Assembly: GCF_001748385.1 (NCBI RefSeq)
Contig: NZ_BCLI01000005.1
Span: 62,001-126,000, forward strand
Length of the DNA stretch: 64,000 bases
Direction of reading: 5' to 3'
DNA from: Vulcanisaeta thermophila
Lineage (GTDB): Archaea; Thermoproteota; Thermoprotei; Thermoproteales; Thermocladiaceae
In this document: one piece after another, positions 1 to 64,000 of the stretch
Position numbering within the stretch: position 1 is the first letter of the stretch
Layout: each line of letters begins with the position of its first letter
The notes under the pieces: model-generated
What the model was told of the DNA's origin: nothing
Databases searched by the model: none
What the model saw: only the letters and a program-made list of their open reading frames with translations
Position numbers and translations under genes: made by a program

Positions 1-1
1 A

Positions 2-739
2 CCCATAACACCCCTGGGACCCGTAACAGTCACCAACGCAAGCGGCTACCCAGTACCCTCATTACTAGTTGATAACCACCTGTTAATCCCGGTCTTCGGT
101 AATGGATCATTCACAATTAAGTACACGCCAGTGGTTAATGTACTACCCAACGGCCTCCTAAGCATCAACATCTCATCAAAATACCCAGTGAACCTGTACG
201 TGAGCAACGTACTACTCTCAAGCATACCCATAAACCTAATAACGAACTTCACGAAGGTAAGCAATGGCCTCATAATCCAACTGGCACCTGGTAATTACAC
301 CATAGAATTCACCCCAGAAATACCCACAGCACCACGCGTAACCACAACAACCACAGTAACAAACACCACAAGCCCACCAACCACAGCGCCAAGCACCGTT
401 AAGGTTACCAAGGGCACTGAGCCGGGCATTGTCGTGTATATAATACCCATAGTCATAGTGGCGGTGGCGGCACTCCTAATCTACCTCCTCCTGACCAGGA
501 GGAGGTCAGGCGCCCCAGAGCCCGTGGTTGTTGAGGGCCTTAACCCAACGGATAGGGAGGTTCTAAAGGCCATAATTGAGATGGGGGGTGATGTTTACCA
601 GGCGGATTTACAGAGGAGGCTTAACATGCCCAAGGCAACCCTGTGGAGGAGTATTAGGAGGCTTGAGACTGCTGGTTATGTCAGGGTAATCAGGGAGGGC
701 AAGTACAATAGGATAAAGCTACTGAAAAGGCCCGAGTAG
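2..739 (+). CDS. Membrane-anchored winged-helix protein (5' end outside window)
   Basis: The reading frame is open to the left edge, so the N-terminus is missing. What remains is an extracellular beta-rich segment with many N-x-S/T sites, a Thr/Pro-rich stalk (around 335-400 nt), one strongly hydrophobic membrane segment (IIPIVIVAVAALLIYLLL) followed by positive residues (TRRRSG), and a cytoplasmic C-terminus of about 65 residues. That tail reads as a winged helix-turn-helix: NPTDREVLKAI, then DLQRRLNMPKATLWRSIRRL, then a wing rich in basic residues. This architecture is common among archaeal membrane-bound regulators in which an outside domain is joined to a DNA-binding domain. The ligand and target genes are unknown. 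It converges with the next gene, with 4 bases between them. Confidence 0.75.
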   Translation, partial: PITPLGPVTVTNASGYPVPSLLVDNHLLIPVFGNGSFTIKYTPVVNVLPNGLLSINISSKYPVNLYVSNVLLSSIPINLITNFTKVSNGLIIQLAPGNYTIEFTPEIPTAPRVTTTTTVTNTTSPPTTAPSTVKVTKGTEPGIVVYIIPIVIVAVAALLIYLLLTRRRSGAPEPVVVEGLNPTDREVLKAIIEMGGDVYQADLQRRLNMPKATLWRSIRRLETAGYVRVIREGKYNRIKLLKRPE

Positions 740-743
740 GGAA

Positions 744-1460
744 TTACTGGGTGTTTTCGAGGATCCTCACCAACGGTCCATTACCACCAACCCTAAGCTC
801 ATCAAGAGCCTCCGTGGCCAGTTTCATGGCCTCCCTCCCAGTCCTCCCAATGCCCACCCCAATCCTGGCGTTCAGTGCCTTGGCCAGGGGCATTAGCGCG
901 TCTGTGTTTTTTATGGGTTTTATTACGGAGACTATGTTGTCACCGCCTAGGTAGAAGGTGAGCCCTCCTAAACTCGTTACGTGATTATTCACCAGACCCA
1001 ATGCGGACCAAACCCTCTCATAAAGCCAGTAACTGGAATTCCTAATGGTGCCCAGTGTGGAGTTTACCAGGTCTATGTGGGCTATGCAGACCAGGTCATC
1101 ACCACCAGCCTCATCACCCACAACATTCCATGGGCCAGCTAGGTGGGACAGCTTAAAGGCGCCCTGCTCAGCAACCCTGGGCTCCTCATGGGAGTGGGTA
1201 CCCCCTGAAATGGGTACTGGGCTAACCTCCCTCAACTCCCTCATCAATTCCCTAATCTCCTCATTCCTCAATCCATTGCTTATCACGAACATGTAGTCAT
1301 ACCTAAAGGGGTGCGCCCATGCATTACGCCCTGAGAAGAGGCTTACTAGGCGGTTGTAGAGTGATGCCTGCACCCCCTGTATTATGTGCTCCCTATCTGG
1401 CCCCAGGGTCTCCGTCCACTCACGGTAGCCTATCAACCTGAGGATCGTTACTTGAACCAA
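744..1460 (-). CDS. gch3: GTP cyclohydrolase III (GTP cyclohydrolase IIa, ArfA)
   Basis: This enzyme opens the imidazole ring of GTP to give the formamidopyrimidine nucleotide that starts archaeal riboflavin and F420 synthesis. The 238-residue product matches the family in length and carries its hallmarks: an N-terminus of the type VQVTILRLIGYREWTETLGP, the metal/phosphate motif HIDLVNST, GGDN (around residue 170) and GIGIGRT-like VGIGRTGREA near the C-terminus. The TTG start aligns exactly with the Methanocaldococcus enzyme, from memory of that sequence. A TATA-like box (tttttaaac, about 1493-1501 read on the minus strand) lies about 35 bases upstream. Confidence 0.9.
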   Translation of the reverse strand: MVQVTILRLIGYREWTETLGPDREHIIQGVQASLYNRLVSLFSGRNAWAHPFRYDYMFVISNGLRNEEIRELMRELREVSPVPISGGTHSHEEPRVAEQGAFKLSHLAGPWNVVGDEAGGDDLVCIAHIDLVNSTLGTIRNSSYWLYERVWSALGLVNNHVTSLGGLTFYLGGDNIVSVIKPIKNTDALMPLAKALNARIGVGIGRTGREAMKLATEALDELRVGGNGPLVRILENTQ

Positions 1461-1514
1461 AGGTTTAACACCGAGCCGTTGGGTAAACCTAAGTTTAAAA
1501 ACATTACCCAGAAA

Positions 1515-2153
1515 TCACCTAAGCATCAACGCAACCCTAACCTTATTAATAACCGCATCCACATTATAATCACGCCTAAAAACCACCCTAGCAGCACCAA
1601 GCACGTAACCCCTTATGAAGGATACGTCGGTATCCAGGTCCAGTGGGTCCAGAAACTCCATGCTAATGCGAGACCCCTCTGGATCAATGGTTATGTTCTC
1701 CACCCTCCTGACCAGGTTCATGGCCACGAGCATGTTAACCACGGCCTCCAAAACCCTGGGCTTAGACGAATCACCCACCCCATACCTACTCCTCATCATC
1801 ACCGCAGCCAACGAACCACCCATCTCTTGCCCCAACCTACTTAGGAATGAGGAGACATCAACGCCGCCCTCCCTCATACGACTCAGCACGCCCCTCAGGG
1901 AGTCCCTGTCAAAGCCCACGAGCTCCAGGGGCGCCTCGTGACTAGCCCACACATCATTCACACCGTTTATCCTCATCAACTTGTTAATGGCCTCTATGGG
2001 CAGTGAATCACTCAGCCTCATTGTTATGACCCTCTCATCCTCACTGGGCATTGACACGAAGACCCACTCCACATTCACATAATCCTTAATCACCCCAGTA
2101 ACCTCATGAAGCAACCCACGCCTATTAACGCTCCTAATGACCAGCAGCGTCAT
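1515..2153 (-). CDS. ACT-domain protein
   Basis: The first 75 residues have the beta-alpha-beta-beta-alpha-beta look of an ACT domain: LLVIRSVNRRGLLHEVTGVI, then a strand WVFVSM, then a second half ending GVNDVWASHE. ACT domains bind amino acids or other small ligands and regulate enzymes or transcription. The remaining 135 residues (many Val/Arg/Met, including a YGVGDSSKPRVLEAVVNMLV helix) match no family I can name. It may be a regulator, since no enzyme domain is visible. It shares its strand with gch3 downstream, 54 bases away, and could be co-transcribed with it. Confidence 0.65.
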   Translation of the reverse strand: MTLLVIRSVNRRGLLHEVTGVIKDYVNVEWVFVSMPSEDERVITMRLSDSLPIEAINKLMRINGVNDVWASHEAPLELVGFDRDSLRGVLSRMREGGVDVSSFLSRLGQEMGGSLAAVMMRSRYGVGDSSKPRVLEAVVNMLVAMNLVRRVENITIDPEGSRISMEFLDPLDLDTDVSFIRGYVLGAARVVFRRDYNVDAVINKVRVALMLR

Positions 2154-2207
2154 TGCACTAGCACTTAATCCACAAAACTTAAACCAGACTCCGTCATAGA
2201 GAGTAGG

Positions 2208-2217
2208 CTTATATAGG
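2208..2217 (+). promoter_or_regulatory. TATA box for aIF2-beta
   Basis: The sequence cttatatagg is centred about 28 bases before the ATG at 2241, the usual archaeal spacing from TATA box to transcription start. The transcript is therefore probably leaderless. This supports the ATG at 2241 rather than the out-of-frame ATG at 2227. Confidence 0.65.
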
Positions 2218-2240
2218 GGCTGGTCAATGCTTCCCCTGGC

Positions 2241-2660
2241 ATGAGCCAGGATAATGAGAAATTATACATGGAGCTGCTGGACAGGGCCTACAGGGTAATA
2301 ACACCAAGGGTCCAGAGGAGGCAGGAAATACCCAGGCTAGCAATACAGACACAGCCCAAGAAAACAATAATTCAAAACTTCAGGGAGGTGGCACAGAGGC
2401 TGAACAGGGACCCCACGCACATAGCCAGGTTCTTCCTAAAGGAATTATCACTACCAGGGAGCATAGAGGGTGATGCATTCGTAATCCACGCCGAGAGGAG
2501 CCCAAGAACCCTGGAAGCCGTTTATGAGAGGTACATAAGATTCTACGTGGAGTGCCCCGTGTGCCACTCCATAGACACTTACCTAGAGAGGGAGGGCAGG
2601 ATATACGTAATAGTCTGCACAGCCTGCGGTGCCAGAACACCTAGGAAATCCATAGGTTAG
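2241..2660 (+). CDS. eif2b: Translation initiation factor aIF2 subunit beta
   Basis: aIF2-beta is part of the heterotrimer that brings initiator Met-tRNA to the small ribosomal subunit. The 139-residue length is typical. The core domain holds the expected [20 protein letters not shown] and [11 protein letters not shown] stretches. The C-terminal zinc ribbon is formed by CPVC (near residue 110) and CTAC (near residue 131), with all four cysteines present. It has its own TATA box and seems monocistronic. The codons favour C and A in third position, as in the two genes downstream. Confidence 0.95.
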
Positions 2661-2715
2661 TAATAACAAAGGTTAAAATGCACTACGTAGAAAATAGATG
2701 GGCAGTACAGATAAG

Positions 2716-2723
2716 CTTTTAAG
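2716..2723 (+). promoter_or_regulatory. TATA box for the radical SAM gene
   Basis: The sequence cttttaag is centred about 25 bases before the GTG at 2745, which predicts a leaderless message and supports GTG as the start. Confidence 0.55.
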
Positions 2724-2744
2724 CACATATAATACTTAACTAAC

Positions 2745-4382
2745 GTGCCAAAAGGTGGCTACCCCATTGTCCTAACAGCCGAAATCGCAACCATGTCCGA
2801 CACATACGGCTCCTCCGTAGTGGGATTCGCATCAGCAATACCAGAGAACTACTTCAGGGACTGGGTGGCCAAGCACTTCTTCAGGGTTAAGAGTGACGGT
2901 GAGGGCAGGGTCTACAGGGCGCCCTACGGCCTGGCCAAGGTGGAGGCCACCCTGCTGGCCCATGGCTACTCAAGGGATGATGTCATAATAGCGGATCCAT
3001 ACAAACTGGATCGCGTAATAGGACCCAATACACGAATACTCGGAATCTACGTGATGGACCCATTGGGGTTAAGTTTCGGTTCAGGAATACTCTACTGGAT
3101 CCTAAAACTAGCGGATTTACCATACCGAGGACTCCCCTACATAGCCAAGTCCTTCATGCAGGTAATCAACCACCCAGCGGTGAAGGCGCACAGGAACCAC
3201 CTAAAGATAGTGGTTGGCGGACCAGCCACTTGGCAAATAGTGGACACGAACAGGCAGGGTGAGTTGGGTATTGACGTGGTCTACGAGGGCGAGTTCGAGG
3301 AGGACGGGCCAAAACTCTTCGACGCAATAATGAGGGGTGACAACAACATACCCAGTAGGGTCGTGGCCCACAGGCCCGTGCCCCCTGAAATGATACCCAC
3401 AATAGTGACACCATCAATAGGGGGCCTCGTTGAGGTAACCAGGGGCTGCGGCAGAGGCTGCCAATTCTGCACACCAACCCTCTCGGGCATGATTAGGTCA
3501 CTACCCTTCGAGGGGCACGTGGATGTGGAGATGAAACTCAACATCGAGAAGGGTGGTTTCAAGGAAATCACGCTCCACAGCGATGAGTTCTTCAGGTACG
3601 GCGCCAGGGGGATAGAACCAAACCCGGACAAGGTACTTGAATTAACCAGGAAGGCGTACAAACTCGTTAAGTCCTACGGGGAGGATTACGAGGTAACCAC
3701 GGACTTCACCACAGCAGCAGTGGTAAAGTACGCACCCAAGCTCGTTGAGGAGGTTAGCGAGTACATGAATGAGGGTGGGAACTGGCACTTCATCGAGATG
3801 GGTATTGAGACCGGGTCCCCAAGGCTCCTGAGGATGCTAATGCCGGGTAAGGCATTGCCCTACAAGCCAGAGCAGTATAAGGACGTGGTTGAGGAGGCCA
3901 TTGGGATACTCAACGATAACTACTGGGTGGTTGTGGGCACCATGATACTAAACCTACCCGGCGAGACCGATGATGACGTGATGCACAGCCTGGAACTACT
4001 CGACAGGATTAAGAAGCTGAGGGTGCTAACCTTCCCACTACCCTTCATACCCATGGGCGCACTGAGGAAGAGGGACTTCACAATACTCGACAAGATGCTA
4101 GAGAACCCACTCAGGAGGGAATTCATACTCAAGGCATTGATAAAGTCCTTCGAGGAAGCCAAGGCATTCAGCTGGTTAATAACAAGGAAGGTGGAGAACT
4201 TCATAGTCAAGAGGCTGATCAGGTACATAGCCGTGGGAAGCTTCAACCTAGTACTCAACAGGTACAAGAAGAAGCTGGGCTCCCTGGTGGAGCAGTACGG
4301 CGAGTTTAAGGAAAGAATTAAGGAGAAGATTAATAAGGCGGTAATGAGCATAAGGATAGACCCAGAGGATGATAATAAGTGA
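2745..4382 (+). CDS. Radical SAM protein with B12-binding-like N-terminal domain
   Basis: This 545-residue protein has the 4Fe-4S cysteine cluster motif of radical SAM enzymes, CGRGCQFC (CxxxCxxC, near residue 235), preceded by a Rossmann-like N-terminal part (IYVMDPLG, KIVVGGPATWQIV, DVVYEGEFEEDGPKLFD) that resembles the cobalamin-binding domain of the B12-radical SAM class. No His of a DxHxxG motif is evident, so B12 binding is uncertain. Downstream are typical barrel elements: EITLHSDEFFR, FIEMGIETGSPRLLRML and GTMILNLPGETDDDV. The C-terminal 130 residues are helical and basic. The start is GTG. It is conserved-looking in Thermoproteales, but the reaction is unknown to me. Confidence 0.85.
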   Translation: MPKGGYPIVLTAEIATMSDTYGSSVVGFASAIPENYFRDWVAKHFFRVKSDGEGRVYRAPYGLAKVEATLLAHGYSRDDVIIADPYKLDRVIGPNTRILGIYVMDPLGLSFGSGILYWILKLADLPYRGLPYIAKSFMQVINHPAVKAHRNHLKIVVGGPATWQIVDTNRQGELGIDVVYEGEFEEDGPKLFDAIMRGDNNIPSRVVAHRPVPPEMIPTIVTPSIGGLVEVTRGCGRGCQFCTPTLSGMIRSLPFEGHVDVEMKLNIEKGGFKEITLHSDEFFRYGARGIEPNPDKVLELTRKAYKLVKSYGEDYEVTTDFTTAAVVKYAPKLVEEVSEYMNEGGNWHFIEMGIETGSPRLLRMLMPGKALPYKPEQYKDVVEEAIGILNDNYWVVVGTMILNLPGETDDDVMHSLELLDRIKKLRVLTFPLPFIPMGALRKRDFTILDKMLENPLRREFILKALIKSFEEAKAFSWLITRKVENFIVKRLIRYIAVGSFNLVLNRYKKKLGSLVEQYGEFKERIKEKINKAVMSIRIDPEDDNK

Positions 4383-4425
4383 ATAGCAAAAACTCTGTTC
4401 TTTAAAATGAATGTGAAGAAACCTT

Positions 4426-4435
4426 GATAAATAAG
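4426..4435 (+). promoter_or_regulatory. TATA box for the MFS permease
   Basis: The sequence gataaataag is centred about 23 bases upstream of the GTG start at 4453. This spacing fits a leaderless transcript. Confidence 0.5.
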
Positions 4436-4452
4436 TACCCCATAACTAACAC

Positions 4453-5574
4453 GTGGGCTTTAACAATAAGTCCATCGAGGAGTTGGGCCTTGGAGTAATG
4501 AGGAGGGCGTACTACGTACTGGGCATAAGCATTGTTGGCCTATTCTTAGTGATGATTAATTGGGTCGGCCTATCCTCAGTGATGTACTACATAATGACCA
4601 TAAAGAGGGTGGTGCTCGGCATGACCTACTACGTAATACCCATGGCCACGGCAATGGTGGGCTTCGCCATAACCCAACTACCCTCAACCATGCTCCTAAA
4701 CAGGGCAGGCAACAGGGTACCCATATTCCTAGGACTACTACTGAACGGTGTCTCGATGATGGTAACCACAGACAATTACTACACGGCATTACTCCTAAGA
4801 TTCCTCGCTGGAATGAGCATGGGCCTCTACCTACTACCCACAATGCTACTCCTCGTGGGCTGGTGGAGCATTAGGAACATGACCAGGTGGGTTCAGGTAC
4901 TCTACCTAATGGCATTCACAACAATATTCGTGGCATCAATACCACTGGCCAAGCCCCTGAGTGCCTTCTCGCTATACCTGGGACTGGCCTCACTGGCACT
5001 ATCACCAATCCTACTATTCACCGCGAAGGACGCCGTAATAATAAAGAAGGCGCCCATCATGGCAGTCATGAACAACCCAGACGTACTACTAATGGGCATA
5101 GCCTTCTCAGCACCCTGGGGATTCTACCTAAGCCTTGCCTCAGCATTGAACGAGACCACGAACACGGCACTGGCACTAACAACACCACTACTAGTAATAC
5201 CGGTACTGTACAGGTTCAGACACGCACTTAGGCTAAACAGGATCAAGGCACTACACTACTCAACCCTAGCCCTAGGAGCACTAACACCAGCACTAATATA
5301 CGCACCAACGAGGGAACTCACCCTAGCAATCCTGGGCCTAATCTTCGCACTAATAACACTACTAATACTGGGCGTAATAAACGAGTTGGTGAACCCACTA
5401 CTCACAGTACAAACCATAAGCTACCTACTCACAATATCATCAATACTGGGATCCATGATAGGCATAGCCATGGGCTACACAGTGGACCACCTGGGACCAG
5501 CGGGTTGGGTAATCACTGGAGGTTTGATAATGGCCTCATCAATAATCTACAGGGTTTTGAAAATCACTCTTTAA
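4453..5574 (+). CDS. Major facilitator superfamily permease
   Basis: The 373-residue product is almost wholly hydrophobic, with 11-12 predicted membrane spans in two halves. It shows an MFS-like loop 2-3 motif (NRAGNRVPIFLGLLL, compare GxxxDRxGRR) and a repeat of this area in the second half (MGYTVDHLGPAGWVI near the C-terminus). The substrate cannot be told from sequence. The GTG start is supported by the TATA box. The last 11 bases overlap the convergent CBS gene, so the two mRNAs are complementary at their 3' ends. Confidence 0.75.
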   Translation: MGFNNKSIEELGLGVMRRAYYVLGISIVGLFLVMINWVGLSSVMYYIMTIKRVVLGMTYYVIPMATAMVGFAITQLPSTMLLNRAGNRVPIFLGLLLNGVSMMVTTDNYYTALLLRFLAGMSMGLYLLPTMLLLVGWWSIRNMTRWVQVLYLMAFTTIFVASIPLAKPLSAFSLYLGLASLALSPILLFTAKDAVIIKKAPIMAVMNNPDVLLMGIAFSAPWGFYLSLASALNETTNTALALTTPLLVIPVLYRFRHALRLNRIKALHYSTLALGALTPALIYAPTRELTLAILGLIFALITLLILGVINELVNPLLTVQTISYLLTISSILGSMIGIAMGYTVDHLGPAGWVITGGLIMASSIIYRVLKITL

Positions 5575-5992
5575 CCCTCGGGTACCTATCGAGCTTAGCA
5601 ATCTCCCTAACAGCCTCAAGATCACCAAGCAAATCCCTAATGGAGACCACACCCAAAACCCTATCCTCATCATCAACCACAACCACATGCCTAACCCTAT
5701 TACTAACCATCAACGAAGCCACAACACCCACAGAATCATAGTACCTAACCCTCACAACCCTAGGACCCATGGTACCCACCTTACCCACAGGCGTATCCAA
5801 GGGCAACCTATTGGCAAGGGCCCTAAGAACATCACGCTCAGTAATAATACCACGAAGCCTCATACCCTCAACACTATCCACAACCACCACAGAACCAACA
5901 TTCTCCCTAGCCATCAAATCCACAGCCTCAATAAAGGGCCTATCCCCAGTAATAACCAGAGGCTTCCGCCTAACAAGATCCACAGCCCTCAC
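5564..5992 (-). CDS. Two-CBS-domain protein
   Basis: The 142 residues form two CBS motifs in tandem. The first is about residues 6-65 (ENVGSVVVVD, GIITERDVLRALA) and the second about 72-132 (VSNRVRHVVVVDD, LGVVSIRDLLG). Paired CBS domains bind adenine nucleotides or SAM and act as energy or ligand sensors. No partner domain is fused. The start is GTG, with a TATA-like cttattaat about 30 bases upstream on the minus strand. The 3' end overlaps the MFS gene by 11 bases. Codons end in G or T, unlike the overlapping MFS gene, because the local plus strand is G-poor. Confidence 0.9.
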   Translation of the reverse strand: MRAVDLVRRKPLVITGDRPFIEAVDLMARENVGSVVVVDSVEGMRLRGIITERDVLRALANRLPLDTPVGKVGTMGPRVVRVRYYDSVGVVASLMVSNRVRHVVVVDDEDRVLGVVSIRDLLGDLEAVREIAKLDRYPRVKE

Positions 5993-6165
5993 AGACCCCC
6001 ATACACACCCTATCCTAACTGATTAATAAGCTTTATCATGTATAGAACAAGTACATCTAAATACACAACCATAATAACATGCGTAAAACTACAACATACA
6101 ATAAATCACCCCTAAATAGCAAATATAGAAACAAAAGAACTAAAAACAAGACACCCAGGAAAAGA

Positions 6166-6226
6166 CACAGTGATGAATAGGGACCTCGCCGGCAGAGGAA
6201 TGACGAATTTGCCGAGTGCTGACCAC
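6166..6226 (+). ncRNA. Candidate C/D-box sRNA (2'-O-methylation guide)
   Basis: A C box gtgatga (6170-6176) is followed by a C'-like atgacga (6200-6206) and a D box ctga (6219-6222), about 53 nt from C to D, the usual size of archaeal C/D sRNAs. The D' box is degenerate (cgg or ccgg near 6189-6192). The 12-nt guide between C' and D, atttgccgagtg, is complementary to cactcggcaaat. From memory, this contains the conserved 23S rRNA stretch ACTCGGCAAA before the GCCCCGTAAC loop in crenarchaea. The N+5 rule would place methylation on the C of ACTC. A TATA-like aactaaaaac lies about 25 bases before the C box. It sits 8 bases before the end of the convergent PaREP1 pseudogene. Confidence 0.6.
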
Positions 6227-6230
6227 CCAC

Positions 6231-6652
6231 TCAACCCTTAACTACCCTCCACGCCTCCTCAACCATCCTCCTAACATAAGGTCCCCTCTCCCTCACATCC
6301 TCACCATCAAACCTCGCCTCATGAAAACCCCACACGTGCAACACCCACGCCGCATCCCAAGCCTCCCTAAACCACCTACCAACCCTACCCGAGATCTGCA
6401 ACACCGCCTTTTCAAGCTCCACCACAGACCATCCACCCTTATCCCTAACCCTCTTAAGTACGTCCAAGTTATAATGCATGGCCAGGGCCTTAACCACCTC
6501 CTCAGCCGCCCTATAAAGCCTCTCACAGGCCTGAACAGGATCCCCCTCAACCAACGCCTCACCCTCACTGAGGAACCTCAACGCCAATTCCAGATGCGCC
6601 TCAACCCCTCATCAGGGTCCAGTCGAGCCTCCTTTAACAACGCCTCAACCAC
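6231..6652 (-). pseudogene. PaREP1 family (HEPN-like) protein, frameshifted
   Basis: The downstream 118-residue frame has the PaREP1 core: LELALRFLSEGEAL, GDPVQACERLYRAAEEVVKALA, GWSVVELEKAV, and a C-terminal half with WDAAWVLHVWGFHEARFD. An upstream frame starting at a GTG (6650-6652) encodes VEALLKEARLDPDEG, which is the normal PaREP1 N-terminus. The two join if one G is added to the GGGG run on the minus strand (6605-6608). With that correction the protein is about 140 residues, as usual. PaREP1 proteins are helical, HEPN-related and multicopy in Thermoproteales; their role is not settled. As read, the gene is broken, although a TTG inside could start a shorter product. Confidence 0.7.
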
Positions 6653-6909
6653 CCAGACCCAACATTAACGCCTCCCTTTAATACCCTTACCCACAACCCA
6701 CACATTTAACACCCACCAACCACCTTCAACACCACCCCCAATAAACAACTAAACACAACAGATCATTCAAAGTTACTTTTCATAATACACGTAGCAATGA
6801 TAAACCCACGTGAGCCCCTTTTAAACCAACCTGAATTAAGTAAGACAGGAACACAACCAACTCATTAGGAGAAGCCCAGAACCCCTAGGTAAGGGATACG
6901 GCAAGGTTA
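6653..6909. other. Intergenic, nothing recognised
   Basis: A G-poor stretch between the PaREP1 pseudogene and the TnpB-like frame. I see no conserved gene or RNA. It may hold the eroded 5' third of the TnpB gene, but no translated frame matches that family. Confidence 0.4.
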
Positions 6910-7683
6910 GTGAGAAGGGAAAACACGGAGATAGGGTGCAAGAACAACGAGCCAATGCTCTGCGGCATTGTCGTGAACACCATCTATAGGGAGTGGCGTG
7001 GGGTTGATGTTTATGATGCGTTGATGATTGTGGATGGTGACATCATCTACATGAGGATTCCAATACCAAGTGAGGAAGAGGACAACCCACACAATAGAGT
7101 GAGGGTGTGGGTAACACTGTGGACAGCCACCAAGCTGATTAAGCTGCTCAGGCGATTACACAGCATTCACGGCATACAAGGCATAATTGGCGTGGAAGAC
7201 TTGAGAGGCATGGCCAAAAAGAGGAGGCTGCACGTATTAAAGTATAGCCGCGTATTTAATTTACTAACGGCCGTTAAGAAACCGCTGGCAACCATGATGA
7301 TCCCATCGCTAATGGATGCAAAATACGATTTTGAGGCCTCGCTGTTCAGGGGACACGGAGGCCACTACTACGTAATTCAAATTGACCCGCGAGGCACAAG
7401 CAGCATATGCGGCCTCTGTGCCATAAGGGAAGCAAGGTTCCAACCAGTCGTGGAATTAAAAAACAGAAAAGTAAAATGCCCAAAGCACGGAATAATGGAC
7501 AGAGACCACAATGCCTCACTGAACATAATGCGTTCAGCGTACATCGCGTACATGGCACTCAAGGATTACATCGCCAACCCGGCTCGGGGTGGGGAAAGGC
7601 CCTGGGCACCCAGCCCGGGGCCCACCCACCCCGGGCTGGGGAGAAGAATGATGAAGAAGGAGGTGCAGACGCCCCAGATGTAG
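6910..7683 (+). CDS. TnpB-like protein (IS200/IS605 OrfB), N-terminally truncated
   Basis: The 257 residues correspond to the C-terminal nuclease half of TnpB, the RNA-guided endonuclease carried by IS200/IS605 elements. RuvC-II is seen as GVEDLRGM (Glu 96), the zinc ribbon as CGLC (167-170) with C190 and H193, and RuvC-III as MDRDHNASLNI (197-207). The N-terminal RNA- and target-binding domains are absent; a TAG lies 22 bases before the GTG start. The expected RuvC-I aspartate (GIDxN) appears as GIVVN near residue 21, so a catalytic Asp seems lost. The C-terminal tail (from about 222) is Gly/Pro-rich and overlaps GC-rich hairpins. It is either a dying element or a nuclease-dead derivative. 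No TnpA is present. Confidence 0.65.
   Translation: MRRENTEIGCKNNEPMLCGIVVNTIYREWRGVDVYDALMIVDGDIIYMRIPIPSEEEDNPHNRVRVWVTLWTATKLIKLLRRLHSIHGIQGIIGVEDLRGMAKKRRLHVLKYSRVFNLLTAVKKPLATMMIPSLMDAKYDFEASLFRGHGGHYYVIQIDPRGTSSICGLCAIREARFQPVVELKNRKVKCPKHGIMDRDHNASLNIMRSAYIAYMALKDYIANPARGGERPWAPSPGPTHPGLGRRMMKKEVQTPQM
7609..7640. repeat. 12-bp inverted repeat at the end of the TnpB frame
   Basis: The arms cccagcccgggg (7609-7620) and ccccgggctggg (7629-7640) are perfect complements with an 8-nt loop. The right arm recurs at 7820-7831. Strong GC hairpins over the 3' end of tnpB are where the omega-RNA scaffold and the IS right end are found in this family. Confidence 0.7.
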
Positions 7684-8157
7684 AAGGGGACAGGGATATG
7701 AAACGGGCACCGCTACACGACGGGCGTCGTGTAGCGGAAACTGCGCCCGCCCCCTTAAGCTCAGCACCCCGGCTCCATTAGTCGGTTTAGTTGTCTGAGT
7801 TGCCCAGGGCCGCCTAGAGCCCCGGGCTGGGTTAGCGGTAGCAAACAGCCTTATAAATGTTTTGCCAAAACCCCGGGCCCACAAACCCCACGTGGGGTGG
7901 GTAAAAATCCATGGTTCACAGGTAGTGCATTGAATTTTGTTCCTACGGGTTAGTAAGGGTTTTTCAGGAACCGTGGAATGATTGTTCATTGAGTACCCAG
8001 TGATGAATTAGAAAGTGTTCAGGGGTTCCTCATTACAAAACCACGACTAACCACTTTGCAAAAGTCAACATGAAAGGGGTCTGCTTACGAAGGACCCCAC
8101 CCCACGAAACCAGCAATACAAACCAACCCACCACATCACTTCATGAAGAATGATGTT
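7684..8157. other. GC-rich structured intergenic region
   Basis: No protein-coding frame is convincing. The stretch holds a 12-bp perfect stem with a 4-nt loop (ccgctacacgac / gtcgtgtagcgg, 7710-7737), a copy of ccccgggctggg (7820-7831), ccccgggccc (7871-7880) and the palindrome ccccacgtgggg (7886-7897). These fit the right end and possible guide-RNA region of the TnpB element. A lone C-box-like gtgatga (8000-8006) has no matching D box. Confidence 0.5.
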
Positions 8158-8235
8158 TGGAGCCGGGGCCGGGATTCGAACCCGGGATTGAACGGGTCTG
8201 CAGCCCGCCGCCTTCGACCGCTCGGCCACCCCGGC
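8158..8235 (-). tRNA. tRNA-Cys (GCA)
   Basis: Read on the minus strand, a 7-bp acceptor stem GCCGGGG/CCCCGGC encloses a D arm (GCC/GGC), a 5-bp anticodon stem (GCGGG/CCCGT, one G-T pair) with the loop CTGCAGA, giving anticodon GCA, and a T arm CCGGG-TTCGAAT-CCCGG. The discriminator is U73, the identity base for Cys, and CCA is encoded in the DNA (8158-8160). There is no intron. A TATA-like cttaaaaa lies about 30 bases upstream (about 8264-8272). The TnpB remnant lies just beyond its 3' end. Confidence 0.95.
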
Positions 8236-8424
8236 TCCTGTGGTGCATGTGTTGTTTTTGTGGTTTTTGTTTTTAAGTCTTTTGTGTGTCTCTTCATGTG
8301 TTTACATCCATAAACCAATTCCTCACCCAAAGCCTTTAATGCCTGCAATGTCAAAGTGGGTACCCTGATAGCGTGGGGTATGTCTGAGGGCGCTAGTGGT
8401 TGTGGGGTTGGGTGGTGTTTTCGA

Positions 8425-8787
8425 TCATAGTGCTAATAATGCCTCTACCTTTCTTAACTGCCTCGTTACTGGGTCCACCTCCAGTCTGAGGCCCTCCAGG
8501 GCATCAACGCCTAGAACTTCCGAGTCGGTTTCCTCAGCGAATACCACTATTCTTGTTGCCCTCTCGCCGAGGCATTCGATTACGGCTTCGCCTATTTCCC
8601 TCTCTATTATCCTGCCCTCTATCGTCCTGAACCTCCACCTGGTCGTGGGTTTTATGCTTATTTTCTCTAGTTTTTGGCGTTTGATCCATGTGTATGTGCT
8701 TCTTGTGTCAATGGGTAGTTCTAGGTCGAGGGATTTGCTGGGGTCGTGTGGGTTGTGGATCCTTACTTTGGCTGTGGTGTGTCCCAT
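8425..8787 (-). CDS. Clan AA (retropepsin-like) aspartic protease-like protein, variant active site
   Basis: The 120 residues show the single-domain retropepsin pattern found in archaea: strand LDLELPIDTRSTYTWI at about residues 19-34, a middle strand region RWRFRTIEGRIIER, VVFAEE and the hydrophobic ALEGLRLEVDP near the C-terminus. Retropepsins act as homodimers through D-T/S-G. Here the triad reads D-T-R, so the flexible glycine is replaced by Arg, which would be expected to impair catalysis. A close paralogue at 16268-16630 has DAG. TATA-like acttataac lies about 37 bases before the ATG. Confidence 0.6.
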   Translation of the reverse strand: MGHTTAKVRIHNPHDPSKSLDLELPIDTRSTYTWIKRQKLEKISIKPTTRWRFRTIEGRIIEREIGEAVIECLGERATRIVVFAEETDSEVLGVDALEGLRLEVDPVTRQLRKVEALLAL

Positions 8788-8890
8788 GGGTTGTCCCTGG
8801 GTTAAATCCCAGTGTTTGGGTTATAAGTTTGATTGTTTAATTAATTAATTAAATAGTTTAGCGATTATGCTTATTTTCATAAGGGTAAGG

Positions 8891-8899
8891 TTTTTAAAT
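8891..8899 (+). promoter_or_regulatory. TATA box for the purine permease
   Basis: The sequence tttttaaat is centred about 26 bases before the ATG at 8921. It falls inside the longer frame that opens at 8867, so the upstream ATG cannot be on this transcript. This fixes the start at 8921. Confidence 0.6.
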
Positions 8900-8920
8900 G
8901 TGTGTTGTAACGATGTTGCG

Positions 8921-10372
8921 ATGGGGCTTGCCCAGTTGTTTGTTCCTCCTACGGTTAGGGAGGTTAGTGTTAGGAGGGAGGTTGTTGCTGGTTTGACGAC
9001 GTTCTTGACCATGGCTTACATTTTGTTTGTGAACCCTGTGATTGTTGGTGGTGGGTTTGAGTTGGCCCTTAAGGAGAGTCTTGGTTTGTCTCCCTCTGCC
9101 GCGTTGCCCCCTGGGTATGCGGCTTTGGTTACGACTGTTAAGCTTGGCATTGCCGCTGGCACTGCATTAGCCGCGGCTTTTGGTACCCTGTTCATGGCGT
9201 TCTTTGCGAGGCTTCCCTTCGCGCTTGCGCCTGGTATGGGTGAGAATGCGTTCATAGGTTACTCCGTTATTCCCCTCTTCACGGCTGCGTTGATGGGTAT
9301 TGGCGTTACTAGTGCCGTGGCGGCTCATACCGCGCTTATGGTTGCTTTGACCGCGGTCTTTGTTGATGGTTTGATATTCCTGTTAACGACTTGGTCGGGT
9401 ATTAGGGAGAGGGTTCTCAGGTCCATATCGCCTAACCTGGCCATGGGGATTAGTGTGGGTATTGGTTTATTCATAACGTTCATAGGGTTGGCCAATGCCG
9501 GTTTTGTGCTGCCTGGTGTGGGTACCCCAGTGACCTTTAATGCCAAGGCTTTCACAACCCCCTCGTCTATACTTGCCCTGGTTGGTTTGTTCATAGCGGC
9601 TGTGCTGTATATTCGTAGGGTGCCTGGTGCGTTCCTGATAACAATAGCGATTTTGACGATCATTGGTATGGCGATGGGCCTCGTTGAGATACCTAGGAGC
9701 GTGGTGTCCATGCCCGTGCTTAGCACGTCGATAGTGCCCAACTTCATCAATAATTTCTACTGGTACATCAGGCTCGTGGCGCTGGCATTCCCCGTGGCGT
9801 TTTCGTTGTGGATGATTGAGTTCTTTGATGGTATTGGCACAATACTCGGGCTCTCGAACAGGGCCGGCCTCATTGACGCCAGGGGTAGGCCCGTTAACAT
9901 AGAGAGGGCTTTGTATGTTGATGCGACGGCTACCACGGTGGGTGCGTTGTTTGGTACCACTACCACGGTGATTTATGTGGAGTCTGCGGCGGGTATTGAG
10001 AGTGGTGGTAGGACTGGGCTTTCCTCGTTTGTGACTGGGTTGTTGTTCCTTGCCTTCCTACCGCTTACCCCGCTGGCCATAGTGATACCCTCTTTCGCCA
10101 CGGCGCCCGTTTTGATACTGGTGGGTTTATTCTTCATATCGTTGGTGACGAAGCTTAACTTTAGTGATTTAACGGAGGCTATACCCGCGTTCGTAGCCAT
10201 CATAGGCATTCCGTTGACTTATAGTATAGCTGTGGGTATTGGGTTGGCGTTTATAACGTACACCGTGGTTAAGTTGTTGAGTGGTAGGTTTAGGGATGTT
10301 TCTGTGACCACTGTGATAATAACGTTGATATTCATAGTATTCTTCGCGGCCATGATGCCCCACATGCATTGA
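8921..10372 (+). CDS. NCS2-family purine permease (AzgA-like)
   Basis: A 483-residue membrane protein with about 12-14 spans. It matches the adenine/guanine/hypoxanthine branch of NCS2: EVVAGLTTFLTMAYILFVNP at the N-terminus, RLPFALAPGMGENAF (about residue 95), EFFDGIGTILGLSNRAGL (about 300) and VESAAGIESGGRTGL (about 350). It imports purine bases with protons. The family length is normal. The start is chosen by the TATA box 26 bases upstream. It appears monocistronic, and its codons end mostly in G or T. Confidence 0.9.
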   Translation: MGLAQLFVPPTVREVSVRREVVAGLTTFLTMAYILFVNPVIVGGGFELALKESLGLSPSAALPPGYAALVTTVKLGIAAGTALAAAFGTLFMAFFARLPFALAPGMGENAFIGYSVIPLFTAALMGIGVTSAVAAHTALMVALTAVFVDGLIFLLTTWSGIRERVLRSISPNLAMGISVGIGLFITFIGLANAGFVLPGVGTPVTFNAKAFTTPSSILALVGLFIAAVLYIRRVPGAFLITIAILTIIGMAMGLVEIPRSVVSMPVLSTSIVPNFINNFYWYIRLVALAFPVAFSLWMIEFFDGIGTILGLSNRAGLIDARGRPVNIERALYVDATATTVGALFGTTTTVIYVESAAGIESGGRTGLSSFVTGLLFLAFLPLTPLAIVIPSFATAPVLILVGLFFISLVTKLNFSDLTEAIPAFVAIIGIPLTYSIAVGIGLAFITYTVVKLLSGRFRDVSVTTVIITLIFIVFFAAMMPHMH

Positions 10373-10524
10373 ATCCAGGGGCTAATTACGAGTAAAAACA
10401 TACTTTAAATTTTTAAATAAGGGATGGAGTGCGTTAAACCCAGGGTTTAGGATCATGAAGTTGAGTTTGTGGATAGTGACTGTGAGGGGCCGAGGAAAGG
10501 TCTATGCAGGCGAGGGTACTGGTC

Positions 10525-10746
10525 TTACTTGCCCATGCCTCTAATCGTCTCCTCAATCCTCAGGAGGTGCCTGTCCCTTAGGACCAACGTGACCCCATTC
10601 TGCCTGCTTGTGAATAGGAAGTACCTTAGTTCGCAGTATGAATTAACGCAGATGAGCATGGAGTACTGGTCCATGGGCAGGTAATCGATGTAGTGAGGGT
10701 ACACGGTCCCATGTCTGATAATGAGAGGAGGGTGATTGAGGAGCAC
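10525..10746 (-). CDS. Possible hypothetical protein or gene fragment
   Basis: A 73-codon frame with codon choices that look coding (many TAC, ATC, GAC and AGG codons) ends in LRDRHLLRIEETIRGMGK. It overlaps the start of the plus-strand gene at 10711 by 36 bases and has no clear promoter, so it may be a fragment. I recognise no family. Just upstream on the plus strand (about 10454-10480) a short out-of-context translation EVEFVD resembles the start of the AAA ATPases at 46.6-48.7 kb. Confidence 0.25.
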   Translation of the reverse strand: MLLNHPPLIIRHGTVYPHYIDYLPMDQYSMLICVNSYCELRYFLFTSRQNGVTLVLRDRHLLRIEETIRGMGK

Positions 10747-10974
10747 GTAATCGGTAAGGAATTAAGGCTACTCCTCATGCCAGGACTCCTGACCTACTAC
10801 GACAACCTATACTTTGATGAGGAGTCCCGGGCCATTTTGAGGGATGTGGGGGTGTTCCCTGATGAGTATAGGATTAAGGTGAGGCTCACGGAGGTGGAGG
10901 TCAGGAGTGGTGCTGAGACTAAGGGGGTGTTGAAGTTATACCCGTACAGGGATATTGAGGCGCCCGAGGCGTAA
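10711..10974 (+). CDS. Hypothetical protein paired with a HEPN gene
   Basis: An 87-residue, mixed alpha/beta, charged protein (MSDNERRVIEEHVIGKEL at the N-terminus, RIKVRLTEVEVRSG near residue 58). The frame extends to a GTG at 10693. Its stop is 2 bases before the HEPN-type gene that follows, so the two are surely co-transcribed. A small protein directly ahead of a HEPN gene is a common toxin-antitoxin layout, but I cannot assign this one to an antitoxin family. Confidence 0.5.
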   Translation: MSDNERRVIEEHVIGKELRLLLMPGLLTYYDNLYFDEESRAILRDVGVFPDEYRIKVRLTEVEVRSGAETKGVLKLYPYRDIEAPEA

Positions 10975-10976
10975 CC

Positions 10977-11384
10977 ATGCAGGGGCAACCTGAATTGTTG
11001 AGGGAGGTTGAGCGTAGGATCGCGATAATCAGTACCTACTCCAGGAACTACCAGGAGTACCTCAGGAAGGGGGAGAGGGCTAAGGCGTCTGAGATGCTGT
11101 GGGGCATTGTGAATAATCTGGCGTCCATACTCAGTATTATCCATGGGGAGGGCCCCATTAATAGTCATGCTGAGTTGCGTAGATTCATGGATAGGCTTGC
11201 ATGGCAGGTGGGGGAGCAGGTCCTAACGTGGTACCGATCCTGTGAGGTACTCCATGCAATCTACTACCATAACTTCATGGACGAAGAACTCTTTGAACAT
11301 TATAGGAGTGATGCCGAGAACCTCATTGATTTACTGAATCGATTAGTATATGAGGAACTGGGGAAGCTAGGTATAAAGTTGTAG
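10977..11384 (+). CDS. HEPN/PaREP1-like helical protein
   Basis: An all-helical 135-residue protein. The stretch GERAKASEMLWGIVNNLASIL (about residues 37-57) parallels the GDPVQASEKLYKAAEEAVK helix of PaREP1/HEPN proteins, and a long C-terminal helix (RSDAENLIDLLNRLVYEEL) follows. The canonical HEPN RNase motif Rx4-6H is not evident; CEVLHAIYYHNF has histidines but no correctly spaced Arg. It is co-transcribed with the preceding 87-residue gene. The likely role is RNA-related or toxin-antitoxin, by family analogy only. Confidence 0.5.
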   Translation: MQGQPELLREVERRIAIISTYSRNYQEYLRKGERAKASEMLWGIVNNLASILSIIHGEGPINSHAELRRFMDRLAWQVGEQVLTWYRSCEVLHAIYYHNFMDEELFEHYRSDAENLIDLLNRLVYEELGKLGIKL

Positions 11385-11399
11385 TTACGTCATTGGGTT

Positions 11400-11820
11400 A
11401 TGAGGAGGTTGAGGCTTAGGCTTGCGGATGCCGAGGTGGAGTTCACGGATAGGGAGGTGGCGCTTAATCGGGTTGAGGAGTTGGGTGAGAGGGGTACGAG
11501 GTTTGTTGAGGTGGTCTACGGGCCCGAGGGCTGTGGGAAGACAGATTTACTGAGGCAATCCGCACAGTTACTGAGGGATTTAGGGTTCGAGGTGGTTTAC
11601 ATAGACCCACTTAGCAGGGCCTTTTGAGGCTCGCACGGACTTGAAGGACTTCGTAAAGCGCCTCGTGGATGCCGCCTCGGAGGCCCTGGGCACTGCTCAG
11701 CTTAAACTGGCCACGCTGGCTATAGACTTCGTGAGGTACGCCCTGGAGAGGAGAAAGGGTAGGGTGGCGGTGCTGGTTGATGATGCGTTCTAAGTGATTG
11801 GGCTGGGTAGGGGAGGTGCT
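11400..11820 (+). pseudogene. Archaeal AAA ATPase, decayed (frameshift, nonsense, 3' truncation)
   Basis: The first 75 codons match the ATPases at 46582-47592 and 47657-48667: RLRLADAEVEFTDREVAL and a Walker A GPEGCGKT. The frame ends at TGA after SRAF, where one extra T in a TTTT run (11621-11624) shifts it. The next frame continues the homology (VKRLVDAASEALG, then a Walker B VAVLVDDAF) until TAA replaces the CAA expected for Q in the DDVFQAIG motif. The rest of the gene is missing where the convergent sulfatase-like gene ends at 11824. Confidence 0.75.
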
Positions 11821-11823
11821 ATT

Positions 11824-13155
11824 TTATTCGGTCCCTGTATTAATTATGCTTTTAATTATTTCCATCATTTTCCGTGGCTCCTGGCCCATGCATTCTCCAT
11901 CCTCTACTTCCTCTGTGCTTAGGTTGTACGTGAACGTGCACTTCCTGCTGTAAATCCTGACTCTATGGCTGAACACCCTAATTATTGTCTCTGTTGGTAG
12001 TTTCCTATATTGCTCCTCGTACCTGCTTGGTAGTGTTGATCCGAAGCTTTCGGCGAGGGCCATGTTTGTGCCTACCTCATAATCCTCCTCATTGTTTAGC
12101 ACCGCCTTTATTAACGTTGGTATGCTTGTTAGGCTGATGAATGGTTTTGTTTGCTTAAATGGTTTGAAGGAGGTTGGGTATTTGACCCAGAGTGGTACCT
12201 TGAGTAATCCGTCCTTGAGGAAATAGCCGTGGAATATTCCTCCATCGCCTAGTAGTTCGCCGTGGTCCGACGTTACTATGAATAATGTGTTATCTAGGTT
12301 TGCTTTTAATGCGTGGACTATCTCGATTGCCCTCTTGATTGCGTAATTCGCATGCTTTGGGTATTCCCTCCTCCAGATGCTTAATGCCTCCTCATCGATT
12401 ACACCATCAAACATTGCCCTATAGAATGCGTTGAATGAGATCCCTTCTCCAATGTCCTTATTTGTGTATGGTCCGTGGGCCTCCATGATGTTTATTAGCA
12501 TGAAGAATGGTTCCTCGGGGTTTAGTGTCTCTACGATGTTCTTGATTACGTAGGCCCCCTTATCCATGGTTAGGTTCACGATGTTTAACTTAGCCAGTGC
12601 AATCCTTACTCGCCTTAGGATGAATGTCTTAAGCCCAAATAGCAGTAGTGAGTAATGTCCATTCTTAATCAGCTCCTTGACCGTGCCTAAGTAACCCTTT
12701 TCATGCACTGATTTGACAAGCTTATTTCTGTTCAAGAGCTCCGTGTAATTCCTTACCTTATCTGTAATTGGATAGTCTATTATCATGCTTTCTGTGTATT
12801 TATCGAAGCCGTAGTATGGTGATAGAAATGCGTTTGCCGAGATTATGTATATGCTGTACCCCTCACTCATTAGCTCGCCCATTATTCCGTGGTTTAACTT
12901 CCTCATTTGCATGCGCGATATCTCTGGTAATTGCTTATCGACGTACACGCCGTATGCCTCGTGGATTCCGTGCTGGCTTGGGTAGAGCCCAGTCACCATG
13001 CTCACATGACTTGGCAGTGTCCATGGTGCTGGTGCTACGGCGTTGCTGTACCTTATGAAGCCCAGCTCCCTCAGCTTCTCCAATCCCTGACCGTGGTCTT
13101 CCCTCAATGTGTCTATTACCAGTATCACTACGTTTAGTTTCTTCATAGTCATCAC
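11824..13155 (-). CDS. Sulfatase / alkaline phosphatase superfamily hydrolase
   Basis: A 443-residue member of the alkaline-phosphatase superfamily. The N-terminal metal Asp is in VVILVIDTLRED, the nucleophile region reads PAPWTLPSHVSMVTGLYP, with Thr where sulfatases have Cys or Ser, and the second metal site is FIVTSDHGELLGDGG near residue 290. The lack of a Cys/Ser-x-P-x-R motif argues against a formylglycine sulfatase; phosphate- or phosphonate-ester hydrolysis or transfer is possible. The start (GTG) overlaps the stop of the CysD-like gene by 4 bases, so the two are translationally coupled. Together they suggest handling of sulfate or phosphate groups on surface glycans. Confidence 0.8.
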   Translation of the reverse strand: MMTMKKLNVVILVIDTLREDHGQGLEKLRELGFIRYSNAVAPAPWTLPSHVSMVTGLYPSQHGIHEAYGVYVDKQLPEISRMQMRKLNHGIMGELMSEGYSIYIISANAFLSPYYGFDKYTESMIIDYPITDKVRNYTELLNRNKLVKSVHEKGYLGTVKELIKNGHYSLLLFGLKTFILRRVRIALAKLNIVNLTMDKGAYVIKNIVETLNPEEPFFMLINIMEAHGPYTNKDIGEGISFNAFYRAMFDGVIDEEALSIWRREYPKHANYAIKRAIEIVHALKANLDNTLFIVTSDHGELLGDGGIFHGYFLKDGLLKVPLWVKYPTSFKPFKQTKPFISLTSIPTLIKAVLNNEEDYEVGTNMALAESFGSTLPSRYEEQYRKLPTETIIRVFSHRVRIYSRKCTFTYNLSTEEVEDGECMGQEPRKMMEIIKSIINTGTE

Positions 13156-14057
13156 ATGTAGCCGTAGCGCCTCAGGAGCTCCATTATCCCCTCCTTGTCC
13201 TGGGCCCTACCAACCCTCTCGGGGGTTCTCTCTAGGTCTTGTTCCCAGGCTGGTTTGTTACCGGTTGGTTTTGTTTCGTACTTATCATCAATACTCCTAT
13301 AGCCCCTGTAGTAAAGTGGGTTTATTGGTAGTTTATTGCTTAGTGTGTAGTCCCATATGTCCCTTTCCGTGAAGTGTAGTATTGGGTGTACCCTGATGTG
13401 CACTGGGTCTGAGCGCCTACTGAAGAATACCTCAGAGGCCCTTGCTGGGTTCTCATCCCACCTAATACCTACGAAGACGCCGTCGTAACCGCCATCCCTT
13501 ATGAACTCAAGGAGCGGCACCGTTTTTAGTAAGTGGTTTGCCGCTATGTTGTTTAAGCTAAACGTGAACTCAGGCTTACCGTACCCAATCTTCAGGAGCT
13601 CATCCCTATCCCTGGGGTCTAGTTCATCTACCTTAACCACATCACCGTACCTAAACCCCCTAAGCCTCTCATTACCCTTAATAAACAATCTAAGCCCCCA
13701 CTCACTGACGACCTTTCTCACGAAGTCCAGCGTCTCCTCAAAATGCATGTAATGGTCTATGAAGACCACGTCAAAGGACTTACCGAGCCCCTCAGCAACT
13801 CTCCTAACGATGTGCAATGTGACCGTACTATCCTTACCACCACTCCACACAACCAACGGCTTACTAAAGACCTCTAGTGCCGCCTCGGCAACAATCTCCG
13901 CAACCTTAACCTTAAACCTAAGGGGCATTAAGTCAACACGCCTACCTAACGAAGCCCTATCCAGCAGCATCTTAACATACTCACTGGGAGTTACACCCAA
14001 GGCCTCACTCAACTCAATAAGCCTCTTAGCAACATCACCAGAGAGAACAAGAGACAT
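13152..14057 (-). CDS. CysD/PAPS-reductase-type PP-loop protein
   Basis: The PP-loop VVWSGGKDSTVTL (about residues 87-99) is the ATP-pyrophosphatase signature. The C-terminus HPILHFTERDIWDYTLSNK and ERVGRAQDKEGIMELLRRYGYM-like ending match the CysD subunit of ATP sulfurylase and its relatives. At 301 residues the length agrees with CysD. No CysN GTPase is in the window, so this may be a stand-alone enzyme that activates or reduces sulfate. The first 35 residues (LSGDVAKRLIELSEALGV) look like an extra helical, possibly DNA-binding, segment. It is the first gene of a two-gene operon with the sulfatase-like enzyme. Confidence 0.8.
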   Translation of the reverse strand: MSLVLSGDVAKRLIELSEALGVTPSEYVKMLLDRASLGRRVDLMPLRFKVKVAEIVAEAALEVFSKPLVVWSGGKDSTVTLHIVRRVAEGLGKSFDVVFIDHYMHFEETLDFVRKVVSEWGLRLFIKGNERLRGFRYGDVVKVDELDPRDRDELLKIGYGKPEFTFSLNNIAANHLLKTVPLLEFIRDGGYDGVFVGIRWDENPARASEVFFSRRSDPVHIRVHPILHFTERDIWDYTLSNKLPINPLYYRGYRSIDDKYETKPTGNKPAWEQDLERTPERVGRAQDKEGIMELLRRYGYM

Positions 14058-14080
14058 GGTAAAAGTACAGGGGATCTTAC

Positions 14081-14090
14081 CTTTTAAACT
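14081..14090 (-). promoter_or_regulatory. TATA box for the CysD-like/sulfatase-like operon
   Basis: On the minus strand agtttaaaag is centred about 29 bases before the ATG at 14057. Confidence 0.55.
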
Positions 14091-14920
14091 TTAACTTACC
14101 ACGAACCACGAACAATGAATAAAGCCGTGAAACCCAAAGGAACCAGTCTAAACCAGGCATAACCACCACGGTACGAATAACCCAAACAAAACACCACAGC
14201 CCAACCCAATGCACAGCCCCATTTAAAGAGCTTAGTTACATTGCACTTACGAGACCAGGATTACTGATTCAATAAGCCCGAAAAGAAATGGAAAGTTAAT
14301 GAGCGGGGTATCGCAAAATCCACATTCATAACAATTAAGAGGCTTGGGAGGATTAAGAGGATAGGCGTGGTCTCCACGACCCACACCCGGCGACCTAAAC
14401 AAGCTAATACTACAACAAGGAGCAATAGGGACATTATAGAGGCCATGGGGCCAGGGAGTACATGAATGAAATACTCCACGCACAGGACGGGGTTAATGTC
14501 ATAACGAACCACTCACTCAGAACACACGCATTAACATCCCGATCACTTCCACCACAAACAATGCACAGAAGCCACAAATAATCACCCCAAGCCCCAGCCA
14601 TTCACAGAGCAACCTCCTCATCGGCACGCACACGCATCATAAACCTCATGCCCTTACGGAACCCCAGACACATTACGAATACGCACCCCATATCAGGTAA
14701 AGGAAGTGAGCATACAAAGTCGCCATCAAGGATTAGGTTATGTGCAAGAACTTTAAGGGTTGTGCGCAATCCTAGGTTTTATTTTAACCTATGATTGTTA
14801 AGGTCTTACTAATGTTTTTGTTATAAGTACGTTAGTGTGCTTGAGGGCGTTGGTCACCTTTATGAGGAATGGAGGTAGGGCGTATGTCCCCTCTCCTGTG
14901 AGGGGATTTCCTGTTCTTCC
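14091..14920. other. Gene-poor 0.8 kb region
   Basis: No frame on either strand has recognisable homology or coding-like composition. The plus strand is notably rich in A and C. Fragmented open frames around 14280-14580 could be an old degraded gene. I see no tRNA, CRISPR or IS end. Confidence 0.4.
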
Positions 14921-15052
14921 TTATTTCCTTAAATCCCTGTATTCCCTTATGACTTCCGTTAGGGGTTTCCTGGGCTTAGCCTTTGAGGCTGCTTCATCCA
15001 TAACCTTTAGGGCCTGCTCAACCTCTAATTTCCCTGGCTTATTCGACCCCAT
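14921..15052 (-). CDS. Small charged protein, antitoxin-like (43 aa)
   Basis: A short frame from ATG 15050-15052 to TAA 14921-14923 encodes a helical, highly charged peptide with segments KLEVEQALKVMDEAASKAK and KPLTEVIREYRDLRK. Size and composition recall the tail of VapB-type antitoxins, but no PIN toxin follows. The plus-strand frame over the same DNA (Ser/Phe/Leu-rich) looks like its shadow. Alternatively it is a remnant of a longer gene. Confidence 0.4.
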   Translation of the reverse strand: MGSNKPGKLEVEQALKVMDEAASKAKPRKPLTEVIREYRDLRK

Positions 15053-15130
15053 TAGGTATTACACGTACAGACAGGCTAATAACCCTTATCACCTCTTGAC
15101 CGTGGTTGTGAGGGGATAAATGCGTGGGCT

Positions 15131-15546
15131 TTATGACCCCTGGACCTCACTCACTATCTGGAGAATCTGATAAATAATGCTCATGTACCTCTTAACATCT
15201 CCCACGCTCAACCTCCCCTCGTGAAACCCCTCAACATGAAGCCTTTCATAGGCCACCTCCCATGCCTGAGCGATGGTCTCCCCATAGTACTTCTCCAGGC
15301 TTTTTACCGCCTTCCCTAGCAGCCCCACCGTCCATCTGCCCTCCTCTCAACCTCCTCCAGAATGTGCCTAATACCCTCATCATCCTTACGACGCTGTGAG
15401 AGGATCTTTACGGAACCCTCAACAATCTTGTATAGTTTCTCCGAGGCTTGCACCGCATCCCCACTCTCCAGGTATGACTCAGCCTCCCTCAATAAACCCC
15501 ATAATTTTACGGCATTCTCATGCATGGTCACCACCTCAAGAACCAC
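15131..15546 (-). pseudogene. PaREP1 family (HEPN-like) protein, frameshifted
   Basis: The first frame (from 15546, or the ATG at 15525) has the PaREP1 core GDAVQASEKLYKIVEGSVKIL and ends DGRWGC. The second frame (15131-15328) continues LLGKAVKSLEKYYGETIAQAWEVA and YERLHVEGFHEGRLS, the normal C-terminal half. Adding one G to the GGGG run (15323-15326) joins them into a protein of about 138 residues. This is the same kind of lesion, at the same kind of site, as in the copy at 6231-6652. It lies 3 bases after a small membrane-protein gene and ends a three-gene set. Confidence 0.7.
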
Positions 15547-15549
15547 CCT

Positions 15550-15780
15550 CTACATGGGCTTTTCCAAATTATTGAGCGCCTCAATTATGAACCACGTCAC
15601 CGCTAAGGCTAGGAACGCCACGGCCATTAGTTTCCACGGCGTTAACTGCTTCGGTGGCGTCAACGTTATGCGCCAATTATTAACCACAGAAACAACCCAC
15701 CTACCCGTGGGCTTATGATACACGTGGAGGTTTCCATAGACCTGCTTTTGAATTTCATAAACCTCATAAACAACATTCAC
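15550..15780 (-). CDS. Small tail-anchored membrane protein
   Basis: 76 residues. The first 45 are soluble with aromatic, beta-like spacing (YEVYEIQKQVYGNLHVYHK), then a single membrane span (LMAVAFLALAVTWFIIEAL) and a short tail. It overlaps the upstream gene by 4 bases and is followed after 3 bases by the PaREP1-type gene, so the three form an operon. I do not recognise the family. Confidence 0.5.
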   Translation of the reverse strand: MNVVYEVYEIQKQVYGNLHVYHKPTGRWVVSVVNNWRITLTPPKQLTPWKLMAVAFLALAVTWFIIEALNNLEKPM

Positions 15781-16139
15781 CTATTCCCACCAAGGTTCTC
15801 AAGGTAATCCCTACCCACCTCAACCTCACCCTCAATAAAGCCATCTTCATAAACCCTCACATTGAGTTCCCAGGGATCAGCCAAACGCTTAGCCATGCTG
15901 CAAAGCTCGGGCTTACCCATGGGGGAAGTTTTTAGCACGGCCGGGAAAGCCTCTTTGAATCCCACCCGCCTCATATGGCTACATAACTCCCTCGTGACCT
16001 GTGGGGGTACGTAGAGTAGGAATACGTTATCTTTCAGAGGCTCGTCCTGCAGGACAATGACTCTGCGTTCATCGTCAAGCACGACCTCCCTAGGAATATA
16101 AGTCTCATAGTCCGGGTAAAACCTGGCATGGCTAGCCAT
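15777..16139 (-). CDS. Hypothetical protein, first gene of a PaREP1 operon
   Basis: A soluble protein of about 120 residues starting MASHARFYPDYETYIPREV. The frame is open to 16205, but a TATA-like gttttaaaatc (about 16170-16180 read on the minus strand) sits inside the longer version about 35 bases before the ATG at 16139, so I prefer the shorter form. It contains several strands (RRVIVLQDEPL, VFLLYVPPQV, NVRVYEDGFIEGEVEVG). No family is recognised. It overlaps the membrane-protein gene by 4 bases. Confidence 0.5.
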   Translation of the reverse strand: MASHARFYPDYETYIPREVVLDDERRVIVLQDEPLKDNVFLLYVPPQVTRELCSHMRRVGFKEAFPAVLKTSPMGKPELCSMAKRLADPWELNVRVYEDGFIEGEVEVGRDYLENLGGNR

Positions 16140-16267
16140 AACACGCCACAATAGATCATGCCGAGATGATTTTAAAACCTTCGCCACCCCAGGGAGGCAC
16201 CCCATTCAAATAAGCCCTTCCTCGATGCCCCTATGCATTCCTGGCGTGGGATGTCGAGGGAGGTAAG

Positions 16268-16630
16268 TTATAGTGCCAGTATCGCCTCCACTTTCCTCAA
16301 CTGCTTCGTCACCGGATCCACCTCCAATCCAAGTCCTTCGAGCGCATACACCCCAAGAACCTCCTGATCCCCCTCCTCAGCAAACACCACAATAGTAGTT
16401 GCCCACTCACCAAAACACTCAATCACAACCTCACCCACCCACCTCTCAACGATACCACCCCCAATCACCCCAAACCTCCACCTAACCATAGGCTTGACAC
16501 CCAACCCCTCAAGCCTCTCCCGCCTAACCCATGAATAAGTACTACCGGCGTCAACAGGAAGCTCAAGCTCCATAAACCTAGATGGATCACGGGGATTACT
16601 AAGCCTCACCCTAACCACAATATGACCCAT
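16268..16630 (-). CDS. Clan AA (retropepsin-like) aspartic protease
   Basis: A paralogue of the protein at 8425-8787, similar over its whole length. The active-site triplet is D-A-G in ELPVDAGSTYSWV, compatible with a retropepsin homodimer, unlike the DTR of its sister. Other shared features are RWRFGVIGGGIVER, VVFAEE and ALEGLGLEVDPVTKQLRKVEA. The frame opens at 16657, but TATA tttataata occupies 16659-16667, about 33 bases before the ATG at 16630, which also aligns with the paralogue start (MGH). Confidence 0.65.
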   Translation of the reverse strand: MGHIVVRVRLSNPRDPSRFMELELPVDAGSTYSWVRRERLEGLGVKPMVRWRFGVIGGGIVERWVGEVVIECFGEWATTIVVFAEEGDQEVLGVYALEGLGLEVDPVTKQLRKVEAILAL

Positions 16631-16722
16631 AAACCACCCCAAACTAAACCTCAACACCTATTATAAACACTACACAAAACACACAGAAACCCCAAGAAAA
16701 ACACCCATGAAACCCAACAACA

Positions 16723-17706
16723 CTAATTCACTCTTCTACCTATTACATAACCCTGCTTCTCAATGGGTACAATGGCGCTTCTTATGGGTTTTAGCTCTGT
16801 TTTGAATCCAGCCTCCTCCAGTCTCTTAATTATTGGTTCCGGCCCGTTGTGGTATTCGATGATGACTTGGTTGAAGGCTTCTAGGGTATTCTCATCGGTG
16901 TTCCTGAGTGCTTCGTATTCGCAGCCTTCGCAATCCATCTTAAGCACCGCACCCCTAAGGTTGAACTCGCTCACGAGCGTCCCCAGTGTGTAGACCCTAA
17001 CGTCAACGCCATGGTTGCATGGCCTGAAGAGTCTGTAATCCAAGGCATCACCACACGCCCTAACAAAACCATCAAACGAACCCACGGCAGCATTGAGAAG
17101 CTTAACCCTGTGGGAGACCCCATTCAACTCAACAACACGCCTCGCAGTATCGTAGAGGTTTGGGTAAGGCTCAAGAGCAATAACCATGTCAGCACCCCTT
17201 AGCGCAAACATGACCGCTGTATCACCAACGCCAGCACCAACATCAACAACAACCTTACCACGAACATCAACATCATCATAAGCACCACCAAGGAAATTCT
17301 CACAGAGAATATCGTAAATGAAGGGTATAACGTCAGGAGGAAGCCTAACCAGGGCATTGCCATACCCAAACACCAATAAATCACCATCAAAACGGGCACC
17401 CAACCCCCTAACGCAACCAAGGGCTGGCACAGCATAAACCCAACCCACGGGCACAAAGAAACCATCCAGTAAAAACCCATCACCCAGGCACTTGAAGTCA
17501 TGGAATAAGCCTTCGTAATGGGCACTAACAATCATGGAATAGTGACTGGGGCTTAGAGGGAACTCCCCACCACCACACTTAACCACCAAGTCACCCTTCC
17601 TCAACAAGCCACGCCTCATTAACCAGTACCTGATGCCTAGGCTTAGCCAGTTCCTGAATAAATGCCTACTGCGTAGCAAAACCCTGGCACTCCTTAATAA
17701 GCCCAC
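16723..17706 (-). CDS. FkbM family methyltransferase
   Basis: A 327-residue SAM-dependent methyltransferase. Motif I is VVVDVGAGVGDTAVMFAL (about residues 152-169), the acidic end of the next strand is VIALEPYPN, and the FkbM signature LKMDCEGCEYEAL lies near residue 255. Length is normal for the archaeal FkbM proteins with an extra N-terminal domain. In glycan clusters these enzymes O-methylate sugars. It is separated from its neighbours and is one of four FkbM genes or remnants in the window. Confidence 0.85.
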   Translation of the reverse strand: MGLLRSARVLLRSRHLFRNWLSLGIRYWLMRRGLLRKGDLVVKCGGGEFPLSPSHYSMIVSAHYEGLFHDFKCLGDGFLLDGFFVPVGWVYAVPALGCVRGLGARFDGDLLVFGYGNALVRLPPDVIPFIYDILCENFLGGAYDDVDVRGKVVVDVGAGVGDTAVMFALRGADMVIALEPYPNLYDTARRVVELNGVSHRVKLLNAAVGSFDGFVRACGDALDYRLFRPCNHGVDVRVYTLGTLVSEFNLRGAVLKMDCEGCEYEALRNTDENTLEAFNQVIIEYHNGPEPIIKRLEEAGFKTELKPIRSAIVPIEKQGYVIGRRVN

Positions 17707-17748
17707 GATTGTGGGTTGTGCGTGTGCTTAAATGCGTTATGCATTTAA

Positions 17749-18114
17749 GTGCTGTGGTTTGCTTGTTTCGTGGTTTTGGTCTCGGTGGTTTGGTTGAATT
17801 ACAACAGCATGGGGTTCAGGGATGTTATGCTCCAAAGCCTTGATTCTTTCATGAGCCTTGTCTTCGACGACTACGAGTTGATCATTGTGGATAATGCCTC
17901 AAACGACGGTAGCTTCGAGTTGATAAGGAGACACGTTGAGGAGGCGAAACCGAGCAGCCTACATAGCAATAGAGGATAGACAGGAACTCGGCAAACTAGA
18001 CCTATACAAGGCACCTCACGTGAAATCCAGCGCAATAGAACTCACGGGACTATTCAGACTATTCACCAAGAAATTAATCACATTCAACGATTTAACACCA
18101 CCTCACGACCCATA
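17749..18114 (+). pseudogene. GT2 glycosyltransferase remnant joined to an unrelated tail
   Basis: Codons from 17749 encode the start of a GT2 domain: VSVVWLNYNSMGFRDVM and LIIVDNASNDGSFELI. The homology stops near 17945, before the DxD motif. A second open frame (about 17955-18114) gives AYIAIEDRQELGKLDLYK and LFRLFTKKLITFNDL, which is not GT2-like and ends in TAA. This appears to be a deletion joint between two old genes. It is the only plus-strand gene-like item between 11.8 and 49 kb. Confidence 0.5.
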
Positions 18115-18448
18115 AGAACATAAAGACTCTAGCCCACCTACAATACCAATTTATTCTTATAGAGACAAACCTTCATGCCAATGCAACCACTCTCATACGA
18201 GCCCTCACATCCATGTTATACCTCACGCATCATAGCTTATAAACTTACCTAACTAATATGCCAATGAAGCCGCATCACCCATACCCAAGATAACACAACC
18301 AGTCAACCATAGAATATAAAGTCACCTCATTCACAACCATCACCTGTAAAGCTTCAACACAAGGACCACACTCTACTTTAATCCACCAACATTAAAATTA
18401 CCATGCACCCTAAAGACCCTCAACCCCACACCTAAACCATCCAATAAT
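18115..18448. other. Intergenic, nothing recognised
   Basis: An A/C/T-rich stretch with almost no G on the plus strand and no supportable gene. Confidence 0.4.
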
Positions 18449-19281
18449 TTAAGAGGCATTAACCCTATAAGCATGAATTAAACCCACCCTGCCGCCCCTC
18501 ACAACATTAACTTTATACCCTCCCCTCATTAAATGCCTTACAATAGGCTTAAGAGAACCATGATATTCAAGACCTATCTCCTTAAAGGGCAGCTTAGCCG
18601 GATCAATGCTCAGTAAAACATCGTACTCACACCCTTCACAATCCATCTTAAGCACATCACCCATCAACGGTAATTTAATGGACCTAACCTTAAGCATGCC
18701 ACCCTCCCGAGTTTTCGCTAGCATTAAGTAATTACTATCATCAAGCCCAACCTCACCATCCTCACTCCACACAGCTAAATTATAAGCCTTAATTACGCCA
18801 CGGAGATTATTAACCTCAATATTCCTAATTAAATACGCATAAAGCCTGGGGTGCGGCTCGTAAGCCAAAACCTCACGAGCCCCCTTCATTATAAAGTAAA
18901 TGGGCATATCGCCTATGTAAGCACCAACATCAATAACCACACGACCTTTAACATTAAGGAACCCCCCACTCCTCATCAACAAACGTTGCCCTCAAAACCG
19001 AGAGTACCGTCGCATCATCCACAGGGTACTCAATGCTATAGCCATTACTCAGTTACCAAGCCCCTCTGAACCTTAATGCCTCTTCTCATAAGCCCCACAA
19101 AACCACTAAACCCAGGAAGCCCCTCACGATTAAGAGGGAAGGATAAATCACTAACAACAATATAATCACCAACCTGCCTCACCACAACACCCACATCCAC
19201 AGCCCTAAGGACATTCTTCAAAAGCCAAACACCAGACCTAAAACCAAGCCTCGCACTAAGCCTAAAACCATTTAATTCCAA
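18449..19281 (-). pseudogene. FkbM family methyltransferase with two frameshifts
   Basis: Three consecutive frames make one FkbM protein. From the TTG at 19281 the first runs to RGLVTE and a TAA. After removal of one T near 19045 the second gives NGYSIEYPVDDATVL and VLRATFVDEEW. After removal of one G from the GGGGGG run (18962-18967) the third gives VVIDVGAYIGDMPIYF (SAM motif I) and VLKMDCEGCEYDVL (FkbM signature). The lesions are single-base changes, so inactivation is recent, or they are sequencing errors. Without repair only the 177-residue catalytic part could be made from an internal start at 18982. Confidence 0.75.
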
Positions 19282-19372
19282 TGAAAACCACCACCTAAAG
19301 CTAACTCACCAATAACCCTTAACATTAACATTCCAACTAATCCTAAGATACTTAATTCCCAGCCTAATCAAC

Positions 19373-20485
19373 TCACTCATTAAGCCTCACCCTTAAATGA
19401 CCCAGGATAAAATCCCTTATACGCACCACAGTATCACCCCCATCAATCCTAGACACCTCTATTAATAAGGTATCACTAGAATCACCCTTAACAAACTCCA
19501 TAGTCTTCGTATCATAGACCAGGGCTACGGTGGGCTTACCCAAGGCCCTCGAGAATACCACCGCATGATGCCGCATAGCAATCATAATGTCAACACCACG
19601 CACAACACACATAACACTCAACGGATCCATCTCCCTATCAATAAGCACAACATCATTAACCCTCTTCTTAAACATTCTACCTATTATTAAGTCATTATCA
19701 AACCACCTATTGCTAAAGCTTCCAAAACCAAAAGGTATGAAGACCACTGAACCACCAACTTCCCTAATAAACCAATTAGCAACATCAACCACAAGCTTAA
19801 GCACAACCCTATTAGTCCCGGGATCCAACGTTCTAAGATTGACACCAAGAATAGGCCTCTTAACACCCAACCAAAGATCACTCACGCCCCTACACCGCTG
19901 ATCACTAAGCATCCTAACAAGCTTAGGGGTAGGATCAGGCTCAAGGACCACGTCCCTTGAGACGCCCGTAAGCCTAAGCACAGCGTAGGAGTAAGCATCC
20001 CTAACACCAACATAGTCAGAAGAATTAATGAGCAACCTAACAAGCAACGCCGTAAAACCCGTAAAAGGCCTAGGTACACGCTCAATCACGGGCTTACCAT
20101 GCCAGGAATAAGGATAAACACCAACAGAACGGAAAACAACACGCTTACCAAGCAACCTAGCCATCAAACCCAACAAAGCCATCCTACGCCAAGTCTCACC
20201 ACCATACCTACCACCACCGGCAAAAACCAAGACATCACTGGTCAGAAACTCACGCCAGAAGAAAGGCGATAATAAACTCTCCCTAACAGCCATAACACCA
20301 TGAAGCTTTATAGTGCGCGATGGGTTAGAGGATAAAACTACAAAATCTACATCACCATAAGCTGACCTATACTCGTCAATAAGCGCTGTTAAAATAGCCT
20401 CATCACCAGTATTACCAAACCCAAAATAACCATGGATGAGCACTCTAAGAAACTTACTTCTACTCATATAATACCCAATACTCAT
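19373..20485 (-). CDS. Polysaccharide pyruvyl transferase family protein (CsaB-like)
   Basis: 370 residues with the family start VLIHGYFGFGNTGDEAILTAL, a Rossmann-like first half (VLVFAGGGRYGG) and a second half with GVNLRTLDPG, VVFIPFGFGSFSN and MIAMRHHAVVFSRALGKPTVAL. CsaB-type enzymes add ketal-linked pyruvate to cell-wall or S-layer-binding glycans. In archaea the acceptor is a surface glycan, by inference. The ATG at 20485 is supported by a TATA box about 25 bases upstream. The gene stands alone between broken neighbours. Confidence 0.8.
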   Translation of the reverse strand: MSIGYYMSRSKFLRVLIHGYFGFGNTGDEAILTALIDEYRSAYGDVDFVVLSSNPSRTIKLHGVMAVRESLLSPFFWREFLTSDVLVFAGGGRYGGETWRRMALLGLMARLLGKRVVFRSVGVYPYSWHGKPVIERVPRPFTGFTALLVRLLINSSDYVGVRDAYSYAVLRLTGVSRDVVLEPDPTPKLVRMLSDQRCRGVSDLWLGVKRPILGVNLRTLDPGTNRVVLKLVVDVANWFIREVGGSVVFIPFGFGSFSNRWFDNDLIIGRMFKKRVNDVVLIDREMDPLSVMCVVRGVDIMIAMRHHAVVFSRALGKPTVALVYDTKTMEFVKGDSSDTLLIEVSRIDGGDTVVRIRDFILGHLRVRLNE

Positions 20486-20504
20486 AATTAAGAGTGAGCT
20501 ATTA

Positions 20505-20513
20505 AACTTATAG
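20505..20513 (-). promoter_or_regulatory. TATA box for the pyruvyl transferase gene
   Basis: On the minus strand ctataagtt is centred about 25 bases before the ATG at 20485, so the message is probably leaderless. Confidence 0.5.
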
Positions 20514-20570
20514 GATATAGCAAGTTCCTTACCAAACTAAGCACTATTAGGTCTAAGACTTTGATGCAAA

Positions 20571-22067
20571 TTATTTGAAAAATTCTATTAAAACTCTTCC
20601 ATCGATCCAATCAGGTATAGGCTTGTCGAATATATGCAATATCGTAGGAACTATGTCAACTAAACTAATACTTACATTCGATCTATACCTGTTCTTAAAG
20701 AATGGTCCCTTAGCTATTAAAAATCCACTCATTTTATGCCATCCTGTCTGATAATTATATGGTGGATACATAATATATTCGTGTAGCTTAGGACCGAAAT
20801 CCGACAAACTATCATCACCTGCCGCACCACATCCGTAAGCTACATATTTGTAATCTTTAGGTATTACATATATATCCGGTCCATACTCTAGATCAGGGAT
20901 GAGATCCTTCTTTAAGACTATTTTTTCTATGATAGGCTCATGTGTAACTGGATCTTTTAATTCATTGATAAGATGAAAAGATATATACTTTACCAAGTTA
21001 TTATAATCTACCTCATTTCTTATTATTTTTCTATTAATGTATATTTGTCCTATCCATCCCGATGAATAAGCTAGACTTGTATTATAATCGATATCCGATA
21101 AATTTAATCTTAGCCTTGGCAATCTATCATATAATAGACGTAAAAACTTGTCAGGCAAACGAATTTTCCCATAAAGTATTCTCTTTAATGAAGTCGTAAT
21201 AGATCTTTTAAAGGATAATAATCCTAGTTTATGCAACACATGATTCAAAAATATCGTTCCATTCAAGGGTCCTATTTCGTATGGTGTCACAATAAATATC
21301 GTTGTATTATCGTCAGCATTATCCATGATTTTTTTAATGGTAGCGTCGATTAAGTTATAAAAATCATATATTCTATTTATGATTATAGATTTTTGTCCAT
21401 TATCGTTGTGGAATTTGGGGTATGTACTATCTAAGTATTTCCATAGATAATGATGAACTTCTTCAACAAAAAAGAACGAAGTTATCAAGAAATGCCACTC
21501 AAAATTTTTAATCAAATACATCAATATTTCACTCTCTTTTTTCGTTATTTCTATCATACTATTGAGAAATTCAAGATCGCGATAGGGTCTATACCATTTA
21601 ATGTTTTTGTACATCTCTCTAATACGGAATCTTTTATCTAGTAAATTTATTAAATCATATGGATAGGTTGCAATTCTTTCGTGCGATGCTACGTACCCAC
21701 TTATAATAAATCCATTAATAGGTTCAGGAGGATATGTAAAGGGTACATTTACAACCCCGGTTTTTAAGTTATAAGCATTTAGGAGTTTCCAAATTGGTGG
21801 CTTTCGTAGATCTTTAGGAGTAAGGTTCTTCTTCACACCATTGCTATCCACTACACAATACTCTATTATTCCATGTTTTCTAGGGTATGTACCTGTAATT
21901 AAAGATGCCCAGATCGATGGGCTCACCAAAGGAAAGATGGGTTGTAATGTCCCATAAACTCCAGTGTCTTTTAACTCTTTTATTGTAGTAAAAATATCCG
22001 TATCCACTGCATTTATCGGTAGACCTGGCAACCCAACTACTATTACTTTCCTATTCTGTGTGCTCAT
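20571..22067 (-). CDS. Alkaline phosphatase superfamily protein, metal-site residues lost
   Basis: A 498-residue protein with the layout of the type I phosphodiesterase / nucleotide pyrophosphatase group: VIVVGLPGL at the N-terminus, nucleophile region PLVSPSIWASLITGTYPRKHG (split here only to name it), IFIVTPYEIGPLNGTIFLNH near residue 260, and a final GWHKMSGFLIAKGPFF. In active members the first motif is GLDG and the third is SDHG; here they read GLPG and TPYE, so two metal ligands are gone while the last His is kept. It may be catalytically dead or altered. The gene is markedly more AT-rich than the window average. Confidence 0.7.
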   Translation of the reverse strand: MSTQNRKVIVVGLPGLPINAVDTDIFTTIKELKDTGVYGTLQPIFPLVSPSIWASLITGTYPRKHGIIEYCVVDSNGVKKNLTPKDLRKPPIWKLLNAYNLKTGVVNVPFTYPPEPINGFIISGYVASHERIATYPYDLINLLDKRFRIREMYKNIKWYRPYRDLEFLNSMIEITKKESEILMYLIKNFEWHFLITSFFFVEEVHHYLWKYLDSTYPKFHNDNGQKSIIINRIYDFYNLIDATIKKIMDNADDNTTIFIVTPYEIGPLNGTIFLNHVLHKLGLLSFKRSITTSLKRILYGKIRLPDKFLRLLYDRLPRLRLNLSDIDYNTSLAYSSGWIGQIYINRKIIRNEVDYNNLVKYISFHLINELKDPVTHEPIIEKIVLKKDLIPDLEYGPDIYVIPKDYKYVAYGCGAAGDDSLSDFGPKLHEYIMYPPYNYQTGWHKMSGFLIAKGPFFKNRYRSNVSISLVDIVPTILHIFDKPIPDWIDGRVLIEFFK

Positions 22068-22085
22068 TCAAATTTCACCATAGTA

Positions 22086-22094
22086 GTTTAATAC
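22086..22094 (-). promoter_or_regulatory. TATA box for the phosphatase-superfamily gene
   Basis: On the minus strand gtattaaac is centred about 23 bases before the ATG at 22067. Confidence 0.45.
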
Positions 22095-22106
22095 ACCTCC
22101 TATGTA

Positions 22107-22474
22107 TTAAATATTATGTCTCGTGGTTTTGAACATACTTAAACCGTTCGTGTTCGCTACGAAAAACCAATTTCTCTTAACTAAAATGACCAGGAAGTTA
22201 TATCGTGCTACTATATAACGTATCTGTGAGTTGCCGTAGCATCTCGACGGCCACCTAGTCCTTAGTTCGTACATCAATACTATGACCTTGTTTCGTAAAA
22301 TCTTAGCTATAAGCATCCATAGTAAATACGATGATCCATGAAAGCCTTTATGAAGCATTTAGAAACATTGATTCTTCTAGGTCCTCAACATTATCGTAAG
22401 AACTCTGATTACTGTTGATTGTCAACACCGACAGATCCAAGGAACACGATCAGCTTGTATCTCTTCATTGCCAT
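22107..22474 (-). pseudogene. P-loop kinase remnant (paralogue of the gene at 24091-24774)
   Basis: From ATG 22472-22474 the frame begins KRYKLIVFLGSVGVD, matching RFIVILGPVGVGKST of the intact kinase, but the Walker A lysine region reads DNQQ and a stop follows. In another frame (22107-22358) FHGSSYLLWMLIAKIL parallels YHGPSYILWRLVARLL, and RTRWPSRCYGNSQIRYI parallels LRSRWAGRGYGDSQLHYV. The middle of the gene (about 80 residues) is missing. It is a clear decayed duplicate. Confidence 0.65.
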
Positions 22475-22512
22475 TACCTTTTAATTAGTCTTTCAAGATA
22501 ACCTATTAGGCA

Positions 22513-23031
22513 TTAATAACCCTGCTTACTTCTACTTACATAAAGCCTCTTCAACTTATCAGCAACATGTGATCCAGGAGAAATTAGGTTGGGCGTACCA
22601 GACAATGTCCCTACCACTAAATCCAATTCTTAAAACAGTCTCATTAACTTCGGCGGGGTGACGGTAACCAAGCTCCTTAAGCAATCTAGGTTTTATTTCA
22701 AAAACATCAACATCCCTACCCCTGGGCACAAACCTACCAATCATTATATCATGAGTCTCTATAGTTTAGCATAAAACACCCGAACCCTCTTAAATTCAGG
22801 CATTGAGAACACCTTAGGCAACCAACCATAAGTATTAGGTGGAGGCACACGCACCTTCATTAAATAACCATTCACATACCTCTTATACAATGCACTAAAC
22901 GCATCATAACGTGCATCATCAAGCACAATGAACAAAAACCTATCCCTAGTCACAACGTACCTAAATAAATCAAACCAATGCCACCCACCACCAATATGCC
23001 GAACCACCAAGGATAAACCACGCCTAATCAA
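22513..23031 (-). pseudogene. Sulfatase-like (alkaline phosphatase fold) gene, frameshifted and shortened
   Basis: The first frame (22759-23031) has FLFIVLDDARYDAFSALYKRY-type residues: an Asp-Asp metal site followed by PPPNTYGWLPKVFSM. It ends at a TAG. After a one-base shift the next frame (22559-22744) gives ETHDIMIGRFVPRGRD and GRDIVWYAQPNFSW. A third short frame ends ADKLKRLYVSRSKQGY at 22513. The order fits one protein of an archaeal sulfatase-like family with an internal deletion after the AQPxF motif. The normal length would be over 250 residues. Confidence 0.55.
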
Positions 23032-23089
23032 CGCCTAATAAATAGCACCAGTAGGATCAATCCTAAGCGAATTAACAAAACCTCTAATA

Positions 23090-24094
23090 TCAACTAAGAC
23101 CATATCTAATCACGTAATACTTATTAATTAAATAACGAACAAACCCACCATCCAATTGATAAAGTAAGCCTAGAAAACCCGACAAAACCCTCCAGGGAGA
23201 CCGATCCATCAATCCACGCAGCAAAGCATATGACGACACTCGAAGAACCTTACGCCTATCTGCACCCCTCAATACCAAACCCACAACATTATAACTATAA
23301 CCACCCAAAGGATTACACCAAAGAGGTATCTTATCAAGTTCCCTGAATACTGAACGTAAATACTCAAAACCATAGTAATTCATAATGGAAGATCTCATAA
23401 ACCTAACCTTTAATACTTCAATGCTCTGGGACCAAGGCAATGAAACTTGATTTCCGTGAACTCTATAGTAAGCTAGCTTTATAGGCTCATGAAGCAAGGT
23501 AACCCCACTATAAAATGCGGCCAGTGTTACAAACAAATCTGGACTGTTAAACAGCTTCCTTAAGTAAGGTAACCATCTAATCAACACATCACGTCTAACA
23601 GCAATGCTACTCATAATGGAGCCTATATTCACTAGCTTGCATAAATATGAACTTTTTAAGTTATCCTCTAATTTTAATTTTATTTCCTTAATAGGGCCTC
23701 CTATTGATTCACCAATAACTTTATTCTCAGAGTTAATGACATAAGCAAGGTGATGAAAATACCCAATATTATCATTTGTTGAAAAAATATTATATAAGTA
23801 CTTAAGTTTATTGGATCTAAATGCATCATCATCATCAAGAAATGTCACTACCTCACCTTCTGCTTCCTCCAAACCTCTTGCTATGTATGCTCCTATGGGC
23901 TCATTACTTAAATTTAATACCTTAATATTGCCTTTAGTAATGCTTAGTTTGTCTACGTATGGATCTTCGAAATTTTTAATTATGATAACTTCGAAAGGTT
24001 TATCGAAATTCTGATTAAGTACGGACTTCACAGCAAATCTTAAGTATCCACGCCTATTGTAAGCCGTAATCAAAACAGAGATGTAAGGCTTCAT
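23090..24094 (-). CDS. Glycosyltransferase family 2
   Basis: A 334-residue GT-A fold enzyme: YISVLITAYNRRGYLRFAVK at the N-terminus and EGEVVTFLDDDDAFRSNKL with the DDD metal/nucleotide motif at residues 87-90. It lacks membrane spans, so it is a cytoplasmic enzyme adding one sugar to a lipid-linked or soluble acceptor. The donor cannot be told. Its ATG overlaps the stop of the kinase gene by 4 bases. It is the last gene of a three-gene operon (GT4, kinase, GT2). Confidence 0.85.
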   Translation of the reverse strand: MKPYISVLITAYNRRGYLRFAVKSVLNQNFDKPFEVIIIKNFEDPYVDKLSITKGNIKVLNLSNEPIGAYIARGLEEAEGEVVTFLDDDDAFRSNKLKYLYNIFSTNDNIGYFHHLAYVINSENKVIGESIGGPIKEIKLKLEDNLKSSYLCKLVNIGSIMSSIAVRRDVLIRWLPYLRKLFNSPDLFVTLAAFYSGVTLLHEPIKLAYYRVHGNQVSLPWSQSIEVLKVRFMRSSIMNYYGFEYLRSVFRELDKIPLWCNPLGGYSYNVVGLVLRGADRRKVLRVSSYALLRGLMDRSPWRVLSGFLGLLYQLDGGFVRYLINKYYVIRYGLS

Positions 24095-24774
24095 ATAATC
24101 ACCTTAAGTATCGTATTGAATGTTTCCTTTATACCTAATCCATCCGTGTTTATCTTAAAAACTTTACTTTGACCTCCTTTTTGATAAATAAATAATTTAT
24201 CAAGAACAACCTTTTGAAACAATACGTAATGTAATTGAGAATCTCCATATCCTCTTCCAGCCCATCTACTTCTTAGTGTATTAACGTCGGCATCCAAGAT
24301 TACCACCGTATCAGGCTTAAACCTTAACATCAGGGAATAAATAATTAACAATGATAGCCTTGGTAATCTACCCCTCATCCTTAAAACCCTCCATGCAAAA
24401 TAATAATCAATAAACGTTGAATGAAAATACTCCTCACTAAACACTACAAAACCAAGGCTCCTGAGAATAAATGCCCTAATGAGCTTAAAAAGCAGAAAAT
24501 AAGAATCTAGGAGGGAAGAAATTAAGGTTAAAGCCCTAGCCAGATTCATTCGACCACTCACAGGTATCTCATACCATGGCGCATACCTACCCGGTAAGTT
24601 TAGGAGCCTCGCTACTAACCTCCATAGTATATAGCTTGGCCCATGATAGGATTTAATAAATACACTCGAAGTCCTAACCCCCCTCACTTCATAGAACCTC
24701 CGCAGGGCTCTTATCATCGTGGACTTACCCACACCCACAGGCCCCAAAATAACTATAAACCTGCCTCTACCCAT
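24091..24774 (-). CDS. P-loop kinase, thymidylate-kinase-like fold
   Basis: 227 residues with Walker A GPVGVGKST (11-19), VVFSEEYFHSTFIDYYFAW in the middle, and VVILDADVNTLRSRWAGRG, the strand and LID-like arginines of dTMP kinase relatives. It lacks the exact DRY/DRW and LID motifs of true dTMP kinases. Its position inside a glycosyltransferase operon suggests phosphorylation of a sugar, lipid or polyprenol, by inference. It overlaps the upstream GT4 by 8 bases and the downstream GT2 by 4. A broken paralogue lies at 22107-22474. Confidence 0.75.
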   Translation of the reverse strand: MGRGRFIVILGPVGVGKSTMIRALRRFYEVRGVRTSSVFIKSYHGPSYILWRLVARLLNLPGRYAPWYEIPVSGRMNLARALTLISSLLDSYFLLFKLIRAFILRSLGFVVFSEEYFHSTFIDYYFAWRVLRMRGRLPRLSLLIIYSLMLRFKPDTVVILDADVNTLRSRWAGRGYGDSQLHYVLFQKVVLDKLFIYQKGGQSKVFKINTDGLGIKETFNTILKVII

Positions 24775-25894
24775 GCCCTCCCACCACAGTTTCTAAATAA
24801 TACGTGAGCTCATCCATTACCCTATTCAGCTCATGATTCTCCCTAACGTAGGCATAACCCTTCTCCCCTAGAGCCCTCCATCTATCATTCTTAAGCAGGT
24901 ACTCAAGACCCTTTGAGAAATCATCCTCCTTAGCCCAGTAACCAAACCTCTCTGTTAAACCGTCCGGGTTTACGGAACTCAGCAACGCCACCTTATGGGC
25001 CAGGGCCTCCAGCATCGCTATTGGCAAACCCTCCCTAATGCTCGGCAGCACCAAAACCCAACACTTATCCAGGATCTCCCTCTTCCTCTCCTCAGGCACG
25101 AAACCCAGTATCTCCAGGTTCTTCAGGTCACCGTACCTACTAATAACTTCTCTATACCTGCCCTCATAAAGTACGCCCGGCTTGCCCATCGCCACGAACC
25201 GTAGGTTAGGAAACCTCCTTGCCAGCTCAAAGAATAACCAGTAACGCTTTTGTGGGTCCATCCTAGCGAGGTAGCATATCAAGGGCTCACTGGACTTCAC
25301 TATGGATTTCTCCTCAGGAATTGGATGCACCGGGTTTGGTAGGTAGTGAATACGCTTGGGATCCAGCCCATAAAGCCTTCTTAACTTCTCAATGTAGAAC
25401 ATGGCTTGAGTAAGCACTAGATCAGCCATTCTATAAGCAGTACCAAATAAAACCCTATTAGCGAGGAACCTAACCCTGGAAATCCTATAATACGGATCCA
25501 CAGATGCCATGAGCTCATAATCACGCCAATCAAAGGGATCCTGGGCCCAAATCACATGGGCACTACCACGCCTAACTAACTCGGCTATCAAAGTCTCTAC
25601 CATAGCCTCAATACTCACGTAGACATCAGCACTTACATCCCTAATAACCCTCAACGCACCCCAATAATCACGTAAATGTCTAAAAACAGATTTCGTCTCG
25701 AAATGATAATCATAGGTTATGACCTTAACACCGCCCACGGAGTACTCCCTGGGATAATCAGGATCACGCCAAGCCAAGACATAAACCTCAAAACCACGCC
25801 TAACAAGCTCCCCACCCACCAACCTCACAAGCCAACCAAAACCACCATGCCTCCTCTCAGTAAAGGACTCACTAACAATAAAAGCAACCCTCAT
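24767..25894 (-). CDS. Glycosyltransferase family 4
   Basis: About 375 residues in the GT-B fold. The C-terminal domain has LICYLARMDPQKRYWLFFEL and the Glu-rich donor motif EGLPIAMLEALAHK (E-x7-E). The frame is open to a TTG at 25924, but a TATA box adjoins that codon, so I chose ATG 25894 (MRVAFIVSESF), the normal GT4 N-terminus. First gene of a three-gene operon. Confidence 0.85.
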   Translation of the reverse strand: MRVAFIVSESFTERRHGGFGWLVRLVGGELVRRGFEVYVLAWRDPDYPREYSVGGVKVITYDYHFETKSVFRHLRDYWGALRVIRDVSADVYVSIEAMVETLIAELVRRGSAHVIWAQDPFDWRDYELMASVDPYYRISRVRFLANRVLFGTAYRMADLVLTQAMFYIEKLRRLYGLDPKRIHYLPNPVHPIPEEKSIVKSSEPLICYLARMDPQKRYWLFFELARRFPNLRFVAMGKPGVLYEGRYREVISRYGDLKNLEILGFVPEERKREILDKCWVLVLPSIREGLPIAMLEALAHKVALLSSVNPDGLTERFGYWAKEDDFSKGLEYLLKNDRWRALGEKGYAYVRENHELNRVMDELTYYLETVVGGHG

Positions 25895-25924
25895 AACGAC
25901 CCACGGACATACAAACAATTCCAA

Positions 25925-25933
25925 ACCTTTTTA
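25925..25933 (-). promoter_or_regulatory. TATA box for the GT4-kinase-GT2 operon
   Basis: On the minus strand ataaaaagg is centred about 35 bases before ATG 25894. It excludes the TTG at 25924 as start. Confidence 0.45.
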
Positions 25934-26103
25934 TCTTTATGAATGTGCAAAGGACTATTATAGAGACCTACGACTGACTCAGCACCTTCAAGTTTCATTC
26001 TAATATTACCAAGCACTGCAAGAACACCCTCCCTAACATCTAAGAAACAAACCACGGGCCCTCGTATAATACTGGCCCTTAAAAATATTCCTCATGGTCT
26101 CCT

Positions 26104-27318
26104 TCAACTACTCAGTACCTTGTAGATTAAATTTAAGAATGCACGTTCTATCTTACGCTGATCAAACCTTCTAACAACATGCTCCCTCAGCTTACCTCCA
26201 ATATCCTCCAGCTCCCCACGGGTAAGAGTCAATACCCTATCCACCCTATCCACAAACCCCTCAACATCCCCAGGCATGAACATATACTCCTCAGCAGGAC
26301 TCCCACCAACTATCTCAGGCACACCCCCAACCCTGGAGGCTATTGGTATTGTTCCCAGTGCCATGGACTCCATTACCGCATATGGTAATGGCTCCTCCCA
26401 TATCGATGGGAATAAGAGAGCCCATGCTTTCTCATGAAGATTTAGGTATTGCCTACGTTCAAGTCTTCCTAGGAGAAATACTCGACTAGGGCTGGGGTAT
26501 AACTTTTCTACATATTTTAGTGCTTTAAGGCTTTTCTGAGGGATTCTCCTGCCAGCCGTTATGTAGATCCTGAGGTTGTTCTTAAGAATCCTTGGTAGGG
26601 CCTCTAACAGTATATGAAACCCCTTTACATAACTGCCTCCGCCAGCGTATATCATGGAAGGAGTCTCCTCGGGCTTCTTCTCTATACTTGGTATTGGTGG
26701 TAAAGGGTTGTAGATTACCGTAGCCTTCCTCCCTATGCTTGGGATAAATCTTCCTAGGATCTTGAGCTGCGCCTTCGAGACGCATATAACCTCGTCGGCA
26801 TACCTTAGAGCTGCACTATTCATTATATTACTCCAGCTTATTAATCCAGTGGCTAAAGCTCTTAGAAGACTACCATTCTCTAGATACTCCACTAGGGCAT
26901 CAGTAATTAGTGATGGCTTTAATCCATTAATGTATATTGACGTATAACTTATGAGTTGATAATTATGGAGATGAACAACAACCCTGGCATCTTTATTTAT
27001 GTGTTTTACGACCGTGGTAATAGGTAATAACTTATGAGATGGAACATAAACAACCTGGGAATCCCTTACAAGTCTCTTAAACCATCTAGCATTAATTAAC
27101 AACTTAAGCCAGACCATGGGCTTTAAATCCTTAAACCAAGGCACAACAACAACCCTACCGAACCTATAAACCTCGGGCGCAGGCCTAGAAGTACCCGTAA
27201 CAACCGTAACATCAAAATACTTAGACAAAAAACTAAGGAACAAGTGCGTAGCTAACTCACCACCACTGCCCTCAGGTAGGTAAAGCTCAGTAAAAACCAA
27301 CAGCCTAGGCCTCACCAT
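26104..27318 (-). CDS. Glycosyltransferase family 4
   Basis: 404 residues, GT-B fold. N-terminal LLVFTELYLPEGSGGELATH, central MIYAGGGSYVKGFHILLEAL, and donor motif EPLPYAVMESMALGTIPIAS (E-x7-E near residue 315). The C-terminal half is standard. It follows an epimerase/FkbM pseudogene block whose last 14 bases overlap its start, so it probably took over that promoter or has its own in the debris. A cytoplasmic enzyme of surface-glycan assembly. Confidence 0.85.
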   Translation of the reverse strand: MVRPRLLVFTELYLPEGSGGELATHLFLSFLSKYFDVTVVTGTSRPAPEVYRFGRVVVVPWFKDLKPMVWLKLLINARWFKRLVRDSQVVYVPSHKLLPITTVVKHINKDARVVVHLHNYQLISYTSIYINGLKPSLITDALVEYLENGSLLRALATGLISWSNIMNSAALRYADEVICVSKAQLKILGRFIPSIGRKATVIYNPLPPIPSIEKKPEETPSMIYAGGGSYVKGFHILLEALPRILKNNLRIYITAGRRIPQKSLKALKYVEKLYPSPSRVFLLGRLERRQYLNLHEKAWALLFPSIWEEPLPYAVMESMALGTIPIASRVGGVPEIVGGSPAEEYMFMPGDVEGFVDRVDRVLTLTRGELEDIGGKLREHVVRRFDQRKIERAFLNLIYKVLSS

Positions 27319-27412
27319 GAATTAACCCCCTCAACCCCTCCTCAAGACTTATTAATGGCATGAAATTAAGCATTAACCTAGCCTTACTCACATCCGCATA
27401 ACTATCCCTATT
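27305..27412 (-). pseudogene. NDP-sugar epimerase remnant, C-terminal end
   Basis: The frame reads DSYADVSKARLMLNF then SLEEGLRGLIHGEA and a TAG at 27305-27307. This is the usual ending of extended SDR sugar epimerases (compare D(x)SKAREVLGW...SLEEGL). It overlaps the start of the GT4 at 27318. Its probable N-terminus is at 27845-27967, with an FkbM remnant between the two. Confidence 0.6.
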
Positions 27413-27844
27413 CCCTGAACAACCTCACGGCGTCATAATCATTCAGTACTACGTCAAATTCGCAACCCTCGCAATCCATCTTCAACACATCAGGCTCAAT
27501 GCCGTAATCTCTAATTAACTTAGAAAGTCTCAAGCATAAACCCTAAAACCCTCGGGCCCGGACTCGCCATAACGTTTACTGGTGGTTGAATCTACGTCTA
27601 TGTGACTAGGTATAACTGTAAAACTATCAAAACTCGCGATGGTTACATTTATGGGTGTGTTTGTTTCGTTAAGTTCATTAAGCCTAATATTCTTAACCAT
27701 TTCATTATACGCCTCAGAATGCTGCTTAATTGCGTAAATTTTCTTAACACCTCTCAATGCAAAATAAATGGGTATATCACCAACGTAAGTGCCAACATCA
27801 ACAATATCCCAGAACTAACCATTAAACTCAGGATTTACAGTGAT
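27413..27844 (-). pseudogene. FkbM methyltransferase remnant
   Basis: SAM motif I DIVDVGTYVGDIPIYFALRG is present upstream of the open frame at 27530-27757 but follows an in-frame TAG. After a frameshift near 27533 comes LRLSKLIRDYGI and the FkbM signature VLKMDCEGCEFDVVL, ending RLFRE and TAG at about 27413. Key parts are in order, but at least two lesions are present and the ends are missing. Confidence 0.65.
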
Positions 27845-27967
27845 CTTTGATCTATTATCGATCTCTTCAAGCCGTCTAGGACTATCATATCGAATTTCTC
27901 TCTTTCTAAGGTAGATAGCCATATTATGTCCGATAAAACCAGCATCGCCAGCGATACATTTTCTCAT
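27845..27967 (-). pseudogene. NDP-sugar epimerase remnant, N-terminal end
   Basis: From ATG 27965-27967 the translation is RKCIAGDAGFIGHNMAIYL, a degenerate Rossmann GxxGxxG start of the epimerase family. After a frameshift KFDMIVLDGLKRSIID matches the second strand (VxVLDNLSRSS). It runs directly into the FkbM remnant. Confidence 0.55.
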
Positions 27968-28003
27968 ATTCTTAATAAGAATTAAATTTTATAGAAATAT
28001 TAT

Positions 28004-29257
28004 TTATGTAATCTTTTGAAGAAAGTTTAGGAATTGCTTTATGATAGTATCTACGTCGAATTTTTGCCTTGAAATTATACTTATTTTTTCTCTCGAAAAT
28101 TTTTGATTAAAGACTTTAACAATTCCTTCAGCTAGAGCATTTGGATCGTTAGGTTTTACCAAGATTCCAGTGACCCCATCTTCAACTACCTCTGGAAGAC
28201 CCCCAATATTACTGGCCACGACAGGAACACCTAATTTATTTGCCTCAAGTGCTACAACAGAGAATGGCTCTGGCCATATGCTAGGCACGACTACAGCTCT
28301 CGAGTTAATATAAAGAGCATAAAGATCGCTTTTTGGTAATGAACCGTAAAAATCGATAAGCCCATCCACACCTTCTTTCCTTGCAAGGTAAATTAGAGCT
28401 TCTTCTCCAGGTTTTGAACGAGTTACGGCTAACCTAATTTGTGGCACATCCTTAGAAGCTATCTTTAGTGCTCTTATTAGTATGTGTATACCCTTAGCGA
28501 CCTGAAAACCTGAAGCATAGACTATAATATTACTATTACCATTGTACTCCATATCTAATGAGCGCTTAAGAAACTTCTCTGGAATGATCACGGGATTATA
28601 AATGACTTCGAATGGTTTTTCTTTTAGTTCAGGTAGGTGTAAGAGATGAAGATCCTTAACGGCCTTTGATACGGCAATCAATGCATCTATGTATTTAATA
28701 ACATTCCCCTTCTCGAGCCATTTAAAATAATCGATAGGAGCCTTTATAGTTGTAAGCAGTTCATGAACCTTTGTGTAATTATAAAGTTCATATTGATGCC
28801 TTATCCTATTCCTAAGGATTTTACACTTTGTAAACCTGAAAATATCATTTCTGCAGCTCCTAGTACAGGTTTCTTGAAGACCATAGGACGCGGCCCACCA
28901 TGGGCATATCAAGGCATATGAATGTAGATGAGCCACTATCGGTACAGCAGTAAGTCTCTTAATTCTAGGAGCAGCTAAGTACTCTATGTCCGTAATCCAG
29001 ATTATTTCGGCTTCCTTAACGACATTTGCTGCCGCCTCTATGAAGAGATCTGGATAGCCATCAACAACCTTACAGGGAACTTTATGAATACGAATTCCTA
29101 GATCGTTTAATCCGCTTAAAAACTGCTTATTAGAGTTATCGCAAGTTACTACGTCAAGATCGACTCCTTTAGCCTTTAATAGTGATAGATAGTTAAGAAT
29201 TACTGCTTGAGCACCACCATACCATAAACCATGAGTTAAAGCGACTATCTTCATCAT
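28004..29257 (-). CDS. Glycosyltransferase family 4
   Basis: 417 residues. N-terminal ALTHGLWYGGAQAVILNYL is the GT4 acceptor-side loop, then IIVYASGFQVAKGIHILIRAL and donor motif EPFSVVALEANKLGVPVVAS. A central insert with several cysteines (CPWWAAS, CTRSC, TKCKIL, about residues 125-155) resembles the Cys-containing insert seen in some archaeal GT4 proteins and may bind a metal. Third gene of the operon 31228 to 28004, overlapping the FkbM gene by 4 bases. AT-rich compared with the rest of the window. Confidence 0.85.
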   Translation of the reverse strand: MMKIVALTHGLWYGGAQAVILNYLSLLKAKGVDLDVVTCDNSNKQFLSGLNDLGIRIHKVPCKVVDGYPDLFIEAAANVVKEAEIIWITDIEYLAAPRIKRLTAVPIVAHLHSYALICPWWAASYGLQETCTRSCRNDIFRFTKCKILRNRIRHQYELYNYTKVHELLTTIKAPIDYFKWLEKGNVIKYIDALIAVSKAVKDLHLLHLPELKEKPFEVIYNPVIIPEKFLKRSLDMEYNGNSNIIVYASGFQVAKGIHILIRALKIASKDVPQIRLAVTRSKPGEEALIYLARKEGVDGLIDFYGSLPKSDLYALYINSRAVVVPSIWPEPFSVVALEANKLGVPVVASNIGGLPEVVEDGVTGILVKPNDPNALAEGIVKVFNQKFSREKISIISRQKFDVDTIIKQFLNFLQKIT

Positions 29258-30336
29258 CTTTTAGTTCTAAAGGCCCGTATAATAACCATTTCTGGAGAAT
29301 ACACCCGGTATATCTTAACTTTAAATCCCTGATCTCTAAGCAGTTTTATTATTGACTTTACGTTACCATGCACTTCAATTATTAATTTATTAATGTAAGA
29401 TAGAGAGCCACTTCTGGCAGCTTCAGGGAGGACATCATGCTCGCAACCCTCGCAGTCCATTTTAAGTAACAAGTTATTCATCCCACGCTTTCTAAGTTCA
29501 TCAATTAGTTCACTTAAACGTATAGATGGAACCATTAAACCTTCACCAGAGCCATGTTTTCCTAACATGATATCTTTATATGAAAAAAGCCTAAGGAAAC
29601 CAGTTTCTGCTCCAACCGCTAAATTTCTAGCCTCTATTCTATCAGATAGTTTATTTATTTCGATATTCTTAATTAAGTATTTATAAGTTATCGGTAAGGG
29701 CTCTAGTGCTATTACATGCCTTGCTCCTTTTAAGGCAAAGTATATTGAAGAATCTCCAAACGCTGCGCCGATGTCTATCACCGCATCTACTGCTTTAATA
29801 TCTGGATCATTATAAACTTCATCACAATAAATTTCTTTAAATATACCAAGCCACCAAAAAGGCACATGAAATTCTATAGTATTACCATGGAAATCAAACT
29901 TAATAGACCAAACGTTATTACTCAACTTATGTACATGAAAGTTTAATTTTCTGCGCGCCTCTTCAAAAAGGATATACGTTGTACATATGTCCCCTGCTTC
30001 AGAGAATTCAAATTGAAAGTCTAATTCTTTTAGCTTAATTTTATTATAATCCCCAAAATCTATTAAATTCTTCCTTAATAACTTAATTAAACATAGAAAA
30101 TTATATAGATCATTTTTTGTTAATTTAATGCTTATACTTGGATTTCTTAATAGTATAGTGCTTTTTTCTTTTATATTCCATTGTATAAATAAGACATCAT
30201 ACCAATTTTTACACATATAAATTATCACAAATAGATTTCTCGCTTTACGTAATAAAATATACAAGAAATAGGTGGCTTGCTTGATTAATAATTTGATTAA
30301 TAATTCTACGTGTATCTTTATATCTTCAACCTTCAT
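29254..30336 (-). CDS. FkbM family methyltransferase
   Basis: 360 residues and apparently intact. SAM motif I is AVIDIGAAFGDSSIYFALKG, followed by VIALEPLPI, and the FkbM signature is LLLKMDCEGCEHDVLPEA. An N-terminal domain of about 170 residues precedes the catalytic one, as in the copy at 16723. The gene is in the middle of an operon between a GT2 (7-base gap) and a GT4 (4-base overlap), which suggests O-methylation of a sugar added by these two enzymes. Confidence 0.85.
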   Translation of the reverse strand: MKVEDIKIHVELLIKLLIKQATYFLYILLRKARNLFVIIYMCKNWYDVLFIQWNIKEKSTILLRNPSISIKLTKNDLYNFLCLIKLLRKNLIDFGDYNKIKLKELDFQFEFSEAGDICTTYILFEEARRKLNFHVHKLSNNVWSIKFDFHGNTIEFHVPFWWLGIFKEIYCDEVYNDPDIKAVDAVIDIGAAFGDSSIYFALKGARHVIALEPLPITYKYLIKNIEINKLSDRIEARNLAVGAETGFLRLFSYKDIMLGKHGSGEGLMVPSIRLSELIDELRKRGMNNLLLKMDCEGCEHDVLPEAARSGSLSYINKLIIEVHGNVKSIIKLLRDQGFKVKIYRVYSPEMVIIRAFRTKR

Positions 30337-30343
30337 GAGGTGC

Positions 30344-31228
30344 TCACCTCTTAAGGTGTGTCCATTTATATGTTGCCATTCCAGCCAATAAAGCCATATG
30401 CCACAGTAAGTAATTTATAGAATCTAGGTCATTTTCTTTAATTAATTTGATCAAAGAACTCCCCATTCTGTAGATACTATGAATTATAAGTAAATCAGCA
30501 GGCATATTTATATAATGCGTATTACTTCCATGCCATAAACCTTTCTTAATCCAAAAGATCCATTGCTTTATTCGACTATTTATGTCAGCTCCTCCCACAT
30601 GTATGCAAAGAGGAATGTCTACAACTATCCATAGGTATCCTTTGGCTAGTACATGTTGAGTCAATGAGTAGTCGTCCCAAGCCTCCAAGCGCGGATCTGG
30701 CTTCCAATCCTTTACAGCCTCACGTCTGATTAAGGTGTTTATTGTGAACCCTCTAGCGAGAAAGAGTAATCCTCTTCTAATGACGTCACTTACTTGAATA
30801 TCCGTGATCTTATACTTAAGAATTAAAGGATATTGCTCAGCTGATGGTTCCACGAGGAGGGTTTTAGGTGCTGGAGGTGGGATAACACCGCCCTCTATCG
30901 CGCCTACATTTCTATGCTTAATGAATTTACTCAGTACCTTGAACCAGTGAGGCAGTATTATTGCATCATCATCTATAAATGCAAACCACTCCGTTTCGAC
31001 ATGACGTATTCCAATGTGTCGTGCATAGGCAAGGTTAGCCTCCGTACGTATAATGATCGCATTAGGAAACACCTCCTTTACTTTCTCAATAGTTCCATCA
31101 TTACTGTACCTGTCCACTATTATTAAGTTGTTTAGTGGTATATACTTCTTTATTGCCAATAAAACCGTGTCGAACAGTTTTATCCTTTTCAGGCTATTAT
31201 ATGTAGGCATTACAACATCTATCTTCAT
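30344..31228 (-). CDS. Glycosyltransferase family 2
   Basis: 294 residues. IDVVMPTYNSLKRIKLFDT at the N-terminus, NLIIVDRYSNDGTIEKV, then EWFAFIDDDAIILPHWFKVL with the DDD motif near residue 88, and WDDYSLTQHVLAKGYLWIVV, an acidic catalytic-base region. No membrane span is clear. First gene of the GT2-FkbM-GT4 operon. Confidence 0.85.
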   Translation of the reverse strand: MKIDVVMPTYNSLKRIKLFDTVLLAIKKYIPLNNLIIVDRYSNDGTIEKVKEVFPNAIIIRTEANLAYARHIGIRHVETEWFAFIDDDAIILPHWFKVLSKFIKHRNVGAIEGGVIPPPAPKTLLVEPSAEQYPLILKYKITDIQVSDVIRRGLLFLARGFTINTLIRREAVKDWKPDPRLEAWDDYSLTQHVLAKGYLWIVVDIPLCIHVGGADINSRIKQWIFWIKKGLWHGSNTHYINMPADLLIIHSIYRMGSSLIKLIKENDLDSINYLLWHMALLAGMATYKWTHLKR

Positions 31229-31237
31229 AAATTAGGG

Positions 31238-31243
31238 CCTCCT
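31238..31243 (-). promoter_or_regulatory. Shine-Dalgarno sequence before the GT2 gene
   Basis: On the minus strand aggagg lies 9 bases before the ATG at 31228. A good SD is unusual in this window, where first genes look leaderless. TATA-like taaacttaag (about 31249-31258) and cttataag (31261-31268) lie just upstream, so the operon may have its own promoter or receive read-through from the long operon ending 43 bases before. Confidence 0.5.
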
Positions 31244-31270
31244 ACTTACTTAAGTTTATCCTTATAAGTA

Positions 31271-32278
31271 TTACTTGTTAAGAATGAAATTTAATTCGTA
31301 AGCCCATTTTCCAGCCACATTATCCCAGGAAAATAATCTGGCTAAATTACAAGCCTTTATTGTTAGTTTCTCATACTTATCTACATGGTTATTATATAGC
31401 TCATAGAGCCTCATTACCTTCACTAAGAAGCCATGTACATCAGGATAATTAACCACATAATCCCTAAACTCAGTCCTCATTAGTACATCTTCAATAAAAC
31501 CTCTAACCTTAAAGGAAACCGGTATGACGCCCGTAGCCATGGCATCCAATACCACTAAGCCGTAGCTTTCATACCTCGTGGGAAATAACAGTACATGCGC
31601 CTCCGATAATACCTTGGCATACTCATTCAACGGTAGATGCGGGTACAATGTGATGTTGGGTATGCCCTTTAGTTTTTCGTAAATCCACGCCATATAGTCA
31701 TAATTGCTATCCGTAATTACTATCCTTATGTTTTTTATCTTTTTAAGCAGGAATGGTATTATCACATTAACCAATATATCAGTGCCCTTGTGCCACGCAG
31801 GTCTGCTTGCATATATAACTGTGAATTCATTGGGTTTTTCAAGGCTGCATTTAAATATGTTTGTATCAGTACCTAGAGGCATGTAAAGTGCCCTTAAGCC
31901 CATGTTGAGAGCCATCCTGTAATCCCTTAGGTTTAAAGTATGTATCCAAAAGCCCCTCAATGATGCAATGACTGGTTGAGTGGGGTTCAATACATCGTAC
32001 ATAACATGGGTAGGCCTGACCTTATTATCCAAGGTCATTGGCATGTGGAGACCGTATATAACGACATGGTCCTTGTTTCGCCTCATAAATAAGCTCTTTA
32101 ATAAGCTCCTATCGATGGTGCTAAGGCTTTTTATTGAATAAATAATGTCATAATCATAGCTCAGCCTTAATAAAGATATTAAATCAGCCTGTGCTTTATG
32201 CATTATTATACCGAATTTTCGTAGAGCCTTAACTAAAGGTTCAGGGGCATAATTACTTAAAACCTTAATCATACCCAT
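31271..32278 (-). CDS. Glycosyltransferase family 4
   Basis: 335 residues, a short GT-B enzyme. FTVIYASRPAWHKGTDILVN and the donor motif ESYGLVVLDAMATGVIPVSF, where the second acidic residue is Asp rather than Glu. The N-terminal domain is reduced to about 150 residues. Last gene of the long operon that begins at 41443; 8 bases separate it from the GT2 upstream. Confidence 0.8.
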   Translation of the reverse strand: MGMIKVLSNYAPEPLVKALRKFGIIMHKAQADLISLLRLSYDYDIIYSIKSLSTIDRSLLKSLFMRRNKDHVVIYGLHMPMTLDNKVRPTHVMYDVLNPTQPVIASLRGFWIHTLNLRDYRMALNMGLRALYMPLGTDTNIFKCSLEKPNEFTVIYASRPAWHKGTDILVNVIIPFLLKKIKNIRIVITDSNYDYMAWIYEKLKGIPNITLYPHLPLNEYAKVLSEAHVLLFPTRYESYGLVVLDAMATGVIPVSFKVRGFIEDVLMRTEFRDYVVNYPDVHGFLVKVMRLYELYNNHVDKYEKLTIKACNLARLFSWDNVAGKWAYELNFILNK

Positions 32279-32286
32279 CCCTTACT

Positions 32287-33219
32287 TTAATTTTTATATT
32301 TATAAGCGATTCCTTTAATGAACCCCATTAGTGAACCCGCCGGTCCATATATGAGTAGCAATGGGTTTCTAGCCCTGATGCCCCATGCTACGGATTCTAT
32401 TATTCTGTATACCATGTGCATAATCACATTGCCCGTGCCCAGTAAATCCCTATTCTTGGTCATGAAGTACACCTCACTTGCGTAAGTCCCCATTAACGCC
32501 CTGGGCTTTTCGCCGTACCTCCTGACGCCCTTGCTTACCTGTTTTGTGAAGTGATATGATACTGCCTTGGTGTTTTGGATTATTTTATAACCTGCCTTCA
32601 CTATCCTAAGCGCGAGGTCGTAATCCTCCCCAAGTATTGGCTCGTTGACGTTCATATCGTAGAGCCCAACCCTTAGCAAAACCTCTTTTTTACATGCCAC
32701 GCTCATGGTGAATACGGGCACCTCAATTAAGTGATCACTAATTTTCCTAACAAACCTCGGGAGTGCCGAGTTATGGATTGTTAGCTTCCTGAGGACCCTA
32801 GCTAAATCGCTAACGATTCCGTTCCCCCTCGTGCCCGCCCCCTCTGGGAATACCCATATGCAGTTTGTGTAGACGCAGGCCGTGCTTGGGTACTCCCTGA
32901 ATGTCTTTAGGACCTCCTCTATGAAGTTCGGCGTTAGGTACAGGTCGTCCTCGAGGAGGAATACTACGTCACCACTGCTCCTGAGTATTGCCTTATTAGC
33001 CGTGAGGCACTTATTCCAATACCCAGTCTCAATGACCTTATGCTCTATGTCCGGTACGTACTTCCTTAGTAAGTCATTTATTAGATTACCTGAGGTTTCG
33101 GTGGCCACTACGACCTCGTGGGGCTTCACCGTCTGCTTCGCGATTGACTTGATGAGCACCTCGATGTACGGGATCCTGTCCTTGCTCCCGCTCGTGAGTA
33201 TTAATGCCGTTACCCTCAT
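32287..33219 (-). CDS. Glycosyltransferase family 2
   Basis: 310 residues. TALILTSGSKDRIPYIEVLIK, SSGDVVFLLEDDLYLTPNF with EDD at 90-92, and GEDYDLALRIVKAGYKI as the catalytic-base/acceptor loop. The C-terminal helix (IIESVAWGIRARNPLLLIYG) may sit on the membrane. It overlaps the small gene upstream by 4 bases. Confidence 0.85.
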   Translation of the reverse strand: MRVTALILTSGSKDRIPYIEVLIKSIAKQTVKPHEVVVATETSGNLINDLLRKYVPDIEHKVIETGYWNKCLTANKAILRSSGDVVFLLEDDLYLTPNFIEEVLKTFREYPSTACVYTNCIWVFPEGAGTRGNGIVSDLARVLRKLTIHNSALPRFVRKISDHLIEVPVFTMSVACKKEVLLRVGLYDMNVNEPILGEDYDLALRIVKAGYKIIQNTKAVSYHFTKQVSKGVRRYGEKPRALMGTYASEVYFMTKNRDLLGTGNVIMHMVYRIIESVAWGIRARNPLLLIYGPAGSLMGFIKGIAYKYKN

Positions 33220-33539
33220 AATCGGCCCAGCAGCGCCTTCCTTAACGCCAGGTACTCTATTAAGTATTCCTTAACCAGCGAATTCGGTATATTAATGTAG
33301 AAGCCCTCCCTCACATAACCATACAATCCCCGTTTACCAACCTCCCTCCTAATGTTTAACACTAAATACTTCATCATCTTCACAACCAACACAGCCCTCG
33401 CCCTATCGCCCCTCCTTAACGACTTAACCATGTTAATGACCACCTCAATGGGCAACGCCATTAAGAACGCCCTTATTAACTGCCCAATGAGTATGTACCT
33501 AATAATTACCAGACTCTTAATTGCAGTTAAGTATATCAA
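33216..33539 (-). CDS. Small hydrophobic-basic protein in the glycan operon
   Basis: 107 residues starting at TTG. The first 35 are hydrophobic (LVIIRYILIGQLIRAFLMAL), followed by a basic amphipathic segment (KSLRRGDRARAVLVVKMM) and a C-terminal YLALRKALLGRL. I know no family. It is 12 bases after a GT2 with C-terminal membrane spans and overlaps the next GT2 by 4 bases, so it is expressed with them and may help anchor or couple the transferases. Confidence 0.5.
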   Translation of the reverse strand: MIYLTAIKSLVIIRYILIGQLIRAFLMALPIEVVINMVKSLRRGDRARAVLVVKMMKYLVLNIRREVGKRGLYGYVREGFYINIPNSLVKEYLIEYLALRKALLGRL

Positions 33540-33551
33540 TTTTATAGCTCA

Positions 33552-34559
33552 TTATTCCCTGCCTAGGACTACTTTACCCCTCTTAATCAAGTAAGATATA
33601 ATACCAATATCGAAGAAAAGCTTAGCTATTAATTCGCGGAGCAATATATATATCAATCTCTCAAAGATATTCTTTGCGCCTTTTAACTTTAGTTTCTTTA
33701 CATCTCTAATAAGGAAACCTAAAATTCTATAGCCAAGCGAATAAGACAATAATAGAAATGATATAACTAATATAGGATAGGTAATGTGAGTGAAAAAGGC
33801 AAGTAAGAGCATTATGATCGATAAGTATACGGCCATAGGAACCGCATTAATCCTAGCTAGGTACAGCCATACTACTTTGTTGTTTTTCTTTAGATATGGA
33901 ATAGCAGTACGTCCATACCAAAGCTGTTGTTTCTTTAGATCATGAATGGTATGAGGGAAGCATCTTCTCACTGCGGTGTCAACAATTACATATTCTTTTC
34001 TTGGAGATACCCTAGAGACGAAGTCCACATCCTCGCCTAGTCCCAGCCTCACATCAAACAACTCCTTCTCAAATACTTCCCTCCTAAATCCAGCCAAGAG
34101 ATACAAAGGTTTTCCGTTAAAACCAAATAATAGTGATGTTTCCAGTGCTTGCTGTCTTTCTAGCCATGTATGCTCGTTAGCTATATATGTAATAGCAACA
34201 TGTTTGCCCTTTTTAAGTCCATTAACAATCTTGTATATAGCATTTTCGTCTGAACTTAAATCGAAATCTGCATCGAATAAAACCACGTATTTTCCGTTGG
34301 AATTTAGTATGCCCAGGTTTCTAGCATTTGCCGGTGATTTTAATGGGCCCTCTTCCCTCAGTACTTTAACTGGGAATGGGCTTCTTCTTTGAAATTCCTG
34401 GAGGATTTCGTATGTTCCATCGGTGGAGCCCCCGTCAACAAATATTACTTCTATGGCTTTGTATGTCTGCTTTGCTATACCATTAAGTAGTGGCATTATT
34501 CTCCTGGCCTCATTCTTGACTGGAACGATTATACTTACTAACTCATTCTCATTACTCAT
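33552..34559 (-). CDS. Glycosyltransferase family 2 with C-terminal membrane segment
   Basis: ATG 34559 overlaps the stop of the upstream GT4 as ATGA; the longer frame from 34604 would overlap by 49 bases and is unlikely. The 335-residue enzyme has VSIIVPVKNEARRIMPLL, VIFVDGGSTDGTYEIL, YVVLFDADFDLSSD (DAD), GLGEDVDFVSRV and a membrane pair near residues 230-270 (AVYLSIIMLLLAFFTHITY). It is a membrane-bound GT2 acting on a lipid-linked acceptor at the inner face. Confidence 0.85.
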   Translation of the reverse strand: MSNENELVSIIVPVKNEARRIMPLLNGIAKQTYKAIEVIFVDGGSTDGTYEILQEFQRRSPFPVKVLREEGPLKSPANARNLGILNSNGKYVVLFDADFDLSSDENAIYKIVNGLKKGKHVAITYIANEHTWLERQQALETSLLFGFNGKPLYLLAGFRREVFEKELFDVRLGLGEDVDFVSRVSPRKEYVIVDTAVRRCFPHTIHDLKKQQLWYGRTAIPYLKKNNKVVWLYLARINAVPMAVYLSIIMLLLAFFTHITYPILVISFLLLSYSLGYRILGFLIRDVKKLKLKGAKNIFERLIYILLRELIAKLFFDIGIISYLIKRGKVVLGRE

Positions 34560-35764
34560 AGGTTGCTGATTACCTGGTTGAACGTTTTTACAAATGATTC
34601 CCATGAGTAGTATTTATGGGCTATTTCCCTGATTATTGATGGTTTGTACTGGCTTGTGTTTTCGACCACGTTTATCAATGCATTTATGAATGCCTTTAGG
34701 TTGTTTTCCGTTACGTAGGGTGTTGCTATCCCCACGTACTTTATCTCCCTAGGGTTTGGCATGTCCATTAGTGTTGGGCTTACTACGGGCTTTCCCAGGG
34801 CTAGTGCCTCCATGACCGCAACACCGATGCCTCCGTAGTATCCTGGTGTTGCTGGTAGGAAGTAAACATCCATTGCCTTTACTAGCTTTATGTACTCGTT
34901 GTGTGGTAGGAATTCGTAAGCCATTATCCCCTTTGCCCTCAGGGTTTCTGCGGTTTTCCTATTGAGGCCTGTAACTATCAATGTTATGTTTTTCACGGCT
35001 TTTCTTACCTCACTCCATATTTTAACTATGTAATTGGCACCTTTTAATGTGCTGAATTCCTCCCTGAATACCCCCACGTATGTCCCCATGACTATGTTGC
35101 CTTCTGGTATACCGAGTTCCCTCCTGGTTTTGATTACTTCGTCCTCGGTGGGTGGTTTTAGTTCGTTGAAGTCTACGCCCATGGTTCTGATAATCACCTC
35201 GGCATCCGTCCCCAGCTTCTCGAGGTACTCCTTCTCAGCCCTATTCAGTACGAATATTGCTCCCTTAACCTTTGTCAATATTTTTTCTCTTCTTAATTTT
35301 GATAGTGCCTTTGTGGTGTTTATTGGGTTTGGGTTTATTGCATCTCTTGGGCTTGGTGGTGTGGATCCGTGGTGTTGTAGTATCATGGGTCTGTCCAGTA
35401 GTTTTCTAATGATTTGTTCTGAGTTGAGTGCTCTGTACTCATGTATGTATGGTACTGCATTGTACTTTTTAACGAGGTACTCCGTGATCCTTGTCATGTT
35501 TGGTGAGTACTCGCTCCATTTCCACAGTCTCTTTGATGGTGATAGGTCTATGGTTGGTGTTAGGATTATGGGTATTCCATCAACTATCTTGGTTATGGCT
35601 TCCTCGGAACCGCTTGGTCTTATGGCAATTACCTGGTAACCCCCGTACTTCCTCAATGCCTTTGCTGATCTGAAGTGCCACCCTGCGTTATCTTCCTCGG
35701 CTATTGTGCCTGGTCTTATTGGTGGTATTGAGTGGTGTAGTATGCTCAGTATTAATTTATCCAT
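34556..35764 (-). CDS. Glycosyltransferase family 4
   Basis: 402 residues. VMGTYVGVFREEFSTLKGAN marks the start of the donor domain, NITLIVTGLNRKTAETLRAK follows, and GGIGVAVMEALALGKPVVSP is the donor-binding motif, with Gly in place of the first Glu of E-x7-E. The N-terminus ILSILHHSIPPIRPGTIAEE is atypical. It overlaps the polysaccharide deacetylase by 8 bases and the next GT2 by 4. Confidence 0.8.
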   Translation of the reverse strand: MDKLILSILHHSIPPIRPGTIAEEDNAGWHFRSAKALRKYGGYQVIAIRPSGSEEAITKIVDGIPIILTPTIDLSPSKRLWKWSEYSPNMTRITEYLVKKYNAVPYIHEYRALNSEQIIRKLLDRPMILQHHGSTPPSPRDAINPNPINTTKALSKLRREKILTKVKGAIFVLNRAEKEYLEKLGTDAEVIIRTMGVDFNELKPPTEDEVIKTRRELGIPEGNIVMGTYVGVFREEFSTLKGANYIVKIWSEVRKAVKNITLIVTGLNRKTAETLRAKGIMAYEFLPHNEYIKLVKAMDVYFLPATPGYYGGIGVAVMEALALGKPVVSPTLMDMPNPREIKYVGIATPYVTENNLKAFINALINVVENTSQYKPSIIREIAHKYYSWESFVKTFNQVISNL

Positions 35765-36362
35765 GAATGGCCTCGCTTAATGTTTTAAATCGTAGGTTGA
35801 ACATTTTTAGGTATTCTATTGTTGCTTTAATCAGGGTTGGGTTTTCTCTGTGCATTACTATACTTATTAATTTTGGTTTTCCCGTGATTAACTTTATTAT
35901 TAGTTTTGGTAAATGCCTTATCCCCATACCCCCTATTGCGTACCTTATGAACCTTTCGTTCCACCTATTGTACTCGCCCATGGTTCTCCCGTATGCGAAG
36001 TACCTGCTTGCCTCCTCGATTACTTCGTTGTTGAATGATCCGTAGGGGTATGCTATGCCTACCTCGTAATCGATGCCCCACCTCCTTAGTGTGTTTATGC
36101 TGTTTATGAATTCCTCCCTGATTTTTTCTCTACCTATCCTTGTTAGGTCTGGGTGGGTGTGGGTGTGGGATCCTACTTCGTGGCCCATGTCCATGATTTC
36201 CCTTATTAGTTTCGGTTCTTTTGTGATTAGTTTTTCGCCACTATATTCGGTGAGTCCTGTTATTAGGAAGAATGTGGCTGGTATGTCCATTTTGTAGAGT
36301 AGCTTTGCGTATTCGTATTGTTTTATGTACCCATCATCGAAGCTTATGGCTACGTAGGTCAT
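35757..36362 (-). CDS. Polysaccharide deacetylase (NodB/CE4 domain)
   Basis: 201 residues. The CE4 motifs are all seen: VAISFDDGYIKQYEYAK (motif 1, D-D), EVGSHTHTHPDLTRI (motif 2, H-x3-H metal ligands), and AYPYGSFNNEVIEEA (motif 3). It removes N-acetyl groups from an amino sugar of the glycan or of a lipid-linked precursor; it has no signal peptide, so it probably acts in the cytoplasm. It overlaps the GT4 genes on both sides. Confidence 0.85.
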   Translation of the reverse strand: MTYVAISFDDGYIKQYEYAKLLYKMDIPATFFLITGLTEYSGEKLITKEPKLIREIMDMGHEVGSHTHTHPDLTRIGREKIREEFINSINTLRRWGIDYEVGIAYPYGSFNNEVIEEASRYFAYGRTMGEYNRWNERFIRYAIGGMGIRHLPKLIIKLITGKPKLISIVMHRENPTLIKATIEYLKMFNLRFKTLSEAIHG

Positions 36363-37521
36363 GCTAACATTGCTTCCTGATAGACTTTGACGTACCCGTT
36401 TATCATGGATTCAAGGGAGAATTTAGGTGCGATGTTCAGGGCCCTCTGTGATAATTTGTTGTGTAGGTTTTTGTCGGTTAGTAATTGTATTATTGCCTCG
36501 GCATACTCCCTCTCATTGAGTATGTTAACCATTATGCCAGCCCCTGTCTCGGCTACTAACTCCATTGCGTAGGGGGCTTTGTGCGTTATTACTGGTTTGC
36601 CCATTGCGTATGCTTCTGCGATTACTATCCCGAAGCCTTCGGCTAGGCTTGGGTGTGTAAGTATCTTAGACCTTGCCAGTATCCTCATTGCTCTCTCTCT
36701 CTGGGTAATGAGCCGTGCATTATTACGTTGTTTTTCAGGTCTAGCTTCTCAATTAGTTTCCTCATTTCGTTAAATAATGGCCCATCACCGACTATGTCGA
36801 GTTTTGCGTTGGGTATTTCATTAACCACATGCCTAAAGGCCTTGATTAACCACCTAACCCCCTTATACTCCATCAACCTGGCGATGAAGGATACCCTATA
36901 ATCCTCGGGTTCCACCTCACTCTGTATTTTCCTTAGCCATCGTATGTTGACCCCATTATAGACTACACGAGCCCTCTTTAGAAACTCACCCTTTGTTTTG
37001 TTATCCATGTTTTTTACGGAATCCCATAATGCCGCCTTCGACACGAAAACCACACGCTTTACCTGGGGCTTGGTAAAGATGCTTATTAGCCTGGCCGGTA
37101 TTGAGTGACTTATGTCGAATAGTATGGATCTGATTTTATCCTCGCCACCCATTAGTATTCTTATTCTTCCTAGCATGGGTGTTCCGTGCACTGTGACCAC
37201 GGTGGGTGCGTACCTAGTTATCCAGGGTAGGTAGCCCGTTATACCGCTGGCGTCATGTATGATGTCTGGCTTCAGTTCTTTTACCACCTTCATCATGTCC
37301 ATGCCCCTTAAGCTGTAGAACCATAGATCCTTGGGTGGTATTGGTGGTGATAACAGCAGGCGCACGTTAGTGCTGTTAATTGTATTTAATGAGTGGCTCC
37401 TTGACACTACATGGACATCGTGACCCAGTGCCTTAAGTCCCTGGGCCAATTCGTATGCGAACGTTCCGACCCCACCAAACGTGTATGGTGGGTACTCAGC
37501 TGTTACTATGAGGGTTCTCAT
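36359..37521 (-). pseudogene. Glycosyltransferase family 4, split at an (AG)6 repeat
   Basis: The first frame (36685-37521, 278 aa) has VTAEYPPYTFGGVGTFAYEL, VVFVSKAALWDSV and VSFIARLMEYKGVRWLIKAF, then ends PREREQ-stop. The second (36359-36688, 109 aa) starts MRILARSKILTHPSLAEGFG and holds the donor motif EGFGIVIAEAYAMGKPVITH. Removing one AG unit from the repeat at 36691-36702 gives a continuous LPRERAMRILARSK of normal length (about 386 aa). As it stands the stop and the next ATG overlap (ATGA), so two polypeptides could be made by coupled translation. Slippage could switch the gene on and off. Confidence 0.75.
36691..36702. repeat. (CT)6 / (AG)6 microsatellite inside a GT4 gene
   Basis: Six CT units on the plus strand, AG on the coding strand, at the point where the GT4 frame breaks. 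A change of one unit restores the frame. Confidence 0.9.
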
Positions 37522-39358
37522 TGATGTAGATGATTGCGTATTTACTATTAAATACTACGGCTGCGGGGCTAAGTGGTTTGTAAACTATTGTTGGTGGTAC
37601 GCCAGGACCCATTGCGGCATAGTATGGGGTATTCGTCGTGTTAGTCACGACATACATGTTCAGGGTCATTGTTTTATTCTCTATAAAGGCCACGGTCGAC
37701 AGTGCGTTAATCATGGCATTTGTGGGGTAACCACCAACCCACCCGATTGTTGGTGAGTACCAGGGTGATGTGCCCATTAATGGTGAGTATACGTAGATGT
37801 TCTTCACGTTATTTGATAATAAATTGATCACTACATATGAGATTTTAATTATTGACTTCGTTATTGGGGGTGGATTGGTGGCGTGTATTTTTGCGTATTC
37901 TACCGGTGATATGTTTGGGTCGCGCGCCGCTAGCACGGTTACTACGATTAGTAGTGCTATTAGGAATATGGTTAATGCCCTTCTTCTTTTTAGCATTGAT
38001 ATTGTGTATCCCGCTATTGGTAGTATTAATGGTATTGCTGTGTAAGCATTGGTATTGATTGGATTCCCACCTCTGAAGAATAGCATTTGCAGTGCCGCTA
38101 GTACGGGTAGTACTATGCCCACTATTAGTAGGGTTATTATCCAGGGATCCTCCCTCCTCTTTTTAAATAATACGTATAGTGCGTATGCCGCTGAGATTGA
38201 TAGTGCTAATGCCCAGGGTAGTGTCTGTGCTGGATTAACGTGGGCAAAGAGGATAAAGTGGGGTGCCGCTGTCGTAGTAGATACTGTCGTTGTCTTTACG
38301 AGTATGCTTTGTATTTTGTTTACGAGCCCATTTATGAAATCTGCAATTATTGGGTATATGTATGTTAGGTATCCATTTGTGTATGTTATTACGATTAATG
38401 TGATTATTAGGTATATTATTGATGCAGTGATTACAGTGTTTGTTCTACCTGCTCTATGCCTTAGTGGCATGTAGAGTTTGAGTTTTGGTAGTACGTAAAT
38501 GGCTATTATTAGGGCTGGTGGTATGAATAGTTCTAGTATGGCTGTTGTTAGTGATAGCATGGCTGCTGCGTAGCTTATGGCACTGATTGCTATGTTTCGC
38601 CAAGCGTCCCCGTCTTTCGTTATTTTTATTAGTGCCAGTGTGGATATTATGACTAGTAGGTTTGACATCCATAGGTGTGGGTTGAGTGTTAGTGCTGTTT
38701 CTGGTGTGATGCCTAGTAGTAGCATTGCTATTATGCCCGCCCTCTTATCGTTGAATAGGTATATTGTTAATGTGTAGATTACTAGGTCAAAGGCTATGGT
38801 GAAGATTGAGTACCATATGAACCAGGGGATTGCGGAGAACCACGGCATGTTGAGTGTTTTGTCTAGGAATGTCATTACGGCCACCTGTGCTGGGAATGGG
38901 TTGTAGGCTGGGTTATGTGCAAATGAGTAGTTCCAGTGTCCTGTTACGTACATGCCTCTGTTCATTTCCGCTCCTTCTCCGAGGCCTATGCCGCTTTGTG
39001 ACACTTGTGCGTTTAGTATTGTTATGTGTAATGTGAGTATTCCTGGTAGTACATATTTAATTAATTTGTCTATATCATGTTCGTTTGCCATGGTGGGTAT
39101 TAGGAGTAGTGTAATTGAGGCTCCTATTAGTGTTAGGTATAATGTTTCATTGTTTTGCTGTATTGGTGTGGCTAGGTTTAGGAATAGCGTTATTGCGACT
39201 AACACGTTCCCCGATATTGCCATTACCCTTGCCGTGCCACTGCCTATTAGGTCTGTGTAATCGTGTTCTTTATCATGTACCTTCACTAGGATTGTTGTGA
39301 ATATTGTTGTTAGGATTATCGCGGTTATTGGTAGTAGGTTTGTGAATGTAAGGTTCAT
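37496..39358 (-). CDS. Large multi-span membrane protein (GT-C-like)
   Basis: 620 residues with about 12 membrane spans in the first 480 and an outside C-terminal domain of about 130 (NIYVYSPLMGTSPWYSPTIG, VYKPLSPAAVVFNSKYAII). An early loop between spans carries GLGEGAEMNRGMYVTGHWNY, an acidic, aromatic loop like the catalytic first loop of GT-C transferases. It would use a polyprenyl-phosphate sugar outside the membrane. The precise family is not clear to me. It overlaps the GT4 downstream by 26 bases and starts 2 bases after another GT4. Confidence 0.65.
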   Translation of the reverse strand: MNLTFTNLLPITAIILTTIFTTILVKVHDKEHDYTDLIGSGTARVMAISGNVLVAITLFLNLATPIQQNNETLYLTLIGASITLLLIPTMANEHDIDKLIKYVLPGILTLHITILNAQVSQSGIGLGEGAEMNRGMYVTGHWNYSFAHNPAYNPFPAQVAVMTFLDKTLNMPWFSAIPWFIWYSIFTIAFDLVIYTLTIYLFNDKRAGIIAMLLLGITPETALTLNPHLWMSNLLVIISTLALIKITKDGDAWRNIAISAISYAAAMLSLTTAILELFIPPALIIAIYVLPKLKLYMPLRHRAGRTNTVITASIIYLIITLIVITYTNGYLTYIYPIIADFINGLVNKIQSILVKTTTVSTTTAAPHFILFAHVNPAQTLPWALALSISAAYALYVLFKKRREDPWIITLLIVGIVLPVLAALQMLFFRGGNPINTNAYTAIPLILPIAGYTISMLKRRRALTIFLIALLIVVTVLAARDPNISPVEYAKIHATNPPPITKSIIKISYVVINLLSNNVKNIYVYSPLMGTSPWYSPTIGWVGGYPTNAMINALSTVAFIENKTMTLNMYVVTNTTNTPYYAAMGPGVPPTIVYKPLSPAAVVFNSKYAIIYINENPHSNS

Positions 39359-39360
39359 GG

Positions 39361-40500
39361 TTACTCCCTGTATATTTCAGTCATTAATATAGCTATTTCA
39401 CTCCAGGTCCTTAGGTACTGTGATTTGCTTTCCCTGGCCTTTCTTGTGATTTCCTTGATCATCTCGGGATTGCTTAGTAGGTTGGTTATGGTGTTTTTTA
39501 GGGCTTTTACTGATGGTTCTGTTATGATTGTGTGTGGCATGCTCAGTCTTGGTATTGAGCCCACATTGGTCGCCACTAATGGTTTGTTTCTGGCTAATGT
39601 TTCAAAAAGTATCAGTGGGTATGACTCCCCCGCATGCTTGCTGGGTAGGATCACGAATTCTGACTCGTCTATTAGTGCTATTTTATCTTCTTCGCTTACG
39701 AATCCCGTGAATATTACATTCTCACTGAGTTTTAGGTCTTTGGTGAGTTTTATTAGTTTGTTATAGTATTTTTTGTTTCCTGTCCCTGCTATTACCAGTT
39801 TTACGTCTTTTATGGCGCCTTCGCTGATTAGTGATTTATAGGATCTTATTAGTAGGTCAATGCCCTTTAGTGGGTCTATTCTGCCTACGTATAGTATGAA
39901 TTTCGAATTGCCTATGTTGTACTTGCTCCTTACGTAGGCTGTGTTTTCGTTATTTTCTAGGTAGTGTTTTGGTATTCCGTGGGGTATTACCGTTGCTTCT
40001 ATTCCGTACTTTTGTTTTAGTAGTTCGTGTTCATATTGGTTTGTGGTTAGTGCTTTGTTGGTTATTTTCTTGACTTTCTTTGTGATTAGTACTTGATATG
40101 TGTAGCCTATGGTTCTTATTAGTGGGTTTACGTGGTGTTTTAGGTAATCGACCCCTATGAAGTAGACTACGTGGTTATTAATCCTGGAGTTTCTAAGTAT
40201 GGTGTAGTTGAAGTAGCTGTTGTGTGACCATGCGTGTATTATGTCTGCTTTTCTTAGGATTTCGTTTGGTATTTCTCTTGGTATTGTTAGGTCTGGGTAT
40301 ATTAGTCGTGTTGCTTTGATTCTGTGTATGTGTACTCCGTTTATTTCTTCGTCTTTGGGTCTTTCTGTGGCTCCGTATGTACTTGTTATTACGTGGACCT
40401 CGTGGCCGAGTTTTACCTGTTCCTCGGCTAGGTATTTAATTGCGTTTTCTAGTCCTCCTATTACGGGCCAGTAGTGGTGGTGCGTGTGTACTATTATCAT
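39361..40500 (-). CDS. Glycosyltransferase family 4
   Basis: 379 residues. VHTHHHYWPVIGGLENAIKY at the N-terminus, FILYVGRIDPLKGIDLLIRS in the donor domain and the motif ESYPLILFETLARNKPLVAT (E-x7-E). It starts one base after the stop of the epimerase, so the two are coupled. Confidence 0.9.
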   Translation of the reverse strand: MIIVHTHHHYWPVIGGLENAIKYLAEEQVKLGHEVHVITSTYGATERPKDEEINGVHIHRIKATRLIYPDLTIPREIPNEILRKADIIHAWSHNSYFNYTILRNSRINNHVVYFIGVDYLKHHVNPLIRTIGYTYQVLITKKVKKITNKALTTNQYEHELLKQKYGIEATVIPHGIPKHYLENNENTAYVRSKYNIGNSKFILYVGRIDPLKGIDLLIRSYKSLISEGAIKDVKLVIAGTGNKKYYNKLIKLTKDLKLSENVIFTGFVSEEDKIALIDESEFVILPSKHAGESYPLILFETLARNKPLVATNVGSIPRLSMPHTIITEPSVKALKNTITNLLSNPEMIKEITRKARESKSQYLRTWSEIAILMTEIYRE

Positions 40501-40501
40501 G

Positions 40502-41443
40502 TTATGGGAGTCCTAGTTCTTTGATTAGTGCTTTTGTTGTGTTTTTTATGGCTTCTTTGCTGTTCATTTTTGGTTTCCAGCCTAGGTTTTTCAGTTTGTC
40601 TATTTTTAGGGCTATTTTCTTTACGTCTCCTGGCCATCCTACGCCGTGGAGTACTGGTTTGTGTATGATTCTTCTTTCGGTGCCTAGTGTGTTTAGGATT
40701 GTTTTTACGACTTCGTCTACGGTTATCCAGTCTTCGTTTGCTACGTTGTATACTTCGAAGTCTGTGATTGTTTTTTCGTGGGCTGTTAGTATGGCTTCTA
40801 TTGCGTCGTCTATGTATACGTAGCTCCTTATCTGTGTTCCGTCTCCTAGGACTTCTAGTTCTTCGTTGTTTTGTTTGATTTTTATTATCATGTCATGTAC
40901 GATGCCGTGTCTTAGTCTTGGTCCTACGACGTTTGCGTATCTTAGAATGATTGCTTTGATTCCGTAGAGTTTGGTGTATGCGTGTATTAGGTTTTCGCAT
41001 GCTGCTTTGCTTGCTCCGTAGACTGACACGGGCTTTATTGGTGCGTTCTCGTCTACGGGTATTTCCTCTGGTTCTCCGTATACGGTGCTTGATGATGCGA
41101 AGACGAGCCTCTTCACGTCTTTCTTTCTCATGGCTTCGAGTAGGTTGAAGGTTGCAACGACGTTTTCGTTGAAGTGTATTTCTGGGTCTGTGGTGCTCAC
41201 CCTGACTTCTGGGTTTGCTGCGAAGTGGAAAATTACGTCTACGTTTACGACTGCCTTTAGGGCATCGTCTTTAATTTTCAAGTCCCCTTTCATGAATTCC
41301 ACCTTGTTTAATACGTGGCTTATGTTTTCTATTTTCCCACTGCTTAGGTTGTCTATGATTCTTACCTGGTAGCCTCTTTGTAAGAGTTTATCTACTAGGT
41401 GGCTTCCTATGAATCCTGCTCCGCCTGTTACTAGGGCTTTCAT
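40502..41443 (-). CDS. NAD-dependent NDP-sugar epimerase (GalE-type, extended SDR)
   Basis: 313 residues. The cofactor motif is TGGAGFIGSHLVDKLL (7-22), then VRIIDNLSSGKIENI, and the catalytic YGASKAACENLIHAY (Y-x3-K near residue 147) with SSSTVYGEP before it. It converts UDP- or dTDP-sugars between C4 epimers or makes a related precursor. First gene of the longest operon here (41443 down to 31271), so it supplies the sugar donor for the transferases that follow. Confidence 0.9.
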   Translation of the reverse strand: MKALVTGGAGFIGSHLVDKLLQRGYQVRIIDNLSSGKIENISHVLNKVEFMKGDLKIKDDALKAVVNVDVIFHFAANPEVRVSTTDPEIHFNENVVATFNLLEAMRKKDVKRLVFASSSTVYGEPEEIPVDENAPIKPVSVYGASKAACENLIHAYTKLYGIKAIILRYANVVGPRLRHGIVHDMIIKIKQNNEELEVLGDGTQIRSYVYIDDAIEAILTAHEKTITDFEVYNVANEDWITVDEVVKTILNTLGTERRIIHKPVLHGVGWPGDVKKIALKIDKLKNLGWKPKMNSKEAIKNTTKALIKELGLP

Positions 41444-41460
41444 GTTATAATGTTGTGTAC

Positions 41461-41468
41461 CTTATATG
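41461..41468 (-). promoter_or_regulatory. TATA box for the long glycan operon
   Basis: On the minus strand catataag lies about 22 bases before the ATG at 41443, close to but slightly nearer than the usual spacing. Confidence 0.4.
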
Positions 41469-41516
41469 TTTTTCATTATTATTGTTTTAGTATCGGTCAT
41501 GATTTTTGTTAGAACG

Positions 41517-41600
41517 TTATGCTTCTTCAATAGCTTTATCGATTCTTGATAACATTATGAGATCCTTTGTCATTCTGATGGTCTTGGTTTTTATGTTCAT
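41517..41600 (-). CDS. 27-codon frame coupled to the GT2 gene
   Basis: ATG 41598-41600 overlaps the GT2 stop as ATGA and opens MNIKTKTIRMTKDLIML, ending KAIEEA at 41517. It is too short to judge; it may be the leftover start of a lost operon gene. No family is recognised. Confidence 0.25.
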   Translation of the reverse strand: MNIKTKTIRMTKDLIMLSRIDKAIEEA

Positions 41601-42508
41601 GTTTGATATTCCTTTAGGCCGTTGTTGAATCCTTTTAGTATGTGTTTGATGTGCCATGGTCTGTAGAGTGTTAGTAGTGTTAGTGAGGTGAGTATGTACC
41701 ATATGCGTTGTGGTGTGTGTTTTTGGTGTTTTAGTATGAATTGTATGTGGTTTCTTGCTTTCCAGTAGAATCTCTGTGATTCTGGTATGGTTAGTCTGTC
41801 TCCGCCTTCTTCCATTCCGAGGTGTATGACGTACGTTTTTGGGTCTATGAGTAGTTTGTAGCCCATTTTCTTTATTTGTTCTTGTACGTCGCTTTCTTCG
41901 CGGTATCCTGTTGGTGTTTCGAAGAGTTTATCATACCTTACTTTAGCGGCTATGTCTTTCCTTGTCATGTAGAAGTGTGTTAGGTATTCTGCGTATCTAG
42001 GTCCTTTTTCAACGTTTAGAAATATGAAGCCTGTGATTTTTGTTAATGGGTCTGCTATGTTTATTGGGGTGTTCAGGAAGAAGTCCGGGTCTGCCGTCCT
42101 TCTTCTGGCCATTATGACTCTGCCGCCCACTGCCCCTACCTCTTTGAGTTTCCTGAGCCAGAGGGCCATGCGTGCTAGGGAATCTGCTTTGGGGAGTATG
42201 TAATCATCGTCTGCCATAACGATGTACTCGGCGTCTAACTCGCTTGCAATCTCTAATAATTTGTTCCTGGCGTTTACGGATCCTCTTCTGCCTCTGTATA
42301 GTTCGTATATGATTTCGACGTTATTTTGTGATTTCCTGGCTTCCTCTAATACCTTTCTATACATGTTTATCTCTGTGTCATCGGGGGAGTCCGCTGCCAC
42401 CACTAGGTAATCCACATAGCCTTTAATCCAGCTGGGTAGTGTTAATTTCAGTATGTGGGGTCTACGGTATGAGGGTATTAAGACCGCTATCCTAGGTCTT
42501 CTATTCAT
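41597..42508 (-). CDS. Glycosyltransferase family 2
   Basis: 303 residues. IAVLIPSYRRPHILKLTLPS, YIVMADDDYILPKADSLARM with DDD near residue 100, and REESDVQEQIKKMGYKLLID with an E-E/D catalytic-base pair. A C-terminal amphipathic part (HTPQRIWYILTSLTLLTLY) may touch the membrane. Its ATG overlaps the stop of a GT4 remnant (ATGA), so it once followed a complete GT4. Confidence 0.85.
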   Translation of the reverse strand: MNRRPRIAVLIPSYRRPHILKLTLPSWIKGYVDYLVVAADSPDDTEINMYRKVLEEARKSQNNVEIIYELYRGRRGSVNARNKLLEIASELDAEYIVMADDDYILPKADSLARMALWLRKLKEVGAVGGRVIMARRRTADPDFFLNTPINIADPLTKITGFIFLNVEKGPRYAEYLTHFYMTRKDIAAKVRYDKLFETPTGYREESDVQEQIKKMGYKLLIDPKTYVIHLGMEEGGDRLTIPESQRFYWKARNHIQFILKHQKHTPQRIWYILTSLTLLTLYRPWHIKHILKGFNNGLKEYQT

Positions 42509-42642
42509 TGTAAATGCCTGGTCTTAGGATGTGATGTGTATGTCATGGCCCTTGATGCCATGTACTCGGCCACTTTCTTCATGACTTCCTCGATGCCCCC
42601 TATTACGGGGTGGTAGAGTGGTGCTACGTGGACGATTCTCAT
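42505..42642 (-). pseudogene. GT4 glycosyltransferase remnant (N-terminus only)
   Basis: A 45-codon frame reads MRIVHVAPLYHPVIGGIEEV, the start of a GT4 enzyme like the one at 39361. It continues KKVAEYMASR, then goes out of frame; GHDIHI is visible in another frame, and it stops at 42505. About 340 residues are missing. Confidence 0.6.
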
Positions 42643-42672
42643 GTTGGGTGTCTTGCTTGGTTGGTGCGGTGT

Positions 42673-43263
42673 TTATGGGTCTTTTGTGAGTTCTTCGAGG
42701 GCTTTTGTGAGTTGTGGGAAGGCCTTTTCGAGGTTTTCCTTCAATGCTTCCTTTATTAGGTCGTAATCGCTTTTTCCGTGTTTTCTGAGCCAGTCTTGAA
42801 CAGCCTTCTTATCGCTTTCCACTTGTTCTCCGTAGAGTTTAATGAGTTGTGCTAGGTTCTCTTCTATGCTCTTCTTATGTCCCTGTACTGCTATGTATAT
42901 TGTTGCTTTTTCGTCGCCGTCTCTTTTTACTATGATTTTCCAGCAGCCTTCATGTAGGGTTTGGTGTTCTTGTATGGTGAAGCCGTGCTCCTTCAGCTTC
43001 TCCTCGACTTGCTCTAGGTTATTTACGTGTTCCCTATCTATTAGGATGATGTAGGTTCTTACCGTGGTTTTTGAGAATAGGAGGGCTAGTCCTCTAATGG
43101 CTACAGTGAGCCCTCCATAAGTGATGGGAGCCCGTGGGATCCTGATGATCTTGCTATGGTTATACTTTTCGGCGACTCCGCGGAGGATCCTGCGCTCTCT
43201 ACCGCCGTCGCCTATGATTGCGTAGATGTTTGCGGGGCCTAATTCTCCCTCTTCCACTCTCAT
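42673..43263 (-). CDS. Toprim-like / DUF3226-type partner of the AAA15 ATPase
   Basis: 196 residues. The N-terminus NIYAIIGDGGRERRILRGVA takes the place of the Toprim glutamate motif (usually VEGxxD), and TYIILIDREHVNN (about residue 70) the DxD motif, so the residues are altered. A C-terminal region of about 90 residues is helical and charged (EENLAQLIKLYGEQVE). The gene follows the ATPase gene after 9 bases. ATPase plus separate Toprim protein is the layout of OLD-related and PARIS-like defence pairs. The assignment rests on pattern only. Confidence 0.5.
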   Translation of the reverse strand: MRVEEGELGPANIYAIIGDGGRERRILRGVAEKYNHSKIIRIPRAPITYGGLTVAIRGLALLFSKTTVRTYIILIDREHVNNLEQVEEKLKEHGFTIQEHQTLHEGCWKIIVKRDGDEKATIYIAVQGHKKSIEENLAQLIKLYGEQVESDKKAVQDWLRKHGKSDYDLIKEALKENLEKAFPQLTKALEELTKDP

Positions 43264-43272
43264 GTTCCTATC

Positions 43273-44316
43273 CTATAGCTTTAGTTCGTCTATGATTTTT
43301 CTCACGTCCACGCCGCTTTCGAATAGCTCCTCTACCTCGTCTAGTTCCATGGCCTTCCATTCCACGGTGTCGTCACGTGTCTTCCTTAGTATGATGACTC
43401 TGTAATCCTCGGGTTTGGTCTTCGCCGATGTTAGTGCGTAGAGTAGGTCTATGCTGTGGGTGGTTAGGACAACCTGCCTGTCTGATGAGGAAAGCCATTC
43501 AATTAGTAGTTCTAGGAGGCTTGGGTGCATTGCAACTTCCACGTCGTCCCACAGGATCATTTTGGGGTTTAGGTACTCGGTTGTTAGGTACATTAGTACG
43601 AATCTCTTTATGCCTTCGCCCATGGAGTCTATGTCTATGTAGAGTGGGCCTGTGGAGTCCTTAACCTCGGAATCCTTAACCTCTTTTCGTAGGCAGAGCC
43701 TCTCCCTCCTCACTAGGACTTCCGTAAATCTGTCGTAGACTGCTTTTGAGATGAAGTCCTCCGCGACTTTCCTGTGTATACCCTGCTTCTCGATCCATCT
43801 TAAAACCTCCTCTTTGAGCACGAAATCCGTGAGGGTTTCGTAGTAGTTGGTGTGGTTTGGTATGTAAAGGGCTGTTATGTTTCTTTCAGAGCCGTGTCCC
43901 AGGGCTTTTATGAATTCTTGATAGGTTGTGAGGGGGACTTCCTTACCATTGAGTTGGATCTTTGGGTTGCCTTGGCTGTCAAGTGTTATTTCGACATTAT
44001 CAACACTCCACTTTTCAGGGCCAACTTCAAACTCGACTTTACGGGCCAACTCGTAGGTAATACGTGCCTCTCCAAAGTACCCGTAGATTAGGGATGGGGG
44101 GCTACCATGGAGTTTCTCTACGAAGTCTTTGAAGGATGTATTGTAGGGTGGTGGTAGAGTGGGGAAGGGTATTGTTAGTAGGTAGAGTGCTTCTAGGATT
44201 GCTGTTTTGCCTGCGTTGTTTCTACCGATGATTACGTTGAACCTTGATAGTTCCAGGGGTTTCGTGAGTCTTCTTATACCCCTGAACTCCTTGATGTCGA
44301 TTGTTTTCACGAGCAT
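43273..44316 (-). CDS. OLD/AAA15-type ABC-fold ATPase
   Basis: 347 residues. N-terminal IDIKEFRGIRRL and Walker A GRNNAGKT (31-38), a central insert of about 170 residues, then MGEGIKRFVLMYL (signature-like helix), MILWDDVEVAMHPSLLELL (Walker B, D-D-V-E, and HP) and VVLTTHSIDLLYAL (switch His). This is the SMC/RecF-like fold used by defence ATPases. It is co-transcribed with the Toprim-like gene. No Toprim domain is fused, unlike full OLD proteins. Confidence 0.8.
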   Translation of the reverse strand: MLVKTIDIKEFRGIRRLTKPLELSRFNVIIGRNNAGKTAILEALYLLTIPFPTLPPPYNTSFKDFVEKLHGSPPSLIYGYFGEARITYELARKVEFEVGPEKWSVDNVEITLDSQGNPKIQLNGKEVPLTTYQEFIKALGHGSERNITALYIPNHTNYYETLTDFVLKEEVLRWIEKQGIHRKVAEDFISKAVYDRFTEVLVRRERLCLRKEVKDSEVKDSTGPLYIDIDSMGEGIKRFVLMYLTTEYLNPKMILWDDVEVAMHPSLLELLIEWLSSSDRQVVLTTHSIDLLYALTSAKTKPEDYRVIILRKTRDDTVEWKAMELDEVEELFESGVDVRKIIDELKL

Positions 44317-44334
44317 GTTCTTCAGCCCTATTCT

Positions 44335-44646
44335 CTACAGTGGTGTTGGTGTGGTGCTATTTAAATGGTTGGGTATGTGTTTATTGTTTAAGTGTCTGGG
44401 CCTATGTGTGCGTGGCTGTGGATTGGGGTTGAGTATGTTTGTTTCTTTTAGTATTCTGGCTTCGTCACGGTGGGTGTTGGGTCTGTGTGGCTTTAGTATG
44501 GAGTATAGTCTCATACCTATGTTAATGGGTGCTTCTGCTGTTAGGTGCAGGTGTTTTTCAATGGCTCCTCTGGGTATGGGGTCCTTTAAGGATTCAGCAC
44601 TGTTTACCTTACTCCGTAGGCTCTTGAGTATGTTCGTGTAGCTCAT
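44335..44646 (-). pseudogene. HepT-like (DUF86) HEPN remnant
   Basis: From ATG 44646 the translation SYTNILKSLRSKVNSAESL is followed by DPIPRGAIEKHLHLTAEAPI and IGMRLYSILKPHRP. This follows the HepT pattern (RxxIERHLQxxxEAxxDIG) and includes Rx5H. After about residue 75 the frame turns into low-complexity Asn/Pro/His, and the second half of the HEPN domain is lost. No MNT nucleotidyltransferase partner lies next to it. Confidence 0.45.
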
Positions 44647-44682
44647 GGTCAATGTGAGCTTCTGTTTCAGGATCATGGGTTC

Positions 44683-45048
44683 TTACTTAGTGATGGAAGA
44701 GATTTTTTGTTGTAAATCATGGTCGCAGTTCACCATCATGTATATCTCCTTCTTCTCCATGTTCGTCTTACGTCTTGCTAAAGCGGGTATTAGTTGATCT
44801 GTTCTACGGCGTTTGTGTATTATTGCCACGATTATATGATCGGGATTTGGCTTTGGGATTTCGGGTTGGAAGCGTCCCTGCTTTATTGCTTCTATGGTTT
44901 TCTGTAGTTTCTCTATATCCTCTATGTTTGGTCGTTCGGTTTCCTCAACTATTACTATGTGGTTCTTCGTCACGATTGCGTAGTCGGCGTGTTTCATGTT
45001 AAGTAATCCTTTACTTTTAATGAGTTCTTCCAGGTCTATTTTCTTCAT
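44683..45048 (-). CDS. Small partner of the second ATPase, possibly PD-(D/E)XK-like
   Basis: 121 residues. The core HADYAIVTKNHIVIVEETE places an Asp one strand before E-E-T, the layout of the PD-(D/E)XK nuclease core with Thr in place of the usual Lys. Helix NIEDIEKLQKTIEAI and strand HIIVAIIHKRRR follow. It overlaps the ATPase gene upstream by 32 bases, so the two proteins are made together. The nuclease idea is an inference; the protein could be only an adaptor. Confidence 0.5.
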   Translation of the reverse strand: MKKIDLEELIKSKGLLNMKHADYAIVTKNHIVIVEETERPNIEDIEKLQKTIEAIKQGRFQPEIPKPNPDHIIVAIIHKRRRTDQLIPALARRKTNMEKKEIYMMVNCDHDLQQKISSITK

Positions 45049-46432
45049 ACTGTCTCAGCATTATTGATGCTCTTTGGTTGGCGAGTTCCTCGTCCACCTT
45101 TGCGAATTCATCCTCTGGTATGCCCTCCTCGTCTACATGTAGTTGTTCCACGGTGGTTGCGCCCTTGGTCTCGTCGGCTTTTAATAGGTAGGCCGCGACT
45201 TTGTATGGCTTTAGTACCTGGTTCTTCGTGATTCCTAGTTCTTTCAATTTCTCTTGTTTTAACCTGGAGGCCATGATTAGGTTGTTGAAGATGGCTAGGA
45301 GTGTAGGGCTGTGTGTGGTTATTATTACTGTTTTTCCTCTGTTCACGGCGTTTGCCACTAGTTTGGCAAAGGCTATCTGTGCGCTTGGGTGGAGGTGGGC
45401 CTCGGGTTCCTCTATGATTACAATGTAGGGCTCTTCATGATTTGCTAGTGCAAGTGCGGTTGTTAGGACTTCACGTATGCCCGATGGCGCTTGTGAGAAG
45501 TGTAGCCTTTTGCCGTTCCACATCTTGAGGTAGATGGTGTAGACTCCTCCTTCGAGGGTAATGTTTAGGTCGCAGCCTAATTCTCTGAGTAGGGGCTTAA
45601 TTATGTCGAGGTTCCTCGGTCTTTTGCTTGCATCCTCTGTTAGCTTGTAGTATACTTTTACGAATTGTTCGTCGGGGTAAGGAATGCCTTTAACTATCGT
45701 GGGGAAAATGTACGGCTTGAGTAATACCCTAGAGATCCCGGCGCGGCTGTCTGGGAAAAGAGCAGCGAAGAACTCTGAGCAAATGGGAGGAACGATGAAG
45801 AAGGGGTTAAAGACGATGCAGATATAATGCGCGAGAAGCTTAATAATAATGGAGACTAAATCACCCATGTTCGTGACGTTACCTTCCTCTATAATCTTCT
45901 CGTAAAGCACTCTTAGTTGTCCGGGCTTGGGGACCTCCGTCTTTAGCTTCTCGATAAATTCTGTGTATTGTTTAATGTAGCGGGCCTTAACGCCTTCCCT
46001 ACTTAGTGAGATCTCCATGGCTGCCCCAGACCCCTCAATTAGTATTGATGCCTCGCTCTCGCCTTTGCGAATGAGTTCCCACGGCTTAGTCATAAATACT
46101 GCTTGGAGTGTTTTTTCAACTTGGGAGGCCACGGCCTCTGGTAATGTCTCGATGTATTGTTTAATGAGTTCTCGAAGTTCCTCGGGTTGTTTTCCTGACT
46201 TAATCTTGTCTAGGATTGCTTTGGCTAATTCGTGCACTTCGGGCTTGGTTGTTACTTCATCAAGAAGTTTATCTAAGTCGGGTGTAAACATGAGGCTCCA
46301 TATTAGGTATGTGAGTAGTGACTTGCCTACGCTGTTTTTGCCTATTAGGATTGTTAGGGGTTTAATGGTTAGTTCGGCTTGTTCAAAGGGGCCTATGTTC
46401 CTCAACGTCACCTTGGCGTTGGTCATACTCAC
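45017..46432 (-). CDS. AAA15/RecF-like ABC-fold ATPase
   Basis: 471 residues. VTLRNIGPFEQAELTIKPL and Walker A GKNSVGKS (31-38), then a helical insert of about 250 residues with a hydrophobic patch (ICIVFNPFFIVPPI), the signature FSQAPSGIREVLTTALAL, Walker B YIVIIEEPEAHLHPSAQ and the switch TVIITTHSPTLLAIF. All ATPase residues are intact. With its 121-residue partner it forms a second module beside the ATPase/Toprim pair. Confidence 0.8.
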   Translation of the reverse strand: MSMTNAKVTLRNIGPFEQAELTIKPLTILIGKNSVGKSLLTYLIWSLMFTPDLDKLLDEVTTKPEVHELAKAILDKIKSGKQPEELRELIKQYIETLPEAVASQVEKTLQAVFMTKPWELIRKGESEASILIEGSGAAMEISLSREGVKARYIKQYTEFIEKLKTEVPKPGQLRVLYEKIIEEGNVTNMGDLVSIIIKLLAHYICIVFNPFFIVPPICSEFFAALFPDSRAGISRVLLKPYIFPTIVKGIPYPDEQFVKVYYKLTEDASKRPRNLDIIKPLLRELGCDLNITLEGGVYTIYLKMWNGKRLHFSQAPSGIREVLTTALALANHEEPYIVIIEEPEAHLHPSAQIAFAKLVANAVNRGKTVIITTHSPTLLAIFNNLIMASRLKQEKLKELGITKNQVLKPYKVAAYLLKADETKGATTVEQLHVDEEGIPEDEFAKVDEELANQRASIMLRQYEENRPGRTH

Positions 46433-46581
46433 TTTACTAAATCCCGCCTTGGAATTTACTTATTATTCCTTTGTTTCCTTGCCCTGGTCCATGTAATTTT
46501 CGTGGCTTCTCCCGAGATAATATACCGTGTGCTCTGCATTGCCTTAATTCGCTAGTTCTTCCTGGGTTGGTGTTGGCATGT

Positions 46582-47592
46582 TCAGTTTTTCAGTGCTCTT
46601 TTTACGGCCTCCCTATGTATCGGTGTTTGCCATGCGAAGTACTTCCCAATGCCCAGTTCTGGGTCTCTGTCTGGTGGTGGTTGGTCGATCCATGTCCTTT
46701 GTTCCCTGTGCCATATTCTGATGATTAGGTTGTTCTCGATTAGTTTCTCCATTAGTGGCGTTGCCCTGGCTGCCTCGTCATAGATTACGTCTGGGTCTTC
46801 AATAGCCTGCTTTAGTATTTGTGCTTGTTCCTTGTTTAGGGTTTTTATCATGATGTCTAGTTTTCTGTCCTTTATCATGTCATTGATTATGCCGTTGATG
46901 TCCCAGTCTGCCCTGTATAGTTTTTCTAGCATTTCTGGGTTTCCGCCGGTCCATTTCCATGCTTGTTCGGGGTCTGGTTTTGGGTTTGGTAGTTGGTTGT
47001 GTAATTCCCTGAAGCCTTCCTTGGGCATGTTCCACATGATCTTTATTTCGGCCCATCTATGACGGCCGATTCGTTCCCATGTCACTCCCTCGCTTGTGGC
47101 TACTATCACCACGATCCTCTCGTACTTTACTGAGGGGTACTCAATCATGTTGAGGAAGCCCTTTACGAGTGTTTCTGCCTTGTCTAGTCCAATGGCTTGG
47201 AAGACGTCATCCGCAAGTAGTGCTATTCTGCTTGTGAGTCTTTTTCTGACTGCGTTGTAGAGTAGTTCCACGGCTGTGTCTATTAGCCTCGCGGCATCGC
47301 CAATTAATAGTGAGCTAATGCCCGTTATTAACTGTCTTAATCCCTCGGTTAAAACCACCTTATCTTCCCCAGCCCTGGACAATGGGCTTATGTATGAAAC
47401 TTCGTAACCATGTTCTTTAAGTACTTCAATGGCTTGTTTGAGGAGTGCGGATTTGCCGCAGCCCTTGGGTCCGTATATTACCAGGGGCCACCAGGTGCCT
47501 TTATTAGCTAGCTCCTCGATCTGCTTTATGGCTGTTTCTCTGTTTATGAATTCTATTTCGTGGTTTGCGAATCTTAGTTTGGTTCTTTTCAT
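46582..47592 (-). CDS. Archaeal AAA ATPase (tandem copy 1)
   Basis: 336 residues. KLRFANHEIEFINRETAIKQ before Walker A GPKGCGKS (41-48), Walker B SRIALLADDVFQAIGLDKAE, sensor VVIVATSEGVTW and GRHRWAEIKIMW (arginine-finger region), then KWTGGNPEMLEKLY, the conserved GGNP loop of the archaeal ATPase family (STAND-related), and a winged-helix-like tail. It is closely related to the next gene over its whole length. Function is unknown; such ATPases are multicopy in Thermoproteales. Confidence 0.8.
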   Translation of the reverse strand: MKRTKLRFANHEIEFINRETAIKQIEELANKGTWWPLVIYGPKGCGKSALLKQAIEVLKEHGYEVSYISPLSRAGEDKVVLTEGLRQLITGISSLLIGDAARLIDTAVELLYNAVRKRLTSRIALLADDVFQAIGLDKAETLVKGFLNMIEYPSVKYERIVVIVATSEGVTWERIGRHRWAEIKIMWNMPKEGFRELHNQLPNPKPDPEQAWKWTGGNPEMLEKLYRADWDINGIINDMIKDRKLDIMIKTLNKEQAQILKQAIEDPDVIYDEAARATPLMEKLIENNLIIRIWHREQRTWIDQPPPDRDPELGIGKYFAWQTPIHREAVKRALKN

Positions 47593-47656
47593 GGTTTGTG
47601 TGTTGTGGGGTTGGTGATGCTTAGGGTTTTGCTTGCTTTCTTAATGCTGTGTGTTT

Positions 47657-48667
47657 TCATTTTGTTTCCTCCAGTGTTCTTTTTATGGCTTCCCTGTGGA
47701 TTGGTGTTTGCCAGGCGTAGTAGGTGCCTATGCCTAGTTCGGGGTCTTTCTCGGGTGGTGGTGTGTCTATCCATAGGTATGGGTGTCTTTTCCATATTTC
47801 TATGATTAGGTTTTTCTCCACTAATTCCTTGATTAATTTGTCTAGTTCTGCTTCGGGTGTTGTCCATAGGTAGTCTGGGTCCTCCACGGTTTTTTCTAGG
47901 TGTTTTCTCCATTTTTCTGTGAATCTGCGGTTTATTCCCCTGCTTAGTCGTACTTCCTCGATTACCTTGTTGACGTCCCAGTGGTTTTTGTAGAGTTTCT
48001 CCAGCATTTCTGGGTTTCCCCCTGTCCATCTCCATACTTCCTCGAATGGTGGTTTTGGTTCTGGTATTTGGTTGTATAGTTTTTCGAGTCCTTCCTTGGT
48101 CATGTTCCAGGTGATCATTATTTCTGCCCATCTGTGTCTGCCTATTTTTTCCCTTGTGGTTCCTTCGCTGCTTGAGATCAGTACTACGATCTTCTCGTAA
48201 TTTACTGAGGGGTATTCTATCATGTTTAGGAGTCCCTTGACTAGTTGTTCGGCTTTGTCGAGGCCTATGGCTTGGAATACGTCGTCTGCGAGTAGTGCGA
48301 TTTTTCGGGTTAGTCCTTTTCTTACGGCGTTGTAGAGTAGTTCTATTGCTGTGTCTATTAGTTTTGCTGCGTCACCTATTACTAGGGATCCGAGGTCCAC
48401 GAGTAGTCGCCTTAGGCCTTCTGTGAGTATTACCCTGTCTCCCTCAGACCTTGATAGTGGGTTTATGTATGAAACCTCGTAGCCGTGATCCCTGAGAACC
48501 TCAACTGCCTGCTTAAACAATGCAGACTTCCCACAACCCTCGGGTCCGTAGATGACTAGGGGCCACCAGGTACCCTTATCGGCCAGTTCCTCGATTTGTT
48601 TGATGGCTACTTCCCTATCTACGAACTCCACCTCCTGCCCCGCAAACCTTAACCTGATTCGCTTCAT
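47657..48667 (-). CDS. Archaeal AAA ATPase (tandem copy 2)
   Basis: 336 residues, same architecture and length as the gene downstream: RLRFAGQEVEFVDREVAIKQ, Walker A GPEGCGKS (41-48), KIALLADDVFQAIGLDKAEQ, GRHRWAEIMITW, RWTGGNPEMLEKLY and the ending GIGTYYAWQTPIHREAIKR. Most differences from copy 1 fall between about residues 230 and 300, where the C-terminal domain would meet its partner or nucleic acid. A decayed third relative is at 11400-11820. Confidence 0.8.
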   Translation of the reverse strand: MKRIRLRFAGQEVEFVDREVAIKQIEELADKGTWWPLVIYGPEGCGKSALFKQAVEVLRDHGYEVSYINPLSRSEGDRVILTEGLRRLLVDLGSLVIGDAAKLIDTAIELLYNAVRKGLTRKIALLADDVFQAIGLDKAEQLVKGLLNMIEYPSVNYEKIVVLISSSEGTTREKIGRHRWAEIMITWNMTKEGLEKLYNQIPEPKPPFEEVWRWTGGNPEMLEKLYKNHWDVNKVIEEVRLSRGINRRFTEKWRKHLEKTVEDPDYLWTTPEAELDKLIKELVEKNLIIEIWKRHPYLWIDTPPPEKDPELGIGTYYAWQTPIHREAIKRTLEETK

Positions 48668-48695
48668 TCTAGGCTTAGTCGCTGTGTGATTCTTT

Positions 48696-48905
48696 TCACG
48701 GTGGGTTTGTTTTGGTTGATTCCCTGTATAGCTTATCCTTGGATGTCTCGTTTATGTTTACGGCTTTGTTCATGGTCATTAGTGCGTAGTATGGCGTTGC
48801 TGTGTAGGATTTGCCCGTGTTGTTGGGCCCTATGAGCACGGTCACTGGTCTGAACTCGACCTCCCCCTTCGTTATTGGTCCTGGTTTTCGGCCTTTGGTT
48901 TGGCT
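48696..48905 (-). pseudogene. AAA15-type ATPase remnant (Walker A end)
   Basis: An open frame reads ITKGEVEFRPVTVLIGPNNT and continues GKSYTA, a Walker A of the AAA15/RecF type. It ends after ETSKDKLYREST with a stop at 48696. The rest of the gene is gone. It marks a third ATPase module once present here. Confidence 0.5.
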
Positions 48906-48918
48906 GTTGTTTGCATTG

Positions 48919-49305
48919 TTAGGTTAGTGGTGTTCTGTATATTGGTGGTGTGTTTAGCCACTGTATCCCTAGGATTAGTGGGTTTGTTTTTGTGCCTGTC
49001 CTGCTTATTAACCTGAGCCCTATGAGTCTTGCTATGAAGGGTATTTTCTTGGCTAGGGTCATGCTTATTAGTTCCGTGACTGCGTCCTTGATCATTGCCA
49101 GTAGTGCCGTGCTTTTTATGGTTCTTCCTGTTTTGAGGTAGGCTATGGCTGCTTCAATCAACCCCCTCCTGAGGGGGTTGAGTCTCCACCAGGTTCCGTT
49201 CCTGATGGTGAACCTCCTTAGGGAGGTTAGTAGGTTTAGGTTTATGGTGCGTATGGTGGATGATACGGTTTCCCTGATTAGGTTAATGACGTCAGGATTA
49301 AGCAT
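48919..49305 (-). CDS. Hypothetical helical protein
   Basis: 128 residues, basic, mostly helical (VINLIRETVSSTIRTINLNLL, split here at residue 21; NPLRRGLIEAAIAYLKTGR; TALLAMIKDAVTELISMTL). The tail is Pro/Thr-rich. I know no function. A TATA box sits about 25 bases before the ATG, divergent to that of the ABC transporter. Confidence 0.5.
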   Translation of the reverse strand: MLNPDVINLIRETVSSTIRTINLNLLTSLRRFTIRNGTWWRLNPLRRGLIEAAIAYLKTGRTIKSTALLAMIKDAVTELISMTLAKKIPFIARLIGLRLISRTGTKTNPLILGIQWLNTPPIYRTPLT

Positions 49306-49326
49306 TACGTAATGGTGGCATTGAGT

Positions 49327-49334
49327 TTTTTAAG
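49327..49334 (-). promoter_or_regulatory. TATA box for the 128-residue hypothetical protein
   Basis: On the minus strand cttaaaaa is centred about 25 bases before ATG 49305. Confidence 0.5.
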
Positions 49335-49357
49335 CTTTGTGTCGGGGGTGACGTAAT

Positions 49358-49367
49358 GTTTAAATTC
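49358..49367 (+). promoter_or_regulatory. TATA box for the ABC transporter operon
   Basis: gtttaaattc is centred about 26 bases before ATG 49388; with the minus-strand box it forms a divergent promoter pair about 30 bases apart. Confidence 0.55.
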
Positions 49368-49387
49368 CTTGGGTTTTTGCGTTTTTG

Positions 49388-49954
49388 ATGTTTAGGTTTG
49401 TTGTTAATTCTATGTTTAGGTTTAGGTTTCTCCTAATCCTTGAGTCAATACCCACCATGGTTTATGAACTGTACTTATTGTTGTTTAGTGCCTATGCTGG
49501 TTTTGCGTCTTCGTTGCGTGGTGGTTACTTGGTTGGTGTTTTTGTGGTTGATGTTTCGTCGTTTACGGGTTCCGTGATGGCCCTCATTGCCCTCTTAATG
49601 CTCCTGGTGTCCCTGGTGGGTCTTGGCTTTGCCTTTCTTCATTACCTCCTTACCTGGGGTGGGGATTTTGAGGCTATTTACTTGCTGGGTAGGTCTAGGG
49701 TTTTGGTTCTTGAGTATTTGCTTCTGTTTCTCTTTGTGTCTACCTTGTATGGTTTTTTGTTGGGTACTGCGGTTTCTTCGGTCTTGTCGTTGGTTCTCAC
49801 TAGGTTTTTGGGTTACTTGGGGTTGATGCCTGTTTTGCCCGGTGTGCTTGATATCATTGGTGCTGTGTACCGTAGCCTCTGGCTTTGGGCTTCCACGTAC
49901 GTGATGCTTTCCCTGTTGGGTTCCTGGTGGGTGTTTAGGTATGTGGTTTCCTAG
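49388..49954 (+). CDS. Membrane subunit of ABC exporter (FtsX-like, first half)
   Basis: About 188 residues with four to five spans (LYLLLFSAYAGFAS, VMALIALLMLLVSLVGLGF, LLLFLFVSTLYGFLLGTAV, SLWLWASTYVMLSLLGSWW). Between spans is a cytoplasmic coupling region GGDFEAIYLLGRSRVLVLEY, like the loop before the last spans of FtsX/MacB permeases. I start at ATG 49388, one codon inside the longer frame, because of the TATA box. It overlaps the next gene by 14 bases. Confidence 0.65.
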   Translation: MFRFVVNSMFRFRFLLILESIPTMVYELYLLLFSAYAGFASSLRGGYLVGVFVVDVSSFTGSVMALIALLMLLVSLVGLGFAFLHYLLTWGGDFEAIYLLGRSRVLVLEYLLLFLFVSTLYGFLLGTAVSSVLSLVLTRFLGYLGLMPVLPGVLDIIGAVYRSLWLWASTYVMLSLLGSWWVFRYVVS

Positions 49955-51518
49955 GTTTGTGGTGTTTCTTTTCCTGTTCATGGTGTTTGTGGGTGTGTGT
50001 CTTGGTTACTTGGTTGTGGTTGGGTTGAGCCTTTACTACCTGCCTAACCTGTTCCTTCTGGGTATTGGTAATGTGACCATTAAGCAGTCAACATCCATTT
50101 CCGTGTTCACTAGCTGGGTGCCCCTGAGCCTCGCTTACTCCCTGGGTAGGGCTGGGTTTGTGGCTGTGCCCGAGGTTATTGTGCCTTCTGTGGTGGATCA
50201 TGGGGTGCCTGTCATTGTTAGGGGTGTGGTTCCATCCCTCCTGGGGTACTACGGTGTTGATTACGTGGGTGGTTACATTAATGGTGCCCTGGTGGGTGTT
50301 GACCTGGCTAGGTTGCTTGGTGTTGGTCCTGGTGATTACATAACCATAACCTCATTTAAGAATTACACGTTAACCCTTAGGGTTGTGGGTGTTGTGGGTT
50401 CCTCTAGGTTCCCCGTGCTTGATTATGAGGTTCTTGTGAACCTTAGTACGGCTCAGCTCCTCAATAGGTTGTCCAGTTACATTGTTAATGTTATTTACGT
50501 GAACTCCACGGGGCGGTTATTGACCATTGTTTCCAGGGAGTACCCTGTGCGTTTTGTGGTTGGTTTCCCCAGTGCTTCGTTGTTTGTTCTGGATGCGATT
50601 AATGAGACTGTGGAGTCCATGCGGTTGGTTAATGGGACGGTGGTAATGCTACCCTATGGCTACTACACATTCATTGTGTACAATGGGTCGCGTTACTTCG
50701 TGACGCATGTGTTGGTTAATGGTTCCACGACCGTGGTGGTAACGCCGGCTTTGGTGACCAGCGCCGTTCCCGTGGTTAGGGAGGGTGTTGGTTTTTGGTT
50801 TGCGCCTTACTGGGCCAATGGTTCGTTGGTTGGTGATTACGTTGTTGAGTTCTTCTACGGTAATGGTTCGCTGGCCCTTGCCATGCCTGGTCATGGTGTT
50901 GTGTGGGTTCCGTTACCCCCTGGTGATTATGGGGTTGTGGTTACTTCGGGCTTTGTCTCTGAGGAGTTTTGGGTGCGTGCTGCCCTGGGTGGTAATGTTA
51001 CGGTGACTCTAACGCCGATGGCGGTCCTTAGTCAGTACCTTTCTCAGTATGGGCCGTTGATTGCCGAGAGGCTTGAGGCCCTTGGTTATAACTCTGGGCC
51101 TGTTGCGTTGATTTCCGTTGTTAGGGTTGGGCTTGGTTCCGTGCTGGCCCTTGTCATTGGGCTTTCTGTGATGGCGTTTTTGGGTGTTGTGGGTTTGATG
51201 GTCCATGCGTACGATGCCAATAGGGACCTCATTGAGTTCCTCATTATTAATAGGGCCTCCCTTACTGAGTTTCTTAGGTTTTTGGATGTGCCCATTTACC
51301 TGTCCTCGTCCCTGGGCTTATTAATTGGTTTGTTTATTTCCTGGTTCACCTGGAGGTTCCCTATGATGGCCCTGAACATAACACTGCTTAGTACTCCGCT
51401 GTGGCTTCTCAGGGTAAATGCTATGCCCCAGTTGTTGGTTGTGTGGGTTGTGGTTGATGTGCTTTTAATACCCATTCAGTACTATGGTAGGGGTTTGGTG
51501 GTGGGCGGTGGTTGGTGA
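49941..51518 (+). CDS. MacB/FtsX-type ABC permease with large extracytoplasmic domain
   Basis: 525 residues. One N-terminal span (FVVFLFLFMVFVGVCLGYLV), a MacB-like outside domain of about 330 residues (GVDLARLLGVGPGDYITITS is typical), then two PEGA-like beta repeats (YGYYTFIVYNGSRYFVTHVL and PPGDYGVVVTSGF), and three C-terminal spans with RDLIEFLIINRASLTEFLR as coupling helix. It is probably an exporter or mechanotransmitter for lipoproteins or surface polymers. The preceding gene seems to supply the other membrane half. Confidence 0.7.
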   Translation: MWFPRFVVFLFLFMVFVGVCLGYLVVVGLSLYYLPNLFLLGIGNVTIKQSTSISVFTSWVPLSLAYSLGRAGFVAVPEVIVPSVVDHGVPVIVRGVVPSLLGYYGVDYVGGYINGALVGVDLARLLGVGPGDYITITSFKNYTLTLRVVGVVGSSRFPVLDYEVLVNLSTAQLLNRLSSYIVNVIYVNSTGRLLTIVSREYPVRFVVGFPSASLFVLDAINETVESMRLVNGTVVMLPYGYYTFIVYNGSRYFVTHVLVNGSTTVVVTPALVTSAVPVVREGVGFWFAPYWANGSLVGDYVVEFFYGNGSLALAMPGHGVVWVPLPPGDYGVVVTSGFVSEEFWVRAALGGNVTVTLTPMAVLSQYLSQYGPLIAERLEALGYNSGPVALISVVRVGLGSVLALVIGLSVMAFLGVVGLMVHAYDANRDLIEFLIINRASLTEFLRFLDVPIYLSSSLGLLIGLFISWFTWRFPMMALNITLLSTPLWLLRVNAMPQLLVVWVVVDVLLIPIQYYGRGLVVGGGW

Positions 51519-52170
51519 GTTGCGTGTTGTTAATGTTAGTAAGGTGTTTCGTGGTGTGCCTGTGCTTGTTAATGTTAGTTTAACGGCTAGGTCCAGGGTT
51601 GTGACGTGCGTTAGGGGGCCCAGTGGTAGTGGTAAGACCACGCTCCTGAGGATAATGGCTGGTTTGTTGAGGCCCGACACTGGGTTTGTTTACTACGATG
51701 GTGTGGACCTGTACGGTAGTGATGGTGGTGATATTACCAGGTCCGTATCCTACGTGCCCCAGGATGATGTGTTGGTTTCGTCGCTCACCATTTGGGATAA
51801 CCTGGACCTTGCGCTTAGGGTTCAGGGGTTGGGTAGGGATGAGAGGAGGCGTAGGATTGAGGCTGTGGCTGAGGAGTTGGGTATTACCCACATCCTGGGT
51901 AGGAGGCCGGTGGAGGTTAGTGGTGGTGAGAGGAGGAGGGTTAGTGTGGCCATTGCCCTGGCCAGGGATCACGAGGTATTGATAATGGATGAGCCCAGTA
52001 ACAGCCTGGATATTGCCAATGTGGATAGGTTAATAAGCCTCATTAGGAGGGATGCGTCCACGGGCTCCCTGGTGGTTATAGCCACTCATGATGATTACCT
52101 GGCCAGGTGCTGCGATGTAACCTACGGCATTAGATCAGGTAGGTTATTCCCAGCCTCAGCATTGATTTGA
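51508..52170 (+). CDS. ABC transporter ATPase (LolD/MacB type)
   Basis: About 220 residues. Walker A GPSGSGKTTLLRIMAG, Q-loop YVPQDDVLVSSLTIWDNL, signature EVSGGERRRVSVAIALARD, Walker B VLIMDEPSNSLD and switch VVIATHDDYLAR. The frame opens at 51484, but GTG 51508, which overlaps the permease stop, gives the usual short N-terminus before LRVVNVSKVF. Third gene of the operon. Confidence 0.9.
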   Translation: MVGELRVVNVSKVFRGVPVLVNVSLTARSRVVTCVRGPSGSGKTTLLRIMAGLLRPDTGFVYYDGVDLYGSDGGDITRSVSYVPQDDVLVSSLTIWDNLDLALRVQGLGRDERRRRIEAVAEELGITHILGRRPVEVSGGERRRVSVAIALARDHEVLIMDEPSNSLDIANVDRLISLIRRDASTGSLVVIATHDDYLARCCDVTYGIRSGRLFPASALI

Positions 52171-52251
52171 ACCTGGGCACGGCAATAATGCGCCCTTCAC
52201 GCAGCGTGGGACGCCTTGGGGTTTTGGCTGGGGCGGTGTTGGTGTGGTTGA

Positions 52252-53871
52252 TTAATGATTGTTGTAGTAAACCATGAGTGGGCCCGCCTTGAGTACTAGG
52301 TCGTGGTTGTTCAGTAGTGTTGATAGGTATTTCCTAGGTACTGTGACTAGGCTGTAGCCGCTTGGTCCCATGAACCCCACGTAGGTGTTTCTTAGCGTTA
52401 TTATGCTTAGCCCCGTGGGTAGGTGTCCCTGGATTATTGCTGTGTCCACGTTGCTTGCGTTAATGCCCAGTGCGTAGTATATCATGGTGTTTAGGTTTAG
52501 TGGTGCGTTTAGTGTTTCGTTCGTCATCATTAACTGCCCCGTTATTTTAATGGCTTCGTAATCCACGTACCTGTAAACCGTCAGTGTGGCTGATGTGGGT
52601 AATTCGTAGGTGTATAGGGTGTAGAGTGCGAATAGTGGTAGTGTTATTGTCATTACTATGATTAGTACCGCGCCTAGGTACTTAAGCCTGCCCCTCCTGT
52701 GGAGTTGGTATAGTATCATTGCCGTGGGTATTTCGAGCATGACCATTATGAAGTCTAGGGATTTGGTTATGAAGAGTGATTGTAGGGGTCCCGGGGTCAT
52801 TAGTAGCACGTATACCAGGATTGCCAGTGATATTACTGTTATTGACACCACGTACTTATTACGACCATCAATCGCCAGGTAACCCACTGCGGTTAGTACT
52901 GGTATTATTAGGGGTGCGGTGGTGACCGCGAGCACCCTATTAAAGCCCTGTAGTGCGTATGGTGTGTACATGCCCATGGTGAACGCCACGGTCAGTGCGG
53001 CGGCGGTTAGTGAGAGTGCTGTGAATATGGCTGTTCTGGTTCTCCTGCTTAGGGTTGTGTAGTCCGTGAGTAGTAGGGCTATTAGTATGGGTATTAGCAC
53101 GAGGTCCTGGTTCACGAAGGACATCACGGAGTAGGCCCTTAGGTACAGGTCGTACCAGGCGTAGGTCAGTGTAATAAGCACAGCTAGGAGTATTGATGCC
53201 TTGGCGTGGGTGCCCAGGGGTTTCGAGTTCATGTAGTTCGTGAGTATTGCTGCTCCCAGTAGTGGTACTGTGAATGCTATGTACATGAGTAGGGTGAAGT
53301 GGTGGGCGAGGAGTAGGGCTATGTATGTTAGGGCTATGGTTAATAGGACCACGGAGTCCCCGACCCTGCCCTTACCATCCCCCATGGTTAGTAGTATTCC
53401 CATGGCCAGGAGCGCCGTGTAGAGTGGGTATTGGGCCGCTGTCTCCTTCATTACAGAGGTCAACACGAGGAGTTTGGGGCTTGTTAGTGCGAATAGGTAA
53501 CCGGCTATTAGTGAGGTTGTTGTGGACCCCGTGATCCTCCTCACGAATAGTATGAATGGTATTACGGAGAGTGAGGCGATTATTGAGACCACGGTGAGGG
53601 ACTCTAGGGGGCTTAGCCCAAGGACTTCGTGGGCTATTACAAGCATTAGATTCACCGTGGGCCACTCATAATTATAGGTGGAGTTCCAGGGGTTACGTGT
53701 GTAGCCGAACAAGTAGCCTGTTCCCTCGATGATTGACGCGTACTGTAGGTGTATCCAGGTGTCGGGTATTGTGGGTAATCCATTGATTACGTAGTTACTG
53801 AGCACCAGCACTAATGCCAGCGCCACAATCGCCGCAGTCACTGGGCCACGTCCTTCTCCACCTTCTCCCAT
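52252..53871 (-). CDS. Multi-span membrane protein, GT-C-like
   Basis: 539 residues with about 12 spans. After the first span comes an outside loop NGLPTIPDTWIHLQYASIIE, with Asp where GT-C enzymes (oligosaccharyl- and mannosyltransferases) keep a catalytic Asp, and NYEWPTVNLMLVIAHEV. A C-terminal outside domain of about 90 residues (YALGINASNVDTAIIQGHLP) ends the protein. It shares an operon with two lipid-glycan GT2 genes. It is likely to transfer a sugar from a polyprenyl phosphate, by inference. Confidence 0.65.
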   Translation of the reverse strand: MGEGGEGRGPVTAAIVALALVLVLSNYVINGLPTIPDTWIHLQYASIIEGTGYLFGYTRNPWNSTYNYEWPTVNLMLVIAHEVLGLSPLESLTVVSIIASLSVIPFILFVRRITGSTTTSLIAGYLFALTSPKLLVLTSVMKETAAQYPLYTALLAMGILLTMGDGKGRVGDSVVLLTIALTYIALLLAHHFTLLMYIAFTVPLLGAAILTNYMNSKPLGTHAKASILLAVLITLTYAWYDLYLRAYSVMSFVNQDLVLIPILIALLLTDYTTLSRRTRTAIFTALSLTAAALTVAFTMGMYTPYALQGFNRVLAVTTAPLIIPVLTAVGYLAIDGRNKYVVSITVISLAILVYVLLMTPGPLQSLFITKSLDFIMVMLEIPTAMILYQLHRRGRLKYLGAVLIIVMTITLPLFALYTLYTYELPTSATLTVYRYVDYEAIKITGQLMMTNETLNAPLNLNTMIYYALGINASNVDTAIIQGHLPTGLSIITLRNTYVGFMGPSGYSLVTVPRKYLSTLLNNHDLVLKAGPLMVYYNNH

Positions 53872-54956
53872 ACTAACTCCCTATTCCACATGTTCCTAAT
53901 CATTGCGGCTAGGAGTATGAATTGGGTGTATAACCAGGTCCTAAACAGCCTAACCACAACCGCAAGCAATGCGCCCAGGCCTAGGAGTGATGCGGCGGTT
54001 ATTGATCCCTGTGACGCCGCAATCAACAGTAGCGCCAACCCAGCAATGAGCACCCATGGGTTGATCACGTGTAGGAAGAACTCGGTGTACACTATCTCCT
54101 TGAACCCCCTGGGGATCCTACTGCCGTACTTGGTGATGGTCTTTATGAAGTGTTGAATTAGGTGTTGAGCCCTCCTCAATCTCCACCTATGGTAATTCAC
54201 TGCCCTGGGGACTAGCTCCTGGCAAACAACGTCTCTGGTTATCAAGGCCCTGTAACCGTTTATTGCCAGTACCGTGGCCATGTGGCTATCATCAGCACCG
54301 ACATCGGTTGGGAATCCCCCAAACCTCATTATTAAGTCCTTCCTAAACGCCGCGAGCTCCCCGTGGAATATTGGTGTGGAGTACCTGTTGCTCTCGCCAA
54401 TCCTAAGTACCGTGTAGTAATCCCTATACGTGGACTCTATGGTGTTGTTAGTGATTGGGGCCTTTACACAGGACACGGCACCCACGCCCTCGCTCATGAG
54501 GAGCTCCACAGCCCTCCTCAGCGAGTTGCCCAGCCATTTGGAATCCGCGTCCGTGATCACGATCACGTCACCGGTGGCGTGTTTCAGAGCCTCGTTTAGT
54601 GCATGTGCCTTGCCCAGCCTAACCCCCTCATTTATCACCCTGCAGTTTAGATCGGGGTGTTCGCTGCACCACTTCATGGCTAGGGCTGCGGTGCCGTCTG
54701 TGCTCCCTGAATCGATCACTAGTAATTCCATTAATTCCCTGGGGTAGTCCTGTGCGTATATGTTGTCTAGCTTGCTGAGTATTACGTTGGATTCGTTGTA
54801 CGTGGGCAGTATTATACTGACCCTGGGCAGGTCATTGCTGTTGCGTCTTGGTTTTAATTCGTTCCTTGCCCAGCCCAGGTTTCTTAGGTAGTAATAGGTT
54901 GCCACTCCAAAGTGTATTGTTAGTAGTATCAGTGCGATGATGACCATGGGCCTCAT
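53838..54956 (-). CDS. Membrane glycosyltransferase family 2 (processive type)
   Basis: 372 residues. One N-terminal span, then VSIILPTYNESNVILSKLDN, VIDSGSTDGTAAL, VIVITDADSKWLG (DAD), GADDSHMATVLAINGYRALI (the TED-like base) and YHRWRLRRAQHLIQ, which occupies the place of QxxRW with His for Gln. Three or four spans follow at the C-terminus. The architecture is that of cellulose/hyaluronan synthase-like enzymes. It overlaps both neighbours. Confidence 0.85.
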   Translation of the reverse strand: MRPMVIIALILLTIHFGVATYYYLRNLGWARNELKPRRNSNDLPRVSIILPTYNESNVILSKLDNIYAQDYPRELMELLVIDSGSTDGTAALAMKWCSEHPDLNCRVINEGVRLGKAHALNEALKHATGDVIVITDADSKWLGNSLRRAVELLMSEGVGAVSCVKAPITNNTIESTYRDYYTVLRIGESNRYSTPIFHGELAAFRKDLIMRFGGFPTDVGADDSHMATVLAINGYRALITRDVVCQELVPRAVNYHRWRLRRAQHLIQHFIKTITKYGSRIPRGFKEIVYTEFFLHVINPWVLIAGLALLLIAASQGSITAASLLGLGALLAVVVRLFRTWLYTQFILLAAMIRNMWNRELVWEKVEKDVAQ

Positions 54957-55861
54957 TTCCTAAACACACCCCTTAGTAGCCTGTTAATCCTGTACTCCAT
55001 CCTCTTAATAAATAGTGAGAGTATTGATGTGGCGAAGAGTTGTATCCCGGTCATGAACATTATGATGGCTATGATGCCCTTAACGTAGTACTTAATGCCG
55101 AAGAACAGGTACTCATAGCCCACGTAGGCCCCGAGCACCAGCCCCGGTATGAATATTAGGGATGCCAGGAAGAGTAGTGTGAAGGTTGGGTTATAGTTCC
55201 AGGAGAGCCTGATCATGTCAGCGAATATACCAATGCCATGCTTAACATGAAGCTTCTTCTTACCAATCCTACGCCTATACTCAATGGGCACCTCCGTGAT
55301 CCTGCCCATGGAGGCCACGTGAGCTGCAATACCGGCCTCAACACTGAACCCCCTCACGTTTAGTGGGCTATACCTCAGTAGTTCCGTGTTAACCACGTAC
55401 ATACCACTTAGCACATCGGTTAGTTTTGTGTCGAAGAGTAGGTTGAACATTGATGTGAGGAGCTTATTACCAATCCTATAAATCAACCCCTGGCTCCCTG
55501 GCTCCAGCCACCTCCTGGCTCCAATAACCTCATCATAATCCTCACAGGCCATCCTTAGGAGTACCTTCACGTACTTGGCTGGGTATGTGTAATCACCGTC
55601 CATAACCACCATCCACCTAGTCTTAACGTGTTTGAGTGCTGTCATTATGGCGTTGGCCTTACCAAATCCCTCTTGCTCCACAACCTTAACACCCATGTTA
55701 ATAGCCTTCTCCACGGTCCGGTCTGTGCTGTGGCCGTCAACAACGAGGATTCTGTTAAGGGGTATGTCGTTATCGATTAACTCTTTAATCACACTTTCAA
55801 TGGCGCTTTCCTCATTTAATGTGGGTATTACGACTGTGAAGTCGCTTAGTGTATCGCACAT
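54953..55861 (-). CDS. Dolichyl-phosphate sugar synthase-like GT2 (DPM1/AglJ type)
   Basis: 302 residues. FTVVIPTLNEESAIESVIKE, ILVVDGHSTDRTVEKA, WMVVMDGDYTYPAKYV (DGD), the family loop LFDTKLTDVLSGMYVVNTEL and EVPIEYRRRIGKKKLHVKHG, then two C-terminal spans. These enzymes charge dolichyl phosphate with a sugar at the inner face. First gene of a three-gene operon with TATA about 28 bases upstream. Confidence 0.9.
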   Translation of the reverse strand: MCDTLSDFTVVIPTLNEESAIESVIKELIDNDIPLNRILVVDGHSTDRTVEKAINMGVKVVEQEGFGKANAIMTALKHVKTRWMVVMDGDYTYPAKYVKVLLRMACEDYDEVIGARRWLEPGSQGLIYRIGNKLLTSMFNLLFDTKLTDVLSGMYVVNTELLRYSPLNVRGFSVEAGIAAHVASMGRITEVPIEYRRRIGKKKLHVKHGIGIFADMIRLSWNYNPTFTLLFLASLIFIPGLVLGAYVGYEYLFFGIKYYVKGIIAIIMFMTGIQLFATSILSLFIKRMEYRINRLLRGVFRK

Positions 55862-55884
55862 ATAAGTTATTACCTTTAGGGTAG

Positions 55885-55892
55885 TTTTTAAG
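55885..55892 (-). promoter_or_regulatory. TATA box for the DPM-like operon
   Basis: On the minus strand cttaaaaa is centred about 28 bases before ATG 55861. Confidence 0.55.
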
Positions 55893-55942
55893 CATTGTTC
55901 TAGGGTGACTATTAGTCAATGATTACGATGACGTATAACCAT

Positions 55943-57217
55943 TTAAATCAGAATACAATTATTAGTGTATGGGTTGCAAAGTGATGAGGCCCACTTTCTC
56001 TCACCAATGATTAGCACCTCGTTATTATTTACTATTCTTTCAATTTGATTCCTTAAGCTCCTCTTAATCTCGTCGAATTGTCCCAGTTGATCCATACCGC
56101 CTACATACTTAATCCTGAGGTTTTCTAGGTGTGATATGATGTCCTTGATACTCTTAAGTGCGTTTTCCGTGTTTAGTGTATACCTCTTTATTGTTCCATC
56201 CCTCATTAGGAGGGTAACGTTAACCTCCCTATTGTTTAGTAGGGCGTTGGTTATTATGTAAATTAATAAGCCTCCTAGTATGTCTCTTTTAACTTCATTG
56301 GATGCGTAGGGTAGTAATAGGATGTTAATTACCCCGCTGAATTCACTAAAGACCTTGATGACTAGCTTATCCAACTTGAGGGACTTCTTCCAGTGAATCC
56401 TCCTTATGGGGTCGCCCGGCATGTATTCCCTAACCTCGGTTACACGGTCAATATAATCACCAACTCCCTGGGCTGCTAAAGCCCTCTGGGCGGTTTCCAT
56501 GGCCCATTGGGTCCTTGGTATTACGGTAATGTCGGGGTGCCTAATGACCCTCCTAATCCTGACCAAACCCCTCTCGTCGATTAATGTGATTATTAACCTG
56601 GGCCTCTTGATACCCCCCGTTCTGTAATGGGCTGTTGAGGCCACTTGTACGTTACCGTTGATGTAAACCTCATTGGGTGTTATGGTTATGTTTTTGGGGG
56701 TTTCAATCCTCATTAGGGCTTTGATCCTCGGCGATGTCCTAATGCTCATTGTGTAGTTGATCCTACCGCCAGCGACGAACCTCAACTCCCTATCAACCTC
56801 AAACTCGAACCTTGCCGTTAGGAAGAGCAGGGCTGTGGTTAGGGAGTAGGTGGTTATGTATACTAGGGGTATTAGGTATGATGTGAATGCGTAAATACCC
56901 AGTAGGGTTGCTGATAGTAGTGCTGAAAGGGTTAGGGCGGTTGTGTAGTAGTACCAGGGCGCCCTGTTGGTTCTTAATGAGTTGTGGAGTTCCATGGTTA
57001 GTACTAGGGATAGTGGAATTGAGTATGCATTATTAATGAGCCCAGGCATGATTAGGTGGGCCAGCGTCAATTCCAAATCCCTGTCGAGCCTCGGTATTAA
57101 CTCGAGAATTAGCAGGGCAATGGATGGTATCAGTACCAGGGGCTTTCCAAAACCAATGATTACGTAGACCAGGGGTAGTACCTTACGGATATAAACCAGG
57201 AGTTCACTGGGCCTCAT
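55943..57217 (-). CDS. DUF58 protein
   Basis: 424 residues. Four to five spans in the first 140 residues, then a beta-rich part, and the DUF58 hallmark YMPGDPIRRIHWKKSLKLDK (about residues 263-282) that precedes a von Willebrand A-like fold. DUF58 proteins work with MoxR ATPases as paired chaperones or assembly factors. It overlaps the MoxR gene by 4 bases and ends the eight-gene operon. Confidence 0.85.
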   Translation of the reverse strand: MRPSELLVYIRKVLPLVYVIIGFGKPLVLIPSIALLILELIPRLDRDLELTLAHLIMPGLINNAYSIPLSLVLTMELHNSLRTNRAPWYYYTTALTLSALLSATLLGIYAFTSYLIPLVYITTYSLTTALLFLTARFEFEVDRELRFVAGGRINYTMSIRTSPRIKALMRIETPKNITITPNEVYINGNVQVASTAHYRTGGIKRPRLIITLIDERGLVRIRRVIRHPDITVIPRTQWAMETAQRALAAQGVGDYIDRVTEVREYMPGDPIRRIHWKKSLKLDKLVIKVFSEFSGVINILLLPYASNEVKRDILGGLLIYIITNALLNNREVNVTLLMRDGTIKRYTLNTENALKSIKDIISHLENLRIKYVGGMDQLGQFDEIKRSLRNQIERIVNNNEVLIIGERKWASSLCNPYTNNCILI

Positions 57218-58179
57218 TTAATCACGTGCTGTATGAACGTTGGTACCGGCACTGAGTTTAGGGCGTCATTTATAATGTCCGTGGGCCTAACGGAGCCAGC
57301 TAGGTCGGGCTTAACCATGATCCTGTGCTGTAGTGCTGGGTATATGGCGACCTTGACGTCGTCGGGTATTACGTAGTCCCTACCGTTAAGTGCTGCGAGG
57401 GCCCTTGATAGCCTCATGATGCTTATGACGGCCCTGGTGCTTATGGGTAGGCTAACCCTGGGATCCCTCCTTATTGTGTTGGCTAGGGCCAGTATGTATT
57501 CGTATATTGCATCCGCAACGTAAACGTTCCTAACGAAGTTCACTAGCCATTGAAACTCGTTCATGCTAATAACCCCATTGCCCTGCCTGCTCAGTTCATC
57601 CTCAATCTTATCCGCGTTAATCAATACCGACCTTTCATAATCACCCACTACGTAGTTTATGATTATGCTTGCTAGGAACCTATCCAGTATGGCTAGTGGT
57701 AGGTTGGCTTCGCGGCCGAGCTCCACCTCCTGTATGTTCATGGTTGCTATGACTATGTGGGGCTTGGGTAGGGTGTATGTCATCCCATCAAGTGTTACCT
57801 GGCCCTCCTGCATGGCCTCTATGAGGGCTGATAGTGTCCTTGGGGGTGCCCTGTTTATCTCGTCTAGGAGCACCACGTTTGCGAATATGGGTCCCTGAAC
57901 AACCCTGTAATTACCATCCCTTGTGTAGACCACGAAGCCCAGTATGTCCGAGGGCAGTGTCTCATTGGTTACCTGGACCCTCTTAAAGGTGCCCCCCAGC
58001 GCCTTGGCCAGTGCCTTGGCTAGTGTTGTTTTCCCCGCACCCACACTACCCATTATCAATGCATGCCCACCGGCTAGTGCCGTGGCCAGTAGTATGTTTA
58101 TGGCGTAATCATTGCCCAGGAATAGGCTGCCCACGTAGCCCTTAATCCTCTTGATAATACTCGCCAAATTAATGCCCAT
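57214..58179 (-). CDS. MoxR family AAA+ ATPase
   Basis: 321 residues. Walker A MGSVGAGKTTLAKALAKALG, the MoxR pattern RVQVTNETLPSDILGF, Walker B NVVLLDEINRAPPRTLSALI, sensor IVIATMNIQEVE and ILDRFLASIII (arginine finger), then STRAVISIMRLSRALAALNG in the lid. It remodels or loads partners with its DUF58 companion. It lies between a DUF4350-like gene (5 bases upstream) and the DUF58 gene. Confidence 0.95.
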   Translation of the reverse strand: MGINLASIIKRIKGYVGSLFLGNDYAINILLATALAGGHALIMGSVGAGKTTLAKALAKALGGTFKRVQVTNETLPSDILGFVVYTRDGNYRVVQGPIFANVVLLDEINRAPPRTLSALIEAMQEGQVTLDGMTYTLPKPHIVIATMNIQEVELGREANLPLAILDRFLASIIINYVVGDYERSVLINADKIEDELSRQGNGVISMNEFQWLVNFVRNVYVADAIYEYILALANTIRRDPRVSLPISTRAVISIMRLSRALAALNGRDYVIPDDVKVAIYPALQHRIMVKPDLAGSVRPTDIINDALNSVPVPTFIQHVIK

Positions 58180-58184
58180 AATGG

Positions 58185-59012
58185 TTAAGCCCTACCTATG
58201 GTTCTGATTAAAAGCATTATTATTAGGAGTAGCACAGGTAATGCGGCAATTACGTAATTAATGGGGTAATGGCTAACCTCCAGCCATGAGTCCATAAGGA
58301 GCACCCTGAAACTGGACAGTGGTTCCCCACCCAGTAATGGTTCCAGGAGACCCACAGTGTGGTTCCCGCATAATTGCTTGAGGAATTCCTCATTATCACC
58401 AAGCTTAATCATGGAGTTCATGAATATTGATGGTGTGGTGATGACTATGACCTTACCACCACCATACCCAAACTCCGCAGCCACGATGAATGGTCCAGTG
58501 GAATTACCAACCCTGCTAAAGGCGTTGGTTTCCGCAATGACACTTACTGGGGTGCTGCCTATTATCAATGCCGAGGCATTGTCAAGGGCTAGGACTAATC
58601 CACTGGGTGTGCGGGCCAGTGGGAAGTACTCATTAATGATGTTAAACACGGGGTCCGTGATCACGCCACTGGTTATACTGGCATTAATGCCCATTAACTG
58701 AAGCACGTCATTGCCGTACATGGCTCCATTGCTTAGTATCAACAGGGTGCCACCGCCAGCGGCGTAGTTGGCCAATGCCCTGATAATTGATGCCGTAGGC
58801 TTCATGGTGGGTATCACGATGAGGATGTCCACATTACCAACCTGGTTTAATCCATAGATGGGCTTTACGTGGCAAAGGGTGCTTGCCGTTGAGTAGCCGT
58901 TCCAGTAGGGATTACTCACGTCGAATGGTGTTGTTGATGGGCCTAGTAGCACGGTGATTAGGAGTGTCAGGGTTATGATTACCGAGGCCGTAATGTAGAG
59001 GCTAGGCTTCAT
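58185..59012 (-). CDS. DUF4350-like membrane protein
   Basis: 275 residues with a span at each end (YITASVIITLTLLITVLLG and YVIAALPVLLLIIMLLIRTI) and an outside domain of a glutamine-amidotransferase-like fold: VDILIVIPTMKP, LANYAAGGGTLLILSN, GYGGGKVIVITTPSIF. The DUF4350/ABC-2-accessory type is usual beside MoxR and DUF58. It overlaps the next gene upstream by 11 bases. Confidence 0.65.
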   Translation of the reverse strand: MKPSLYITASVIITLTLLITVLLGPSTTPFDVSNPYWNGYSTASTLCHVKPIYGLNQVGNVDILIVIPTMKPTASIIRALANYAAGGGTLLILSNGAMYGNDVLQLMGINASITSGVITDPVFNIINEYFPLARTPSGLVLALDNASALIIGSTPVSVIAETNAFSRVGNSTGPFIVAAEFGYGGGKVIVITTPSIFMNSMIKLGDNEEFLKQLCGNHTVGLLEPLLGGEPLSSFRVLLMDSWLEVSHYPINYVIAALPVLLLIIMLLIRTIGRA

Positions 59013-60819
59013 GGGTTATCACCGTGGTTAAGTACCTGGCCCTCTCCACATCGGCAGGGCTTGGTAGGTTCCTGGAGTATAGGGCTGCCTCGGCTATGAG
59101 GAATAACTCACTTAGTGCGTTGAGTTCATCATTACTTAATTTGTCCCTAACCATTGCCAGGTACTCCCTGAAGGTATACTTATCACTGAAGGCCACACCT
59201 GTCCTTAAGCTTATGTGAGCAATCGCCCTGGCTGTGTATGTTATTACCCCCATAACATTGGGGTTCCTAAGCCTCGCCGGTGGTGTGAGCCTCACGAGGC
59301 TACTCTCCACCCTCAACCTCTCCCACTCCTCAACACCTCCCCCAACCTCCTGGACTGGGCCCCTGCGCCTGTTCCTACGGATTATGAGTAGGGCCCCTGG
59401 CACGATGATTATTGGGACTATTAATTGGATTGGGTTGATCACGAGGACCCTGGCACTGCCCGTCACGCCCATGTATGGTGGGTTGCCGGGTATGGTTATG
59501 GTGATGTTGTGGTAACCCGTGGATAGTGTGATGGGTATTGTCAACGTCACCGTGGAATTACCACCACTCACCACCTCACTAAATACCTGACCACCAATCA
59601 TTACGACCACGGTCTCATTGCCCACGGAGGGTTTAATGCCCAGGCCCAGGGTCATGGGCGCACCAGCCACCGCAATGCCGGGTATCGCCATGCTCAGTGT
59701 GCGTGGGATTCCGATTATGGTTATGAGTGTTGTGTACGTGGCTGGTGAGTAGGTCCCGTTTGGCTGTACGTTGATAATAAGTGAGTAATTACCTGGCACC
59801 AGACCTGAGGTGTTGATTACCGCCTTGAACCACCCGTAATCATTGGTCATAGTAACTGTGGTGAGGTTTCCCAGGGTTATTTGGACAACCCTACCCGGCA
59901 GCCCCGATACGTAGCCCGTAATGGGGATTTCAAAACCCCAATAAACCGTGTTGTTTATGAGAACTGTTACTACGGTTTCGTTGAATAGCACGGTTATTGT
60001 GGTGTTTGCGCTCGATGGTAGGTAGCCGCTGGTTAGTGGTGGGTTGTAGGTGGCGGTTATTGTGATTGTTTCTGTGTACACGCTGGGTATGCCAATGATT
60101 GCTGTGTAGTAACCAGTGTTATTCGTCAATGCCTCGCCCACGGTCTGCCTGTTTATTGTTAGGATTATTGTGGCGTTTGGGATGGGCGTACCATTCGCCG
60201 TCGTGAGTTGCCCGGTGACTGTGATGTTGGAGCCCACGTAGGCCTCTGTGGAGTTTGTGTGGATTGTTAGCACGGTTCCTGTGAACTTGTTGCTGGTTAT
60301 GTTCATTAATTCCTCCCTGTACTCATTTAATTCATTGGTTAATTTCACCTCATACTCACTGGCTAGGGTGGGTGATACCGTGCTTAGTGCGTTTATGAGT
60401 GATGATATGTCCCGCTGCGTGTTGGGTATCATGTCCAGTCCCTCCATGGCCACCCCAAGGGCTCCTGTATAATTACCGCTGATGAGTAGTGACTTGGCCA
60501 GTATCACGTATTGGTTGAGGGTCATTAATTCATTGTTTACCTTACCCATTAAATCAATAATTTGCTTTGCAATGATTAACTTAGCTACTGCCGTTGAGTT
60601 TAGTAGTTTAATTCCAAGCGCCGCCTCACTGTACTCACCAGCCGCTGTTAGGTTGAGTATGTGTGTCAGCGCCAATGTTAAGGATTTATTAACTATAGAC
60701 AATTGGGCTGCCTCTGGGTTTATTACGTGGCCAAAGACCCCAACCTCCAGGTAGCCCAGGTAGATTATGATTATTAATACAGCCAGGGCCGCCAGTGATA
60801 ATGCCAGTGTGGGTTTCAT
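59002..60819 (-). CDS. Secreted/membrane protein with Ig-like repeats and DUF4129-type tail
   Basis: 605 residues. N-terminal signal anchor (LALSLAALAVLIIIIYLGYL), a helical stretch to about 180, then Ig-like repeats (VGSNITVTGQLTTANGTPIP; PITGYVSGLPGRVVQITLGN; third near 380), one span (LIVPIIIVPGALLIIRRNRR) and a cytoplasmic helical tail with VAFSDKYTFREYLAMVRDKL and LSELFLIAEAALYSR, as in DUF4129. Many N-x-S/T sites suggest N-glycosylation. It lies upstream of DUF4350-like, MoxR and DUF58 genes. Confidence 0.7.
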   Translation of the reverse strand: MKPTLALSLAALAVLIIIIYLGYLEVGVFGHVINPEAAQLSIVNKSLTLALTHILNLTAAGEYSEAALGIKLLNSTAVAKLIIAKQIIDLMGKVNNELMTLNQYVILAKSLLISGNYTGALGVAMEGLDMIPNTQRDISSLINALSTVSPTLASEYEVKLTNELNEYREELMNITSNKFTGTVLTIHTNSTEAYVGSNITVTGQLTTANGTPIPNATIILTINRQTVGEALTNNTGYYTAIIGIPSVYTETITITATYNPPLTSGYLPSSANTTITVLFNETVVTVLINNTVYWGFEIPITGYVSGLPGRVVQITLGNLTTVTMTNDYGWFKAVINTSGLVPGNYSLIINVQPNGTYSPATYTTLITIIGIPRTLSMAIPGIAVAGAPMTLGLGIKPSVGNETVVVMIGGQVFSEVVSGGNSTVTLTIPITLSTGYHNITITIPGNPPYMGVTGSARVLVINPIQLIVPIIIVPGALLIIRRNRRRGPVQEVGGGVEEWERLRVESSLVRLTPPARLRNPNVMGVITYTARAIAHISLRTGVAFSDKYTFREYLAMVRDKLSNDELNALSELFLIAEAALYSRNLPSPADVERARYLTTVITHEA

Positions 60820-61070
60820 GGGAATCCCAGTATCGCTATTATCCTGGTTATTGCGAAGTAGAGGAATGCCAATACCAACGCAGTTATTAATACGTCATTG
60901 ACCAACCTGAGCCTCCTTGGTAATGGGCTGTATATGAGCATCGTGACTATGTATATCAACGCCATTATTGAGACGTAGATCCCCAAATCACTGACCCTGA
61001 GGTATGCTAGGAATGCGTAGGCCACTCCGTAGAGTATGGCCTGGGTTATTAGTAATTCCTTAAGTACCAA
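60816..61070 (-). CDS. Small three-span membrane protein
   Basis: 84 residues with three hydrophobic segments (LITQAILYGVAYAFLAYL, YVSIMALIYIVTMLIYS, VLITALVLAFLYFAITRII). It overlaps both neighbours (4 and 11 bases), so it is surely part of the operon. No family name is known to me. Confidence 0.6.
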   Translation of the reverse strand: MVLKELLITQAILYGVAYAFLAYLRVSDLGIYVSIMALIYIVTMLIYSPLPRRLRLVNDVLITALVLAFLYFAITRIIAILGFP

Positions 61071-61779
61071 GGAGGGTCACCTCAACCCAGTACTCACCAC
61101 CCCTGGAGCCCTCTGAGTCATAAATCACAGGCCTATTTAAGGACTCAGCAACCACGGAGGCGACTATGGAGGCCATTGGTGAGCCTAGCACCGCCCTAAC
61201 CACTGTGTTGCCATAGGCATTCACGGCCCTGGACCCATTAATCACGACCCTAACCCTATCACCATCCACGTGGGAAATGACCCTCCTGGCGAGGCCCAGG
61301 TGATTAACAATGCAGTTGTTGAGTGATGATTCCAGGTCCGTGGATATGGCCCCCGACTCCCTGCATAGCTCCACGGCCCTCGTACCCATGGTCCTCACCA
61401 GAATCCCAACCTCGTTTGGTGAAGGTCCATACTTAACAATGAGTCCCGTGGGTATGTTGGTGAGCCCCGTGGGCTGTGCCGGTGTTATTAATGCGTATGC
61501 CCTCGAATCCTGGGTTAGTGAGGATGGTAGGTAAACAGCCTTATTGACGATGCCCACGCTCTCTATTAATGCCGCCACGTTCTCCCAGGCCGTGCTCATC
61601 AACTCCTGGTTTACACCGCCCAGGGAGTCCTCACCCCACGTGGCCAGTATGCCCATTATTAATATGGAGATGCCCATTATGAATACTGGTATGGAGTTCA
61701 GGATTAAGTACCCAATGGCCGTGACCCCTGCACCGAGGATCAGCAGCGAAATGCCCAGGTCGACCCTCATCCGAAGCAC
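61060..61779 (-). CDS. Membrane protein with cytosolic alpha/beta domain
   Basis: 239 residues. Two N-terminal spans (LGISLLILGAGVTAIGYLI and VFIMGISILIMGILATW), then a soluble domain with AWENVAALIESVGIV, KAVYLPSSLT, VGILVRTMGTRAVELC and RRVISHVDGDRVRVVINGSR. The family is not recognised; similar proteins are usual in this operon type as far as I recall. Overlaps its neighbours by 11 and 13 bases. Confidence 0.6.
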   Translation of the reverse strand: MLRMRVDLGISLLILGAGVTAIGYLILNSIPVFIMGISILIMGILATWGEDSLGGVNQELMSTAWENVAALIESVGIVNKAVYLPSSLTQDSRAYALITPAQPTGLTNIPTGLIVKYGPSPNEVGILVRTMGTRAVELCRESGAISTDLESSLNNCIVNHLGLARRVISHVDGDRVRVVINGSRAVNAYGNTVVRAVLGSPMASIVASVVAESLNRPVIYDSEGSRGGEYWVEVTLLGT

Positions 61780-62354
61780 CTACTCCTCCTACTTAAATAA
61801 TAATTGCTTTTCCTAATGGCTGCGGTGGTTAGTAGGGCGGTTGTTACCAGGGTTGTTGACACTACTATGGGTATGAGCCTAATACCCCACGGTGTGTAGT
61901 TGAGGATGAGCCCTATCAGTGGTGTAATGGCTAGGCTAAGCCCAATGGATAGTGCCAGCCTCTCCAGGGGCTTGAGCTCATCACCCCTGGGGTACAGAGT
62001 CTCGACTAGGGAGTAACCTGGCATGAACAATGTCATTAGTGCGCCGAGCGCATACCTAATGTACATTAACGGGCCACTGCTTATTAGGAGTACGGCTGAT
62101 AACGAGGCCAGGGATATGCCGAGGACCACCCAGTACCAAAGGCCCTCGATGCTTAGGAAGTACATGGCCCTATTATCCATTGGGTATCCCTCAAGCTCCA
62201 CCGCACCCCTCTTCCAAAGCATCATTAATTCATAAGCCACGTACTCCCTGGGAACCCCAACCCTACTGGAAACCTCATTAACAATCTCCTCAACCGTGGC
62301 GCAGGGCCTCCTCTCAACCTCCCTAAGCACCGCATCCCTAATATCACTAGCCAC
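61767..62354 (-). CDS. Winged-helix plus DUF1616 membrane protein
   Basis: 195 residues. The first 65 look like a winged helix (VLREVERRPCATVEEIVNEV, YVAYELMMLWKRGAVELEGY). Four spans follow with the DUF1616 signature LFMPGYSLVETLYPRGDELK then PLERLALSIGLSLAI and NYTPWGIRL. The outside half of DUF1616 is on the separate gene upstream, overlapping by 8 bases. Confidence 0.8.
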   Translation of the reverse strand: MASDIRDAVLREVERRPCATVEEIVNEVSSRVGVPREYVAYELMMLWKRGAVELEGYPMDNRAMYFLSIEGLWYWVVLGISLASLSAVLLISSGPLMYIRYALGALMTLFMPGYSLVETLYPRGDELKPLERLALSIGLSLAITPLIGLILNYTPWGIRLIPIVVSTTLVTTALLTTAAIRKSNYYLSRRSRCFG

Positions 62355-63249
62355 TGGGCATCACCCCGGTGGCGTTTATCCACAACTGCACGTAATTACC
62401 CGTGTAGGTCAGTGTTAGGTTGCTTGGGTCGTAGTACCAAAGCTCGGCCACAACCCTGTAGGTGCCTGTGGAGTTTAGGGAGAAGGTTAATGGGGTGGTG
62501 TAGGTGGCGTTGTTTAGGAGGACCACCTGGTACATTATTGTGGGCGTGAGGTCCAGCGGTGGCTCCGCCGTGGTATTGCTCGTTATGTAAACCTTGATTA
62601 CGTACCAAATGGGCCTATCCATGTGATTGTAAATGAATAGGTATAGGTTTACGGGCTGCCCCACGGGAACCACGGTTGGGTAATCACCAATGCTCATGTT
62701 GGAATTAAGAAGGGCTATTGCCGAGAAGGGTTCATGCGGACCACCAACAATCATTACGGCCACCCCAAATGCCACGAAAACCACCATCACTGCCGCCAGG
62801 ACGCCCAGGACCTCCTCATTGAATAACAGGGTCCTCTCACCACCACTGGTGCGATTAACCCTATACTTACCCCTAAACCTGAGCCATAACCCACCAAGGA
62901 TCTCCCTACGCCTTACGTACAACAGTACGGGCAGTGCAATAACCACGAGCAACGCAATTATTATCAATGCCAGGTTGAGCCAGTGGTGTAGGTGGACCGT
63001 GGGCGCCATGGAGTTGGCGGTGGTGATTATGTACTCGGCCATTAACGTGGCATTGCTGGTGTAGCCCTCCTGCTCGAGTTCGATGGCTTCATTGAGCGCA
63101 TTGACCAATGAGGTCACGTTGGCACCCTCAGCGCCTAATTTAGACACCATGGAGTAGGCCGTGAGTAGTTGGTTTACCTGGGCCACCGTGGGTATGGCTA
63201 GAATCCCAATAGCCAGTACTATGATTGGGATTAGCAGGTACGCCCTCAT
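62347..63249 (-). CDS. Signal-anchored protein with DUF1616 outer domain
   Basis: 300 residues. N-terminal signal (LLIPIIVLAIGILAIPTVA), a helical segment, one span (LNLALIIIALLVVIALPVLLY is divided by a short loop), a cytoplasmic basic stretch, a further span (VLGVLAAVMVVFVAFGVAVM), then the DUF1616-type beta domain with DYPTVVPVGQPVNLYLFIYN and STGTYRVVAELWYYD. First gene of the eight-gene operon; a TATA-like attaattaa is about 45 bases upstream. Confidence 0.7.
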   Translation of the reverse strand: MRAYLLIPIIVLAIGILAIPTVAQVNQLLTAYSMVSKLGAEGANVTSLVNALNEAIELEQEGYTSNATLMAEYIITTANSMAPTVHLHHWLNLALIIIALLVVIALPVLLYVRRREILGGLWLRFRGKYRVNRTSGGERTLLFNEEVLGVLAAVMVVFVAFGVAVMIVGGPHEPFSAIALLNSNMSIGDYPTVVPVGQPVNLYLFIYNHMDRPIWYVIKVYITSNTTAEPPLDLTPTIMYQVVLLNNATYTTPLTFSLNSTGTYRVVAELWYYDPSNLTLTYTGNYVQLWINATGVMPSG

Positions 63250-63385
63250 ATTAGGGACCCAGGTTGGGTACTTTGTGGATTGTGGGTGTTAATTAATAAT
63301 GATGGGGTAATCAATCCCTGACCATAATGCATGTGAAGATGTTTATTCATAATTCAGGGCTTGGTTAAAACTGGAGAAATAAAGC
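63250..63385. other. Intergenic region
   Basis: Contains the presumed promoter of the DUF1616 operon (attaattaa near 63291-63299). An atgatgg and a ctga 12 bases apart (about 63299-63321) are not enough to call a C/D sRNA. Confidence 0.3.
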
Positions 63386-64000
63386 TTACCCACTCAACAC
63401 GGCGGTGAAGGGTTTGACCATGAACTTCAGAAACCTGGGTAGTTGATTCATTACTGACTGGGGTATGGGCTTCATTATGTAAATAACGGCTAGGGTGTCC
63501 ATGAGTAGTATGATTTGAGATATTGGCCAACCACGCATTACCGTGATTGCCGATGATGCGGATGCCAACATGCCAATTACCAATAGGTTGAACAGGACGT
63601 CCCTATCCCTAAGGTGTGCATCGCTGATTATGAACGTAATTAACGAGGTCACTGAGGATAAGTATGATGAAAGGATTACTGAGTAGAAGCCTAGGTACTT
63701 AACGGTGGTTATGAATGTTAAGAGGCCCACGGTAATCCCCAATGCCGAGACCTTAACCGAGTGCCAACCCCTACCAAGGACCCAGTAGTATATTGTGTAT
63801 ATGCCCACCGGCGCCGAAATCACTGCGGAGGCGAATAGCAGCATTCCGTAGGGTATGGCCCTCACGTAATCACCATGCACAATGCCCAGGATGGGAAGTA
63901 GTGGGGCGGCTAATGTGGCTAACTGCGATAGTAAACCGCCGATCACTATAGCGGAGATTGTGTAATCCTTTATCAAGGCCTTTGTATTACCGCCTGCGCC
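63386..64000 (-). CDS. Multi-span membrane protein, flippase-like C-terminus (5' end outside window)
   Basis: The frame is open to the right edge (at least 205 residues). It holds six or more spans with loops of the kind found in the C-terminal half of polysaccharide flippases (MOP/MVF superfamily): GGNTKALIKDYTISA before a span, then VLGRGWHSVKVSALGITVGL and SDAHLRDRDVLFNLLVIGML. The TTG at 63976 is probably internal. Adjacent DPM-like genes make a lipid-linked glycan flippase plausible, but the identification is weak. Confidence 0.5.
   Translation of the reverse strand, partial: GAGGNTKALIKDYTISAIVIGGLLSQLATLAAPLLPILGIVHGDYVRAIPYGMLLFASAVISAPVGIYTIYYWVLGRGWHSVKVSALGITVGLLTFITTVKYLGFYSVILSSYLSSVTSLITFIISDAHLRDRDVLFNLLVIGMLASASSAITVMRGWPISQIILLMDTLAVIYIMKPIPQSVMNQLPRFLKFMVKPFTAVLSG

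What the first reader, a model, noticed from the sequence alone, without database searches (positions are those of the whole stretch)
6166..6226. Unannotated C/D-box sRNA with a guide to 23S rRNA
C box gtgatga, C' atgacga and D ctga frame a 12-nt guide complementary to cactcggcaaat. I recall ACTCGGCAAA as a conserved 23S rRNA element in crenarchaea. The target C would follow from the N+5 rule. The D' box is weak, so it may use one guide only.
Basis: partly seen in the sequence, partly recalled or inferred. Interest (0 to 1): 0.6.

Follow-up and report, generated by a model that had tools for sequence, protein, structure and literature searches.

The report
Dual-guide C/D-box rRNA methylation sRNA
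This is a real small guide RNA of a hot-spring archaeon (Vulcanisaeta) that most likely steers methylation of, and holds together, two spots in the large ribosomal RNA; it belongs to a well-known class, and a counterpart was probably already published for Thermoproteus tenax, so it is largely ordinary.

Summary
The + strand at 6170-6222 reads C box GTGATGA, C' ATGACGA, D CTGA, and the guide at 6207-6217 makes 11 contiguous Watson-Crick pairs with 23S rRNA 1834-1844 of the same genome. The N+5 target is C1837 (E. coli 1672, helix 61). 'One guide only' is unlikely: the upstream guide pairs 9 nt with 23S 2123-2131 (helix 71/72), and both guides are invariant in all 12 genomes of the genus while spacers and flanks drift. 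The family occurs across the order (Pyrobaculum, Thermoproteus, Caldivirga-type). The Thermoproteus tenax copy fits the published, RNA-seq-detected 'Tte sR51' by its predicted targets, though its deposited sequence could not be checked. Vulcanisaeta has about 4 extra nt between D' guide and C', leaving two candidate D' boxes and making D'-directed methylation uncertain. Side finding: Acidilobaceae/Desulfurococcaceae MAGs carry the same two guide modules in swapped order (circular permutation), and Thermofilum-type sRNAs couple the helix-61 guide to another helix-71 guide, suggesting that bridging helices 61 and 71 is selected. Verdict: new member of a known kind, modest interest.

The parts
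6140..6147 (+). weak TATA-like element CTAAAAAC, start 30 nt upstream of the C box
   Evidence: Vulcanisaeta relatives mostly have CTTTTAAAG/CTTATAAG-type boxes at about the same spacing; the window copy is the divergent one
6170..6176 (+). C box GTGATGA
   Evidence: TGATGA invariant in 12 genomes
6177..6189 (+). D' guide ATAGGGACCTCGC; 6180-6188 pairs 9 nt Watson-Crick with 23S 2123-2131 (CGAGGTCCC)
   Evidence: TAGGGACCTCG invariant in 12 genomes
6190..6193 (+). D' box candidate 1 (position homologous to CTGA/CCGA of Pyrobaculum), here CGGC; N+5 target would be 23S G2126
   Evidence: no Vulcanisaeta copy keeps GA here
6193..6196 (+). D' box candidate 2, CAGA, 3 nt before C'; N+5 would be C2123 at the edge of the duplex
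   Evidence: GA kept in 11 of 12 Vulcanisaeta copies, same 3-nt distance to C' as in Pyrobaculum
6200..6206 (+). C' box ATGACGA
   Evidence: TGACGA invariant in 12 genomes
6207..6218 (+). D guide ATTTGCCGAGTG; 6207-6217 pairs 11 nt with 23S 1834-1844; G6214 (N+5) pairs with C1837 = E. coli 1672, helix 61
6219..6222 (+). D box CTGA
   Evidence: invariant in 12 genomes

Best explanation
A roughly 55-60-nt archaeal C/D-box sRNA. L7Ae, Nop5 and fibrillarin assemble on its C/D and C'/D' motifs. The D guide anneals to helix 61 of 23S rRNA and fibrillarin methylates the 2'-O of C1837 (fifth nucleotide upstream of the D box). The upstream guide anneals to 23S 2123-2131 (helix 71/72, about 290 nt away), so the sRNP also bridges two parts of domain IV during assembly. 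Whether the D' side still methylates (G2126 by the homologous D' position, C2123 by the shifted CAGA box) or now only anneals is open. Shown: boxes, pairing with own rRNA, conservation, presence of fibrillarin and Nop5 genes. Inferred: expression, RNP assembly, methylation, bridging.
For: Boxes and unique pattern. 11-nt and 9-nt pairing with own 23S. 12/12 genomes of the genus, with both guides and boxes invariant while spacer and flanks vary. 36/45 genomes of the order match the guide+D-box pattern with at most one mismatch, against 4 matches in all of the reversed control pattern. Pyrobaculum-, Thermoproteus- and Caldivirga-type copies carry both guides. Synteny beside a CBS-domain gene in 10 of 11 relatives, with the TATA spacing conserved. 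Fibrillarin E=1e-101 and Nop E=3e-70 in the same genome. The T. tenax copy fits the targets of published Tte sR51 (PMC4644070 Table 3).
Against: No RNA reads or methylation data for this organism. The D' box is degenerate and D' pairing is 9 nt. The window copy has a weaker TATA-like box than its relatives. Single-strand folding is not better than shuffles (z -0.43), which is uninformative for this RNA class.
Confidence: 0.93

Rival explanations
1. Single-guide sRNA: only the D guide works; the D' guide is a relic because the D' box has decayed in Vulcanisaeta.
For: No GA at the homologous D' position in any of 12 copies; insertion of about 4 nt between guide and C'.
Against: The D' guide core TAGGGACCTCG is invariant in 12 genomes while adjacent spacer bases vary; a GA-bearing D'-like tetramer is kept just before C' in 11 of 12.
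Confidence: 0.2
2. The D' side acts only as a chaperone/anchor that holds helix 71/72 near helix 61, without methylating.
For: Conserved pairing with a misplaced or degenerate D' box; recurrence of helix 61 / helix 71 guide coupling in other architectures; chaperone role proposed for distant dual guides, including Tte sR51 (PMC4644070).
Against: No direct test; archaeal D' boxes tolerate deviation (general knowledge).
Confidence: 0.35
3. Chance box motifs with fortuitous rRNA complementarity; no gene.
For: About 5% of random 12-mers in the window reach 9 or more pairs with the rRNA, so the D' match alone would be weak.
Against: 11-nt D match, order-wide conservation, synteny, family-wide dual guides.
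Confidence: 0.01

Closest known systems
Thermoproteus tenax sR51 (Dennis et al. 2015, PMC4644070, Table 3)
   Different: D' box in T. tenax is CGGA directly after a 12-nt guide; Vulcanisaeta has about 4 more nt before C' and a degenerate D' box. Identity with the published sequence was not checked (supplement not available).
Pyrobaculum C/D box sRNA families (Lui et al. 2018; cited in PMC7994747, paper itself not held)
   Same: Both guides and all boxes conserved in Pyrobaculum-type genomes; presumably among the published families, not verified.
   Different: Pyrobaculum D' boxes are CTGA/CCGA, and the D' guide GTGGGNGACCTCG carries one extra base relative to the 23S complement GTGGGGACCTCG.
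Rfam archaeal C/D families sR35 (RF01123), sR23 (RF01138), snoPyro_CD (RF00095)
   Same: Same class of RNA; weak alignment over the boxes (11-12 bits).
   Different: Far below gathering scores of 45-60; different guides.

Membership tests
Archaeal C/D-box methylation guide sRNA | C (RUGAUGA) and D (CUGA) boxes near the ends | tested here: met
   GTGATGA 6170-6176, CTGA 6219-6222; invariant in 12 genomes apart from R
Archaeal C/D-box methylation guide sRNA | Internal C' and D' boxes | tested here: inconclusive
   C' ATGACGA met; D' degenerate, two candidates CGGC and CAGA
Archaeal C/D-box methylation guide sRNA | Guide directly upstream of D complementary to rRNA or tRNA (9 or more nt) with a pair at N+5 | tested here: met
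   11 contiguous pairs, G6214-C1837 at N+5
Archaeal C/D-box methylation guide sRNA | Second guide upstream of D' complementary to rRNA with a defined N+5 position | tested here: inconclusive
   9 pairs with 23S 2123-2131; N+5 depends on which D' box is used
Archaeal C/D-box methylation guide sRNA | Fibrillarin and Nop5 encoded in the genome | tested here: met
   (L7Ae not searched)
Archaeal C/D-box methylation guide sRNA | Expressed RNA bound by L7Ae/Nop5/fibrillarin; target methylated | not testable with these tools
   no reads or modification data
Orthologue of T. tenax sR51 | Same predicted targets (D: C1947; D': G2249 and G1980 in the published alignment numbering) | tested here: met
   Base identities, 33-nt spacing and offset to E. 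coli 1983 agree for the T. tenax locus L079
Orthologue of T. tenax sR51 | Published sR51 sequence identical to L079 | not testable with these tools

The most novel reading that the evidence does not exclude
Helix 61 and helix 71/72 of 23S rRNA are bridged by a dual-guide C/D sRNA whose two guides have stayed coupled through a circular permutation between archaeal orders and have been re-paired in Thermofilum-type archaea. The selected function would then be the bridge (assembly chaperoning) rather than any particular methylated base; in Vulcanisaeta the D' arm would have become mainly an annealing arm.
Probability: 0.3. Interest if true: 0.5.

Novelty: new member of a known kind. Interest (0 to 1): 0.3.

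Why it matters
It adds a well-supported guide RNA to Vulcanisaeta, for which my literature search found no C/D-box sRNA study and Rfam has no matching model, and it predicts a testable 2'-O-methyl C at 23S C1837. The persistence of the same guide pair across orders, including a swapped-order version, offers a natural test of whether dual-guide sRNAs are kept for methylation or for bringing distant rRNA segments together.

Tried and rejected
Single-strand folding of the RNA: no better than shuffles, as expected for C/D sRNAs. Rfam at permissive threshold: only sub-threshold C/D families. Sigma-70 scan is not applicable to archaea. Non-rRNA targets of the D guide: the 11-mer occurs nowhere else in the genome; shorter or wobble-containing tRNA or mRNA targets were not excluded. 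Alternative rRNA sites for the D' guide (23S 1369, 1951, 2936 regions) pair less well or with G-U and are not where the T. tenax and Pyrobaculum-type homologues point. Lui et al. 2018 is not held. Protein-coding reading of the + strand: ORF 6216-6668 starts inside the conserved guide/D box and lies antisense to a PaREP1 gene; judged spurious without further test.

Full report
OBSERVATION. The + strand at 6170-6222 reads GTGATGA / ATAGGGACCTCGC / CGGCAGAGGA / ATGACGA / ATTTGCCGAGTG / CTGA. A pattern scan for C - C' - guide - D finds this one place in the window on both strands. The genome's single 23S gene was located in contig C1 and the 16S next to it. The D guide pairs 11 nt, all Watson-Crick, with 23S 1834-1844. 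Random 12-mers of the window reach 11 or more contiguous pairs with the rRNA at a rate of 0.19%. ACTCGGCAAAT is found only twice in 2.02 Mb, in the 23S and (reverse complement) in this RNA.

TARGETS. By the N+5 rule G6214 points to C1837, which aligns with E. coli 1672 in helix 61. The upstream guide however pairs 9 nt with 23S 2123-2131 CGAGGTCCC in helix 71/72, and the same is true of the sRNA and 23S of five other Vulcanisaeta genomes. Helices 61 and 68-71 are reported hotspots of predicted archaeal rRNA methylation (PMC4644070). Helix names here follow my reading of the E. coli numbering.

CONSERVATION. All 12 genomes of the genus have the sRNA once. The genus is Vulcanisaeta: named contigs of identical length appear. 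In the alignment the C, C' and D boxes and both guide cores are invariant, whereas spacer and flanks vary. Ten of 11 relatives keep the CBS-domain gene divergently upstream, and all 11 keep the homologue of the membrane-protein gene 4453-5574 beyond it. Relatives have a clear archaeal TATA box about 30 nt upstream; the window copy has CTAAAAAC at that spacing, so its promoter is weaker by sequence. 36 of 45 genomes of the order match the guide plus D box with at most one mismatch (a few of these matches are protein-coding coincidences or lack a recognisable C box, visible). Copies with both guides are seen in Pyrobaculum-, Thermoproteus- and Caldivirga-type genera. Thermocladium-type copies (L039, L040, L131) keep only the D guide with a different D' guide.

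KNOWN RELATIVE. The T. tenax genome (contig 1,841,542 bases) has one copy, L079. Dennis et al. list Tte sR51 with D target C1947 and D' targets G2249 and G1980 (PMC4644070 Table 3). In T. tenax the D target is C1828; 33 nt further lies a G, and the D' N+5 site corresponds to E. coli 1983. The paper's own anchor A2178 = E. coli A1912 gives 2249 for E. coli 1983. The identity is therefore very likely but not verified by sequence. The sRNA kind, and probably this family, is thus already known and RNA-seq-supported in a relative.

WHAT DIFFERS. Pyrobaculum-type, Caldivirga-type and T. tenax copies have CTGA, CCGA or CGGA straight after the D' guide and 3 nt before C'. All Vulcanisaeta copies have about 4 extra nt. 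The position after the guide then reads CTGC, CGTC, CGTT or CGGC (never GA), while a tetramer 3 nt (4 in one copy) before C' reads CAGA, CGGA, TAGA or TTGA in 11 of 12 copies. If the latter is the structural D' box, the N+5 position slides from G2126 to C2123 at the very edge of the duplex, or D' methylation is lost while annealing remains. I cannot decide this by sequence. Outside Vulcanisaeta the D' guide GTGGGNGACCTCG equals the full 12-nt complement of the site (GTGGGGACCTCG) plus one extra base; this is read directly.

SIDE FINDING. A scan of named genomes with TGNNGWNTTTGCCGAGTGCTGA gave 48 loci, nearly all archaeal, including Thermoproteales of this architecture. In Acidilobaceae and Desulfurococcaceae MAGs L130, L142, L144 and L148 the helix-61 guide sits in the D' slot and the helix-71 guide in the D slot. 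After rotation L130, L144 and L142 align with Pyrobaculum-type copies at 42-44 of 51 positions (L148 37-38), against 29-35 in native order, and L130/L144 even share the box variants. A circular permutation fits better than convergence for those. Archaeal C/D sRNAs are known to circularise (PMC7994747), and a rearrangement of this sort was described within Methanopyrus (PMC4644070). In Thermofilum-type and some other MAGs (L128, L090, L137, L169) the helix-61 guide is coupled to a different guide, CCATTCATG-like, matching 23S 2109-2117, also helix 71. Many other lineages couple it to unrelated guides, so the coupling is recurrent, not universal, and the loci are not phylogenetically independent.

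CONCLUSION. Real, conserved, dual-guide C/D-box sRNA; new member of a known kind. Expression and methylation remain to be measured.

Noticed in passing
L130, L142, L144, L148: Circularly permuted homologues: the same helix-61 and helix-71 guide modules in swapped order in Acidilobaceae/Desulfurococcaceae MAGs.
   Followed up: partly
L128, L090, L137, L169: Helix-61 guide in the D' slot coupled to a CCATTCATG-like guide for 23S 2109-2117, also helix 71.
   Followed up: partly
6231-6587 (-): PaREP1/PaREP8 family gene (Pfam E=2e-29) ending 8 nt from the sRNA D box, convergent; the one search made found no homologue beside the sRNA in relatives.
   Followed up: no
6910-7683 (+): 257-aa ORF with a Cas12f1-like/TnpB C-terminal domain, shorter than a typical TnpB; possibly a transposon remnant.
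   Followed up: no
L084 (G028:C1:2060990-2061200): A second copy in one Pyrobaculum-type genome, 3.7 kb from the intact one, with both guides but no recognisable C box: looks like a decaying duplicate.
   Followed up: no
6190-6194 and 6210-6214: In the window copy CGGCA near D' is complementary to TGCCG in the D guide and forms part of the predicted fold; may be incidental.
   Followed up: no

Follow-up and report, generated by a model that had tools for sequence, protein, structure and literature searches.

The four genes at positions 42,673 to 46,432 of the window (the whole 64,000-nt stretch of Vulcanisaeta thermophila DNA that was analysed) constitute two modules of two genes each that are independent of one another, rather than a single four-gene system; they stand side by side on the minus strand of this heat-loving archaeon. 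Each module consists of an OLD-like ABC ATPase (A1 or A2) followed by a small partner (P1 or P2) with a putative nuclease fold. The original prediction had allowed for either one antiviral system or two stacked ones, and only the latter reading stood, because the pairs are not adjacent in any of the other genomes identified, including five that carry both. The gene arrangement itself was placed correctly, with a 32-nt overlap between A1 and P1 and a 9-nt gap between A2 and P2, and the chosen gene starts agree with the N-termini of homologues.

Features of the two-module segment and its borders (window positions)
Feature	Position	Strand	Description
AT3, PF01637 archaeal ATPase	46582..47592	-	PF01637 4.1e-73; other border of inserted segment
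A1 (module 1 gene A)	45017..46432	-	OLD-like ABC ATPase, 471 aa; GKNSVGKS, IIEEPEAHLHP, TTHS
P1 (module 1 gene B)	44683..45048	-	Small partner, PD-(D/E)XK-like, 121 aa; HADYAIV...VIVEET
HepT-like HEPN remnant	44335..44676	-	PF01934 3.8e-7; outside both modules
Possible archaeal TATA box TTTAAATA	44360..44367	-	~49 nt upstream of A2; consensus only
A2 (module 2 gene A)	43273..44316	-	OLD/AbiLi-like ABC ATPase, 347 aa; GRNNAGKT, ILWDDVEVAMHP, TTHS
P2 (module 2 gene B)	42673..43263	-	Divergent Toprim partner, 196 aa; IIGDGGRE, LIDREH
GT4 glycosyltransferase start remnant	42505..42642	-	45 codons; borders inserted segment

A neighborhood survey of up to 398 Thermoproteota genomes found P1 in 20 genomes and P2 in 21, a patchy spread in which the modules occur in about 5% of the genomes surveyed. 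Across ~40 loci, each ATPase proved to be tied to its own small partner, as had been proposed: in essentially every readable locus the gene immediately before P1 is an A1-type ATPase and the gene immediately before P2 is an A2-type ATPase, with gaps mostly between -38 and +42 nt, and the gene order is unchanged in copies that are fragmented, frame-broken or at contig ends. Because the partner homologues pair with the ATPases in this way, the arrangement is well above chance. Distance matrices of ATPase and partner are correlated for both A1/P1 (r 0.75, 15 pairs, 0/2000 permutations) and A2/P2 (r 0.78, 18 pairs, 0/2000 permutations), both values being uncorrected for species phylogeny. Partners without ATPases, or with neither nuclease fold, had been named as the outcomes that would speak against the original prediction; both were examined and the idea survived.

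The assignment of both ATPases to the RecF/AAA15 fold held, with A1 matching AAA_15 (5.7e-23) and AAA_21 (7.4e-18) and A2 matching the same families (8.6e-17 and 6.8e-19). Walker A and the switch His of the TTHS H-loop were likewise found in both, but the EEPEAHLHP motif that had been read in the two proteins is present in A1 and not in A2, where the Walker B region reads ILWDDVEVAMHP and the form LWDDxE is common to close homologues. The best PADLOC match of A1 is PD-T4-4_A (1.8e-35, best of 145 models), and Walker A, EEPEAHLHP and the H-loop are invariant in 16 A1 homologues, with A345 nearly so. In P1, D22, E35, H78 and C108 are invariant across 19 homologues, and the catalytic Lys of ExK is absent from all 19, replaced mostly by T (the E-E-T motif) and otherwise by A or V. 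Two AF2 models of P1 (pLDDT 58.5 and 48.6), one of them a single-sequence model, both gave Foldseek matches of the PD-(D/E)XK class, the top matches of the other including Nt.BspD6I, Avs4, XisH and BamHI; the individual matches are not significant (best PDB E 0.015). The P1 profile aligned weakly to canonical nucleases (hhalign prob 23, E 9e-4), and against PDB sequences it gave chance-level matches only, with a TPR-CHAT stretch at 0.008. These low-confidence models, together with the position of the motif, weakly but consistently suggest a PD-(D/E)XK fold with an altered active site, in line with the original assignment. Bacterial relatives of A1 are accompanied by ~140-aa canonical partners with RCDWLLI...VELKG (ELK nucleases).

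The best PADLOC match of A2 is AbiLi (1.5e-23, 82 bits, nearly full length, among 110 related models). Searches of Pfam, NCBIfam and PADLOC gave no convincing direct match for either partner, and for P2 no direct Pfam match to Toprim. Profile comparison nevertheless places P2 in the Toprim family, as it aligns over 175 columns (hhalign prob 98.8, E 8e-17) with a canonical DUF3226/OLD-TOPRIM clade of seven members, six of which match DUF3226, four OLD-like_TOPRIM and one Toprim. The altered motifs that had been noted in P2 are also borne out: in its clade Asp or Asn replaces the catalytic Glu of motif I, motif II is D-(R/K)-E-H instead of DxD, and D76, E78 and H79 are invariant. That ATPase and Toprim might have lost their catalytic Glu together, as a sign of coupling, was also weighed; since several canonical-Toprim relatives likewise carry D at the second Walker B position (EDPE) and one locus (L095) combines a DREH partner with an EDPE ATPase, we regard the change as a clade trait that does not prove coupling. 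The P2 profile gave chance-level matches only against PDB sequences (macrodomain at 0.3), and a scan of genome contigs with the single P2 sequence returned one short fragment only. Scans of viral contigs gave no relative of P2 or of either ATPase (the ATPases searched as single sequences), and the plasmid search for A2 gave no relative.

The HepT-like HEPN remnant described between the modules is indeed there, and a place for it in the system is not upheld. The RX4-6H motif is missing in every frame, and a homologue is missing at related module loci, so it is not a component; among the neighboring proteins scanned there was also no nucleotidyltransferase that could serve as an MNT partner. The HepT piece is thus an isolated remnant that belongs to neither module. 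The four genes occupy a variable cargo site, empty or otherwise filled in same-genus relatives, beside a broken glycosyltransferase. The GT4 remnant matches full-length GT4 starts in two such genomes (G004 and G011). At this site both have a PF01637 ATPase after the GT4 start, with no modules in between; in G004 about 550 nt separate the two, compared with 3.9 kb in the window. An AT3-type PF01637 ATPase is also found at the equivalent site in relatives. Genes near the modules gave a few Csx1/Csm6, DrmA and helicase matches, versus a few AAA matches near controls, and are not clearly enriched in defense functions.

With the pairing, co-inheritance, folds (weakly assigned in the case of P1), changed catalytic residues, patchy spread and cargo site in hand, we consider it probable that two separate modules, each an ATPase sensor or regulator with a co-inherited nuclease-fold effector, were gained at a variable cargo site and became stacked by chance or by defense clustering. 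They resemble bacterial pairs that defend against viruses, and are likely defense genes. ATP would drive dimerization of the ATPase, which would hold or stabilize its partner in a complex; upon a viral cue, the ATPase may release or activate the partner, and the partner would cut nucleic acid with its altered site, thereby aborting infection. The target may be tRNA or rRNA of the host, a mode of action demonstrated for AriB and suggested for WonB.

Tight spacing on a single strand might instead suggest that two ATPases and two partners act together as one four-gene defense system, and co-presence of both modules in six genomes does exceed independent expectation (P 0.0014, phylogeny not controlled). 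However, the modules are adjacent only in the window, the other five two-module genomes having the pairs on different contigs or distant on one chromosome (at about 182 kb and 2376 kb in G324), and most carriers have just one module. In addition, A2 has its own TATA-like box upstream, which would make A2-P2 a separate transcription unit; from 42500 to 48800 the minus strand has no other box of the TTTAAA type. We therefore regard a four-gene system as highly improbable. It is less far-fetched, if still unlikely, that the modules serve conflicts among mobile elements (addiction, or plasmid or element competition), with a toxin partner and a regulator ATPase, rather than virus defense. Such a role would fit the patchy, mobile spread, the cargo site beside PF01637 arrays, the tandem copies in G013 and G024, and the toxicity of overproduced WonB; yet this toxicity requires WonA, unlike that of a simple toxin-antitoxin pair, and the segment examined showed neither an integrase nor a plasmid gene.

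A non-defense role in chromosome or nucleic-acid maintenance has a precedent in Cran1, an archaeal OLD class 5 ATPase-nickase with an essential function in the cell cycle and apparently none against viruses; it is the closest studied archaeal OLD protein to these modules and shows that proteins of the OLD type can have housekeeping roles (PMC12796447). We think this role very unlikely here, since Cran1 is vertically inherited across Sulfolobales, whereas the modules, confined to their small share of genomes, are absent at the equivalent site in same-genus relatives. The ATPases could alternatively be the effectors, with the partners serving as regulators or adaptors that have no catalytic activity: the lysine of ExK is absent throughout P1, and P2 lacks the motif I glutamate equivalent to E26 of AriB, whose E26A mutant is inactive (PMC12409363). 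This reading is rather unlikely, as the remaining acidic residues and the new His positions are invariant in P1 and the P2 clade, and decay would not keep D22, E35, H78 and C108 in P1 or D76, E78 and H79 in P2.

Returning to two separate defense modules, we entertain tentatively, as possible but not the expected outcome, that both are active with rebuilt effector metal sites: a Toprim nuclease that relies on D-(R/K)-E-H, has Asp or Asn where motif I normally has Glu and is gated by a WDDxE ATPase, and a Lys-less PD-(D/E)XK nuclease that employs an invariant His. If true, thermophilic archaea would combine one common ATPase-sensor framework with two novel effector chemistries. The modules would test whether Toprim and PD-(D/E)XK effectors function with non-canonical metal sites, and for this purpose the survey supplies pairs of partners together with profiles and point mutants. 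Thermoproteota generally have few detected defense systems beyond restriction-modification, CRISPR-Cas and argonautes (2026 census, PMC12988326), and the only archaeal protein of the OLD type to have been studied to date is apparently not antiviral; two recurrent mobile pairs of ATPase and nuclease-fold protein would help to explain this gap.

Among known systems, module 1 appears to belong, as an archaeal branch, with the systems that join an ATPase to a PD-(D/E)XK protein (PD-T4-4, WonAB, ‘OLD-ABC + novel REase’). WonAB, which arrests translation and needs both genes, is likewise a two-gene operon of an OLD-like ABC ATPase and then a small PD-(D/E)XK protein, a layout shared by the bacterial A1 relatives with their ELK partners; this likeness is by description, and the relatedness of A1 to the WonAB/PD-T4-4 ATPases comes via its PD-T4-4_A match, not via the WonA sequence. 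P1 differs from WonB in lacking the catalytic Lys (K71 in WonB), and with it the complete D...ExK set of this kind, and in having invariant His78 and Cys108; the WonAB census comprises bacterial genomes only, whereas the A1-P1 branch is archaeal. PD-T4-4 (Vassallo 2022, PMC9519451; PADLOC) is listed with a PD-(D/E)XK nuclease (PMC10952713), and P1 matches neither PD-T4-4_B nor any other PADLOC model at E<=1.

Module 2 would correspondingly be an archaeal split ATPase and Toprim pair near AbiL and DUF3226. AbiL (AbiLi/AbiLii) is listed among ABC ATPase plus Toprim systems (PMC12409363), and AbiLi gives A2 its best PADLOC match, though of only 82 bits; the metal site of P2 is altered, and P2 gave no match to AbiLii. 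PARIS (AriA/AriB) also has its ATPase and Toprim as split genes; its AriA models score against each of the ATPases here (3.6e-26 and 1.6e-20) without being the best match for either, and no AriB match was found for P2. Gabija (OLD class 2) was rejected, the ATPase and Toprim being separate genes here and a UvrD-like helicase neighbor absent. The canonical members of the P2 family are the DUF3226 (PF11536) Toprim-like proteins, each of which follows an A2-type ATPase; these have (C/G)EG and mostly DxD/DxE-type motifs beside E(E/D)PE or EDLE ATPases, whereas in the P2 clade the motifs are G(D/N)G and DREH, beside ATPases that mostly carry WDDxE.

Each of the two ATPases, A1 and A2, is followed on the same strand by a small partner gene, P1 and P2 respectively, with A1 and P1 overlapping by 32 nt and A2 and P2 separated by 9 nt, the same spacings as in the original prediction. 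The chosen starts of P1 and P2 agree with the N-termini of their homologues, so the overlap arises from an extended C-terminus of A1. A1 carries the motifs GKNSVGKS, IIEEPEAHLHP and TTHS, and A2 carries GRNNAGKT, ILWDDVEVAMHP and TTHS; EEPEAHLHP had been ascribed to both ATPases, which is therefore incorrect. The HEPN remnant between P1 and A2 lacks the RX4-6H motif and has no adjoining antitoxin gene. One TTTAAA box, identified by consensus only, lies on the minus strand ~49 nt before A2, and this suggests that A2-P2 could be transcribed alone from the predicted box.

Features of the two modules and their surroundings
Feature	Position	Strand	Remark
Genes for glycosyltransferases, epimerases and membrane proteins	31271-42508 and 54953-55861		extended gene run; probable glycosylation cluster for the cell surface
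GT4 glycosyltransferase start remnant	42505-42642	minus	45 codons; adjoins P2; intact in same-genus relatives
P2	42673-43263	minus	partner gene after A2
A2 ATPase	43273-44316	minus	AAA_15/AAA_21, OLD-like ABC group
HepT-like ORF	44335-44676	minus	between P1 and A2
P1	44683-45048	minus	partner gene after A1
A1 ATPase	45017-46432	minus	AAA_15/AAA_21, OLD-like ABC group
PF01637 ATPase_2 genes	46582-48667	minus	near modules

We searched for partner homologues in 101 relatives, in the class (all 81 genomes) and in the phylum (398 genomes), and read out about 40 loci for gene order. In essentially every readable locus, the gene immediately upstream of P1 encodes an A1-type ATPase and the one immediately upstream of P2 an A2-type ATPase, an order kept even in copies that are cut by contig ends or frame-broken, with gaps mostly of -38 to +42 nt. 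Pairwise distances of ATPases and partners are strongly correlated (r 0.78 for A2/P2 and 0.75 for A1/P1; 0/2000 permutations), with species phylogeny still included in these values. Across the phylum, P1 occurs in 20/398 genomes and P2 in 21/398; six carry both modules, more than expected under independence (hypergeometric P 0.0014 excluding the window, without phylogenetic correction), and among these six the modules are adjacent in the window only. Because each partner recurs with its own ATPase and adjacency is confined to the window, two separate modules are supported; of the alternatives proposed from the sequence, two stacked systems stands, and a single four-gene system does not.

The modules occupy a variable cargo site inside the probable glycosylation cluster. 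In the same-genus genome G004, GT4 is intact and the distance from its start to a PF01637 gene is ~550 nt, compared with 3.9 kb in the window; in two further relatives, G003 and G011, the equivalent site is occupied by other small genes. Two PF01637 ATPases lie beyond A1. Genes of this family are also found no more than a few kb from a P1 or P2 module at L020, L022, L023, L028/L029 (between two A1-P1 pairs), L056, L057, L064 and L100, and the window's own genome (2.02 Mb) has only about six over the cut-off.

Neither P1 nor P2 gave a convincing match to Pfam, NCBIfam or PADLOC models. In 19 P1 homologues D22, E35, H78 and C108 are invariant and D44 nearly so, and the ExK lysine is absent from all. 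The best Foldseek matches of two AF2 models were mostly PD-(D/E)XK proteins: Nt.BspD6I, Bax1, BamHI, Can2, Hjc and RecU for a model made without an alignment (pLDDT 48.6), and Nt.BspD6I, Avs4, XisH, R.BspD6I2 and BamHI for a second made with ten bacterial relatives (58.5); no individual PDB match was significant (best E 0.015), and the lists also hold unrelated Ras-like and clamp-loader matches. Since the first model saw no canonical nucleases, the agreement in fold was not imposed by the alignment. On viral contigs, bacterial ATPases related to A1 have a downstream neighbour of ~140 aa that bears RCDWLLI...VELKG at the corresponding place, and P1 gives a weak direct profile match to these neighbours (probability 23, E 9e-4). 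Many A1-like ATPases on viral contigs (L132-L167) precede UvrD-like helicases, identified by eye; such pairs resemble Gabija and lie on contigs of phages or prophages.

P2 belongs to a wider family whose canonical clade, matching DUF3226 (6/7), OLD-like_TOPRIM (4/7) and Toprim (1/7), mostly shows CEG..D, a DxD/DxE-type motif II and then EDH; hhalign joins the two clades with probability 98.8 (E 8e-17, 175 columns). Members of the P2 clade read G(D/N)G or ADG at motif I, in no case EG, and carry D-R-E-H or D-K-E-H as motif II, with I75, D76, R77, E78, H79 and E134 invariant across five aligned sequences. Walker B of the paired ATPases is mostly (W/L/I)DDxE with the P2 clade and E(E/D)PE or EDLE with canonical Toprims, L095 being an exception. 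At L101, L102 and L106, A2-type ATPases of 464-477 aa carry a ~200-aa N-terminal extension ahead of the ATPase domain, and their partners are GDG/ADG, DKEH Toprims. Because E26A inactivates AriB, the PARIS Toprim, at the equivalent of the glutamate replaced in P2 motif I (PMC12409363), P2 would either use a rebuilt site or not be a nuclease.

The modules are two archaeal branches of ATPase and nuclease-fold pairs with non-canonical catalytic residues, in which, by analogy with WonAB and PARIS, the ATPase would act as sensor and its partner as effector. Archaeal Cran1, an OLD protein of the cell cycle (PMC12796447), counts against a defence role, as does a PADLOC scan of the module neighbours, where defence genes were not clearly enriched. 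Cran1, however, is inherited vertically across Sulfolobales, whereas the modules have a patchy distribution, a contrast in favour of conflict functions for them. The best precedents are WonAB, in which ATPase and PD-(D/E)XK partner are both required, WonB toxicity depends on WonA, and translation halts and DNA is not lost (PMC12137116), and PARIS, in which AriB cleaves tRNA (PMC12409363).
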